DNA of 64,000 bases from Branchiostoma lanceolatum (taxonomy: Eukaryota > Chordata > Leptocardii > Amphioxiformes > Branchiostomatidae). The position numbers and the translations under genes are program-made. Shown here piece by piece: positions 1-64,000 of this stretch. The notes below the pieces were generated by a model. That model saw only the letters and a program-made list of their open reading frames with translations. It had not been told where the DNA came from and did no database searches. Each line of letters begins with the position of its first letter. Within the stretch, counting starts at the first letter, position 1. The DNA is taken from contig NC_089722.1 in NCBI RefSeq assembly GCF_035083965.1, forward strand, positions 25,917,081-25,981,080, read 5' to 3'.

Positions 1-9
1 TTCCCTACT

Positions 10-777
10 TATTCCATCGTTATCTAAATGTCTTTTCATACATCATTTTACACAACTTCATCTTTTCAAGGGCGTCGTTATATTGAAGTCCTTGATCTAT
101 CTTACTGATGGAAAGTTTATTCCCATTCTGTGCTGGAAGGCTCGATACAACTCTCGTCTGAGCGTCTTGATCCGTTCATGGCACACAGTGGTGCAAGTGC
201 CACTGTGGTAGCGTGAGACGTAGGAGATAGAAATAGATAGCTAGCTGCCGCGCCGCGTGCCTGCGAAGCTGGTGTGTTACGCCTAATGGCGGTTATACCG
301 GCTATATAGATACAGATACAGATACAGAAATAGGGTCTTTATCCCAATCCCGATGGCGAAGCATACATGTATGTTAACAATATGATTCGTTGCCCAATTA
401 GTGTACAAGGTTCTTCAACAAGGATAGAAAACAAGGCATCAAGACTATGATCTGCTTTGCATTCAGTCAACAAGTATTTCTCAGAAAATCCTCTCCAAAA
501 TCCTCTCCAGTTACTTGAGTAACTGCTATTTGGTGTATCCTATTGCTTGGATGTTCAATCTTCATCGACGCATATTTCTCATTTCTTCATCTTTTGCATG
601 TCATCCAGAACGCTTGACTGTACTACTGACTCCATGTGCAGCCGCTGAACTCTCACTTCAACCCTAACTAGTAGTTATTCCATCGTGATCTAAATGTCTT
701 TCCATACATCTTTTTACACATCTTCATTTTTTCAAGGACGTCGTTATATTGAAGTCCCTGATCTATTCTACTGATGG
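10..777 (+). repeat. Direct repeat pair flanking 5' part of the window
   Basis: About 105 bp at 10-117 recurs at 674-777. Both copies contain the words ATCTAAATGTCTTT and CGTCGTTATATTGAAGTCC and end at a shared CTGATGGA. Between them (118-673) I see no gene; there is only a short ATAGATACAGATACAG run near 306-326. The second copy lies about 200 bp upstream of the first micropeptide ORF, so the repeat may be a duplicated 5' flank of that array, but this is inference. Confidence 0.7.
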
Positions 778-987
778 ACAGGGATTGGTCTACTTTTCGC
801 CCGTCTTGCTCTATCATTTACACCAACCGGATGTTCTACTTCTTAAAATTCAACTCTCCACTGGATTGTGGGATACGTGGCTTACATAACGTCACACTCA
901 TTACTGAATCGACTATACTTTACTCCCTTCGGAGTAACGCACCAGCCATAACTTCTGTTCTTACGGTTCAAGCTCAATGTAAGAAAG

Positions 988-1074
988 ATGTCTCTTGCTA
1001 ACCAAGCGGTTATCCTGGTAGCTTTACTCGTCGGGATTTTCACCGTGGCACCCTTCTTGATTACAATGCTGTAA
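988..1074 (+). CDS. Micropeptide, single hydrophobic helix, array copy 1 (28 aa)
   Basis: I do not recognise this family. The 28-codon ORF starts MSLANQAVILV and ends in VAPFLITML, so nearly the whole product is one hydrophobic segment that would span or insert into a membrane. An in-frame TAA at 949-951, with no ATG between, fixes the start, and the base at -3 is A. It is retained because copies at 3419 and 5796 share the pattern M-S/T-x-x-x-Q-x-V-x-x-x-A, then F-T, then P and a final I/L run. A splice donor (CAG/GTAAGT) at 1117 lies 42 nt after the stop, so the last exon would be untranslated and close enough to the stop to avoid nonsense-mediated decay. It is too short for standard gene finders. 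Function is unknown. Confidence 0.65.
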   Translation: MSLANQAVILVALLVGIFTVAPFLITML

Positions 1075-1894
1075 CGGCGCCGACTTTTCGACGACTTAAC
1101 GGAATGCCTCTGTCAGGTAAGTGGTCTCGATTATGTCGCCATTGTGAAGGATCATCTGATCACGAACAACTCATATTTAACAGCCGTGGATCAAAATCAA
1201 GACATTTGCGTAAATGATATTGTGATATGAAGGAATCTGAGCATACGAGTATCAAAATTTGTCAAGACGATGTTTAGAACACGCCGACAAGAGTTTGCCC
1301 TTGACGCACGGTTGGCCAATTGCGTCATGAAGCACCAGATACAGTACAAGCCAAAGGTTCCATAGAATGGAGCGTCATACGGATATATACAATGTTAACT
1401 ATCAACTAACAAACAACACAAAACTCAATCTGGAAAGACGACAAGAAAGCTCTCATATAAAACAGTCCGAAAGAAATAGAAAGGATAGCGTTTATAATTA
1501 CCGTGGGAAAAAACTGCCAACACGTGTCGATTAGAATCTAATTGACTGTGAGTGGGGTATGTGTGGGTGTTCCGCAAGCAATAAGGACCAAGAAAGGGAC
1601 ATAAACCACGAACTCTTTTGGCGCAGGACTTACGTCGACGTACGTACGAAACGTCACAAAAACACGTGCAAAACAGGTCGGAGCCATACATCTGCTTGGA
1701 GCTTAGTCTGGTTATACTCTCAAGCAATTCTATGTCCACATACCTGTGTCTGTGACGCAGTTTGATATACATGGCCATACTTTACTCCTATAGCGGCGCG
1801 ACATACTGAATACTTACGTGGACGTTTTGTCAACTCCCGCCTCCCTAAGTCTGTTGTATTCGCTACTGATCTATTTATTCCACGGAACAATGTG

Positions 1895-2065
1895 GAACAG
1901 TGGGGTCGTCTGGCGCAACGGCAGCGTGTTCGGCTCAGAATCAAAAGGTCCCGGATTCGAATCCTGCCGTGTCACTGATCTTGTGCCATTGGGAAAGGCA
2001 CTTTACACGACATGCTGAATGGTCGTCATCAAGGCCGTGGGCATTAAGAAGTAGAAACTGAAATA
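1895..2065 (+). mobile_element. tRNA-derived SINE
   Basis: A tRNA-like head carries an A box (TGGCGCAACGG, 1911-1921) and a B box (GGATTCGAATCC, 1953-1964). It is followed by TTGTGCCATTGGGAAAGGCA and then TTTACAC, a motif I associate with the body of many marine-animal tRNA SINEs. The anticodon-stem and T-stem pairings are imperfect and there is no clean acceptor stem, so this is a retroposed derivative rather than a working tRNA gene. The 3' end is uncertain. Confidence 0.65.
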
Positions 2066-2165
2066 CTGCTTGTGTATCGATGCTTCAAGTGGGAAACTCA
2101 GAGATGTACATCTTTGTTTCTACTCTCTACCATTTTCATATAGCATGTATGGACATTTTTGTTGG

Positions 2166-2540
2166 TTTTCGGCCGAAGAAGTAGTTTTTTTTCTGTTCGA
2201 TAACCAAGTTGCACAACGGTGGGTCAAAGTAAGAAACAACTTCTTCCACGGAAACTTTCCCCGAGGAGGTTCCTTGCTTTACCTCAGCCAAAAATCTCAA
2301 TACGGAACTCATACGCAAAAGCGTGACAGCCCACGTGAAGCCCCCTCACATTTATGCGTATATACATGTCCGCATGAGTTGCGTATTCATTTGGGGGGGG
2401 GGGGAGGTAACGTTTGCGTCCAAAAAAGTCGTTTCTTTGGTTTGATAACCAGGCTGCACAGCACTGCGATAAGTAGAAAACAACTTCTTCCCCGCAAACT
2501 TTACCTAAAGCAAAAAAAGTGCTAATACGCAACTCATGCG
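2166..2540 (+). repeat. Imperfect tandem duplication with G12 run
   Basis: About 140 bp at 2166-2320 (GATAACCAAGTTGCACAACG ... AACAACTTCTTCC ... AACTCATACGC) recurs degenerately at 2418-2540. A run of 12 G lies between them at 2393-2404. The antisense ORFs here are by-products of the repeat. The rest of 1117-3400 shows no recognisable gene apart from the SINE. Confidence 0.6.
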
Positions 2541-3418
2541 CACATGACTATCATCATCAGCTCCTTTCCATCCTGCCGGACGATCAGTTCAGCGTCGGTG
2601 GACTCGTCCGTGGGCGTCGAGTCCAGCTTTACTCTTGCAGTGTTTGCCACAAACAGCACATATGAAAGCTTTGCGCACAGCGGCACAAGTGTAAGGGGGC
2701 CCTATAACATAGTGAAGATAATATTTACAGCCTTATTCATATATTTATTGCAGTCCATATTCGAGGGCTAATTAGGACGCTTCATCAGTACTTTAAAGAA
2801 GTTGAGTAAACAAGTGACATCATCTCGCGTATACTAGGAGGCGACATGCCAAACTACATACAAATATATCAAAGGGATCTTGAGTTACACGCGAACACAG
2901 CCAGTCGCAATGCCACCGTAGCAGGTGAACCTTCTTCACGGGGGTAATCAAGAGGAAAACTATCAACTAGCCAACCTAATTGAGCCAGTGTTACTTTTCT
3001 CTACTGTGTAACACAAACAGAAGAAGAGCCTAAGGATGTGATTCTTTACTGCTTATGAGAATTCTGTTTCCTTCATCTTACACACCGATATGTGCGCACG
3101 GCCCAAGATGGGTGGTGTTTGGTACCACACAAAGACAGGAACCACTACCCCGAGAGAAAAATGTAAATAGGTGCATCGCCAAAGGCGTAGAGAGTTTGTT
3201 TTGATGCACTCCAACGAACGCAGTTACCCTTTCACCCTTAATCTTACTGGCAGGGTCACAGCAGACGAGCGCCCTGCCGGACCGGTTGTACAACTCTTGT
3301 TCAAAACACACGCCTGTCATTTGCCACTAACTACTTTTTTTGTTGAACCCCGCACGTGTGGCACAAGACTGAAGTTACCGAGAAAAGAAAGCAAACCTTT
3401 GAAGCTAACGGTGAAGTG

Positions 3419-3511
3419 ATGACGATCGACCTCGGGACGCAGATAGTGGCCATTATTGCTGTCATCCTCAGTTTTACTTGGCTTGTTCCATTTATTATAA
3501 CTATCATCTAA
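3419..3511 (+). CDS. Micropeptide, single hydrophobic helix, array copy 2 (30 aa)
   Basis: This ORF encodes 30 residues starting MTIDLGTQIVAIIAV and continuing through SFTWLVPFII to the stop. It is the closest relative of the copy at 5796: both share GTQ, A, SFTW and P-x-I-I at the same spacing. An in-frame TGA at 3344 with no intervening ATG fixes the start; -3 is G. The stop codon is immediately followed by a splice donor (TAAG/GTAAGG, exon end 3512), so the 3' UTR is in a downstream exon, probably the one ending at the poly(A) signal at 5098. One hydrophobic segment, no basic tail and no recognisable family; not sarcolipin or phospholamban by eye. Confidence 0.7.
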   Translation: MTIDLGTQIVAIIAVILSFTWLVPFIITII

Positions 3512-4237
3512 GGTAAGGGTATTGTAATCTAGATTTAGGTTGGAAAGCAGTATGTTTTCTTTTCTCCACACAATATCTGCTTGGAGATTCAGGGCACTGA
3601 CGGTAACTCTTATTATTTTATCATTTCGCATCTAGGATCGTTATAAAATGTATTTCTATAGCAGTCAACGGCAGGTATGGTCATTAAAAAAAAGATCACA
3701 ATCCCTGTAGTAAAGAAGTAGTTGTCTACTTGTTCTTTGATGTGTATTAATGCGAAAAACGTGTCTAATCTGCACTGAAACCTTGGAACTGTATTATATT
3801 GTGTCTATTGCAGTTTGCTAAATACACGTACTAGTTTTTGTTATGTAAATGATTTGAAGTGATTACCATTTACATTTTATGATAAAATTTTATACCGAAT
3901 CAGTTAAGATGTAAGAATAGGCGTTTTATGTCATCGGCACTCTGATGCAGTAGGACACAGCATGCAACATTACATCATGCATCATTATGAGCCAACTGCC
4001 TCATTCAACATGATATATATATCACCAATATTTGCCGTGTGCGAAGTGTTAATCGCCTAACATTTTCTACATCAAATTAAACTACTTTTTGCAATCAGTT
4101 TTCCAAATCAAGGCATTAATCTATTCAAGCATCTGCTTCCAGATCTGTTTAAAGGACCATCAACAGGGGCTGCTTTTGTGTTATTTGACACATATTTGAC
4201 GAAATTGTTATGTATTCATGTTTCCGATAGGCCCACC

Positions 4238-4306
4238 ATGAAGGTCAACGAGGTCATCACGAAACATCATAGTGGTCTCCGTGGCATTCCGTACAGCCGA
4301 GGATAA
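4238..4306 (+). CDS. Tiny ORF in a strong start context, possible second ORF of micropeptide copy 2 transcript
   Basis: GCCCACCATGA gives a near-ideal vertebrate-type start context directly after a candidate acceptor (TTTCCGATAG, ending 4230). The ORF is 22 codons (MKVNEVITKHH...) and ends at TAA 4304-4306. It would lie at the start of the 3' exon of the micropeptide transcript. No counterpart is seen in the other copies, so it may be chance. Confidence 0.2.
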   Translation: MKVNEVITKHHSGLRGIPYSRG

Positions 4307-4731
4307 CAGCTATGCTACGAAAGCCTGTCCATCACTGCACCTCCTTGCCTAGGAAACACAGTCAGAATATGCAACAGAAACTCTTCCCATAGAATCGTGG
4401 TGATAAACTTTCTTCTTTCAACGATCTACATGCAATGCTATTGACAACCTGTGCACCAGAAACAGGGAGAATCACCGAGCTTTATCTGTCGGTTCTTCCA
4501 ACATCTCACCTCGCTCCATCATGAGGATCTTCTACCATTGGATCTATCTTGACTCCATGTCACATTAGGTGTTGCAATTCGGGAAACATCCGTAACTGTT
4601 AGATGATTATACTACATAGCGTTTTCTACGTAGAAATATTGGAGTGCAAGGTATACAGAAGTTTGCTGCTGAACTTAGTAGAATCCATTTGCCATTTAAA
4701 AGTATGTTTTGTTATACGATTTCTACACTCG

Positions 4732-5143
4732 CTTCTTCTGTCTAAAACCGATGTTGTTGTTTGTTTGCATTGTTTCATACATCACCAGGTACATGAATGT
4801 ATATCGTCTTCCAAATGCCCACATATTTTAACATTTGTTGGCATCTGGGAGATTCTTATATGACTTGTTTCATAGTTACTTGAAGTTAGATCATGAAAAT
4901 GACTAGCTTCAACTATCTATGGATTTGCTGTTAATACTCTTCTTGTTGACGAATATACCGAATGTAGTTATATCGTTTTCAAGAAGACTGTTTGAACCTG
5001 ACATCCTGGTTTTACAGTTGGTTTGCAGTGAAGTAAAGCAGAGGTTGCTGGGTTAACGTTAACCTACTTGATGAATGGAATAGATAATTCTAAATGCAAT
5101 AAAGACAACATTGGCTCAACATTTATGCGCCTAGTTGTTTTAT
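4732..5143 (+). repeat. Duplicated 3' UTR block, copy A, with poly(A) signal
   Basis: About 410 bp, near-identical to 6562-6979. It includes TCTAAAACCGATGTTGT, GGCATCTGGGAGATTCT and GGTTAACGTTAACCTACTTG. It carries AATAAA at 5098-5103 and follows the micropeptide exon at 3419. I read it as the last exon of that transcript, duplicated together with the coding exon. Confidence 0.8.
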
Positions 5144-5430
5144 TCAGATGAATAGAGTTTCACGACTTAATACATTCACAAAATGATTTGACCTTTGCAA
5201 CTGACGTATTATAAATGTTTCAATTGATCCCCTTCTCCATCCTGACATCAGAAGCTGTCCAAATTATGAAAGTCTCATCTTAACAATGACGGCGGTTCCA
5301 GCATTTTCTAATGAATTATGCAAATGCATCCTGATTTGCATGATGAATTACTTGTACTAATATCTTTGACGATGTTCAGCTCAATTCTAGTCATTTACCG
5401 TCAATGGAATCATACTATATAAACAATAAC

Positions 5431-5576
5431 CAAGCAACCAACCAACCAACCAACCAAGCAACCAACCAACCAAGCAACCAACCAACCAACCAACCAACCA
5501 ACATTAACCAACCAACCAACCAACCAACTAACCAACCAACCAACCAACCAACCAACCAACCAACCAACGAAACAAC
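5431..5576 (+). repeat. CAAC tetranucleotide microsatellite
   Basis: A long CCAA/CAAC run with a few interruptions (CAAG, TTAA, CTAA). The NQPTNQPT open frame across it is an artefact of the repeat. Confidence 0.95.
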
Positions 5577-5795
5577 CAAGAACAAGTTGCTATAGCAATA
5601 ACTTTTTAACCTCGGTTCTACTGTAGGGGGTCAAATGACGATTAAGGTCATTGGAAAGTTGTTGATCAACTTACGCCGCAGCATAACGCGCAAGCCTTCC
5701 ATTTAGCTGTTGCTGGTTCATCATTGATTAGAAGCTACAGTCTTAAGAAACACCTGAGACAGATCTGAAGACGATAGACGGCGATTTCAAGAGCC

Positions 5796-5882
5796 ATGAG
5801 CTTCGGGACGCAGGCAGTCGTCGTTCTGGCGTGTATCATGAGTTTCACCTGGTTCATACCCTTGATCATACCTTTCATTTAA
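5796..5882 (+). CDS. Micropeptide, single hydrophobic helix, array copy 3 (28 aa)
   Basis: This 28-residue ORF starts MSFGTQAVVVLACIM, continues SFTWFIPLII and ends PFI. An in-frame TAG at 5775-5777 just upstream excludes a longer protein, and -3 is G. It is paralogous to the ORF at 3419, with GTQ, SFTW and the proline at the same positions although many third bases differ, which suggests constraint on the peptide. A donor (CAAG/GTGAGG) lies 10 nt after the stop, and the duplicated 3' UTR block with AATAAA follows at 6562-6979. Probably a membrane micropeptide; function and family unknown. Confidence 0.7.
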   Translation: MSFGTQAVVVLACIMSFTWFIPLIIPFI

Positions 5883-6561
5883 GCCGGACAAGGTGAGGAA
5901 AATGTCTCAAGGTTATCGTTTGGAATCTTATGTAGTAACGGACGTGTAGCATCCCCGGGAAGAACATAGCTTTTTTTACTCTCGGATAAAAATGAGGCAA
6001 TTGATCCAATCACGAACACCACTAACGACGTCACATTTGGAAAATATTGAAGCGGAAAAAAGGGGAAGCGGAGAAAATACCATTATATAATGGCTTAACA
6101 ATTCTAACCCGAGAATTGACAATGTTTTCCACTATTACAGAGTACAGTGGTGTTTCTTTCAACGTTTGTATCATTTTTGTTAGTCAGATGAGCCACAGAA
6201 CACGCATACGGTTTACCACGGTCACCCTAGCCAAACGTTTCAACAACATAATTAGGGGCAATTATATACAGTTCGTCAACAAAAATGTGCCTTTGGCACT
6301 AAAGTGGGAGAACATTGCACAATTATTTGTATAAATCCTATTCGACGCGCTACAATATCATCTATAGAAAATAACACCGTCCTTTATCATCTTGTGATAG
6401 CATATTCGTGGCGTACGATGTCATCGACAAAGCAGAATGAAGCCGACCCTCAACACAACCTTTCCGCATCCCTGCAAGTCCTCCTGTGTTTCAGAATGGC
6501 TCGTCGGTAGTGCCACACTGATCGCCTCCAACGATGTCTACGCAAGAACAAGACAAGCAGT

Positions 6562-6979
6562 TTCTCCTGTCTAAAACCGATGTTGTCGTTTGTTTGCATT
6601 GTTTCATACATCACAAGGTACATAAATGTATATCATCTTCCACATGCCCACATATTTAAACATTTGTTGGCATCTGGGAGATTCTGATATGACTTGTTTC
6701 ATAGTTACTTGAAGTTAGCCCATGAAAATGACTAGCTTCAACTATCTATGGATTTGCTGTTAATACTCTTCTTGTTGACGAATATACCGAATGTAGTTAT
6801 ATCGTTTTCAATAAGACTGTTTGAACCTGACATCCTGGTTTTACAGTTGGTTTTTAGCGAAGTAAAGCAGAGGTTGCTGGGTTAACGTTAACCTACTTGA
6901 TGAATGGAATAGGTTAATCTAAATGCAATAAAGACAACATTGGCTCAACGTTCTATACGCTTAGTCATCTTATTTTATC
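6562..6979 (+). repeat. Duplicated 3' UTR block, copy B, with poly(A) signal
   Basis: Direct repeat of 4732-5143 with only scattered substitutions. AATAAA is at 6927-6932, followed in both copies by GACAACATTGGCTCAAC. It closes the transcript of the micropeptide at 5796. From here to about 8500 I see no gene that I can support. Confidence 0.8.
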
Positions 6980-8555
6980 AGAAAACTAGAGTTATCAATC
7001 ACCACAGATGCAAAGCTGTAACGTTACATGTAGAACCCACTATTTGAAATACATTTCTGAAGGCTATCTGCGAGCTGAATTAGCAAACTCCTAGGCCTGC
7101 TGCCCTATATCTGGTGTCTGTTAAGAGTTATAGTAATGATAATTTCAAGCATGTCAAACAAACCATTTATTAGCACATGGCTTTTGTATGTTTAAAATAT
7201 GTACCATCATGTTGCACCAAGCTAGGACTTAGCAATATACATGTATATGTATCTCTTTCATGATATGGTCAGGCCGACATATGTCTATGTTGGACGAACT
7301 TAGTTATGAACGATACGAGATTGTATTACAGAAAGGAAGTCTAACGCACGGGGAACTAATGTCATGTTTTCTTCAGCTTAAACATTTACACTAAGCTTCA
7401 GTCAGGCCAACTACGCTTTGTATACCAGGCTTATTACATAAAGATAAGAAAAATCGCGGGAAGAGGCTATCGCCAGGTTATAGCATGACTGTCTGAGCCC
7501 ATATATAGTTATCTAATCCATAAAACAATCCATAATATATTGATGCTTTATAATTTGACACCTGTCCGTGACGTCATCTAGTAATCTCTTGGCACATGAA
7601 AGAACGTAGCTGGCTAGCTCCATAGGAACTTCATTATGCAAGACTCTCTTAAATAACCTAAGACCTAGGCACTGATAGTGCATGCAACAAATATACATAT
7701 GAAGTATAACGTCTTCCATGCGACTGTCAGTGTTTTAATTAGTAAAAGCCGACTTTACCATGGCATAGTACAACCAGGGTTGATAGCTTTATTTGAAAAT
7801 TAGAATGACAGAATGGTTGACATTACTGCTTAAAAAAGGGCAACAATTAAAGAAATTTCGATACTTGTCTGCTTACTCTAATGGTGTCTTTATTCAATGC
7901 TCAATGTAACGTTTTATAGTCTATTTTACAAGGCCATGACCCAGATATTCTTGTTGACGAAAACGTAGATGGAATGTCACACTTCACTTCTTTCTCCACA
8001 CAAGTCATGGACAATAAAGTCCCTCTCCATAAGACGAGCTCGATTCAAAATGTGTAACAAAACTCTACCAAAGCTCCCCTGCGATCGTATATCTTACACT
8101 CAATGGTCAACCGTACCACACATGATACACTGGTTTTCAGTGTTATTGTAAACAGTGGGACAAATGCTCAACAAGGCACCAGGGTAACTCCGTTTGCTTA
8201 CAACAGGAAACTCGATCCTGTGCAGCTCGACATTTTTAGACCTTTGCACCCCACCCAGACTGGTACCGTCAGCACCTTGCACCATCCACACGGACTGCCA
8301 AGGGACAAATTAACGGTTGATCAAATTCTCGTTTATTTTTATGCCCGTTGCTATTTTCTGGCGCGCTTCATACGCCGTGCCGTGTTTGACGACATAGCGT
8401 CCCTCAACGCAACAACTCTCAGCTGAGGAACGTCAGCATTTCAGCGACGGTAACTGCACCTTGCTGCAGCTGCATCTGACCAGCCTTCTTCTGTGGTTGA
8501 GCGTACGGTCATACCGTTCGATTGCTGAAGGATTTTCCGAGATTCACTGACAACC

Positions 8556-8909
8556 TTGAACAACATGACGGAAGTCATCTGGTTGGAATACCGAAGCTAC
8601 TTCGGCTCAGTGAACCTTCAAGTGGACGCGGGGGACGGCAGCATCAGCGCCGATGTGGAGGCCAGCATCCGCGACCTTCTTGAAGAGAGGGGACTAAAAG
8701 AGGACGACTTCGACGTCAAGAGGAACATGGACAGCTGCTTCAGCATCGTTCTGAGCGGGGCCCGGGTGAGAGTCAACAGGTCCATGGTACTGCAGGCGAT
8801 CATGAAGAAGCCTGGGTTTGTGATACAGTCATCTGCGGTGTATTACAACATGGACGCCGGTTATACCGGGTACAACTGGACCCTGGTCCGCAATGTTGCA
8901 CGGGTGTAA
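8556..8909 (+). CDS. Unrecognised intronless protein (117 aa)
   Basis: A clean ORF starts MTEVIWLEYRSYF after ATGAACAAC (either Met is possible; the second, at 8565, is equally plausible) and ends TAA 8907-8909. Codon choice is clearly coding-like (GAC, AAG, CTG, ATC), and base composition is much richer in G+C than the flanks. The product is small, soluble-looking and acidic in the middle (DLLEERGLKEDDFDVK), with no signal peptide, membrane segment or cysteine motif. I recognise no domain. A long 3' UTR would run to AATAAA at 9889. No splice sites are needed. It could be a lineage-specific gene or an old retrocopy of an unknown gene. Confidence 0.6.
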   Translation: MNNMTEVIWLEYRSYFGSVNLQVDAGDGSISADVEASIRDLLEERGLKEDDFDVKRNMDSCFSIVLSGARVRVNRSMVLQAIMKKPGFVIQSSAVYYNMDAGYTGYNWTLVRNVARV

Positions 8910-9888
8910 AACGACCACCAGAGACCTTTTCGGACGAAAGTTGGACACTTTGAATAATCGTTGTTATCAATGGTCCTGACATGGTAATCCATTTCCAGGG
9001 CTCATCTGATGAAATTGGCTTGAACTTTATTGCAACGGAGTTAGCACAAACTTCGTCACGAAAAGGAAGGTGTTTTGGCCGTGCTATCTGGCCAACATCG
9101 ATTTGTACTCATGTCAATTTGATGTGAAAAAATGGATCTGATAGCTCAAGGGAACGCTAGATTATGAAAGCAGTCGTGGAAAGTATGTGTTTCTTAGTTT
9201 TGAGTTTTGTAAATCTATTCCTGTGTGCGGCGTGTTAATGTTAAAGACTTTGAGGTACTTAATGCCTCCGTAACCTCTTTTGTATAGGCTGAAATTTCAT
9301 ACCTCGGTGGAGGGATTATGTTTGTTCTTAGACAAAGAGTTCAGGCTCTTCTCACGTGCTGCTTGTTTGTATGTGCCCCAGTGACTGACGTTCTTTGAAA
9401 ACTGAAGTTGACCGACAATTTTGTAAACAGTTAACTCTATGAACGTTTGAATTGTAATGTTGGCAAACCGCACCAGGAATTCTGCCTCTCTGAATGATGG
9501 CAATGACTGGTAACTGTTACGCACAAAAAATGATGATGAAGAAGAAGAAAAGAAATAAGAACGATTGCTACACGCTCTGTCAATGCGTTTGTAAGGCTTG
9601 TACTTTAATTCCTTTGTACAGAACATGCCAGCATGTTGTATGTTGGAGCGTTAACATCTATTTCTCATGGTAATGCGATTTACTGTACATGTCCAGTTTT
9701 GTTGACTTGTCTCGTTTTATACATAGCATAAGACTACAAAATCTCTACGGTTGTTAGGTGTTTGGACATGTCTGACTATTTGATTATGTTGCTGATAAAT
9801 CGTAACGTTACCAGTGATCAGAGTATCATTTTTCATGTCTACAACGATAACTGGTATCGGTGATACTTATAACTGGTATGTGATACTT

Positions 9889-9894
9889 AATAAA
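9889..9894 (+). terminator. Poly(A) signal of the 117-aa gene
   Basis: AATAAA in ACTTAATAAAGCTGC about 980 nt after the stop at 8909. The intervening sequence has no open frame that I can support. Confidence 0.5.
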
Positions 9895-10220
9895 GCTGCA
9901 CATATTCTGGTCGAGAAACAAAATTTGTGCTGTTTCATTCGGTAGCATCGTCGTATACTATAGATCACAAAAATGGTTGACCCAACATTTTACTGTGTTT
10001 TTACACGGAGGTGGGTAAGACTGGGCTAAAGGCTAAAACTATACGTTTAGAGCTGGCAGACTTTTGTGATAAAAGATCCACTAGACAGGACCATTCTGTT
10101 CCCTTTGCCCATCAATTAAATACAGGAGCTAGGCAGACATAACAGGTACAAGTCAGACAACAATATCGCTGCAATTTGAAATTCCCGCGCACCGAGTATT
10201 TCCCAGCATTCACGGTCATA

Positions 10221-10264
10221 TGACCTTTGACCCAACAACATGGCGGCTGGTTGCTAAGAGAAAC
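10221..10264 (+). promoter_or_regulatory. DR1-like element and RFX X-box upstream of LRRC43
   Basis: GTTGCTAAGAGAAAC (10250-10264) fits the RFX X-box form RYYNYY-N3-RRNRAC, typical of cilium genes. Just upstream, TGACCTTTGACCC (10221-10233) is a DR1 nuclear-receptor type repeat. Both lie within about 120 bp of the chosen LRRC43 start, which suits a ciliary gene and argues against the in-frame ATG at 10220. Confidence 0.5.
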
Positions 10265-10342
10265 TTTGTCGTTGCAAGAACCTGGCGGATTTTGGTTGAT
10301 TTTGGTGGATACGAACACAGTTACCGGGATTGTTTCAGTGCA

Positions 10343-13300
10343 ATGACAGCTACAGAGTCTGTTCTAGCTTTCAACGCCTTCGAGACGCAGCTGAGAGGGC
10401 TGTGTTTGCGCGAGTTTCCGTGCGGACTCGGATCATGGGTAAGTTGTCGCAAGAAGCTATGAAAACAAAAGTTTGACACTTGTCGTTCAATCGCCACGCC
10501 TACCCGAATTTCTTTACTTCAAGGACATTATATAGGAATGTCCTTGTTTACTTTCATGCATTATGAAGTCAAAGAATAGAGAAAAGTTACGTAATAATTG
10601 TGTGTTGATCGATGATGACGTTTCAACCTCGTGGAATGCAGTTTAATCAACCATAGAAACATGGCTTTCCAACAAACGTAAACAACAAATTGGTTTTAAC
10701 ATTCAAGGAGCTCATAAATATGATAAATACGCAAAAATCGCGAATGTAGTAACTTGCCAGTGTATTTAGACACTTGAGATAATATGAAATGATATGGATA
10801 TTGAACTGATTTATCATTTCTTTCAGAGAGACAGTAAAGCAAAGAGTAAGTCTGCTGTCACCACCAGAGGTATGTTCCACCATAGCAGTCTGATATAGCT
10901 TCAATCTCTCACTATGTATACCGCTTTGAATCTGTAGATTTTATAAAACATTCCATGCAATGCTGATTATTAGCTCAGTACATTACAAAGCGGAATCAAT
11001 GCACAACATATGGATTTACTAGTCTAAGATTGTTTTTATTTACATAATTTTGTGTTGATTAACGGTTTTGAAATTAGTCTTAAATCAAGACCAACAGACT
11101 GTTCTTGTAATTTGTTGCACATGAAATCAAAAGTGTATCAAGCAATATTTGGTTGCCCACGAGTTAGTCATGGTATATAAAAAACATCCAATGGGCAAAT
11201 GTATGATTTTATGATATGTAAAAGCATTAGTTCAATATCATCATTTTCAATCCCTCCATAGACTATAATGTACAGATAGAGCACCGAGAGACGCTGGAGG
11301 AATTTGTGACACTGAAGCACTCCCCGTGGAACATCGACTGCAGCTGGAGTAACGAGGCGCGAGAACTCCGCGAGCTCGCCGTCAAGTCGCCTTGGCTCAT
11401 TGACGAGAAATTCATCATGAAGTTCTTCAAGACATTGAAAATTATTGACAAACAGGTAGGAAGAATTGCTTTCAATTAGAATACTTGCTTGCTTACTTCA
11501 ATCAGAATACACTTAACAACACAAAGGACAGAATGTTCAGTAACTTACAAATTTCATTTTATTTACTAAATTATACATTTATAAGTCAGACATAAAACAC
11601 TTCATCAGAAAAAGAGTCAATCTTTCAACCTTTGATTGGAATAAGTGCATACGGATTGCATCACACGGTCCACCCATTTTCAATCAAATTTTTTATCTGC
11701 TTGCTATTGTCTGATTAAATATGTAAAAGTCTCTTTACCAATTCTGTTGTGACATCTGTGTTTTTATTTCCAGATCACAGAAGTAGATGCAGGCCTGTTG
11801 GGGTTTCCTAACCTGAAGGAGTTGACCCTCAGTGTGAACCTGCTAGAACATGTGAACTCTACACACCTGCCTCCTAATCTAGAGGTCAGTGCAAGGCTTT
11901 TTCAAGGAAAAATTGTAAGGGAGCATTGCAAGGGAGTGGAGCAACTAAGTAGGGGGATGGTATAGAAAAGGGGTTTCCTTCTTCTGTGTGTTGAGTTTTA
12001 GAGAATTTCTAGTTAAAATGGGGAATTGTAAAGCTTCCTGAGGGGTAAAAATACTGCCAGACAAGTCACAGTTGAATACTGAGGCCACTTGTGGTCTATT
12101 ATCATGGTAGTGGCTAAGTAAAGGTATGAGAGAAAAACTATGAGAAAAAACCCTGTCACTGGTTCTTGTGTGCTGAAAAAACTTAAGAATATATATATAT
12201 AACGTTAGCATATCTGTATTCTCTCTGCTTTAAGAGATGAAGAATCAAGCACTGCCATGTTGTTTATCAGCAGTTCTAGACTAAAACCAGGCTCACTACC
12301 AACCAGTTGTTTTTTGGAATGCTAGATATGTTTATTGTTTGTGACAGGTGTTAGAGCTGTGTGCCAACCAGATCAGAAACCTGGACTCCCTGTGTGTTCA
12401 GCCCCCACCTCTGCTCCATCTGGGGTTAGGGTACAACCACATTACAGATGTGGACGAGTATCTCACAGGGCACTACTGGTACGTCTATGACTCTTTAACC
12501 TTCTTCCTGCTGCCTAACACTGTAACCAATAGAGAATGGGATGCCAAAAGGCTACTTTAGTATGCTAAAGGTTTAAAGCCTTTTATTGCTTTCTACAAAA
12601 CTTAAATCAAAGGCAAAAGTAATTGTTGCAATTTAATTGGTTTAATTTTGTGTCTGATTATGAGATGTTTTTATTTTCCAGGCCCAAACTGTTGTCCATT
12701 GACCTGGGCTTCAACCACCTGAGTGACTTGTTAGACGTTGTCAGGAAAGTGTCAGAACTGCCCAAACTCAGGAACCTGGTACTACAGGGGAACCCTCTGG
12801 CTGTAAGAGCTATAATCTTAGATTTCTAATAACCCCTTTTTGTTTGTCTCATGCTACTGGTAGACAGTAGACAATATTAAGGTATCTACGGAATACTGTG
12901 TATTGTAAAAATTATCAGCAGTCAAGCTAATCATCTTTAGCTGAGAGAGGCTTTTTGAGTTAAATGTAATCAAGTCAGTTAAAACAATTCTCTTACTCTG
13001 TCCACAGCTTGTTCCAGGCTACAGAGGCTACACTATTGACAGTCTGAAGAAACTGACTATCCTGGATGACCAGAGGATCAGTGCTGATGAGAGGCACCGC
13101 TTCAAGGGACTCGCCAAAAAGAAAGGTATATACTGAGATCTTGCTATACTCCAGTATGGCAAATTTTACAATTTTCACAGCTTGCTGAAGTATTCATGTT
13201 TGACAGTCTTCTGATCAATCATTTACCACTGGCAGTGTTGTTGGAAGAATAGTGACTCTCCATCTTCCCAGGTAATATTGGGATTCACTTTTTGAAACTC

Positions 13301-16300
13301 TTTATGATACAATGCAAACAATGAAGAAAAGTCTTCACCTGTTCACAATTGTCTAAAACACATTCATTCATGTGAAGAAAGTTTTCCTCTTCTTTGAGGC
13401 CTTCAAAGTCACCCTCAATGATTAAAGCAAGCTTAAGCTTTCTTCCAACCCAAAGGAATTTAGACTCACCAATGTTGGGCCAAATCTATTGGCCTTCCTC
13501 AGGATAACTGGTACAAGTAGATCTACTCTACACATTTGACAATATGTGACGTATTAAGGGATAAAAGGTTCTCAGACTGTTGTACATGGAAATCATGCAA
13601 ATTGTGACAATAGCTGACTGTGTTTTTCCCACAGAGGTGATCCTAGATGAAGCTAAAGTGACGGTGAGTATCAGCCTGGTGAAGGGTGTGCCCATGCCGG
13701 AGGAGCTCCAGCCTACAGAGGACCAGCCGGAGTTTCCCGTCGTGACCAAGACGTACCATGTGGTGTACGAGTTCGTGGATGACATCCCCAGCACCGGGGT
13801 GGGGCTGCTGCTGGATGACTCCCGGGGGTTCGGACCTCTGGATACGGCTGGAGACAGTGTGGTTACTGGTCTGGAATCTGTAAGTACTACTTACTGATTT
13901 TGTACTGACTGACAGTAGTAGTAGGTATATACAGCATTACATACTGTATTTTAATGTGTTTGGTGACAGAATAATATCATATCGTGCAATGCTGTGATTG
14001 TTTAAACATTACAGTAGATGTTCAGTAACAGAACTGTACAGTAGATGACAGTTATACTTTGATTCAGGTCAAACAAGTCATTCATGAATACACCTACATG
14101 TATGTACATTAAATGTCAGTACTTAACAGCAATTGATCAGTAACTAACTGAAAGTGATGAAAGTCATTCACTGTACATCTTTTTTTATTGCCCCAGCCTG
14201 AACCTCCTCCCATGTCAATGGAACATTCTGTCAGAGAACCCATCATGGAGGAGCCACCTCCAGAAATGGAAGAGCCCAAGTTTCCCGGGGACCGCAGGCC
14301 CGTTATTCCAGATGTCCCTCCACAAACTGCAGAAAGCGTTGAACCGCCCATAACCAGAGGTAAAATGTGAAGTTTTATAGTAACATTCATGTGCATAATT
14401 TATTATGCATCTACAAATGACCTAGTGTGTAAATCTTTCATTAATGTAAATGAATATTTTCCGCAAACTAAAAGATGGCATAAGACATGTAACTAGAAAT
14501 CTCAAGTCTGTTCGATCAAGTGACAAAATGTCTATGCCACATGTCACCAATTTCTTTCAACTTATCATTCTAGCCAATGTGTTGTATATTAAAGATCTAC
14601 TGTAGGTACTATATTAGACTACTAGTATTTTAACAGAAAATTTGTACAGAAAAAAGTTGCCAAAAAATAGTGTGTAGCTGGAGTTGCTTCAACCTAAAAA
14701 AAAGTACACTTGAACAACATAGTCATAAGTGATGTTGAATTTAAGGGAATTGTACTGACACATTGTATGGTCTACAAAATCATGTACTTATGAAACATTA
14801 TTCATATCATCATCACTACACCGATGAAGATGCTGTCAGTAGTAATGTCTGGTCCTCTTATAGTATTTTATCCTGTTTAACATCCTTCCTGCTGTCTAAC
14901 TCTGACCAATACAAATTTGAAGCCAAATTCATAAGCAGTGTCCAGGTATCAGGGCCCTCTCCAGCATCTGTTCTTCTATCTCCAGAAGGGGACTTTGTCA
15001 GACAGAAAAAAATGTGACCATTTTGTCCAAGGATCAAAGCTTTCATTAGTCACCAACAGTGCAACCAAAATTCAGATTAAGCCATTTGAAATTTGCCCCT
15101 CAAAATGTGTGAAATAGCTGGTATTCAGAGAGTTCAAAGTTCAAAATTTTCCAGTTCTTTCTAGATTGTGCCCACCTTTAAGTCAATGCAGAGTTTTGCT
15201 CCATCAAACTGAGAAAAAGAACAAAATTTCAAGAGCTGGAGAGATTCCTGCCAGGATACAAGACTACTAGTACTTGTATCACATCATATATTCTATACCG
15301 TGTACTTACCCAACAACGTTTGCTGTGTGTGTGTGTGCTACATTCTATCTCAACAGACGACCACTTGGAGGCCAGACCGTCCATATTTATCACCACACCA
15401 GGAGGAGGTGATCATGAACTGGAACCGACCTTGACCCCAAGTAAACCCTGAACTTTTCTGAAACTCGTAGTCTTTTCACAGGTGCTTGCTGGGATATAAG
15501 GCTTGTAGATGCTATTTCCAGGCTAGGCGGTACAGTGTACAGGCGTTTCATGTGACGTCATTTACGCCATGTTGGAGTATGCTGTACATCTGTTACGCTG
15601 CTGTACTGCAACATGGCTGATGTCAAGGAAAAGCCTGTATTGCTGGAACAACAGCATGTCGTATAATTGAGCAGATGCATGGCTTTCAATGGAAATAATG
15701 AATCCTTTAGTAATAGATATAGATAAAGCTGTACTGATCTCTGACATTGTTGACATAATGTACAAGTCATACATTAAGTATATGGCATAGAATGATCAAT
15801 CAATAGTACATGGACTGTAATGCATATTGCTTCTTCTGTATTGTACTGGCCTGAAGCATGTAGACAGGCTACTGAGGCATGTAGCGTGATGCTTTATCTC
15901 AGAATTTACCTACACATATATGATCATACATACAAGCTAGGACACCTCATACCTGATTGGATAGTGGTCAATGACAGATTGCAGCGGAAAAAGTAGACAT
16001 GCCAGCTGCCTTTAGTGGATGTAGCACAAGCAATTGTAGCTCAGAAGAGTTGGTACTTACATAGCACAGTGACTGCATATGCTGCTAAATCTTGCAGCTA
16101 TCTGCTGACATTTAGATGCCTACAGTGTATCTGCAGCAAGAAGCTAGTTAATGTAAAACATTGGAATTAGGTGAACACCAGAAGGACTGTAAAGGATATA
16201 TGTATCATAGGTCTGCATAAAAGTTTCTGGGTGTGAAGTACACAAATAGAGTTGGCATATTTAAAAGTCAGCAATTCAAGACATGGTCAATTCAAAGGGA

Positions 16301-19300
16301 CATTTAGATGATTATATATAGATGCTGTATCATTGCAACAAAGCATTTCAAGAACAATTCCCGTTCTGTTATTTACTTAGCAAAGATGAAGTTATCCTTG
16401 TTGCCAACATCAAAACAATAAAGAATTCTCCTTCGGTTCCTATCTATAAATCTAAAGGATCGATCACACGCAGTTCATGAACAATGCTGATGTTTCATTC
16501 TCTGTTTTGCTGTTAGGAAGTGAAAGAATAGCGAGAGACGAGCCATCCATAGTGGTGACGACAGCAGAGGGAGTGGAGGGCCCTCTGAGTGACACACAGT
16601 CTAACCTACCACAGGAAGACATGGAGGAGGAGCCCACACAAGGGACATACACGTAAGGAACTCACTAAGACTTTTACCAGAAAAATAAATGTGTAGCAAC
16701 AAATGTAATACTCATTTGCCTACCATCCTCGTTCACCAGGACCCTTCCGCTCCACGTTACATCGCTCGCAGAAAGGGCCCTGGTAACACGGGATGGCATC
16801 CATGGTTATTGCAGGTCGACGAGACTTGCTGATGAATAATTAATGAGCTAACCCTTATTTGGGACAAACGGCAGTTGTAGCTCATGAATAGTTAATGAGC
16901 TAACCCTTATTTGGGACAAACGGCAGTTGTAGCTCATGAATAATTAATGAGCTAGCAGTAACACGTAACCTGATTGGTTGATAGCTTCCCAGCGTTCTTT
17001 GCGCGCTTGCTTCCGATGAGAGGAAGCTAACGGATTTTAACCCCCCTGATTGGCTGAAGCTGTTTTGGTGGCGATATCGTAATAACCATGGATGCCATCC
17101 CGTGTTACCAGGGCCCTTTCTGCGAGCGATATCGATGTAACGTGGAGCGGAAGGGTCCTGGTGAACGAGGATGTTGCCTACATGTATCCACCACAAATTC
17201 ATGACACCGCAAATGGGCATTTTCACAGTTTTACTACTGTGACAGTAACAGTAACAGTACTGCAGATTGAGCTGTTTCAACCGCAAAGTTAAAATACTGA
17301 AAAAAACTACTTTCCACTTCTACTGCAAAACTAAGTTGTCACGTATTAAAACAAATTACAATAATACTGATGTCATCTTGCTGTTTGTTGTTGAACTGCA
17401 GGTTACGACAGGTGAAGACAGAAGGGTGCTCCTGGGCTGAGGCAGAGATCCCCATGGAGTATGAACAGGACATGACGGTGGACAACCTGCTGGGACTGAG
17501 GGACTTCCTACAGAAGGGACTCATGATCTCTCTTATAGAGGAAAAGGTATGATGTCAGGGAGAAAGTGCCAAAGCCACAGACAGACAAGCAATTGACATA
17601 AAAAGGATACAGCAGCATATATGATTACTTTTGGCTGTTGATTCTTAATTACAAAGTGTAAATTAACCTTTGGACCTTGAATTATTTGAAAACTTGAAAA
17701 TTTTAAACCTGTCTTTCTGATGAAGGCAACTGTAGGTTAACACTTGCAATTGTGTCACCTGTACCTCAGTATCTGTATATGTACTAGTATATGTCATGTA
17801 TCTGTACATCAGTACGTGTACCTGCACCTCAGTACCTGCAAACCTGTACCATCTAAGCCTCAGTACCTGTACCTTGGCGCTTGTACCTGTATCTACATTT
17901 TGCATATGTAACTCATTTGTCAGTGCATGTACCTGTATCTATACCTCAGCACCTGTACCTGTACCTGAGTCTCTATCTGTACCTCAGTACCTGCAACTGG
18001 GGCTGTATTTGTACCTCACTACCTCTACATACTTGTACCTATATCTGTACTGTGTGTCTGTACCTTAGTCCCATCCTCATGATGAATGAGGGTCCGGACT
18101 ACTGTAGTAGACTCCAACCCCGGCCTCCTCCAAGATTCTTGTCTTGTGCTTTTTGTGCTCAGCCTACCAGAGACCTGTTCAGTCAGTCCCAGATATCATA
18201 CACCCCCCCCCCCCCCATCTCTGACATTTCACTTTATGTGAATAGGTTTTGTCCTGGCCAATCGATGAAGACGAGGAGAGGACCAATCTTGGATCAAAGG
18301 ACAAGAAGAGGGAGAAGAGCGCCAAGAGTGACAAGGGCAAGGACAAGGACAAGGTGGGAAACCCAAATATCAGTAAATGTAGGAAATGCATTAGGCACAT
18401 TCAGTCTGTAGAGTCAGGATGGGAAATTGTATGTCCAGGTTGCAATTTGTTGCTGTTATTGATATATTTCATAATGTTTGAAGAATAGTGACTACAGAGT
18501 GCAGGTCACAGAAGGGCTTATTAATAGTTATTGTGACTTCATTGTCACCTCTAGCTTCAAGTTGCTACATTACCAGTCTATTAGAATTATGCTGTTGGAT
18601 GAAGCTCCACAAAGCAGACAAAATATAAGACAGATCTTCTTATAAACCTCATGAATGTTTTAAAATGTTATGAACTTAAAAAGATATATTGATAATAACT
18701 GTGATTTCTTCTAAATTGATTCACTGTAGGGAGGGAAGAGCGGTACATCAGACAAGAAGAAAAAGACCCCGGGGGTTGAACTGAGGCACTCCCCCCCTGA
18801 GACCAGAGTGTTGGGGACCTACAGCCTATCTCTGGAACAGATGCTGGAGGGAGAAACCACTCTTAACGGGGAGTACACCTTGGAAAAAGTGGTGGAAGTC
18901 AAGGAGGTTAAAGAGGAGGAGACCATATCTGACAAGAAGGTAAATAAACACCTGAATGTGAAGTAAGGTTTGTCTGTGTTTTAGCTACATGTAACATATG
19001 TCATCTAGATCTGTATCTGCCATTCCGTCTTTTGATAAAACTTTGATGAAAGACATGCAGATATTGTGGTCGCAACTCTGTTTTGCTTCACAAAATTGTT
19101 GTTTTATGAGTAATAATTGAAATTTTAGGCGAAAAGATGCAAGATTGTGAACAGGGGTTTGTACTTTATAACACAGTGATTCTCAGAGACTGACCGGTAT
19201 CATTCCCTAAATCTACAGGACAAGAAATCTCGAGGTGGGAAAAGAGCGAGAACGCCCTCTGCCAAGAAACGTGAGAAGGACAAGGGCAAAGAGAAGAAGC

Positions 19301-19503
19301 CAGACAGCAGGAAGGACTCCAGAGACAAGAAGAGGCCCGGATCCGGAGCAGGGAAGAGTGACGATGAAGAGGAGAAAGTCCCCCCTCCTCCTCTCACCGT
19401 TCAGTTTAAAATCAAACTGCACCAGTGGAAGACTGCTGCAGACAGTATGGGAGCGAGTAAAACAGAGACTAGGACTGAAACGCAGCTGATCACAGCATCA
19501 TAG
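10343..19503 (+). CDS. LRRC43: Leucine-rich repeat-containing protein 43
   Basis: Fifteen coding exons: 10343-10438, 10827-10869, 11262-11455, 11774-11884, 12348-12478, 12682-12802, 13008-13125, 13635-13879, 14197-14359, 15357-15440, 16517-16652, 17402-17546, 18246-18353, 18730-18939, 19219-19503. All junctions are GT-AG with matching phase, giving about 729 aa (human about 656). The N-terminus has LCLREFPCGLGSW, then HSPWNID, then leucine-rich repeats over roughly residues 110-270 (FPNLKELTLSVNLLEHV, LLHLGLGYNHITDV, KLLSIDLGFNHLSDL, LRNLVLQGNPLA, then LVPGYRGYTIDSL). A TYHVVYEFVDDIP block, an acidic/proline-rich middle, SYEMQ-like EIPMEYEQDMTVDNLLGLRDFL and a Lys-rich tail follow. It is a cytoplasmic, probably ciliary protein without known enzyme activity. 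An in-frame ATG at 10220 would add 41 residues, but 10343 fits the family better. Confidence 0.92.
11946..12100 (+). repeat. Dispersed repeat, also at 40490-40610
   Basis: Words shared with the GUSB intron copy: GTTAAAATGGGG, GCTTCnTGAGGGG, ACnGnCAGACA and TCACAGTTGAA. It lies in LRRC43 intron 4. A small interspersed repeat of unknown class. Confidence 0.6.
12495..12578 (+). repeat. Dispersed repeat, also at 38224-38300 and partly at 14876-14930
   Basis: CTTCCTGCTGCCTAAC, GCTACTT and TGCTAAAGGTT are shared between copies in LRRC43 and GUSB introns, and the first word recurs in LRRC43 intron 9. The identity of the element is unknown. Confidence 0.6.
16726..17171. mobile_element. MITE-like element with long terminal inverted repeats and internal 52-bp tandem repeats
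   Basis: About 85-bp arms (start TCCTCGTTCACCAGGACCC; right end GGGTCCTGGTGAACGAGGA) are near-perfect inverted copies. The right arm differs by a short insertion (GATATCGATG). The centre has 52-bp tandem units (AGCTCATGAATAATTAATGA and onward) at 16832, 16884 and 16936. It lies in LRRC43 intron 11 and has no coding capacity, so it is a non-autonomous DNA element. No clear target-site duplication was found. Confidence 0.85.
17755..18070 (+). repeat. Degenerate TGTACC-type minisatellite
   Basis: Irregular tandem repetition of ACCTGTACCTCAGTACCTG-like units in LRRC43 intron 12. The protein-like frames rich in Tyr-Leu-Tyr are repeat artefacts. A C14 run follows at 18203-18216. Confidence 0.85.
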
Positions 19504-19790
19504 TCATTTCTGTTTGATACCATTTTACATAGCGGTTTTATTCTGTCCATGCTTACGTTCAATTGGTCTAGTTTTTACCTTAGATGACATCTTAAAACTG
19601 TAAAAAAGTTTGTATATAAAAGTCCCCATCTAGAGAGTCATGTTGAATATTATTTCTGTTCAATACCATTTTATATCGGTTTTATTCCGTCCATGTTTAC
19701 ACTCAATTGGACCAGTTTTGACCTTAGATAACGACTTAAATCCGTAAAAAAATTTGTGTATGAAAGACTCCACCTATAGTCATGTTGAAA
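19504..19790 (+). repeat. Tandem duplication inside the LRRC43 3' UTR
   Basis: Two diverged units of about 147 bp (19501-19647 and 19648-19790) share CATTTCTGTTTGATACCATT-like starts, CGGTTTTATTC and GTCCATG. The first unit begins at the LRRC43 stop codon, so the duplication is confined to UTR. Confidence 0.75.
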
Positions 19791-20076
19791 TGAAGCTCCC
19801 ATAAGACTCTGATTTGAAGTGTATGTCTGACAATCAATTTGAAGTTATGTTGGTCTTGTTGAACACTATATATAGAATGTCATACCGGTATGATATATTT
19901 TGTGACCTTATACATGTACGAATTTGGACGAAGTATTTCTGAACAGATGTATATAATATATATTATATACTTTAAAATGGGTGGTATTGTCATGCCATCA
20001 TGCTATGTCGTAGAAAGAAAAAGAACAAAACTGAGCCTATCTGTACTTCTACTATTCAGTAGATTTGTACTGTGTG

Positions 20077-20122
20077 AATAAACTTGGAATACTGTATACT
20101 TATGACACAAACTACTTTTATT
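20077..20122. terminator. Convergent poly(A) signals
   Basis: AATAAA on + at 20077-20082 would end LRRC43. TTTATT at 20117-20122 is AATAAA on - and could end the bHLH gene. If so, the two genes converge with their ends about 40 bp apart and 20.1-22.75 kb is bHLH 3' UTR; no other gene is visible there. Confidence 0.45.
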
Positions 20123-22757
20123 GAGAAACCAAAGAGAAGACATTTGTAACATATGAAGATGCTGTTTTGGTCTATCTTCTCTACATGATAGAAAAAATAG
20201 TTGAGATGGTTGCCATTAAATTTTTTATTTCACAGCTCACGCGTGGATAACTCAATTAGCCCACGGACGATTAACAGGTGCGCTGTGCACAAATTTTCGC
20301 TACGTTGCGTGGCTTTAAATTTATATGAGTTGTCCCAGTGCCAACGCCATAAGCTCATCTTCCCATAACAGGAATGCTATATAAAACGAAGTTATATATG
20401 AAAAGCAAGAAATCGACCAGCATGAAATAGTATGTTTTCCAAGAATCAAAAGCGACATCTATTAATCTCTTGAAGTACTGCAGTGGCGTCAACGGAGGTA
20501 TACTGTAGTAATACTGACTTCCGCCAGACGTCATTAGAATGTGTAAGTGTCCAGTACCCTTTCAACAAAATCTACGTACCTGCCGAGATCCTCTCGCTGT
20601 TTGGTGCTCTACGCTGCCACGACGACTGGGTATTAGAGAAGGACCTGGTGCATATTAGCTAACTGACTTCTTCCTGAAAGGTACAGATCAAGTTAACCAA
20701 GGACAAATATCAGCAGATTTATGTACATGTACTGGTCATGAAAAATTGTCACTTTTTAGGATTAAAAAAATCATTGACAATGTTATACACCTGTTGTTAC
20801 AACTTATATATACAAGCTGTTGTCACCAAATTTTTACCTTGGTAAAATACATTTCTAAGTGTTGTACATATTTAATTGCCTTATTATGTGCCATGCATTT
20901 CAGTGTAAAGATCTTAAGAATATATCATCAAATAAAATATCTACATGTCAATGTGGGTTAAACATAAACGAAGTAAGCTGAATTAGACCAGGAAAAATTC
21001 AAAGACAACAGATGACCAGTAAGTGAAAATAAGTCATGTTTAGTCATAGTCCATTGTGTATTTGTAGTATACATGTACATGAACATGTATATCTATTGCC
21101 AAACAAAACTTGACAGTACAAAATATGGTAAGAATTATGACTGATTTCACATTTTGATATTTACACTAAATCAGAAATAACGCATTAACACTCAAATTAC
21201 CTTCCACATATTGCTAGCTGATTGTCAATAACAAAAAACAAAGGGCTCTTCCATTTGAAAATCTTAGAAAAAAGTGGTCAACAACAAATAAGCTGCTAGA
21301 TGTTACTTATATATGTACTCCGTAACTTGGTTCTTGGGATGCCATCCTTATCTATCAATTCAAATATTTGTCCAGACTGCCATCCCAAACTTACACAAAC
21401 GAAATAGGTCTAGTTTCAAAAGAGAAATCATCAATGTATGTAATGACTATCATTGGGTTCATCAACACATTCATTCCTATACCTTTGTAAAACAACCCAT
21501 GGGAAATTTCATCTCATATAAACAGCAAATATTGCCAATTCTGCTACAAAGCTTCTATTTACAACTTGGACAGATACTCATGGAGGATATGTAAATCATA
21601 GTTTCATCTAAACTGAGCACAAGACCTCGTCTGCATTTTAGTTGCAAGTTATCAAATGTCAAATTAATGATTGTATTAGCCAATAATCAATTTTTGATAT
21701 AATTAAGGAAGCACATATACGTGTATATGTATGAAAGAATAAAGGTTTCCTATACAAAAGGTTTACTACTTTGGCACCAATGAATAATTCCTTTACAAAT
21801 ATCGAGGTACACATATCATTCATATATTCTACAAATACGCTTGAACTGAAAAGTAAGTACTGTACTATCTCACCACACCGGTGATACTGATAGTTGTTGC
21901 AAAATACATGTATCTTATAGGAAACAATGAAGTTGATATTCATAGCATGTTAAAAGTGAACATAGAGCCATAGCTTTGTTTCTGTTAGTTTACAGTATTG
22001 TACGTTGGCATACAGTAGAGTACATCAATATGGGCTTGTTACATCGCAAATTCACAAAATATGAGACCTATATAAACATGTCTGAGCTGCAATCAAACTT
22101 TAGAATTACAAAACCATTGTCAGAACTATGAATTATAGAAAATAAAACATCCTTGTAACGGATTGTATTCTTATAAGTTACAACATGTAAATCAACATGT
22201 TAATCACAAACTTTGATAGCTCTCGCCAATATTTTTACCAATGATGAAACATCTTCATTAGATACTATCTTTTGTGTCTTTAATGTAAAAAGGAATATGA
22301 AGTACATCAGTCAATATGTAGCTAGAGGCTGGAAGACATTGTACCAGCATCTACATGTACATCTACATTACTTCTGATTAAAGGTTGTCATTTGTTTGTA
22401 GCTTAAAATACAAATATTTGTGTAACGTTCATGATATACTTTGCGGTACATATTTTTTATAAAAATATCTAAGCCATAGACATAGTAATTAAGGATAAAC
22501 CTTGTAGAATTAGATGGAATTTTGATACAGGGCATATTGAGATGTTATGATCCGTCCAATAGAGACCTGGAATCGTTGTCTGCCAGCACGACCATTTACA
22601 CACTAACATTCCAGAACTAAAATAGGTTTGGTTACCATGTCTTCTGTGATGACTAACATGTGTCACTACTAGTATATATGGCAGTGGGATTTAATTGGAG
22701 GTCAAGTGATATTTTTTATAGGCTCTGAATGGGTTTAGTTGGAAGTCTCCCTGTCAA

Positions 22758-24392
22758 TTATGAGATGGCACTTGTTGCGACCCCTTGTAGTTCCTCAGGC
22801 GTTAGTGGAGGCAAACCTTTCTGCTGTCTGTTAGGAAAAAATCAAACACTTAGTCTTGGCGTAATACAGGACAATCTAAGACAAAAAACAGCCACAATCT
22901 AGTACCATACGTTGCAACAGGATACGGATACATTGTGTATGAATAGCACGTTACCGGAACGTAAGCAAGAACTTGCGTTTCAGGTCGTGTTTGCGTATTT
23001 AAGGTTAATATCTCGCATATAGGTTCATTTAGTTGTGTCCAAAGACATATCTTATGCAACGGCTGTTACTCCGATGCAAAGTTGACCAAAGAGAACAAGA
23101 GATTCAGCAGTTATGATAATTGCTGTAACGTTATACGTTTAACGTTCCGGCAAAATGCTTGTATGAATACTGTTAGGCATGTTAGCTCCGTGTACTTCTT
23201 AATAATCATAATTATGCATAGTGAGAGTTAAAATGTGTATAGCAAGTATAAGTCTATTATATTGAATAGCAGTTTTAGCAGTGCTAAGGAAAATCAGCAG
23301 CTTGTTTGGATTTCCTCTATTCACACTTATTTTACGAGGAAAATTATCAGCTGGTTCAGCACATCCATACGGCACTAACATAATTCACAAGGCGCACACA
23401 CCTGAGAAGTTGTAGTTTCTCCTGCCAATGTTTGTGTTCTGCCTCCAATGAGATGTTCCTCTCCCTCTCAATGGCCAACTCTCTTACCACTCCCTGATTC
23501 AGTCGACTGTCCGCCTTCAGGCTTTCAACATAGTGGAAAGCTGCAAGAAAAGAACACAGAAATAGTTTCATTCTGTTCTGTCTAAAAGAATACAGAAGAA
23601 TTTTAATGCGCGACAATTGTAACTGGTACAATGTATGGCAACATACGCACATGAGAGTTGAACTATTGCTAATTGTTGAGAAATACATGTATAGAGAACT
23701 AATCTAATCTATGACTAACAGTAAAAATAATCTATAGAATAATGTACATGCTAAGACTCTAGAATACAGTATGTTGGTAACAGTATACATTACACACTGG
23801 TTTTTGTCGTTTCATAACTCACATATGCTACAATGCTTTTTATTTGCTGATAGAGTAAAGAAAATATATAGAACTGTTCAGGAGGCTAGATGTTTTCTTG
23901 GTCACTACAGAAGACTGAAATACATGTATCATCGGACATGCCTTACTCACTCTTCTTGAATCTAGTCACATGATGTATACTTAAGAACTTGTCTTTGAAT
24001 ACCCCATATTTTGAGCAATCTAAAAAAATCCCACCTTTTTTCAATATGACTTGCTTGCTGTGTGTCAGTCCCTTCATGCCTGGCAACAGGCTCTTCAGGT
24101 CATCATATCTTTTGTTAATTGCTTTTCTTCTCTTCTTCTCTGAGAGTTTGTGTGTTGCCTTTCTCATCAGCACATGTTCATGTTCCTGTTCTAAATCAGG
24201 TGTTTTTCTGTTGGGGTCTAGTTGTTCTAAACTGTTTTGGTTGAGTTTTTCTTCTTCCTTGGTTAAGTCTAGTCCAGTGGTTGACGGGAGAGGGTTGGAA
24301 TCCTCCTGTTCCAGACTAGGAGTACTGGTGCCACTGGAAGAGCCGCTGGTCCCCGGGTCAGAGGTTGACTCGTGATCTGAAGAACCACTCAT
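22758..24392 (-). CDS. Basic helix-loop-helix leucine-zipper transcription factor (MYC/MAX/MLX-like class)
   Basis: Three coding exons on the minus strand (24035-24392, 23402-23540, 22758-22827) join in phase to 188 aa. Residues 1-75 are Ser/Thr/Glu-rich and look disordered. A basic region follows at 81-91 (HKLSEKKRRK, with the H...E..RR pattern of E-box binders). Helix 1 is AINKRYDDLKSLLP (91-104), helix 2 is SKQVILKKAFHYVESLK (112-128), and a leucine-zipper-like coiled coil runs to about 167 (RQQKG). The C-terminus is short (LPPLTPEELQG). The SKxVILxKA helix 2 is typical of the Myc/Max/Mlx superfamily, and YDDL resembles MLX, but MLX's C-terminal domain is absent, so I give no symbol. The start MSGSSDHES was chosen; an upstream noncoding exon is likely. 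Confidence 0.8.
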
Positions 24393-25622
24393 CTTGCCTT
24401 CAACAGGGAAAGGTACATAAGTTAACAACTATGAGTATACAAATGTATTAATCCAGTAGTAAATATTCAATTTTAGTCCCCTTTTCCTGACCTGGATGTC
24501 TAATATTCACAAATGTATAAGTACAACTACAATACAAATATAGATGTACATGTACAAGTAAGTGGCCATACATAAGGTTGTCTGACAATGCTCTGTGCTT
24601 TTTGAGTTTTGAGGAGAGTCGCCTACATATAATGCTAAATTCAGGAAGGAACTTTACTACTAGTACTAGTAAGGTACTATGAATCATGAAACTCTAAACA
24701 TTAAAATTTATTCAAATGTCTTATGGAAAAGGACACAAGTGAAGTGGTAGAATGGAGTAACGTTATGATATATTTTAATTTATATCTTATTTTGCAGAGA
24801 AATATTAAGGCTTGGTGTTTCAGAAACTGAATTTCTGAAAATCAATCAAAGTTTAGTGACAAATATCATCAACGTTTGTGAAAGCTACAACTCTTTGCCT
24901 TCATATATTTTGAATCTGCCGTACTTTTATGTTGTAGTTGTTGGTGTTGCTGTAGCAACTTGCATCATGCCAAGGCTTGATCATACACATGGCTGGAAAT
25001 AAAGCCCGGCCCGAAGACAAAGAAACAAGAACAAAGAAGTAAGACATTCACCTGAAAAAAAATCGTGTGAATAGAGAATAATAAGGTAAATCATCTCACC
25101 TTGTAATAATTGATCATTCCATAATATCCATAAGAACTCTACTACATGACGCGGAATGTCACTTAAGTCGTGACACAAGAATTGTTTGCAAAAAAAGTTA
25201 TCAACTTGAAGAAAAAAGTCTATTTGTTACAATTGGAAGCCATTTTGAATATGGATTTCTCCACTATCATAAAGGGGTTACCATACGTCTGAGTTATAAT
25301 GTTAAGATTACTGTTGAGTATCATATAAGACAATTCGAGATATTTTATGAAAATATGATAATCATTAAATGTGAATTCTCACCGATCATAGATTGTGACG
25401 TTATAGGACTAATTTGAGACTGATACATTTTACAGCTCAAATTTTACACCCTTTAGATAGTGGTAGCGTCCAAATATACAGATTTATTCGTCATTTCCTA
25501 ACTCCTTCGACTTTGCAGTACAAGAAATGGTTTAATATAGAAGAAATCGTATAGGGATGTACCCGATTGTTCGACACGTATCTTGAATTCAAACCGGGGT
25601 TAGTGAAATATAAAATCCCAAA

Positions 25623-25708
25623 GACGTCACAGCTGTGCTCTGATTGGTCAGTGGTGACGTATCCTAGCTTATATCTATTTTTAGGTTCACCGGCAGGGGT
25701 ATATAAAA
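25623..25708 (+). promoter_or_regulatory. MAPK7 core promoter with CRE-like sites, CCAAT box and TATA box
   Basis: In order: GACGTCAC (25623-25630), an inverted CCAAT box in GATTGGTCA (25642-25650), TGACGTAT (25655-25662) and ATATAAAA (25701-25708). A noncoding first exon would start about 25730 and end at the donor 25919 (GTGAAG/GTAGGT), joining an acceptor at 26279. Between 24393 and 25620 I see no other gene. Confidence 0.6.
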
Positions 25709-26304
25709 TGGCGGCTCTCCCCTGAACACGGAAGTGAAGTCTTAGCTAGTCGGGAGAATTTTCGGGTCACTACAGGTTTCTTCTAGTTCAGATCGCTATT
25801 TAATGTACTTACCTTAAGACGTGAGGTCTTAGTAATGGAGGAAAAAGTGCGATTGGTCTTCCGATTTGACACGAAGTACTAGAAAATCCAGTTGACATTT
25901 TAGGACTAGTTTGTGAAGGTAGGTAAAGTAACCTGTCATATTTTAATATGTGGGGGAGGGGGGTTGTTTAGGCCAACATATGTGCATTTTCATCGTAATG
26001 CAGTCAATATGGGAAAACCATCTGATCAAAATGTTGGGATACATAGACCCATGCAAAAATGTCATTTTATTTCTGAAGTGTCATAATTAAGAAAAATATA
26101 AAAAGTGATGTAACATTATATTTTGCTAGGAGATAAAAACAAAACCATATGTTACTGATAAGGTTTGAAAAAAAGTGCTGCTAGGTATGTACAAGTGTGA
26201 TCTTGTGGGCATTTGTGTTTGTACATGTATATGGTAGATACAGAACAATGTGTACAATCCTCCGACTTGTGTTCCTCAGGTTTAGGTTATGAGTGTCGAC
26301 CTGA

Positions 26305-30272
<3,968 letters not shown>

Positions 30273-31603
30273 GGTATCACCATCTACTCATTTTTTTTTT
30301 TAAAGGAAGTTTCTCCTGTTCCATATTTTGCTATCTACCAGTATTTGACTTGATATACAACATACATGTGTACTAGTATTGTAAAGTACACAGAATAGAG
30401 CATCGAAAGTAGGTCTGAGGTTTTATCAACTAAAGTGACCTTTGAATCCAATATTTTGGCATGCAGGATTCTAAGGTCTCATCCTGGCAAACTTAATTTA
30501 CATGGTTGTAATTCTCTTTCAGAACAGTACTTGAAGTGGTGGCAACCTACACTGGGATGCAGACAGATCAACAGATGTCCAACTGTACACAGACATATAG
30601 ACCTGGGAATAAGAAACTTAAGACTAGGTGTTTATAACTATAAGACAATGCTATTCAGATTTTATTTGAAAAAGACTAGCTAGTTATTTTATTTTGCCAA
30701 TTTAGAAAATAATAATGGTGGAAAGTAATTATAGTTAAGAATAGTTCATGAAATGTTCATAACATAGTACTCTATTTGCTGCACAAGACTTTTCAGTTCC
30801 AAAAAGTGTGAATACATCACAATCATGCTCATTGCTGTATAACTAGAAATTGCCATACACTATCAAAAATGAAGCCATCACAAAGTACTACTGCTTGAAA
30901 TTTGATAGTTTAATTCCATCTTTCATTTGATCATGTACATGTAAATAAGGCATATTTTATAAAGGCTGTATTTTAGATTTTTTCAGGGTTTTGCAATTTG
31001 TGACATACTGTATCAACATTGCATTATAAACAAATGATTGTACATATTAGAAAATTATTATATTGCACCATGCATACTTAGCCTAGTACTGTCACCATAA
31101 AAACATATGATATATAGGAAAAGAGATATTAAGCATATTGTTCCCAAGGTGGTGCTTTCTGTCATAAACACATATCAGCTTAATACTGTGGAACTGTCAT
31201 CCAGCCATTGATAATGTCAGTTATGAAATAGATGCTTTACAGTAACAGATTATGATATCTCTACATTAATACTTCAGGTCAGCTCCAATAATTCCTTGTG
31301 TGTTGTTGATTGTCATTATATTATTAGTAGATTTTTTAAATGAAATTAATGCAGATCAATTTGCATATGCATTCTATGTAGCTGCCCACGATTTACCACA
31401 TTCATAGGAAAAAGGTATAATCTAATTGAACTTGGGTTTTGTGGGTAAAAGTTAAATGCTTTTTTTGTTGTTACAATTATTTTGTACTTGTTGGTACCTT
31501 CTAAGGACACCAAGGGAAATTATTGTAAGTTAACAAAATTGAGTGCAACAAGAAATTGCGGTAAGTTGTGCAAAGGCATAACTTGTGAAGTGTGAAGAAT
31601 ATG

Positions 31604-31609
31604 AATAAA
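31604..31609 (+). terminator. MAPK7 poly(A) signal
   Basis: AATAAA in ATGAATAAATACTTTATTC, about 1.3 kb after the stop. The 3' UTR between holds no supported gene. Confidence 0.55.
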
Positions 31610-32082
31610 TACTTTATTCAGTCAAAATGACTTGCAGCTCCTTCATTTCAAAGACTTCCCTAAGTAAAGCTGCCTTCAACAATAATGTGATGCTTAGGGG
31701 TCTTTTTTGATTGTCTTCAAAGAGGTCAGCTTTTAGCCAGAAAAAAGGAAAAACTTATCCATCCTCCACCTTTATCTTATTATCTTATATGTGTAGTTGA
31801 AAAATGAAATTCGTTCATATCTAGTGGTCATTATAAGGCCTCTTGAAGCTGGCAATGCCATTATTCTTATATTGGAGTCTTTACTTGTCAAGTTAAGTTG
31901 CTCACTAGTTAGGCACTTGCAGTGCAGACTCCATAGAGCCTTGAACTGTGTTTGTCTTATACAGACTAAAGCCAGCTCATTGGGTACATGAGTTTTTCAG
32001 ATGAAGAGGGCCACTTGAATTTATTGTGCGTATGTGCCCTTGCAGCACATTTTGTGACAAAATCATTTTGAAAAGGTTGACT

Positions 32083-35000
32083 TTAGAGTTCAGTGTTCCT
32101 TGGTCCAGTCTGGTTGGCCAACCTCCAGTAGCGGTCTCTGAGCAGGAAGGCTGCCGTCTTAGGTTGTCTCTGGCGGGTAAATATGCCTTTCTTGTTCCCA
32201 GCTACTCTGGTTGTGCCTGTAAAATAAAAAATAGGATATTCAGTGGATACCATAGCAAGGATTACAGTACCTATAGCTAGTAAGAACTTGCATACATGTA
32301 TGTCTGGCTGAAGATCATCAATGTCATGAAAATGATTCAGATTAAATGTTGTAAAACATTAGCTGAAAAACAAATATTTTCTTTCTTGGCCAGCTTTGGC
32401 CCCACAAATCTAACCTGTTGGTTCTCATAAAGAAAGTATGCTAAACTGGAAAAACATGAAAAAAGAGCCTGAAGGCCAGGTTTAGGCCTAGGGAGTCAAT
32501 ACCGTCAAATTCAGGTTTTCCTCCGGTCTTTGCCCTCTGCTTTCCGCTGTTGCTGAATTCTAACCTTAAAATGCCCGAAATCTAAGGAAATAAATTGATG
32601 TGAAAATATCAGGATGGCCATGTATATGTACATTTCTGTAACGTTAATTAGCAAAGATTATTTATTATTTCATGCCACTTACTCTGTGCAGTCATGAAGT
32701 CAGCAAAGTTCCAGATCATCTCCCCGATGAGGTACTGCTGTCTGAACTGGTCGAACACACTAAAGTAGTTCGCCATGACCTCCTGTTGGTACTCCTCACT
32801 GAACATCATGGGGGGGTCCTGGAGGGGACGGTGGTACAGGTCACTTGGGAGGAACTAATAATTATAAACACTGAAAATTGTTTTATGTTCATGAGGACTT
32901 GATTTCACAGTGAGTAGGAAGGGAAAGGTGTTCACAGTATATTACCTTCGCGGTTGAAACAAACAGTAACATAATGCAAGACAGAGCACATATTTAAGGT
33001 GGGTGACCTCTGTGAAAACCATGAACATTAACCTATCAATATGTCACGATTTACAGTACAGGGTACATGTAAAAACCTGGGCATATTTCCAATGGTTACA
33101 TTTCTTGATAGCTCATTGACAGATATAGAATATAGTTAATTCCTATATCCAGTACCAAGTTGAACCACAGGGGTTCCAGACTCTTTACATGCTCATGGGA
33201 AAACTTTCATACGGTGTTTCATACGGTATTACTGGTATATATACATTCATACTCTTATATTAGCATAAGTTATTTTGATTTGGTCCAATCTTTTGTGTTG
33301 GAAATAGCTGAACTCTTCCTTATTATGGAAAGTATTTTCACTCATGGAGACTCCAATCTGTCATACATTTGTACTTCGTAATCTTCCATTTCTGGTTTTG
33401 TCCATAAAGCAAGTTTTTGCAGGTTTTTGTGTGTTCCCTACCATGTGTAGTCCAGCCACAGCGTCAGCCCCGTACTCCGTCTGTATGATGGGTTTGTGGT
33501 GCTTCAGGTACCACTGCTCCAGGTTGTACTTAGCCTGGTACTTGATGACCTCCAGATGACCCATGTCATGGTACCAGGAGTAGTAGTTGTTCAGGCACAC
33601 AACGTCAGCAAACTGGCCCTGGAGATAAGTACAGAAATGGTGCGAACCTCTGCTTGTGTGCTACAGAGCATTTTCAGGTGACATCATTGCTGTGACCACC
33701 GCCATGTTGGTGTCCTTATTTCCATTTCATCCAATCAGAGCTCAAGCATTTTTGAACTTCTAAATATTTTCAGACCCTCTGAAACATTTACCACTATTGA
33801 ATGTCTATCAACCTCAAAGAAGAGAATACCAGAAAAACGCTTGAAAACATGCTGATAAACACAAATTAAAGTTCTGTATAATATGATTGAGATGCAATTG
33901 ATTGAAATGCAAACATGGACACCAACATGGCGGTCAGCACCTACTTTATGGAAAGTGACTGAAAATGCTCCATACAGACTGATGGTAGCTACTAGTCACA
34001 TTGACAACTTTGATGATATCTTTAATATGTGAGTTTTTCTGTAAGACCACTTATTATGATTTGACAAATTTTCCACTAATGGCTTCACATGTCCGTGCAA
34101 CTTTGATAAAGGGTTTGAACCATCCGTATAATTTTCCATGCTTCATTAGACCAGACTGGAAATGACAATGAAATGTAGGAATGGAGATGCATGGTATCAT
34201 AAGGTTAAAAAGGTCATATCTTATGAACTAAATGGATCAATCAGTTTCAGCTAATTAAAAGCAGCAGAAAGCAGAAGCAGAAAAGACATGAGTAGCGGAT
34301 TAAGGTAAGATGTTTACTAGGCTGAAAGTGTTTCCATGCATTTTTGGCAGTTGTTTTCAGTAGGTTTCAGTTTGTAACTACTAGAAAGGTTTTTCAACTA
34401 TAAAAGTTGAAAGTACATGAATGAAGAATGGAATATCTCAAGCAAACAGTCATTGGGAAAAAATTAGTACGTCCTCTAGAAAGTGGTCACACTGGCTAGG
34501 GTTTCCTTATGTGGAGGTGGTCATTTGACTGTAATTAAGTGGAAGAGAAAATTGGTGGGAAAGCTAAAAAATCATGGAACTTATAATAACAACTGTTACA
34601 GTTTCTTTCTGATATGCTGATAGACAACTGATAGACATGCATGGGAAGTATACTGATTAGCAACAGAATCATTACTACCAGTAGTGAAATTTTGTTTTTT
34701 AAAATTGTCCAACATTTGTAATCATGAGCTAGCAATATTACATTGTAGTTTGATTTCTTTGATCACTACCTTTGGAAACATTAATGATTTGATACAATTA
34801 CAGGTGGTTTGAATAATTTGCACGTAGCATCTTACCCCTCTATCTGTGTCAAATGACTGATTAATGACAAAAGTCACAGGTCTGCCTGACGGATCTACAT
34901 CTTTAGTGTGCCCTATCACTGTTCTGCAAATAAACAGAAATTCTGACGGTCACAACAAAAAGCAGCAGCAGCATGTTAGTATGAAACAGTGAGTATTCTG

Positions 35001-38000
35001 CAGGAATCCACTTAAAATGTTCAGAGGATAAATTGTGGGTTGGAACTTGGAATTACAATTTGTGGAGGTGCAGGACCTGGTCTATATTCATGGCAAGGAT
35101 GTCTACAAATAAAAAGGGGATAGGAAAATGTTCCTGAACACCCCTCCTGAGATTTCTAAATGGACCAGCTCTTGATAGCTGATATTTTATCCATCACAGT
35201 TTTTGGTGGATCATGCATGTATGTTATAGGGGAAAAATTGAGAAATACCACCATTTATCGGGTAAAACATGAATAAGTTTAAGCAGGGGATAGCGCAGTT
35301 GGAAGCAGCAGCCTAGAGTCTGTTTGCGGCTGACCGATACAATCTTACCCCTTTGTCTCTATTAAAAGCCTTGTTTATGACAAGAGTGACTGGCCTCGTA
35401 GAGTCTGCCTGTTTGGTGTGCTGAATCACAGTCCTAAGATATGGGGAAATCAATGCGATGAAGTCTAAATACTACTGGTCGTACAAATATTCAGTCATGA
35501 TGTGCACTTATAATTCCTGGGAACAACTTTTTTTTAAATTTTGCATCGTGAGACATAACAAATGCAGATTTTGCAACTGTTTGTTTAAGGAGAGTTTGCA
35601 ATCGTTGGCTGAAGGAATTTCCACAAAACCCTTTCAGGCTCTCAAAGATTTTTACAGTTACAAATTCAAACAGCAGCTACAATTTTACATTGTAACCCAC
35701 ATGAAAAGGTGTAAAAGCCATGGCCTTTCCCCTTACAACATCCAAACTGAATCGGTGCTTCCTTGCCCCCATCTCTTCCCCCTCCTTTTACATCATCAAT
35801 GATTGGCATCACTTACTTGAAGTAGTATTCAGCCTCTGGAAGCTGAGAAGCCGGCTCATTGGCTACTGACCACATGACCACAGAGGGGCGGTTCTTGTCT
35901 CTTCTGACCAGCTCTGTCATCACGTCCTTGTGGTGTGCTAGTGTCTTATTGCTAAAGTTCTCCCTGAAAAAAATCACATTCATGAATCCATCTTTTCTAC
36001 AGCTTTCATATCATGAAGAAGTTACATTCCCTTTAACAGTTATTTCAAATGTTACTGCAATTATTTAACAAACTACTGATTTTTGGTGTCCATTGGTCAT
36101 GTTGGTTAGCATTTGAATATACATGTAAGTCATATAGCTGAATGAACTAAAGGAGCAAAAACAAAAAGCAAGAAAATGGTGGTTATGATTATCTTTCTTC
36201 ATATAATCTTGTCCTTTTTGTATTTACATTTTGTTGATTTGTTCCTTTCTTTACAATGAGTGCCAATTGGACCAATCAGCACCAAGGACAGACCATGTTA
36301 CTATACATGTATTTCCAATTAATGCCAGTGAGACCATCAGAACCAAGGACAGACCATGTTACTATATTTAAAATGACTACCAATTTGACCAATCAGCACC
36401 AAGGACAGACCATGTGACTATGTTTCCAATGAGAGCCAGTGTGACCAATCAGCACCAAGGATGGACCATGTTACTATATTTCAAATGACTACCTGTGTGA
36501 TCAATCAGCACCAAGGACAGATCATGGTACTAAATTTCCAATGAGGGCCAGTGTGACCAATCAGCACCAAGGACAGACCATGTTACTGTACTTCCAAAGA
36601 GCACCAGTGTTAACAATCAAGGACAATCAAGAATAATCAAACTAACAAAATTACTTTGTCTTGAGTCCCACGGCAGGGCACTCATCTATGACCACAATGC
36701 CCTGCTGGTCGCACATGTCCATAATCTCCTCTGCATACGGATAGTGGCTGGTGCGGAAGGAGTTGGCTCCGACCCACTTGATCAGGTTAAAGTCCTTGGC
36801 GATCAGTGGGTAGTCCAGACCCTTGCCTCTTATCTGTACATTGTAGAAAAAATGGGAGATATATTACATGTTGACAACAAACCTTACACCAGATGTCTAG
36901 GCTCTGAACTTCTTGTATGATTGCATTCCAATTACTAGTATGTCATAATTCATGTAGTTTTTTTTCAAAATTTCAAAGATGTTAAAATTTCTATTAGCTA
37001 TAGATTATGATGTCATATAGGCATGTTGTAAAAGGACTACATATATGTTGGTCAGTTGTATTGCTTTTCACCTTAATCATTGTAAAAGGGTGACATTGTT
37101 GCATGCATTGGATGTTTTTCAGGCTAGGCATAGATTTTGAAAATGTACAAAATAGCCATACTAGTGATATGGACAGCATGATTTCCGACAACAAATGTAG
37201 AGCTAGCAAAAAGCTAAACTTACATCTGAATCTTCATGTCTACCAAATCCTCGGAAGTAAAACGGTTTGCTGTTGATGAGGAACTGTGTGCTGGTGACCT
37301 TCACTGTCCGAATCCCGACAGGTAACCTGTACACATCTGACTGTCCTGCACTGCCCATCACTGTCACCTGGTGTCAGAATGGGATAAAGGTACCGTGAGC
37401 AGGTCATGCACGCCCCCTAACAGACTTGCTGAGAACTGCACTATAAGCCTTCCAATTACAACTACATTTTCATAATGTTGAATCCTGACAGGTAACCTGC
37501 ATATGTTCGTTTTTCCTCCACTGCCCATCACTGTCACCTGGTGGTCAGAATGGGATGAAAGTACACACTGTTCATGCAGGCCCCCTAACAAATGTGCTGA
37601 GAACTGCACCATAAGCCTTCCCATGTGCACGACAACTACATTTTCATAATTTTCAAGCTTGATACAATTTTAATACTCAATGCCATACTTTTTTTCTAGA
37701 TGACAGATAAAAGTTTGAAATGGTAATCAAAAACTGTTCTGTGCCTCTCTTTTTGGCGACACATTAGGGGCGGATGCACAAAAGTATACTACATTGTACA
37801 ATTGAGTTGAAAGAACTGATGTACCTTTAGTGTGTATAGATACGCTGGATCACTGCTCATTGTAAATGGCCACCACAGTGTCACATCATTGACCTTGACT
37901 TGTCCCTTTCCACTGCTTTTGACCCTGGCCACCAGTTCTTCAGTCTTGTCCAGGAGTTCTACTGTAACTGGAACTGCACTGCTGTTTCCCTTGATGACAC

Positions 38001-41000
38001 AGTCAAAATTCACATAACCTGGGAAAGGAAAGATTGAAGAACACGGTGGGAAAAATCACCTCTACCTTGCAGACATAATCTTGGGCATAACTATGTACCT
38101 TTGGAAGGCTGAAAGTTAGTATTACTGTACTGTTTAGCAATGACATATCTACTGACTGATGTGAAGAAAATATGCTTTCATCATCTGTCTTTGCATTATC
38201 TATCATATTTACCATTTAGGAAGTTAACCCTCTTCCTGCTGCCTAACTCTGTAACAAATGAGGTGCCAAATGGCTACTTCAGAGTGCTAAAGGTTCAACT
38301 GTTGCTGACTTCTTGAACGTTTCACGACACTATAAAAGAACAGCCTCAAGTTCATGATAAAAGATTAGGCTGATTTTCCTCTGGTTTCTCTGGTACATTT
38401 GATCTCTCTGGGGATCTTTTTTTTACACATACATTGGACACTCCTCAGATTTTGGCTAGGCTGGAGGGAGTGAAAGCTTCTGGTTTGCGTTAACTACATG
38501 TACATGTATACTAAACTTGGTAAAAGAATAAAAAACAACAGATAAATAAAGAATCATGACGTTCTACCAGTTGTGCCCTGGACATCTGTGGAGATGGTGA
38601 TGTCATCCAGGTAGACAGAAGGAGTGGTGTACAGTTTGACAGGACGCTGGATTCCTGCGTAGTTAAAGAAATCCATCTGCAAGTTCTGTACAAAGTAGCC
38701 TGGAGGGTACCTTGGGGAAAAAACATAATAATTTCTTATTCACAATATAGGCCCTTGAACTTGCACTCTTCAAAAGAATTTGTTACAATTCTTTGTCAAA
38801 ATTTGTGACTTGTAATTATATAATCATCATGTACCTTTCTTAGTGTATCTTTTCTCTTGTTTAATGGCAATGCTTATTCAGTTCAGTTCAGTTCATCCTC
38901 AGTGAGGTGACACAAATGTCTCCACATGTTCAACATGACAGATTGGAGTTTTTCATCTTTAAGACCAACATCCTCTTCAATTACTTTCTTAAGAGTCAAC
39001 GATGGGCGACCACGCCTATGCTTCTCATCCGGTTTCCAGAGGAGAACCATGCCCGCCATTTCCTCGAGGCGCATAACATGACCGGCCAGAGACAACTACA
39101 GTTGCGAACCTTAGTGCTTATTAAAGTTCTTAAACTAGAGTGCATCACCACTGTTTGTTTATTTGTATGTGTTTGATCAACAGAAAAACGTAATGATGTT
39201 AAACTAGTGATCACCTGTCAGGGTCGTCCATGTATTGGATGGTTCCAGGTGGGATGGTGTGAGGGGTCAGGGTGTTATTCACAGCCACAGTCAGAACGTT
39301 TGGAACCTCGTAGCTCAGAATAGAGGAAGCATCAGCTTCAAATGGAAGATGTCCACCGTCATGTCTCACAATCTCCTTAGAATTAAGCCACTGGAACAGA
39401 AGCATTATGAAAAATGTCTTTGAGACTAGTAATGGAGAAAAGTTCACAAATGATGAATATGTCTCTATACTCTTCCTACATTAATCAGGAATAATTTTCC
39501 AACCAGGTATTGCACATGATGTACATACAAATTGTACTTTCCTATAAGCTGATTGACTGGTTTTGAAATGCAACTTTTTCAGTCTTATCATTGTAGGATA
39601 GAGTATTTTGAAGAAGTGAAAGTGTCTTACACATGTACCAATCCTGCTACACAGAAGGAATTTGGTTCGGTGATGGTTTTCCATGTGTGTTGGTACATAC
39701 GCATCTCAGAGCAAAAAAGTTAATTGTCATGTTTAAATACCGGTAGGTAAAGCAAAAGTTATATGTAACATTTGGTATGAAAACAAAACTCACCGCTATG
39801 GTGTTGTAGTGAGCACTTTCAAACCTGAGTACGGTTCGCTGTTTCACATTCTTCCAGGAGGCAGGGGCGTAAAACGAGCGCTGGTACCACGCCCAACCTA
39901 CGAAATCCCTCAGCTGTCGGTCCTGTGTGATGTCATTGTAGCTGGCTGGTACAGGCATGTCAATCACGGGGCCTGTCTGGGGTCACGTAAGAAAATATCT
40001 CAGTGGATTGATATTTTTTAAATTTTTATATTGATATTGATATTCCTTCCATGATTTCAACAACTCAAAATTAATTTTTGGCTGGCACTAGAAATTAAGG
40101 TCTCTTTCAAACCATAAGATCAGCAGCATAGAAAACACCCCCGTGTCCTGATTGAGATATTCACAACAACTTTGTCTTTTTTAATAGATTTACTAATGTG
40201 GGACCTTACTATTAGTAATGAAAGACCTAAGATACACGAATCATCTTTTCAGGTCAGATTAAAGTTTGTGTGACTCTTCTACTGCAAGAATGGGAGCTAA
40301 AAACTTAATGATATTTGCTGACAACACTTCTGGGGTCTTCGAGGGCCTAATGGATTATATATAACGTATGTACATGCAACCCAGTCTCTACTAGTATATG
40401 AATATGTACAATGCCCGGTTTATAGATGGGACCAAGTGTTTTTTCTTGAAAAAAAATACACGGGAGAGCAGGGTCAGCCATATATGTATTTCTCCCCCTT
40501 CTATGGTGTGGAGTTTAGAGTTAAAATGGGGTATTCTAAGGCTTCTTGAGGGGAGAAATTACCGTCAGACAGCTCACAGTTGAAGACTGGCCTGACATGC
40601 GGCCTAGTAGGATCCCTGGTAAATCTGAGTTTTATGCTTGTCATAGAATCCCCTGGGTAAGGGGTGTGTGGTTGGAGGATAAGGGTGCATTAATATTGCC
40701 CCTCTTCCTGAGTTCCTCCCTCTTCAGAAAGGCGGGCATCTGGCTACCTGTTCTAATGGTTTTGTCCACCACTGCTGCTCAAATCCAGCATTTCTGTTGG
40801 ACGACATGTCTGCTCGGAACTTCCACATTCCTCCGAGTTCCCGGACCTCTCTGGATTCCGACTCCCGGGGAAACAGCATCCCTTCAGAAGCAGATGATGT
40901 CAGACTAGATCTAGAAGCCTCCACACCATGTGCAGCAGCGTGGAAACCAGTTCTCATCACAAGCACTGCCGCAACTGGACAAAAAAGAAGAATTACCTTT

Positions 41001-41614
41001 GAAAAATTGTGAAGAAATTCACTGCCACTCTGGCAGGCAGGGGAAAGTCTGACTCTGACAAGACTCCATAGGGAGTAAATATTGCAGTATCAAGAATTCT
41101 TAGAGACCTTGCAATGCTAACCAGTTGATCAACACTTTTAAAAGTAAAAGGTGCAACACTGAAATACAACATTGTAATGTTTAGTACTGTACTAAATGTT
41201 ACACTCAGTATCAAATTTGTACCGTAAGTTATTTATACATGTATCATCTAAGCACTGTAGATAAGCTACAGGATTCTTTGTCCTGGTGAGATGACACCAA
41301 TCTCATGTACGTATACCAAGGTCAGGTTTAAACCTCCTTGCAAGTACATGTACATTACTCCGTCATTAGGCAATTGGAGGCTTAGATGAGGAAAATGAGT
41401 CAGTCCAAGCAGCTCGATTGTGAATGACACCTTGATAGGATTCAAAAACAACATATTTGCATAGACAGTGTACAAATTGATAACTAGAAATATGAACTGT
41501 CCCGCTAAGTTCGAACATATAACACCAAAACATGTTACATCTAACGGTAATAAAGTTTTCGATTTGTTAAAACCCACCATTTAGCGCGGAGAAGAGCGAC
41601 ATCATCGTGAACAT
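32083..41614 (-). CDS. GUSB: Lysosomal beta-glucuronidase
   Basis: Thirteen coding exons on the minus strand: 41578-41614, 40748-40974, 39794-39976, 39215-39390, 38568-38710, 37825-38018, 37224-37367, 36655-36833, 35817-35963, then either 35349-35433 or 34836-34923, then 33442-33618, 32683-32854, 32083-32216. Phases match, giving about 666 aa (human 651). A signal peptide ([19 protein letters not shown]) spans the first intron. The sugar-binding domain starts GMLFPRES and contains [16 protein letters not shown]. The GH2 catalytic barrel has [16 protein letters not shown], acid/base Glu in WSVANEP, nucleophile Glu in QTEYGAD, and [12 protein letters not shown] near the end. It removes terminal glucuronate from glycosaminoglycans. 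Oddity: the tenth exon is present in two versions. Confidence 0.96.
34836..34923 (-). other. GUSB: GUSB alternative exon 10, version A (proximal)
   Basis: 88 nt with acceptor TTTGCAG and donor GGG/GTAAG. It encodes [18 protein letters not shown] then [11 protein letters not shown], matching the human VIAHTKSLDPSRPVTF segment between the acid/base and nucleophile motifs. It enters in phase 2 and leaves in phase 0, exactly like version B. Confidence 0.85.
35349..35433 (-). other. GUSB: GUSB alternative exon 10, version B (distal)
   Basis: 85 nt with acceptor ATCTTAG and donor GGG/GTAAG. It encodes [17 protein letters not shown] then [11 protein letters not shown], homologous to version A over its full length and free of stops. 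Including both versions, or neither, would shift the frame, so splicing should pick one. Confidence 0.85.
36254..36610 (+). repeat. Minisatellite of about 56 bp, six copies
   Basis: The unit contains GACCAATCAGCACCAAGGAC followed by ACCATGTTACTATATTTC. Starts are spaced 56 bp apart in the last four copies and about 56-63 bp in the first. It lies in GUSB intron 8. Each unit carries a CCAATCA box by chance or descent. Confidence 0.9.
37470..37635 (-). pseudogene. Partial duplicate of a GUSB exon end with its upstream intron
   Basis: Sequence at 37290-37455 (5' half of exon 37224-37367 plus intron) recurs at 37470-37635. Shared words are CACTGCCCATCACTGTCACC, GGTCAGAATGGGAT and TGCTGAGAACTGCAC. 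The copy keeps the acceptor-like end but its coding part is truncated and degraded, so it is unlikely to be used as an exon. Confidence 0.75.
38883..39095 (-). mobile_element. Fragment of a non-LTR retrotransposon C-terminus
   Basis: An open frame of 70 codons has [13 protein letters not shown], then [18 protein letters not shown] and a final WRH. This is the usual layout of the tail of many invertebrate non-LTR polymerase proteins (GHV.R, RRGRP, WR). It lies in a GUSB intron, antisense to nothing coding. No polymerase domain remains. Confidence 0.55.
40490..40610 (+). repeat. Dispersed repeat, partner of 11946-12100
   Basis: Second copy of the small interspersed repeat seen in LRRC43 intron 4, here in GUSB intron 2. 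Confidence 0.6.
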
Positions 41615-41821
41615 TCGTCGGTTGAAACGAATCTTCATAGGAGACAAAATGAAACGAGATATAGAAAGAAAACAGTTATCCGCCCATATTTTTTACAACC
41701 CGGAAGTCACACGACATGATAGGTCAACACCCGGGAGGTCAGAGAGTAAAGGTGAATCTCAGAGTGAGGTTGAAAATCTTTTCCTCGTGGCCGCAGGACC
41801 AGCGCTTTAAATTCCGCTAAA
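41615..41821. promoter_or_regulatory. Divergent GUSB-PES1 promoter
   Basis: The two start codons are only 207 bp apart in opposite orientation. The gap holds an ETS/GABPA-type site CCCGGAAGT (41699-41707). A pyrimidine stretch, ATCTTTTCCTCG (41778-41789), resembles the pyrimidine-initiator starts of ribosome-biogenesis genes. There is no obvious TATA box. Shared control of both genes is inference. Confidence 0.65.
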
Positions 41822-44800
41822 ATGGGCCGTTTGATGAAGAAAAAGGTGCGTGGAAGAATTATGTTAGGTCGTTTGATTATAGTGGTAGTTGTAGAAGAAC
41901 TTGATGGTCCGTTGTAGTGGTGAAATTTGATGGAAAACGAGGTTAGCTTCGTAGCGTCGTGTTAGCACATGGTGCACTAATCATGCCCCCCTCCCTCAAA
42001 AAATTATGATATACCGTTGACTTTATCTCTGTACTTTTATAAACTCTTCATTCTTATAGCTGAGATTAATTACTGGTAGTCAGTAATAACGATATCATAT
42101 CCATCCACTGCATATTTTGGCCTGAAAATGTAGAATATGAATTGTAACACCACGTGGACGTCAGTTTTATCAAGGAGGTTTTATATAAAACCTCCTTGGT
42201 TTTATTGAATTCAAGAAAATTATTCTGTATTTTCCAGTATGAGAGCGGCGCTGCGACAGCCTACATCACCAGAAACAGAGCCATCAATTACCTACAGATC
42301 AGCCTGCCAGACTTCAGGTAACATTAAACTTAATTAAACTGATCTTGATGCACTAACAGATTGGCAAAATCGTTGGCTTATGTCGTTCAATCCCTCTAAA
42401 TGCCACATCCTCCATATCACCCGTAAAAAGCACCCCATTCTAACCCAGTACTCCCTCTGTGGAGAAGCCCTCACCGGTGTCAAGTCCCACCCCTATCTTG
42501 GAGTACAACTGTCCGACGATCTGCGGTGGGACACCCATATCAACTACGCCACTAGCAAAGCCGGTAGGGTACTAGGGGTCATTCGGCGCAACTGGACCCA
42601 TTGTCCATCAAGAGTCAAGGCCACTTGTTACAAGCGCTGGTGCGGCCCCACTTGGAATATAGTGCCATCGTCTGGGACCCGTATACCACCAAAGGGATAC
42701 AGGCGGTGGAGGCCGTCCAGCGCAGGGCCGCCCGAGTGACTCTGAATGACCACCGGCGGACTAGCAGCGTGACACAAATGCTCAATGACCTGCAGTGGCC
42801 CCTTCTCTCTGAAAGGAGGAGGAACGCCCGCCTCACCTTTCTCTATAAACTAGTCAATAACTACATTAATATAAACACAGACAATCTTCTGAAACCAGCT
42901 CAGGGGCGCACCCGGGGTAGCCACACTCTAAAATTCCAAACATTCAACGCTAAAACAGACTCATTTAAATATTCTTTTTTCCCTCGCACCATACCAGAGT
43001 GGAACGCCCTGCCTAGCGCGGTTGTTACGACTCCCACCGTTGAGTCTTTCCGCGCCAGGCTGGAGGCCTGCCCGCCTTAGCCCGGGACCTCCTCCCCCCC
43101 TACTTTGCCCCTTGCGGGGTTATCTGGGGGCCCAATAAGTTGAATTACATAATCTTGTAAGTTGTATGAAATATATATGATTATAAATTTGCATGTTTCA
43201 AGGAGTGGAAGGATATGCACTGCTTTTCACTGATAACAAAAAGATACATAGAGATACATAATGTACAATTAATGTACAAGCCATGTTACATCTCTTGTTT
43301 TCATGAGACTTGATTTTATGGTAGAAGGAAAAAGAAGGCATTTATTGTTGAATATAAGTTATTATAACCCAATGGAAGTCAGGGCTTATGTTCACAATCA
43401 ATGGTAAAACCACAGTGAAGTTTGCAGTGAAGAGGTAACTGTTAAAACAGTGAACATAAGTTCAACGATAACAGTATTCAATTCTTCTTTGCCCTCCAAC
43501 AGACGACTATGTATCCTGAAGGGAGTTTATCCAAGAGAACCCAAGAACAAGAAGAAGGCCAACAAAGGCTCCACAGCTCCCAGGACTTTCTACCTGATGA
43601 AGGACATTCAGTACCTCTCTCATGAACCAATCATCAACAAGTTTAGGGAGTTCAAGGTAATGTTATCACCAAGTATGGTAATCAAAGGACTTTTAAAATT
43701 TATGCCACATATTATAGAGAGCACAGTTATAACTTATATCCACATGTGAGGCATAATTTTTTCATGTGTTTTTTTGTAGGTCTTTGTCAAAAAGTTGAAG
43801 AAAGCCTTTGCCAAAGCAGAACATGGAAGAGTGGAGACCCTACAGGAGAACAAACCTGTCTACAAACTGGATCACATTATCAAAGAAAGGTGAGTTGGGA
43901 AACCTTTTGGGGACACCACATATGGGAGAAGAAATGTGGTCATACTGTAGTCATAGACTTGAAACTGGGTAGGGTAGCTTAGGAAAGCCTGCAGTACTAG
44001 GAGATGTTGGTAGGTGGCACTCATGTGCAAGTAAGAAAATACCATATGCAGATCTAGATGGGAAAGGGAATTGGTACAAATGTATATATGGAAGAAAGAC
44101 ACGTTTACAAACTTGATAGTTGATTTGTATGCAGCCTGGTATGGGCTTCTAATATTTGTATTATTCCAGTAGTCTGAGGTGAAAGAAATAAACATTTATT
44201 TGCCATATGTGCTATAGAATTTACAGATTTTTGATACCACATACAGCAGGGGTTTTTCTAGAAAAATTGAAGAAGAGGGAGCAAACACAGGCGAGGGAGT
44301 GAATTCTATGTATTTATGGAAGAATCAATCGCTGAGGAAGGCTGTATGCTGGGGATTTAGCTACATCAACATCAACAAAAATACCCCCAAATAACCCCGC
44401 TAAAATCTGAATTCAACAAGGGGGTGCTGGGCTGAAACAAGAGGGTGCAGCGCCCCTCTTTCCTGATTTAGATGAACCCCTGTCATACACATGTATAAAT
44501 GTGCTTGAAATTTAGTTAGTGTGCTTCGGTCACAAAGCAATTGTTTATCTGTATGTACTTCAGATATCCCACATTTGTTGACGCTCTGCGGGACCTTGAT
44601 GACTGCCTGTGCTTGGTGTTCCTGTTTGCAACATTCCCTCAAACCAAGAACATTCCAGGAGACTTTGTACGAAGATGTAGACACTTGTCAGGTATGTTAC
44701 CAGAATCAAACATCATGAAGTCTGAAATTGTAAGTTACATGGTACTTATATTGATCTGAGTTGTAGTATCATTGCAAAAAGTTACCTTTGAATTTTTTAG

Positions 44801-47800
44801 TAAGTGTCAGTAGATATTAGGATTTGCACACATTGCCAATTGTGGAGATGTACAACATCTGTTTCCATAGTTCTCTTTCAGTGTGCTAGAAAAATGTTGA
44901 GAGCCTCTTTGTGACACAGGCACTGTTATCTTCCTACTGTCATCAGAACCTCTCAGATAATCATTGAAAGATGAACTCCTAGAGATTATGTACATGTACG
45001 TTAGTTCCTGTCCAAGTGGAAGGTTTTTTTTACACAATGTTTCTCTGACATTAAGGTGTATACAACAACATGCAGTAAAAGACATACTTGTTTTGTTCCA
45101 GTTGAATTTATGAATTTCATTGTTGCTGCCAAGGCCTTGAAAAAGGTATGAAAATTTGATTCACCCCCCACATTTTCATGCTTATTCTTATATTAATTGA
45201 TATCTATAGGTCAAAAGTACATAGAGTTGTAATTCTTTGACAGGAATACCCTTTAAAGATTTAGTCCTGTTGCCAGTGTTAAATGCATGCAATTTGATAA
45301 ACACTGTAGGACATCTATTAGTAATTATTCTTATATAACACATGCACACTTTGCCAATTGTGGGGATTTTAACAATTGTTTCCACAATTCTCAGTATAGT
45401 ATGCTAGAAAAACGTTGAGAGCCTCTTTGTGACACAGGCATTGTTACCTTCCTACTGTCATCAGAACCTCTGAGACATATTAACACATGGAGATTGTGCT
45501 CATTGGTAAGGAGACTTTGTTTTGGACCAATGGTTGGACAGTATGCAAATCAGCTCTATCATGTGACCTTTTCCAGGTGTTCCTGTCAATCAAGGGTATC
45601 TACTACCAGGTGGAGATGCAGGGTCAGGTGGTCACCTGGCTTGTACCATACAGCTTTGGTTTTAACGCAAAGGTCAGAGTTCACTAGTTCTGTGTTGGTC
45701 TTGGGTCATTTGTCTGTGATATAAAACCTGTATAAAATGAGACAAAAAGGCTCTAAACTCTGAGATTTGTGATTAACCAAGCAAAGTTTCTACTGGTAAA
45801 TATTTGTAGAAATATTCCTCCAGAATAGCAAATGAGCAGTGAAAGCGTATTTTAAAGTCTAATAACTGTGTCCATTGTTTTACAGGCATGTGCAGATGTT
45901 GACTTCCGTGTCATGGCCCACTTTGTGGAGTTCTACATCACCATGTTGGGGTTTGTTAACTTCAAACTGTACACATCCCTGGGGCTGCACTACCCTCCCA
46001 AGGTGAGAGAAATATGGTTAAACAGGCGACACTGCAAGTACAATGCAACTGACAGCCTAATTCCAGAAAAGTTTATTTAAAAAAAAAAGTAAATTGACCA
46101 GATGAATGTAATGTCTACAAGTATGATTAACAAATTTAAAGGTTATCAGTATCTAGCTAACAATAAGATGCGTCCAGGGTCAATTCTTCAAAATTCTGGA
46201 AACCTCAGACAGAATTTGGGCAAACTGTATATCATATCAGAATAAAAAAATGTTTCCCTTTAGTTATTAGTATTCTGCATCTTGATGTAACATAATCAAT
46301 ATCAGGTTATGTTCTTGTGTTCCCAAAAAATTATTTCTTACAATTTTCCGGAATGAGACTGCTAGTCCGAAATTACAGTGTCACCTGTTGTTACCTTTTT
46401 TTTCTGCTTCAGTTATGTAGAATAACATTTTCGTTCTTACATGAGTTCTTACACAGTCAACATTGTCTTTTTATCTTTTATCCAGCTTACGTTTGAAGCC
46501 AAGCTGAAGGATGATGATGAGAAAAACCCCTACTGTCTGGAGTCTGAGGCCACGGGAGAGGTCTGACATTTCACTTCCTTGCTAATGTATCAAAACAACT
46601 TTGATTCCCATTGGCAAAGGTTATGGTTCAACTGAAAATGAAAAGCAAATGTTAAAGTCTCCTTTACATGATAAGACAAAATTGAAAGTTGAACAGAATT
46701 AATGATTGCAATTTCTAATACTACAAGGCTACTGAGAGATACAAATGATTTGTTACAAGTTTCAAGGGCAATGCCATCTTTGGCTCTTTAACATTCACAT
46801 GATTCATTATAGTCTGGAAGGTATCGTTGGTTTTGTCATTGGCATTTGCCTTCCAGCATCTGTTTGTGGGTGATTTATAACATGTTCATCAGAATGCGTG
46901 ATTGTAAAGCTTATGGCCCGAAGCCTACTTTATTTTTGGACCATTTACCACATGATCCATACATCATTGGTTATTCTGAATAGGAATCAGGCTCATTAAA
47001 TCTTTTCATAAGCACTGTGCTCATCTGAATGAGTGCAAAGTAATGTTTTATTGTACAGACATAAAGAAAAGATGGGATTAGTGTAAGAGTTCCACTGTGA
47101 TGCCAAAAATCAGCATCTGGTAATTTCTCATCTTAGTTTTGCTTGGAACCCAAGGCATTTATTAGACTTTGATATTGTTTTTGTAGAAGACCCAGAAACG
47201 TTGAATCGTTATAAAACTGCTCAGTTTTACTAGTGGTAAGTAGTTGTAATTAGGTAATGATTTAGATCCCCATGAATACTGTTACACGGCTACTTTTTGA
47301 AATACTTAATAGTGGCTGGCACAATCTTGCTTTCCACACTTTATAATACTGATGCAGAACAGCGAGAAAAACAGATATGGCATTGTACTGTCTGATTTTG
47401 CACACCACTATTCAGTGCATATGGGTACCCTTATCCTCATGCAAACTGTGGTGTGCTAGAGTAACTGGGGGATACTTTGTGGTGCAGCCGAATACCACAT
47501 GGCTGTGTCATCATTCAGCCCCCATACAGACCCTCTCCCCAACTTCTGCAGCCATTCAACTTTTTAAGACAAGACAAAAAAAGATCTAAAAGTAAACAGA
47601 ATTGTAATCTGTTACAGGAACTATTCTCCATTATGTACATGAAGTATATGTCATGCTAGAGTCACATTGCTGTAGTATCTTATATGTTTTATGTATAGAA
47701 GTCTGTCTATAAAGACTACTGTTTTTCTTTTTCAGAGACTGGCAGCTTTAAGTGCCAGTTTGGCATCTGTGGTAACACAGAATACAGAGGAAGATGAGGT

Positions 47801-47850
47801 AGAACTGGATGAATTTGAGGACAGTAGGGTGAGAACTTGTTACTTCATTT

Positions 47851-47891
<41 letters not shown>

Positions 47892-50800
47892 CATACATGT
47901 TTTGTACAAAGTCCCCTATGCTATGGCTATGTCATATACATTGTACATACTACATGCCATGTACATTGTACATCTATGTGGCCTATAGATTGTAATATTT
48001 TGTGATGCACACTTGCCAGTTGAAAGGGCCTTTCACTTGCCTTTCTACAACTCTCACAAAGTGTGCCAGAGAAATGCTGGGAGCCTCTTTGTGACACAGA
48101 CACTGTTGCCTTGCTGTTGTCATCAGAACCTCTCGGACATTTTGCAACGACAAATGAGATGTCCTGTCTTCAGGCTTTTATATATATTCTGTCTCCTTGA
48201 AACTTTCGGCTGCCACTGTTGTCATCAGAACCAGACATTTTCTTGGGGCAAACGAGATGTCTCTCTAGATACATGTAGAGCAGTAAGAATTCTTAAATAA
48301 ATCTTGTATCTCAAGGTTCAGAAGAACTTTTCCATGGTAGTTCTATAAAGTTTATGTAACCTAACTTTCATTCCCACCTAAGAGGTGATAGCAAAACAGT
48401 TGAACTAAAATCGTTGTTGAAAATTGATATACATGTATGTTAATTTTTGTATCCACATTTCAGACACTGGAGGCAAAACAAGAGGAGGAGAAACAAAAAG
48501 CCTTCCAGAAACTGTTCAATGGTCTCAAGGTGTTTGTATCCAGGGAGGTGCCCAGAGAGCCAATTGTTTTTACAGTCAGGTAAGAAACCAAGAAAATTAA
48601 TGCATTATTCTAGCAATGTTTAGGCATGCAGACCTTGTGTTGTTCCTACATTCCAGTAGCCTAAACAATGTCTTTTACTGTGTCTTGTTTTAAATTGTAC
48701 TGTATGCACACTTGCCAGTTGGTAAGGCCTTTCACTTGCCTGTCTACAACTCTCATAAAGTGTGCCAGAGAAATGTTGGGAGCCTCTTTGTGACACAGAC
48801 ACTGTTGCCTTGCTGTTGTCATCAGAACCTCTCTGACATTTTGCAATGACAAATGAGATGCAGTAGTAATTATAGGATGATATACAACATCCTTGAATCT
48901 TTAGGCAAAGTAGTGGGCAACCTCAAGCCAACCGTACACACTCACGCCGTATCCTCAGAAAATACGTTCCCGTTTAGAACTTTATTCAAGCCCGCATCCT
49001 TGAATCTTTGTTTGCGAAGCCAAGCTGATCGCGAGAGAGTATATACACGTACAAGTTATAGCTGTAGACTGTATTGGCTCATATCATTTATTCTTCTGTT
49101 CTTGAAATATGCAGGAGTTTTGGTGGTGAGGCATCATGGGACAGGTCTGTTGCCATGGGAGCGACATTCGACGAGAGTGATGAGACCATCACCCATCAGA
49201 TCATGGACAGACCAAAAGCTGACAGACAGTATCTATCAAGGTACCTCCATTTATTCATTTATTACTGTATTCCTTACCCATGGTAGCTTGTTCAGGACAC
49301 TGCTTAACAGTGAGGCCCAGGAACAGAACTTAGAAAGTTGACATGTATCTCATTTGTAGATTTTTGAGGAATGCAGTTTATCCTTGATTCTATTAGAGGC
49401 ACAATTCATACAGTCAGTGTAATGGTATTAAACAAAGTTAATTATTCAGAGTTTTATTTTCTATCTAATTTAGTTGTTTAGAGAAAAAAATGTTATTACA
49501 TGTGTCTGTACTGCACATGATTGTTCCTTTTTGTGGATCTCAATGATTTGATTATATAACAACATCCATGATGAACAAGATGAAGTGGGAGGTCTTCAAG
49601 ATACAGTGACATAGCAATCACTGTGCCCTTGTTTAAACATGCCTTATCTTATTTCATTCATGATTCATCATGAACTATACTGGAGTTCTGACGCTAGTTG
49701 GGAAAATAGCTAGGGCTTAGTTTTTTGCAGTTTATACACATCATGATGTTATTTTGAATAGGTACTACATCCAGCCACAGTGGTTGTTTGACTGTGTGAA
49801 TGCCAAGATGCTGCTGCCTGTGGAAGACTACTTCCCCGGTGTAGTCCTGCCCCCCCACCTCTCACCTTTTGTAGAGTACAAAGAAGGTGACTATGTACCG
49901 CCAGAGAAGGAAGCATTGTCCAGAAGGCAGCAGGGTTTGGATACTGGTAAGTCATGAGCATCTTTCATAATCTCACTGAATTTAAGCTGAAAGGTAAAAT
50001 GTATTAAAAGTTAATTTACGGTGTTTACGGGGACATAAGGCCTTTTACTACTGAATAAATCACTGAGTGAGTGAAGCGACTTATCATGATGATACAAACG
50101 TACAATCGTCTTTACTGTTAGTTTGTATGATACAATGTATGTGCACACTTGCTAGTTGAAACTTTGAAAGGTTCTTTCACTTGCCTGTCTACAACTCTCA
50201 CAAAGTGTGCCAGAGAAATGTTGGGAGCCTCTTTGTGACACAGACACTGTTGCCTTGCTGTTGTTATCAGAACCTCTCCGACATTTTGCAGTGACAGACT
50301 AATTGTCTCACCTTTACTTTAGGTGTTGTATTGACTTCTATCTCTGAAACGATGTCGCATAATCCAAACATTGAATGTATCGAGTAGAAATGGTAAAACA
50401 AGAGACATCCTGAATTTGGAGAACCAAATGTCCATAAAATTTCATGTTAATTGATGATGGCAATCCATATGGACTACTTACGGTAATCGTAACTGAATCA
50501 GGCACATTATTTTTTATTACTTCTCTTATGTGCAATATTGCAAGTAACAAGAGATAGTGTATCGTATGAATACCATTTGATATGCTCTAGTTCCTGATGC
50601 ACTTTGCAGAATCAGCTTTAATTGTGCTGATGTGACAGGGTTGCGTGTATTAAGTTACATATAATGTCCTATCACAGATGTCAACACAAAGGATGGAGAC
50701 ATACAATGTACATAAAAAATTGGATTCGGAATGGTTTCTTGTTTATCTGGTATCAAACTTGTGTACTTGGCATTAAGTTAAACAGCATGATGTCACATAT

Positions 50801-53800
50801 AAGAGACATGCTGACATGCAACACATTTTGTAGGAGATGCAGTATCTGAAGAAGCTGATGTTTCAGAGGAGGAGGAGGAAGAAGAGGAGGAGGGAAAAGA
50901 AGAGGAAGAGATAGATGATGAAGGTGATTAAGCTCAAGAAAATAATGAAATCAAAGTGTTTGATATTTTCTAACAAGGGCTGTACATTTATACAAATTGT
51001 AGGCATTCAATAGTAGCCCATTTACGAATCACATTTTGTAGATTTTGTTGTTATAACATAACAGTCAGCCTTAACAATGTGCATGAATGTTAAGATGCTG
51101 TAATGTGTACGTGCACACTTGCCAGTTGAAAGGGCCTTTCACTTGCCTGTCTACAACTCTCACAAAGTGTGCCAGAGAAATGTTGGGAGCCTCTTTGTGA
51201 CACAGACACTGTTGCCTTGCTGTTGTCATCAGAACCTCTCCGACATCTTAAATGACAAACAAGATTTCTTGTCTTCGTGTTTTTACTGTAAACGCAGAAA
51301 TATTTGCGGTGGTTTTATGTTTGCGGTTTTTGCAGCGACCGTTTCACTGCAAACTTAAAACCACCGCAAACATTTTGTCCAATACTCAATAAGTCAATAC
51401 TCAATATGTCACCATAGCGCTGCCGCGAACTTAAAATCACTGCGAACACTCCATTTTGGCCTTAGAGCAAAATAAAAACCACACATTTAAATGCATTTAC
51501 AGTTCTCTGTCTCATCAAAATAGGTCAGAAGAAAGACATACACTGTAGATGTTGATTTTTGTGGTTTTCCTTTTGATGTAATTGATGACAATTGTGATAC
51601 AACAGATGATGAAGAGGAGGAAGATGAAGAAGATGATGATGATGATGATGATGATGAAAAGGAGGAAGAGGTGCAAAAAGTGGAGAGAAAAATGCCAGTC
51701 AAAAGAAAACAGGTCAGTCTTGATTATGCGCATATTTTTCTTGAAATTTATCAAGATCGTATTTCCAAATTCACATTGCAACAGAATACCTAAACAGATG
51801 CCATTGCTACAGTGGATGATGCAGTATAATAGACTGTGTTCCCTCGAGCTATACAAGTATCATCAGGTACATGTATGGTCTACCAATTTGTTAGGCTGGA
51901 TACATATTGACAAAGCTTTTAGAATTATCCCATCAGCTAGCAAATTACTCCAGGGATCATAAAACAATAACCAAGATGTCCCAAAGGAATAGTTAAAGTA
52001 TCTTTCGCAAGCCAAGTGAAATAAGGAGATGATCATGTATTCTTGATTTGTGTGAAGAACTTGAGTTAGGTTCCAAAGGTCTAACAAGGAAGTTTTCAGG
52101 CATCTCATGAGGGGTTCATCTTTTATTTATTTTTTAAAATGTGACAGATGGTGCAGTTCCTATGCATAATGATAGGTGGTGCACCTGCTGATCCAGCCAT
52201 TCCTAATCGATACAACAGTAGCTTTTGATTTCTGCAATTTCCCTCCTTGTATTTCAGCATGCAACTGTATTGCTTTACCGTCTGATTTTGCACACCCCAA
52301 TTATAAGTGCATATGGGTACCCTCTTCCTCATGCACATTGTGGTATGCTAGATTAACTGGGGGATACTTTGTGGTGCAGCCAAATACCACATGGCTGTGT
52401 CATCATTCAGCCCCCATACACACCCTCTCCCTAGGTTCCAGAGCATTCTTTATAGGAAACGTAAGGTTCTGACTGTATGAGAACAGATGGGCTACTACTA
52501 ATGCAGATTCACACACAACCCAAAGTACCTCATTAACAATGATTACGATATAGAAAAGCAATAGAAGCAGTTTTGCAAAAACACAGCAAATGTCTTACAG
52601 ATCAAGATAAAGCTGTGACAAATTTTACCCAAAGAAACTTGGTCAAACTTGCCATAAAAATTTTAGCTAGCTTTGTCTCTTTATCCTGTTCAGAGCGGTT
52701 ATCTTGTGAAAGTGTAAGTAGCCTATCTAAATTGTAACTTGTTCGAAGATTGTGCAGGTCATATTGCCACTTCCTGTTAATCTCCCCTGGGTCCGTGCTG
52801 GGTAATGTGGCGACTGATAGGTATCTTCACGACTCTTTCCCTAATGGATGGTGGCTATTTGGGTCAACGGTGATACTGATAGCATCAATTTAAAGGATCG
52901 AAGACTGCTAAATTATTATGTGTTACACAAGCATAGTGGCACTTGGTGACTGTTAGATTTATGTGAGGTACAACTTGCCACTTTTTCACATAGAGTGTTA
53001 ATATGGTGTTGTTAGCGATTTGTTATGCAGTTGTTGGCCATTCTTTTTAAAAAATGGTACCATAGGGTACACATATACATGCTTATGGTGTTTGATTGAT
53101 ATGTGATGTCCTAATCCGTTGGAAGCTGTTAATTGGAGATACACAAAAGTGCACAGAAAAGCACATCCAAAACAAACAAAAAAGTGCATAGATTTTTCAT
53201 GGATTTTTTTTCAATGGTGGATGTCATTGTAACTGAAGTGGACATATACAATGTACCTGTGCTCTCAGTTCTAATAGCATTAAAGCTAATATGGTTATAT
53301 GGCTAGTGTATTACAGAAGGATCAATTCACAATTAGAGTTGATTCACTTTAACCCAGGCACTTCATCAAGAAGAAAGATTTTCTATTCAAATGGTCATAG
53401 GGGTAGGATGAGTTAGATTTTTGTTGATTAAAGCAAAATAATGTGCCCCAGCTTTTGATTAGGCTTTCAAATAAAAGATTTGATGTGGTTATGTAACTTA
53501 CGACAAGTTTTTCTTATGTAAATTTCTATATGCTGTAAGCACAAACATTCTACCCTTTGCAAAATGGATACCATTTCCTGTGCACATTTTTGTGTATGCT
53601 TGGAAGCTGATGGCATGTCAAATAAGCTTTGACAAACTCAATGAAAGCATGCTGGCATTACATTAAAAGATACATGTACACACACAGCTACCATACCCAA
53701 AAACAAAACTTTGGAAATACATACAGGATACATGTAGCCGTAATACACTGTCCTTTTTTTATGGTATCATTTATCTGTCTAATGTTCTTCTCTAAGAATT

Positions 53801-55639
53801 TGTCAACATGCCAGATGACATGGATATGTAGACACATTTTTCTGTATCATGGTCCTATTTCGATTGCATCGGATGTTTTTTTTCTGGATAAACCAATTTG
53901 TAGTGCAATTGGGGCTATCACTGTCTAGTAAAAATCCTGTTTGTACTGAACTGTCCTCCACCCACACAACAGTATTAGATTTAGACATGGTTATATTTAT
54001 GGGTTAATTCAATTTGTATTCACCTTCATCAATAGAATGGAAGGTCACACTAGCATTGAAGGTTTCACAGAATTGTGTAGTTTGATAAAGTGTGTTATTA
54101 GGCAAGTGAATGTCTCTTGGTTGTGTGCAAGAACTTTACAGAGGAACACAAGGAAAAAGATTTGATTGAAGTGAACCCCAAAACTGCCACATAGACTGAT
54201 GAAGACAACTGTATTGCTATGAAATTAACAAATTATATTGATATGAAGTAGTCTTGATCAGGACATGGGGTAGGGAATTTTCCTGAGCATCCTTGAGTTC
54301 GTAACCCTTTCTTCTATTGGGTCAGTTATATTTGACTCACGCCTTGCGTGTTAAAGGTGCCCTAAGTGATTTCAGGGGGTAAAACTTGAAATATTCTGGG
54401 GAAAACAATTCTGTTTTGTGAGGTTGAAATTGACATTTGCTTCCCCATATTAGCACATCTGCATCATTATTTCAGACTTTGGGCGTTTAAAAATAGCACA
54501 GAAGCAAGTCACAAAAGGAGTATTTTATTTATTGGGTCCCCCAAAAAATCAGCCCAGAATCCAGCCGTAACCATTTTCTGTCGACAATTTTCGGTAACTT
54601 CCGGCAGCGTGACGTCACAATACCTAAGGACATTGAGCGATGACCACGTGATTATTTCTTCGGATGCGTTCGGGACTTATCGGTCAGAATCGTGCATGTT
54701 CGGAAGATTTGAAATGATGGCTGGCCTCCAAGTGCTCAGATTTTCAATGAGTTCCCACCACACAACGACATCACATTTTTGCTCCATGATGGTCGATATG
54801 TGATGGTATAGTGTTATCTAAACTTACTATGGATAGAAATCAGAAAAAAATTGATTTTGAATATATGACTTTCAGGGCCCTAATGTTGCTTAGGTTGTCT
54901 TTAATGACTTAGGGATAAGGCATCCTGTTTCAGGCCTTTTCATGTAACGTGTAATCTTGAAGTAGCCTTTGGGTCTGGTTACATGCATGGTGACTATTGT
55001 TAGTATTGAGTAAAAAATGTTTAAGTCAAGCATAGGATAAAGCATTACTTAATGTCACTTCCAGTGAAACATTTACAAGCTTTTAGAAACTTAGGTTATC
55101 CATACCAGATCAGAAGATTCTATTGGAAAAGAAGTTTCTGACATAATTAGTTGGATTACTATACCACCAGCCAGTGAACTGTCTGTAGGAGGCATCTTAT
55201 TATCTGGGGATTTGGCTCATCCCTGTTGAGGCATTTAAAAGCCACGGGAGAGATGAAGATAAAAGGACGTCTTAGACAATGATGGAAGAGATGTCCTCAG
55301 CGTTTTCTTGGATCAACTTATTTTGCTGGAGATGAGATGGTAGAGATTGTCACCTCGGGCCTTAAAGAGCCCCTCAGGTGTTGCCGTACCTTCTAAAAGT
55401 CTCTTTGAACTAAAAGTGATGGTACCATTACTGGTAGTGAAGACAGCCAGACACTTCTGGTAGACTGACTATCAATCTGGATTCCTATAGTGTCTGATGG
55501 ACTCCTGACTTTAATTTCTTTCAACCGGCTTGTTTTTAATACATTAATCAGCAATCACGTTGTAATTAAGGTAGATGACCAGTATAACAGTTACTGTGTT
55601 AATGTACAGCTTTATTTTAATTTTTTTCCCTGATAATGA

Positions 55640-55700
<61 letters not shown>

Positions 55701-57897
55701 TGCGTAGTTATTACTTAAAAAGGGTTGAGGTCACCCTTTGATGTCTGTAAGCACCTCTCTGCTGCCATAACCCATAACCAATATAGAGTTGGTTCCAAGA
55801 AGCCTGCTTCAGTAGGGGTCACAGCACAGTACTTTTTAGGTGGAAGTTAGATATATCCCAACAATGATTACTGTAATGTTTTGTAACAACTTACCAGGTT
55901 TAAAAATAGGAATGTTCTTTTATGTAGAATTATTCAATCAGATATGTAGTGCTCATTGTATGTTTGTATCATTAGCTGATAAAAATTTCAAAGCAGTATT
56001 TCCAAAGCTAAAGAATATCGTGAAACAAAAACAGCATCTAACTTCTCTCCCTCTCTCTACCTTTTCCTAATGAAGGATGATGTCCCAGAGACTCCACCCA
56101 GCAACATGAAAGTCAAGGAGGGAAAACTGGACTACGAGGATGCAAGTTCAAAGGCAAATCGGGAGGAGTGGGAGGCCAGGAAGTTGGCGATCCTCATGAT
56201 CCCCAAGAAACGGAAAAGGCTCTTCGAGAAACTTTCCAAGAGGGAAAGGAGGAAGAAACATGAGGTAGGGAACTATAGACTATATATTGTAACAGGAGAA
56301 ATGTATAGAAATATTAATGTATTTTGATGTGCTTCTTTGCAATTTTGTGAAGAATCTAAGGCCCCCATTGGAGGACTTTGGTGCTTAAACGGAAACATTC
56401 TCCACCAAAGAAAAAATTGCCTAATGTTTCCATTTATAACAACCTATTTGTTTCATTTTATCATATTTGAAGTCTTTTTATCTTCGCCCAGAAGATGACC
56501 AGTACATTATGTGTTAAACTAGTCCGGACCCAAAAAAAAGATGTTTTGTAAACAAATCTCAGAATCCTTAACTCATTTGTAGGTTAAAATGACATTAGAT
56601 TTGTACTTGTTCTGATCCAAAAAAAGGGGCCTAAATTTAGATTCAAATTTTGAAATACAGGAACAGTCTACTAGTAACAGTCTACCCTTCTCCTATTCAA
56701 ACTGTTACCATAGTTACAAACACGTAGTTCTGTTGAAGTATTTAACAGTCAAGGGAATATGCTAAAACTATCTACTAGTCTGATGATGTTGCCATGTAAC
56801 CATATGTTATTTTGTGAAAACAATATGATACCCATGTGGCAATCAATAATGTGTTGGCATGCTCTATAGCATGTCAATCAGTACATTGTATGCCTGTAAT
56901 TAGATCAACTTTGTTGTAACCATCCTGTACCTCATTGGTGCCAAGATAATTGCTGTTTGTAGTGGTTTCCAGCTTCAGTTGGCTGGCCTCCTACTGTACA
57001 GTAAAGTACAGTGACTAGTCTTGCATTGCAATTGTATACATAATTGCTGCCTTGTGTGGTGTATTTTTGGGAAGTGAATTGATGGAGTATTGAACAGCCC
57101 CAGGGAGCCTTCATGTATAAAAGTGACTGCATCAAATGTAGATTATCTGGCTTTGCAACAGGAATTGATTTTCTTTACAGGAACACAAAAAGACTGATCA
57201 CCAGTCAGTAGAATTGGATGCTTTCCAGCTTTGAGAAAAACAAGAAGCTTTCATGTCGATATGGCGGTGCTGATAGTGGCAATTTTGTTTGGATTTACAG
57301 TTGTGAGGAATTGTAGGGTCATATTATTACATAGTATCAATGTACATATAAGTGCACATTGATCTCACTGGACTGCCCAAAATTGTGCCAGGAAATTTTG
57401 CCAACTTTGCGAATTTGTGCCAATTTTCCCTTGTGCATGGTCACACTGATGTGCAGGGCATTTGCATATGAAGCCAAGATGAGTCAAACAAAATGACCAT
57501 GCCTGGAATGTCACTATCTCAGTTTCAATACAAGATAACTTTTTGGAAATCGCAGTTGCCATTGAATTAAAAAACGATGTACAGTGATTAGAAAGTCATC
57601 AAAAAGATATTTGCATTGATAAGAGGAATGTTAATTGTTCCGTTCAAATTTGGGAAATGTGAATTTTTAGAAATTAAAAAATAATTGGCACCATTTTGTG
57701 CCACTTTGCAAATGCCTGGTGTAAATTTGCCGTAGTCTAGTGAGACACACACTTTAGCCTTTGCCATTTCATACATGATAGAGTAAAAACTGACATAACT
57801 TTGCATTTTTCAGGCAAAGAAACTTACAACCAAGCGAGAGGAGTTCGAAAAGAGCCAGAAGGACATGAAGAAGAAACAAAGGCTTAGTAACAAATAG
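41822..57897 (+). CDS. PES1: Pescadillo ribosome biogenesis factor 1
   Basis: Seventeen coding exons: 41822-41845, 42238-42317, 43503-43656, 43780-43889, 44564-44691, 45102-45145, 45577-45672, 45886-46002, 46486-46560, 47736-47828, 48464-48579, 49115-49240, 49762-49946, 50834-50923, 51606-51712, 56076-56264, 57814-57897. All join in phase to 605 aa (human 588). The pescadillo N-terminal domain shows [54 protein letters not shown] and [14 protein letters not shown] domain (about residues 325-420) has [18 protein letters not shown] and [14 protein letters not shown], ending [20 protein letters not shown]. An acidic Glu/Asp stretch and a Lys/Arg-rich tail follow. The protein is a nucleolar PeBoW-complex member needed for 60S subunit maturation. 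Eight introns' worth of structured repeats, read here as H/ACA snoRNAs, lie within it. Confidence 0.96.
42171..42198. repeat. Perfect 28-nt palindrome
   Basis: CAAGGAGGTTTTAT and its exact reverse complement meet at a TATATA centre, about 40 nt before PES1 exon 2. Possibly two transposon ends left back-to-back. Confidence 0.9.
42335..43165 (+). mobile_element. Truncated, frameshifted non-LTR retrotransposon (3' part of polymerase ORF)
   Basis: A first frame (about 42340-42640) reads [15 protein letters not shown] then [18 protein letters not shown]. After a frameshift near 42630 a second frame continues to the stop at 43078 ([38 protein letters not shown]). These are the usual C-terminal motifs of CR1/L2-type or related non-LTR proteins. 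The catalytic part is missing. Insertion is in PES1 intron 2, about 18 nt after the splice donor, in the same orientation. Confidence 0.85.
44824..44962 (+). ncRNA. H/ACA snoRNA, family I copy 1 (PES1 intron 5)
   Basis: 5' hairpin: GCACAC (44826) pairs GTGTGC (44881). The upper stem is AATTGTGGA with TCCATAGTT, capped by GATGT/ACATC. H box AGAAAA (44888-44893) lies 15 nt below the pocket. 3' hairpin: TTGAGAG pairs CTCTCAG, with an upper stem around TGACA/TGTCA. The terminal box is ATA (44957-44959) rather than ACA. Confidence 0.75.
45342..45480 (+). ncRNA. H/ACA snoRNA, family I copy 2 (PES1 intron 6)
   Basis: 5' hairpin: GCACAC (45344) with GTATGC (one mismatch), upper stem AATTGTGG/CCACAATT perfect over 8 bp. 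H box AGAAAA (45406-45411). 3' hairpin: TTGAGAG/CTCTGAG, then ACA (45475-45477) and three closing bases. The apical loop differs from copy 1 while the stem pairing is kept. Confidence 0.8.
47398..47531 (+). ncRNA. H/ACA snoRNA, family II copy 1 (PES1 intron 9)
   Basis: 5' hairpin: GCACACCAC (47400-47408) pairs perfectly with GTGGTGTGC (47448-47456); upper stem TGCAT/ATGCA. H box AGAGTA (47458-47463) lies 14 nt from the pocket. 3' hairpin: TGGGGG (47466) with CCCCCA (47519), upper stem GGTGCAGCC/GGCTGTGTC. ACA at 47526-47528 is 16 nt from the pocket. Confidence 0.82.
47853..47887 (+). repeat. CT dinucleotide microsatellite
   Basis: Uninterrupted (CT)n in PES1 intron 10, 25 nt after the donor. 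Confidence 0.95.
48005..48142 (+). ncRNA. H/ACA snoRNA, family I copy 3 (PES1 intron 10)
   Basis: GCACACTT (48007) pairs AAGTGTGC (ending 48066), upper stem AGTTG/CAACT. H box AGAGAA (48068-48073). 3' lower stem CTGGGAG/CTCTCGG, where C-G replaces T-G of other copies (a compensatory pair). ACA at 48137-48139. A degenerate extra 3' fragment (TGTTGTCATCAGAACC) follows near 48215. Confidence 0.83.
48704..48841 (+). ncRNA. H/ACA snoRNA, family I copy 4 (PES1 intron 11)
   Basis: GCACACTT (48706) pairs AAGTGTGC (ending 48765), AGTTG/CAACT upper stem, H box AGAGAA (48767-48772), 3' stem TTGGGAG/CTCTCTG, ACA at 48836-48838. The 3' pocket strands CCTCTTTG and TCAGAAC are identical to the other copies. 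Confidence 0.83.
50141..50286 (+). ncRNA. H/ACA snoRNA, family I copy 5 (PES1 intron 13)
   Basis: GCACACTT (50143) pairs AAGTGTGC (ending 50210). The 5' apical loop has an 8-nt insertion that still folds (GAAAG/CTTTC). H box AGAGAA (50212-50217), 3' stem TTGGGAG/CTCTCCG, ACA at 50281-50283. Confidence 0.83.
51111..51248 (+). ncRNA. H/ACA snoRNA, family I copy 6 (PES1 intron 14)
   Basis: GCACACTT (51113) pairs AAGTGTGC (ending 51172), AGTTG/CAACT, H box AGAGAA (51174-51179) 15 nt from the pocket. 3' stem TTGGGAG/CTCTCCG, ACA at 51243-51245, 14 nt below the 3' pocket. Confidence 0.84.
51303..51370. repeat. Small foldback element
   Basis: TTTGCGGTGGTTTT (51303-51316) and its exact reverse complement (51357-51370) form a 14-bp stem, extended by GTTTGC/GCAAAC. 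Related words (CTGCCGCGAACTTAAAATCA) recur to about 51445. A MITE-like remnant in PES1 intron 14. Confidence 0.75.
52288..52423 (+). ncRNA. H/ACA snoRNA, family II copy 2 (PES1 intron 15)
   Basis: Lower 5' stem GCACACCCCAAT with ATTGTGGTATGC (two mismatches in 12). H box AGATTA (52350-52355). 3' stem TGGGGG/CCCCCA with upper stem GGTGCAGCC/GGCTGTGTC. ACA at 52418-52420. The 3' hairpin is almost identical to the copy at 47398; the 5' arm is more diverged. Confidence 0.8.
54340..54900 (+). repeat. Probable interspersed repeat in PES1 intron 15
   Basis: The block opens AAAGGTGCCCTAAGTGATTT and ends near AGGGCCCTAATGTTGC, so the ends share a degenerate inverted motif. It includes a short open frame of no recognisable family. 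The remainder of the 4.4-kb intron (52424-56075) shows no gene. Confidence 0.3.
55643..55697 (+). repeat. GT dinucleotide microsatellite
   Basis: About 27 uninterrupted GT units in PES1 intron 15. Confidence 0.97.
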
Positions 57898-58155
57898 GTA
57901 TGATTCTTGTGCCACTAAGCAACTAAATATGTACAGGTTTAGCAACTTACATGTACATGTAAAGGTACGTGTACAACAACTGTTGTAAATACATGTAAGT
58001 GCTCATTGATGGAAGCAACACTGATGAAAAACTAAAGGATTGTTTGACGAGCACTGCGTCATTTACATGAAAGTGTTAATACTTTTGGAAAGAATTTTAT
58101 GTTCATTGATTTACGAGTTGTTTTTAGTTTTTGCTGACAGTTGATAGTTCTTATT

Positions 58156-58916
58156 ATGTTTAGCCATACCTAGTATGGCTCAACATATTGTTTTTGTTCA
58201 TGTTCTTCTCCTGCCATATCTTCAAATGGAATCTTCTCCGTCATTTTTGGGCCAAACGGCCTGAAATTTGGCATGTAGGTAAAGATGGCAAATACCCTCA
58301 TGCGATTTTTAAATTTTGTTGAAACAGGCCTTAAAATCATTTTTATGGAGGTTTTTTGGGGCATTTCTAGACAATTTTTATATTTTGGGCTCCTGTGCCC
58401 TGGTTTTGCAAGCAAGTGACTTGAAATTCGGTACAAGGGTGCCTTGAACATGTCCCGACAGGACTTCAATCACATTTCTGGTGTACATCACTTCAGAATG
58501 CTTCATTTTGGGGACTTTTGGGCCCATTTTCAGACCAAAAACATGCCAAAAGTGGTATCCCCGTTCCATGTTCTATTTGCTGCTGGCCAAGGAATCCATG
58601 TTCTATCTAAGGATCCCCGCGTTCCATTTGCTACTGGCCAAAGAACGCGTGTTCTATTTAGGTCACCTGAGGTCATATTGCAGGAGCACACGCAAGCCTT
58701 TGCAGTAAGAAGCTCTTGGGGTCTCGCAGAACTTGTAGAGAGAATTTTTTTGCACGGGTGATTTTGGAACAGTCAATTTATGCATCGGGAGGGAGATTGG
58801 CGAAGTATGATGCTCTCGCAAATGTTGCCTTTCTACATGCAGTTAATATTTCGATTTGCCCAGGTATTATTTTGGGACAGCCCACTTCTTGCATGGGGAG
58901 GAGTATGGCTAAACAT
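58156..58916. mobile_element. Non-autonomous DNA transposon, about 760 bp
   Basis: The ends ATGTTTAGCCATAC (58156-58169) and GTATGGCTAAACAT (58903-58916) are perfect 14-bp inverted repeats. A second, imperfect inverted motif (GCCATACCTAGTATGGC) sits at the left end. Open frames inside have no recognisable domain. It lies just 3' of PES1. Confidence 0.6.
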
Positions 58917-59064
58917 GCTGTATTTGCTCAGGGGCAAATGACGGCCTTTCTAGTTTTAATATCCAAATTTAAATGTCTAGATGATATATATCCATCTTAT
59001 ATTTCAGTTTCAAAATCTTGAGGCATTTTCCTTCCCTGACATACATGTAACCCTGAAGAAAGTA

Positions 59065-59162
59065 CTAATAAAACAGTCTAGTGCAGTTGAAGGACAGGCA
59101 CATGTTTCATGATTAATCAAACCGTACCTGACCTCTAACTGCACTAGACTGTGTTTTATTAG
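59065..59162. repeat. Foldback hairpin element
   Basis: A 24-nt left arm (59065-59088, CTAATAAAACAGTCTAGTGC and onward) and a right arm (59137-59162) are reverse complements apart from a 2-nt GT insertion, around a 48-nt loop. Both arms carry AATAAA or its complement. Between 59163 and 61690 I see no supported gene. Confidence 0.8.
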
Positions 59163-61689
59163 CACCCAGGAGGGAAAAACATTAGTGTAAATCTTTACTT
59201 GGGTAGAATTGTAATAACTTTGTTATCATTGCCGTAGGGTGCAAAGATATGCCACTGTTCTCAGGAGTGGTAATGTCGTTACATCCTTTCTTTTATGTAA
59301 CTTTAATCAAATAAAAGAAAAGAGACCATATGCTGCGGTAATTGTCATCTTACCTACATCTACCTCTCACCTCACCAGTCCCATAGCTATTCAGCAGCCA
59401 TAGGGGCAGCATAATGTTCAACATAAGTCTTATGTACAGTGGTGAAAAAGATAGGTAAAGATAACAGGTACATTGTATGATTCTACATGCTGTGATTCTT
59501 CATTGTATATTACACCAGAAACATGACTCAGAGTCTGTACAAGTGATAGATTAACATCAATTTACTGTAACAGTTGAATTTCACTTCATACACGTGGGTT
59601 AGATTTATACAACAATGTATAGTTATATTGTTTAAGATTTTTCTGTTAAGATGACCACAAAAATGTCACAATGTTAATACAGGAGTTTCCTATCATTAAA
59701 AGTCCTAGTACAAAGAATCTGTGCCCAAATATTTCATGAGGCTATCTATCCTTTCCATAATTACTTCTGCATCTAGGAATCCGATAAACATTAATGGGTG
59801 CTTGGCTGGTGCAAACAATTGCATGTGCGCGGCTTATTAATTTTTATAATGTTTTTAAATTTGTCAGAAATAATCCTGAGCAATTGCCCATGCATCTCTC
59901 AAATAATTGAGTCACAGTTCACCGATTGTTTTTCGCTTGTAGTTTATATCAAGTTTGATTAGGTTATTCTAGGAAAGTGGGTTTGTACCCTTGTGCTAAC
60001 TGTGGTCGCATGCTATTGAACATCAATCCAAGGATGTGAAGAAATTGGACATTTTTGACTTAAGAAGTCCTTGACAATCTGTAATGTTGAGCCCCAAACT
60101 GCATCATCTACCTTGTAAATTGAGACACTAAAACAGCAGCCGGCCATCATTCGGTTGGATGCACCTGAAATTAGGCAAAGGCATAATGGTGCACTTAAAT
60201 GTATTATAATGGCAACTGTATTCATGTTGCCATCTGTCTTATTGATAATTAGTGTTGTGAGCAATAATTAGATACTCTCACAGAGTCACCCAGATTAGCA
60301 TAATGTGGCAACACTGTCATTTGAATGATCTGACCCATTTATTGGAGCATTCTGTAATAAACCTCTTAGACTAAATCCTACAACTTACTAAGGGCACCCT
60401 CCAACAGCCAAAAAGATCAGTTTAGCACTTACATGTTGACAGAGCGTTATCTACAAATGTATGTTTGGGCCCCGGCACTATTTCTTGTACATAAATGTTA
60501 TGTCAACTGCCCAAAAATCTGTTGGAGTGATGTGTGAACAACATTTTTGCTTGTTATGATGGTTTTCTTCAGAATTTAACTATGTACTAAAACATGTGAT
60601 TTATCCAAATTACTCAGACTATTTGGCAATGAGTTTCATTGCAAGTGGACCTTTTGATGATATGAAGGAAAATGGATTATGAAAACTGTAAATGCACGAA
60701 ATGCCATTATCTCTAGTGTGTGGAGTGACAACCTTGGAGCGATTACTATCTGCAATAGCACACAAAAATCTACAAGAGGATTTAAAGTATGCAAAGGAAG
60801 GAGTGCTGAGATTCTGTGTGGACCCTTATTGCATGAGGATAAGATACATGTCTTATAAGAAATTCAGCAGCCCCATTTCCTGTAAGCTAATGACAGATGA
60901 AAAGATTCTGCGTGTGGAGCGTTTGTACGCACGATGAAAGACCTACCAAGCTGATTATCCTGATGATCTCAGCAGGTGGATTCACCGGGGACCAATCATT
61001 GTCCAGGTATGGCAACACTTAATTAGATGACTAAGCCCCTCTGTCCATAAAATGTATTGATTTAATGCTGATGGTAACTGATTGGTGCCACCAAAGTGTT
61101 GATTTGCACGGTGGGAACATCAGTACTAAGAAAAAGTCAGAAGGGGATTACAATGATGTGAAACAGTCTAATTCCATTATCCTACCACTTTCTTCATAGC
61201 TGAACCTCATCTTTCAGATTCCTTGAGAATTTTCTTCACCACAATCATTCACTAATATTATCATCAGCTAGAAATTGAGGAGGTGGGCCACTATGTGCTC
61301 TTCAGACATATCAAATCTCAAGTTATTTGAACCTCAAGGTTTGATAACTGCGCAGCCAATTTGCAAATGTCTAATTATGGTAGCAAATTGTCAATCAATC
61401 ATTGGTCAGGACAACGGGGGTATGCCTGAAATGATGGATTGATAGTACAACAGTACCAATTTTTCTCCTAACAAAGTGTAATAAGTTGCAACACAATTTG
61501 TGGCTTTCAGGCTATCAAGTCAGACAGGTATATGTTCGAAAGAGTTTGAAAGAAAGAGTGATATAACGGTATCATACATATGCTATTGGTAGTAGCAAAC
61601 CATGCAGCTACAGTAAACCAGGTATGGGGTTTCCAAGAAATGGGCAACCAGATATTCGATTTCAAACTTATTGTAGCTTTGAATGGCAT

Positions 61690-62559
61690 GACTGGTTTGT
61701 GTCCATGGTGCTGATTGTGTATCCCTGTCCCTGGTGCTGATTGTTTTCCTGCCCTGGTGCTATTGTGCTTCCCTGTGTTTCTCTGTCCCTGATGCTGACT
61801 GTGTTTCCCTGTCCCTGGTGCTGACTGTGTTTCCCTGTCCCTGGTTCTGACTGTGTTTCTCTGTCCCTGGTGCTGACTGTTTCCCTGTCCCTGGTGCTGA
61901 CTGTGTTTCCCTGTCCCTGGTGCTGATAGTGTTTCCCTGTCCCTGGTGCTGACAGCGTTTCCCTGTCCCTGATTCTGACTGTGTTTTCCTGGCCCTGACT
62001 GTTTCCCTGTCCCTGGTGCTGATAATGTTTCCCTGCCCCTGGTGCTGACTGTGTTTCCCTGCCCCTAGTGCTGATCGTGTTTTCCTGTCCCTTGTGCTGA
62101 CTGTTTCCCTGCCCCTAGGGCTGATTGTGTTTCCCTGTCCCTGGTGCTGGCTGTGTTTCCCTGCCCCTGGTGCTGACTGCGTTTCCCTGTCCCTGGTGCT
62201 GACTGTGTTTCCCTGCCACTGGTGCTGACTGCGTTCCCCGTCCCTGGTTCTGACTCTGTTTCCCTGTCCCTGGTGCTGACTGTGTTCCCTGCCCCTAGGG
62301 CTGATTGTGTATCCCTGTCCCTGGTGCTGATTGTTTTCCTGCCCTGGTGCTATGGTGCTTCCCTGTGTTTCTCTGTCCCTGATGCTGACTGTGTTTCCCT
62401 GTCCCTGATTCTGACTGTGTTTCTCTGTCCCTGGTGCTGACTGGTTTCCTATCCCTGGTTTTGACTGTGTTTCCCTGTCCCTGGTGCTGATAGTGTTTCC
62501 CTGTCCCTGGTGCTGACTGTGTTTTCCTGTCCCTGGTGCTGGCTGTGTTTCCCTGCCCC
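61690..62559 (+). repeat. 26-bp minisatellite
   Basis: Tandem GTGTTTCCCTGTCCCTGGTG + CTGACT units, period 26 bp with indels, more than 30 copies. The (C/T)-rich frames are repeat artefacts. It is interrupted at 62560 by a retrotransposon insertion. Confidence 0.93.
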
Positions 62560-64000
62560 TTTTTTTTATTTATTTATTTAACAACAGAAGAATATACAAG
62601 ACACGGAGGTGATGTACTCTAGCTAAAGCTAATATTAAACTTCACCTCTGGAAAAAAAATACAAGTTACATAGACAAGTACAATAGCAATGAGAAACAGC
62701 AATTGGGTCGTCCAATACAAGCAAGCTAACAAACAAACAAACAATGAATATATCAATATACCTGAACTAAGTTTTAAAACGTCTGCTTGATAAAATATAG
62801 TGCTGAGTCAAGCCTAAAATGTTACAGTTGAAATCATACGAAACAAAGGATGAACCTCTTAATAATAAATAAATGAAGGCTTGATCAGACAAAGTATCAA
62901 TATCAAGAATAGGGGCTAAAAGGTTCCGTAGGTTGCCCAGAAGGTAGAGTCTTTGTTGATTGTATATAGGGCAGTACAAAAGAAAATGAGCAACGCTTTC
63001 GCTTCGACATCCGCAAGTGCAGGCTGGACTTGTTGCTAAGTTGCGTGTAAATAAACTTAGGTTAAGACTGCACGTGCCGGTGCGAAGGCGTGTGAGGAGG
63101 GCGCAAGTGTACCGGGGGCCATGACTAAAATGTGAATAGAAAGGGGGACGTACTAATTTCACTAGATGTTTTTTAAACAACGAAAGATTTAAGGATCGAA
63201 CAGCTATACCAAGACCGTTCCAATGATGCGTTGCATAAGGAATAAAAGACTTTTGATATCGAGTTGTAGAGCAGAGCGGTATCCTTAGATTAAGTTTGTT
63301 GCGAAGATTATAAGAAGTAGAAATGGAGACTTCAGGAGGGATCAAATCCTTAAGATACTGGCGAGTATGGCCATGGACAATTTTGTAGAACATGATCAGA
63401 GAGTGAACGTGACGACGATCCGAAAGTTTTTCCCAACCTAATTCAGAAAGTAGCGAAGAATACGAAGACCCTCTTACAGCCCCTGAGACTGCAAGCGCGC
63501 ATTCGTATTGGACACGTTCTAATCGCTGGGAATCATATAAAGTACATCCATGCCAAATAATGTCAGCATATTCAAGGAGAGGACGAATAAAGGATTTATA
63601 AATAACATCAAGTACTGTTCGTGATAATCTGAATTTCAATTTGTTAAGAGTGGACACTCGTTTGGACGCCTTGCCAATCATATGAGAAATTTGTGTTTCC
63701 CATGACAAGGTGGACGTAAGAAAAGTCCCTATATGCTTGTGGGTTTTGACTGATTTGATAACACAGTTATCAAGAAGAAGAGGGGGGTGGTCGGGAGGAT
63801 TTGATTTCTTAGAAAAACACATTTCTTCAGTCTTTAAAGGGTTTAGGTTCATAAGCCATGTTGAAGACCAAAATGATATCTTCCTAAGATCAGTATTGAG
63901 TCGATCAGCTGTAACGTTAGGATCTTCCACAATGTCCAATAATGAACTATCGTCAGCAAATAAAAAAGGGCATGTAACTAGACCGTCCACCATGTCATTA
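62560..64000 (-). mobile_element. Non-LTR retrotransposon, 3' end with polymerase ORF C-terminus (continues past the window)
   Basis: The minus-strand ORF is open from about 64000 to the stop at 62767 (408 residues in view). It carries the catalytic FADD of reverse transcriptase (FLFADDSSLLDIVED), thumb-region motifs (STWLMNLNPLKTEEM, HKHIGTFLTSTLSWETQI, FIRPLLEYADIIW, LERVQYECALAVSG) and a C-terminal Cys-His motif (CTCGCRSESVAHFLLYCP). The 3' UTR is about 200 nt and ends in a short TAAA repeat (plus-strand TTTATTTATTTATTTA at 62565). The frame is intact here, which suggests recent insertion. Clade is not determined; CR1/L2/Rex-like groups are possible. Confidence 0.9.

Follow-up and report, generated by a model that had tools for sequence, protein, structure and literature searches.

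A probable set of H/ACA snoRNAs multiplied by duplication within the lancelet PES1 gene

Results

The RNAs encoded in eight introns of the lancelet PES1 gene are very probably H/ACA snoRNAs that were multiplied by duplication within their host gene. The copies were found in a 64 kb stretch of DNA, hereafter the window, and all eight lie within PES1 introns, in the sense orientation and with one copy per intron. Six of them form a close family (c1 to c6) and two make up a second set (D5a and D5b).

Host gene and feature anatomy

The PES1 gene of this Branchiostoma sp. was reconstructed as a spliced model of 17 coding exons and 605 amino acids, with GT-AG borders at 16 of 16 introns. The model matched PDB chain 8fkp_SM ("Pescadillo homolog") at 669.6 bits and was 89-91% identical to Branchiostoma pescadillo. 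No Pfam family was found in four open reading frame pieces adjoining PES1 or inside its intron 2. The features are as follows:

41822..57897, + strand, PES1 (pescadillo) host gene, spliced model (Pescadillo_N, 389.5 bits)
44826..44962, + strand, c1, putative H/ACA RNA in intron 5 (H box AGAAAA at 44888, ATA at 44957)
45344..45480, + strand, c2, putative H/ACA RNA in intron 6 (H box AGAAAA at 45406, ACA at 45475)
47400..47531, + strand, D5a, putative H/ACA RNA of the second set in intron 9 (H box AGAGTA at 47458, ACA at 47526)
48007..48142, + strand, c3, putative H/ACA RNA in intron 10 (H box AGAGAA at 48068, ACA at 48137)
48216..48260, + strand, decayed remnant of a c-family 3' end (TGTTGTCATCAGAACC...GACATTTT), located past c3 within intron 10 (BLASTN 48216-48241, E 0.02-0.16)
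48706..48841, + strand, c4, putative H/ACA RNA in intron 11 (H box AGAGAA at 48767, ACA at 48836)
50143..50286, + strand, c5, putative H/ACA RNA in intron 13, 5' hairpin 8 nt longer (H box AGAGAA at 50212, ACA at 50281)
51113..51248, + strand, c6, putative H/ACA RNA in intron 14 (H box AGAGAA at 51174, ACA at 51243)
52290..52423, + strand, D5b, second copy of the D5 set in intron 15 (H box AGATTA at 52350, ACA at 52418)

The initial annotation had described a family of six H/ACA blocks in introns 5, 6, 10, 11, 13 and 14, and the spliced gene model places all of them there, in sense and one in each intron. Anatomy, register, position, sense orientation and the limits of conservation all speak well for their identity as intronic H/ACA snoRNAs of one family, but the set is larger than described, as introns 9 and 15 had been overlooked. 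The full H/ACA design was recovered as reported, with two hairpins and an H box in 6/6, ACA in 5/6 and ATA in c1. The block length of 138-146 nt was revised to 136-144 nt, counting the first base of the stem as the start and ACA+3 as the end. Pockets had been placed 14-16 nt above each box; the distance from the 3' pocket to the ACA is 14 nt in 6/6 by the stem parse chosen here, and 13 nt if the G-U pair of the naked fold closes the stem, which is the parse of the descriptor scan. Compared with one another by BLASTN, the c-copies gave E values of 1e-18 to 1e-49.

Structure of the eight copies

Naked minimum-free-energy folds showed two successive hairpins in 8/8 copies, with the 3' stem of c3-c6 extending into the hinge and tail. 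The hinge carries an ANANNA H box in every copy (AGAAAA twice, AGAGAA four times, AGAGTA and AGATTA once each). An ACA is present in seven of the eight (ATA in c1), 1-2 nt past the 3' stem, the 3' ends being predicted, and the 3' pocket lies 14 nt from it in 8/8. In the naked folds, the ACA box was partly or wholly paired in c2-c6 and D5a.

In the six c-copies, 96.5% of 144 pair cells were standard, as against 30-50% for slid partners, in a structure that was drawn from one copy and is thus biased in its favour. Covariation within the c-family was thin because the copies are closely similar; there was one double-change pair, which 288 of 500 shuffles matched. The fold z-scores ranged from -1.33 to -2.77, were modest singly and had the lowest magnitude in c2 and c5 (-1.33 and -1.48, respectively). 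A generic two-hairpin H/ACA descriptor, run on both strands, returned 30 matches, comprising five of the six c-copies (not c2), one of the two D5 copies and 24 others. At a score of at least 21.5, a cut picked after the scores were known, six matches lay in PES1 sense introns and four elsewhere. Given the many matches elsewhere, the structure of one copy is not decisive; the in-register repetition in eight introns is.

Relationship of the two sets

D5a and D5b share the 3' pocket ATACTTT/CATTCAGC and have the same H/ACA design as the c-copies. A model built from the six c-copies gave 146-172 bits for its own six, 22.2 bits for D5b (E 0.0016) and 22.1 bits for D5a (E 0.0017). The pair heads 29 other rows of that search (E up to 10), the first of which, an unrelated match, scored 20.1 bits. 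As this is barely below the D5 scores, the homology of the two sets leans also on their shared motifs and location. An A-U to G-C double change was observed between the c-family and D5 sets in the 3' outer stem. From these sequence comparisons, the D5 pair and the c-family are probably homologous; most likely both descend from one ancestor and now have different targets.

Conservation in the c-family

The strands CCTCTTTG and TCAGAAC of the 3' pocket had been called invariant, and 15/15 columns were indeed identical across the six copies; the two strands of the pocket are UCAGAACC / GCCUCUUUG. The 3' hairpin as a whole varies in 11 of its 59 columns, and the probability that the pocket was spared by chance is P ~0.027. 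The 5' pocket is not conserved, with variation in 6/14 columns. The mean identity among c3-c6 was 0.43 just upstream of the RNA, 0.83-1.00 by segment inside it and 0.62 in the 30 nt past ACA+3. The boundaries of the RNA mark a drop in similarity, and conservation follows the RNA and its pocket.

Searches for further copies

No other full copy was found within the 64 kb by BLASTN or by the six-copy model. Matches of that model at 39537, 9385 and 53591 folded no better than shuffles (48, 59 and 35 of 200, respectively) and were rejected. A BLASTN match of c2 outside PES1 (33743-33794; 39/53 nt, E 0.001) was also rejected; it covers part of the 3' hairpin and tail only, is absent from the six-copy model matches and has no two-hairpin H/ACA fold. 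The extent of the intron 10 fragment to 48260 was judged by eye, and the match of the six-copy model to 48155-48242 (9.7 bits, E 1.7) was no better than chance. Phage records, queried with c3, and IMG/VR, searched with one pattern per set, gave no match. Among the matches listed from the open-access literature, the titles and abstracts contained neither PES1 as a snoRNA host nor lancelet H/ACA snoRNAs.

Predicted targets

The 3' pocket of the D5 pair fits 28S CUGAAUG-[UC]-AAAGU by base pairing, where the predicted target is the conserved U of CUGAAUG-[U]C-AAAGU. This site is equivalent to human 28S-3694, a position that we take from a 47-nt offset to helix 69 and from the customary human numbering. 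On eukaryotic 28S the pairing scored 29, and shuffled guides did as well in 1/300 cases in a protist rDNA contig (L011) and in 0/200 in provisional human rRNA sequences. The site also held the top rank in the diverged rRNA of L009, yet 28/200 shuffled guides equalled it there, and it ranked second in two of the seven loci scanned (L002 and L013). Given a guide role, the D5 pair is likely, on this predicted pairing, to guide the 28S uridine equivalent to human 3694.

The target proposed for the c-family in the initial annotation, GTTCTGA-UN-CAAAGAGG, did not rise above shuffles, either in L011 (233/300 as good) or in provisional sequences of human 18S, 28S segments, U1, U2, U4, U5 and U6 (71/200). 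The scan with c-pocket frames of 14 (full and shortened), 13 and 16 nt covered the Rfam-confirmed rDNA contigs L009 and L011 and five more that were judged eukaryotic by their appearance (L002, L005, L010, L013 and L015); eight of the 15 loci, archaeal-looking or doubtful, were left out (L001, L003, L004, L006, L007, L008, L012 and L014). Shuffle controls cover the full 14-nt frame and the 13-nt frame. For the 13-nt frame, 79/300 shuffles were as good in L011 and 188/200 in the provisional human set, which comprised 18S, seven segments of 28S and five snRNAs. When gaps of 2, 2-3 and 2-4 nt were allowed in the 14-nt frame, the counts were 132, 71 and 83 of 200 in L011, and 63, 36 and 9 of 200 in L009. 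The lowest of these (9/200) belongs to an LSU site of L009 that is outside the top rows of L011. For the 5' pockets, 158, 66, 193 and 149 of 200 shuffles were as good for c1, c2, c3 and c4, and, in two frames each, 98 and 119 for D5a and 139 and 190 for D5b. For now, the six c-copies count as orphans with respect to the protist rRNA and the provisional human rRNA and snRNA sequences.

Discussion

H/ACA snoRNAs are released by exonuclease trimming and act in pseudouridylation by dyskerin. Each PES1 snoRNA would be freed from its spliced intron as exonucleases trim it back to the core of assembled H/ACA proteins, and its 3' pocket would hold the target uridine for dyskerin. We infer their transcription, processing, protein binding and catalysis. 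The six c-copies combine one frozen putative 3' guide with a diverging 5' pocket. One tentative reading of their origin, possible but doubtful, is that a lancelet-lineage H/ACA family budded from the conserved 28S-3694 guide, switched the target of its 3' pocket, was amplified to six in PES1 and guides pseudouridylation either of an rRNA site particular to that lineage or of some target other than rRNA. If so, a guide would have been retargeted by intragenic duplication, and the ancestor and its descendants would stand side by side in one gene. If the eight copies are snoRNAs as proposed, PES1 would be a snoRNA-rich host in a lancelet, would couple the dosage of guide RNAs to how strongly a gene for 60S assembly is expressed, and may show a guide family changing target.

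The probable homology of the two sets would fit the view that the c-copies arose as duplicates of the 28S-3694 guide (D5) and are now decaying or relaxed; they could still touch the same 28S segment without being proper guides, and their number would be a by-product of intragenic duplication. With 4 nt unpaired in place of 2, the c-pocket can pair with GUGCUCUGA-[AUGU]-CAAAGUGAAG at that 28S position in L011, a site listed in the third row with a score tied with the second. However, a 4-nt unpaired gap is a non-canonical pocket geometry, and 83/200 shuffles equalled the top L011 score once gaps of 2-4 nt were allowed. The pocket has also remained invariant in six copies while other parts changed, unlike decay, and we consider this explanation unlikely.

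The c-family could instead consist of non-guiding H/ACA particles whose 3' pocket closes on itself (UCU/AGA), with a structural role or a role in PES1 splicing or dosage. Effects of intronic snoRNAs on host splicing have a reported precedent (PMC10324135). Within the pocket, UCU and AGA pair with each other in both the minimum-free-energy and the consensus folds, and no target of the six was found in protist rRNA or in provisional human rRNA and snRNA sequences. However, a weak self-pair is not unusual in an unbound pocket, and the best site of the pocket in PES1 pre-mRNA, in intron 16, was at chance (14/60 shuffles as good); we regard a non-guiding role as quite unlikely. A short mobile or repetitive hairpin element that happens to sit in PES1 introns, with no functional RNA gene, might account for the repeated sequence, the decayed fragment at 48216-48260, the 3' flank partly common to c3-c6 and the weak partial c2 match outside PES1. 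Such an element is very improbable, as eight full copies lie in one gene, one per intron and all in sense, with none other full in the 64 kb; the H box, ACA box and pockets are in register, and the RNA and its pocket set the limits of conservation.

Comparison with known H/ACA RNAs

No Rfam family was found at its gathering score, and a scan of the whole window at E up to 0.5 was empty. On restricted stretches, sub-threshold matches to SNORA19, SCARNA3, SNORA9 and PsiU6-40 were obtained, which we read as the common H/ACA design and not as membership. SNORA19 (RF00413) was the best weak match of c1 (25.6 bits) and the second of D5a (28.1 bits), with a UGCACA stem and a UGUGCUA segment in common. 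An identity with SNORA19 was rejected, as these scores are far under its gathering score of 80 and its 3' pocket, by our reading of the consensus (UAAUUA / CAGUC), is unlike both PES1 pockets. SCARNA3 matched weakly at 28.8 (D5a), 29.9 (D5b) and 17.0 (c1) bits, and Drosophila PsiU6-40 at 18.4 (D5b) and 17.7 (c1) bits, whereas the gathering scores are 47 and 48, respectively. Identity as a U6-40 guide was likewise rejected, since the 3' strand of the PES1 copies misfits GGAACGA, the U6 target of the 3' guide strand of SCARNA3 and PsiU6-40, and that guide strand is missing from the PES1 copies. No CAB box was seen by eye in the loops.

The predicted 28S site of the D5 pair coincides with that of SNORA27 (ACA27), which is reported as the human guide of 28S-3694 and 28S-4522 and has a different host, RPL21 (PMC6466398). 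Rfam did not list the SNORA27 covariance model either for D5a at E up to 1 or for 43000-54000 at E up to 10. The D5 pair thus appears to share a predicted site with SNORA27, and family kinship is a candidate only.

Duplication of snoRNAs within a host, one per intron, is a known pattern (PMC2653536, PMC3412847), the former report describing intragenic (cis-) duplication as the main force behind new snoRNAs in chicken. As in the PES1 set, the chicken paralogs described there occupy different introns of one host and keep their guide regions while the rest varies (PMC2653536). In contrast, the PES1 set is H/ACA, comes from a lancelet, numbers six plus two copies and is known from sequence alone. 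The PES1 snoRNAs leave the known workings of snoRNAs unchanged and would be additions to an established kind.

Host Gene

A complete PES1 gene lies on the + strand of the window; its 17 exons, joined at GT-AG sites (spliced model), encode a protein of 605 residues. The product contains a Pescadillo_N domain (389.5 bits), has a 'Pescadillo homolog' chain as its top PDB match (669.6 bits) and shares 89-91% identity with the pescadillo proteins of Branchiostoma floridae and a B. floridae x B. belcheri hybrid, which assigns the window to a Branchiostoma species. Two open frames in intron 2 (42338-43080, + strand) were assigned no family by Pfam; judged by eye, they look similar to the terminal part of a LINE reverse transcriptase. 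Exon-like frames on the - strand (about 37789-41640), two pieces of which had no Pfam family, mark a gene closely upstream of PES1 that we take, by eye, to be like a beta-glucuronidase. CT and GT microsatellites are present in introns 10 and 15 (47853-47886 and 55643-55696).

Probable Intronic H/ACA RNAs

The best reading of the repeated blocks in PES1 is an ordinary one, namely that they are intronic H/ACA snoRNAs. They form a first set of six copies (c1 to c6) and a second set of two (D5a and D5b, the D5 pair), the latter identified by repeat search.

H/ACA RNAs in PES1 introns (c1 to c6 run from the 5' stem start to ACA+3)
c1: 44826-44962, + strand, intron 5; H box AGAAAA, ATA for ACA
c2: 45344-45480, + strand, intron 6
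c3: 48007-48142, + strand, intron 10
c4: 48706-48841, + strand, intron 11
c5: 50143-50286, + strand, intron 13
c6: 51113-51248, + strand, intron 14
D5a: 47400-47531, + strand, intron 9; H box AGAGTA, ACA
D5b: 52290-52423, + strand, intron 15; second member of the D5 set, H box AGATTA, ACA

The placement of the six copies in introns 5, 6, 10, 11, 13 and 14, as proposed in the initial annotation, agrees with the spliced model. In each, an outer stem of the GCACAC/GTGTGC type is accompanied by two hairpins, 5' and 3', with an H box between them that reads AGAAAA in two copies and AGAGAA in four, and by an ACA box, which is intact in c2-c6. In all six, the distance from the ACA up to the 3' pocket is 14 nt. 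Minimum free energies lie between -32.1 and -45.1 kcal/mol and fold z-scores between -1.33 and -2.77; for c1 to c6, respectively, 8, 21, 0, 6, 19 and 5 of 200 shuffles reached an equally good fold. In the naked folds of c3-c6, the 3' stem continues into the hinge and tail and takes in the ACA box, and in the unbound folds of the c-copies the 3' pocket is closed by UCU/AGA. The proposed structure has standard pairs in 96.5% of 144 pair cells, compared with 30-50% when the partners are slid. Covariation is thin, with one pair showing a double change and two by RNAalifold.

About 50 nt downstream of c6 lies an apparent small hairpin element, a 30-nt inverted repeat (51298-51375; 90% complementary, 18-nt loop) to which miRNA families match weakly on both strands. 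The intron that holds c3 also contains the degraded 3' end of a c-family copy (about 48216-48260, + strand), picked up by BLASTN, with part of the shared 3' flank. Outside PES1, BLASTN gave a weak match to part of c2 (33743-33794, + strand; 39/53 nt, E 0.001), which showed no H/ACA RNA shape when folded.

A generic H/ACA-design descriptor, run on both strands of the window, matched 30 places: six set members (five of the six c-copies and one of the two D5 copies, c2 and D5b being missed) and 24 others, one of them antisense over c5. At scores of at least 21.5, a cut picked afterwards, six matches were in PES1 sense introns and four elsewhere. The best unrelated matches (scores 21.0-24.5), at 1200-1346 (+), 6624-6745 (-), 9833-9986 (-), 56476-56604 (-) and 57925-58064 (-), are probably due to chance. 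A single H/ACA block alone is little proof; eight in register, all sense and one per intron, are proof.

Conservation and Relationship of the Two Sets

Mean identity among c3-c6 is 0.43 in the upstream 40 nt and 0.83-1.00 by segment within the RNA; because some 3' flank is also held in common (0.62 over the 30 nt past ACA+3), the copied unit extended beyond the RNA. Between c1/c2 and c3-c6, identity is 0.35 upstream and 0.29 downstream; inside, it is lowest in the 5' upper hairpin (0.46) and complete (1.00) in the left arm of the 5' stem and in both 3' pocket strands. Variation in the 3' hairpin of c1-c6 affects 11/59 columns and none of the 15 pocket columns (P about 0.027); the 5' hairpin varies in 39/70 columns, including 6 of the 14 in its pocket. 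Gene conversion could be another way to keep the copies alike.

A covariance model built from c1-c6 alone and run unfiltered over the window scored its own six copies at 146-172 bits. Next came the D5 pair, at 22.2 bits (E 0.0016) and 22.1 bits (E 0.0017; both E-values rough), by a small margin over the following two, which folded no better than shuffles (20.1 and 16.4 bits). D5a and D5b each have two hairpins, with the 3' pocket 14 nt above the ACA, and fold z-scores of -3.60 and -2.15. The 3' hairpins of both sets are alignable, with GCNAGA, CUUUGUG and UGUNAUCA in common, and an outer-stem A-U pair of one set corresponds to a G-C pair in the other set. The two sets are probably paralogous.

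Predicted Targets

Target scans used seven rDNA loci of eukaryotic appearance located within public prokaryote genome records; L009 and L011 contain eukaryotic LSU, SSU and 5.8S (Rfam). A group I intron lies within the 28S match of L011 (5392-5807), on a contig filed under a Chloroflexota genome.

The initial annotation had predicted GTTCTGA-UN-CAAAGAGG as the target of c1-c6. This was not borne out, as 233/300 shuffled guides were as good in L011 and 71/200 on a human set (18S, 28S segments and five snRNAs). Wider pocket gaps gave no consistent site in L011 and L009: with gaps of 2-4 nt, 83/200 shuffles were as good in L011 and 9/200 in L009, where the site concerned lies in the LSU and does not rank among the top L011 rows. 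The target of c1-c6 may be specific to lancelets.

The D5 3' pocket (ATACTTT / CATTCAGC) had its top match in L011 at GCUCUGAAUG-[UC]-AAAGUGAAG (7 + 6 pairs, score 29), equalled by 1/300 shuffled guides (shuffle mean 20.4). This site ranked first in five of the seven loci (L011, L009, L005, L010 and L015) and second in the two in which it has diverged, L002 and L013; in L009, 28/200 shuffled guides were as good. It was again first in the human set, with 0/200 shuffles as good. The predicted target uridine precedes the first pseudouridine position of helix 69 by 47 nt; we take that position to be human number 3741, which presumably places the target at 3694.

Comparison with Known Systems

The snoRNAs of both sets would be processed out of spliced PES1 introns, their copy number having been raised via duplication within the host gene. 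Such intra-host duplication is documented for chicken in PMC2653536 and described for sponges in PMC3412847, which cites nematodes and platypus; PMC10234308 gives 79/581 human host genes with several snoRNAs. Among the matches listed in the open-access literature, none reported that PES1 hosts snoRNAs or described H/ACA snoRNAs from lancelets. Of interest is that a conserved guide occurs beside a six-copy set, probably related to it, whose pocket is different and frozen. In PMC6466398, 28S-3694 is entered for human SNORA27. The SNORA27 Rfam model was absent among the matches listed for the D5a/PES1-intron region, so that the D5 pair and SNORA27 have the predicted 28S site in common, and ancestry only possibly so.
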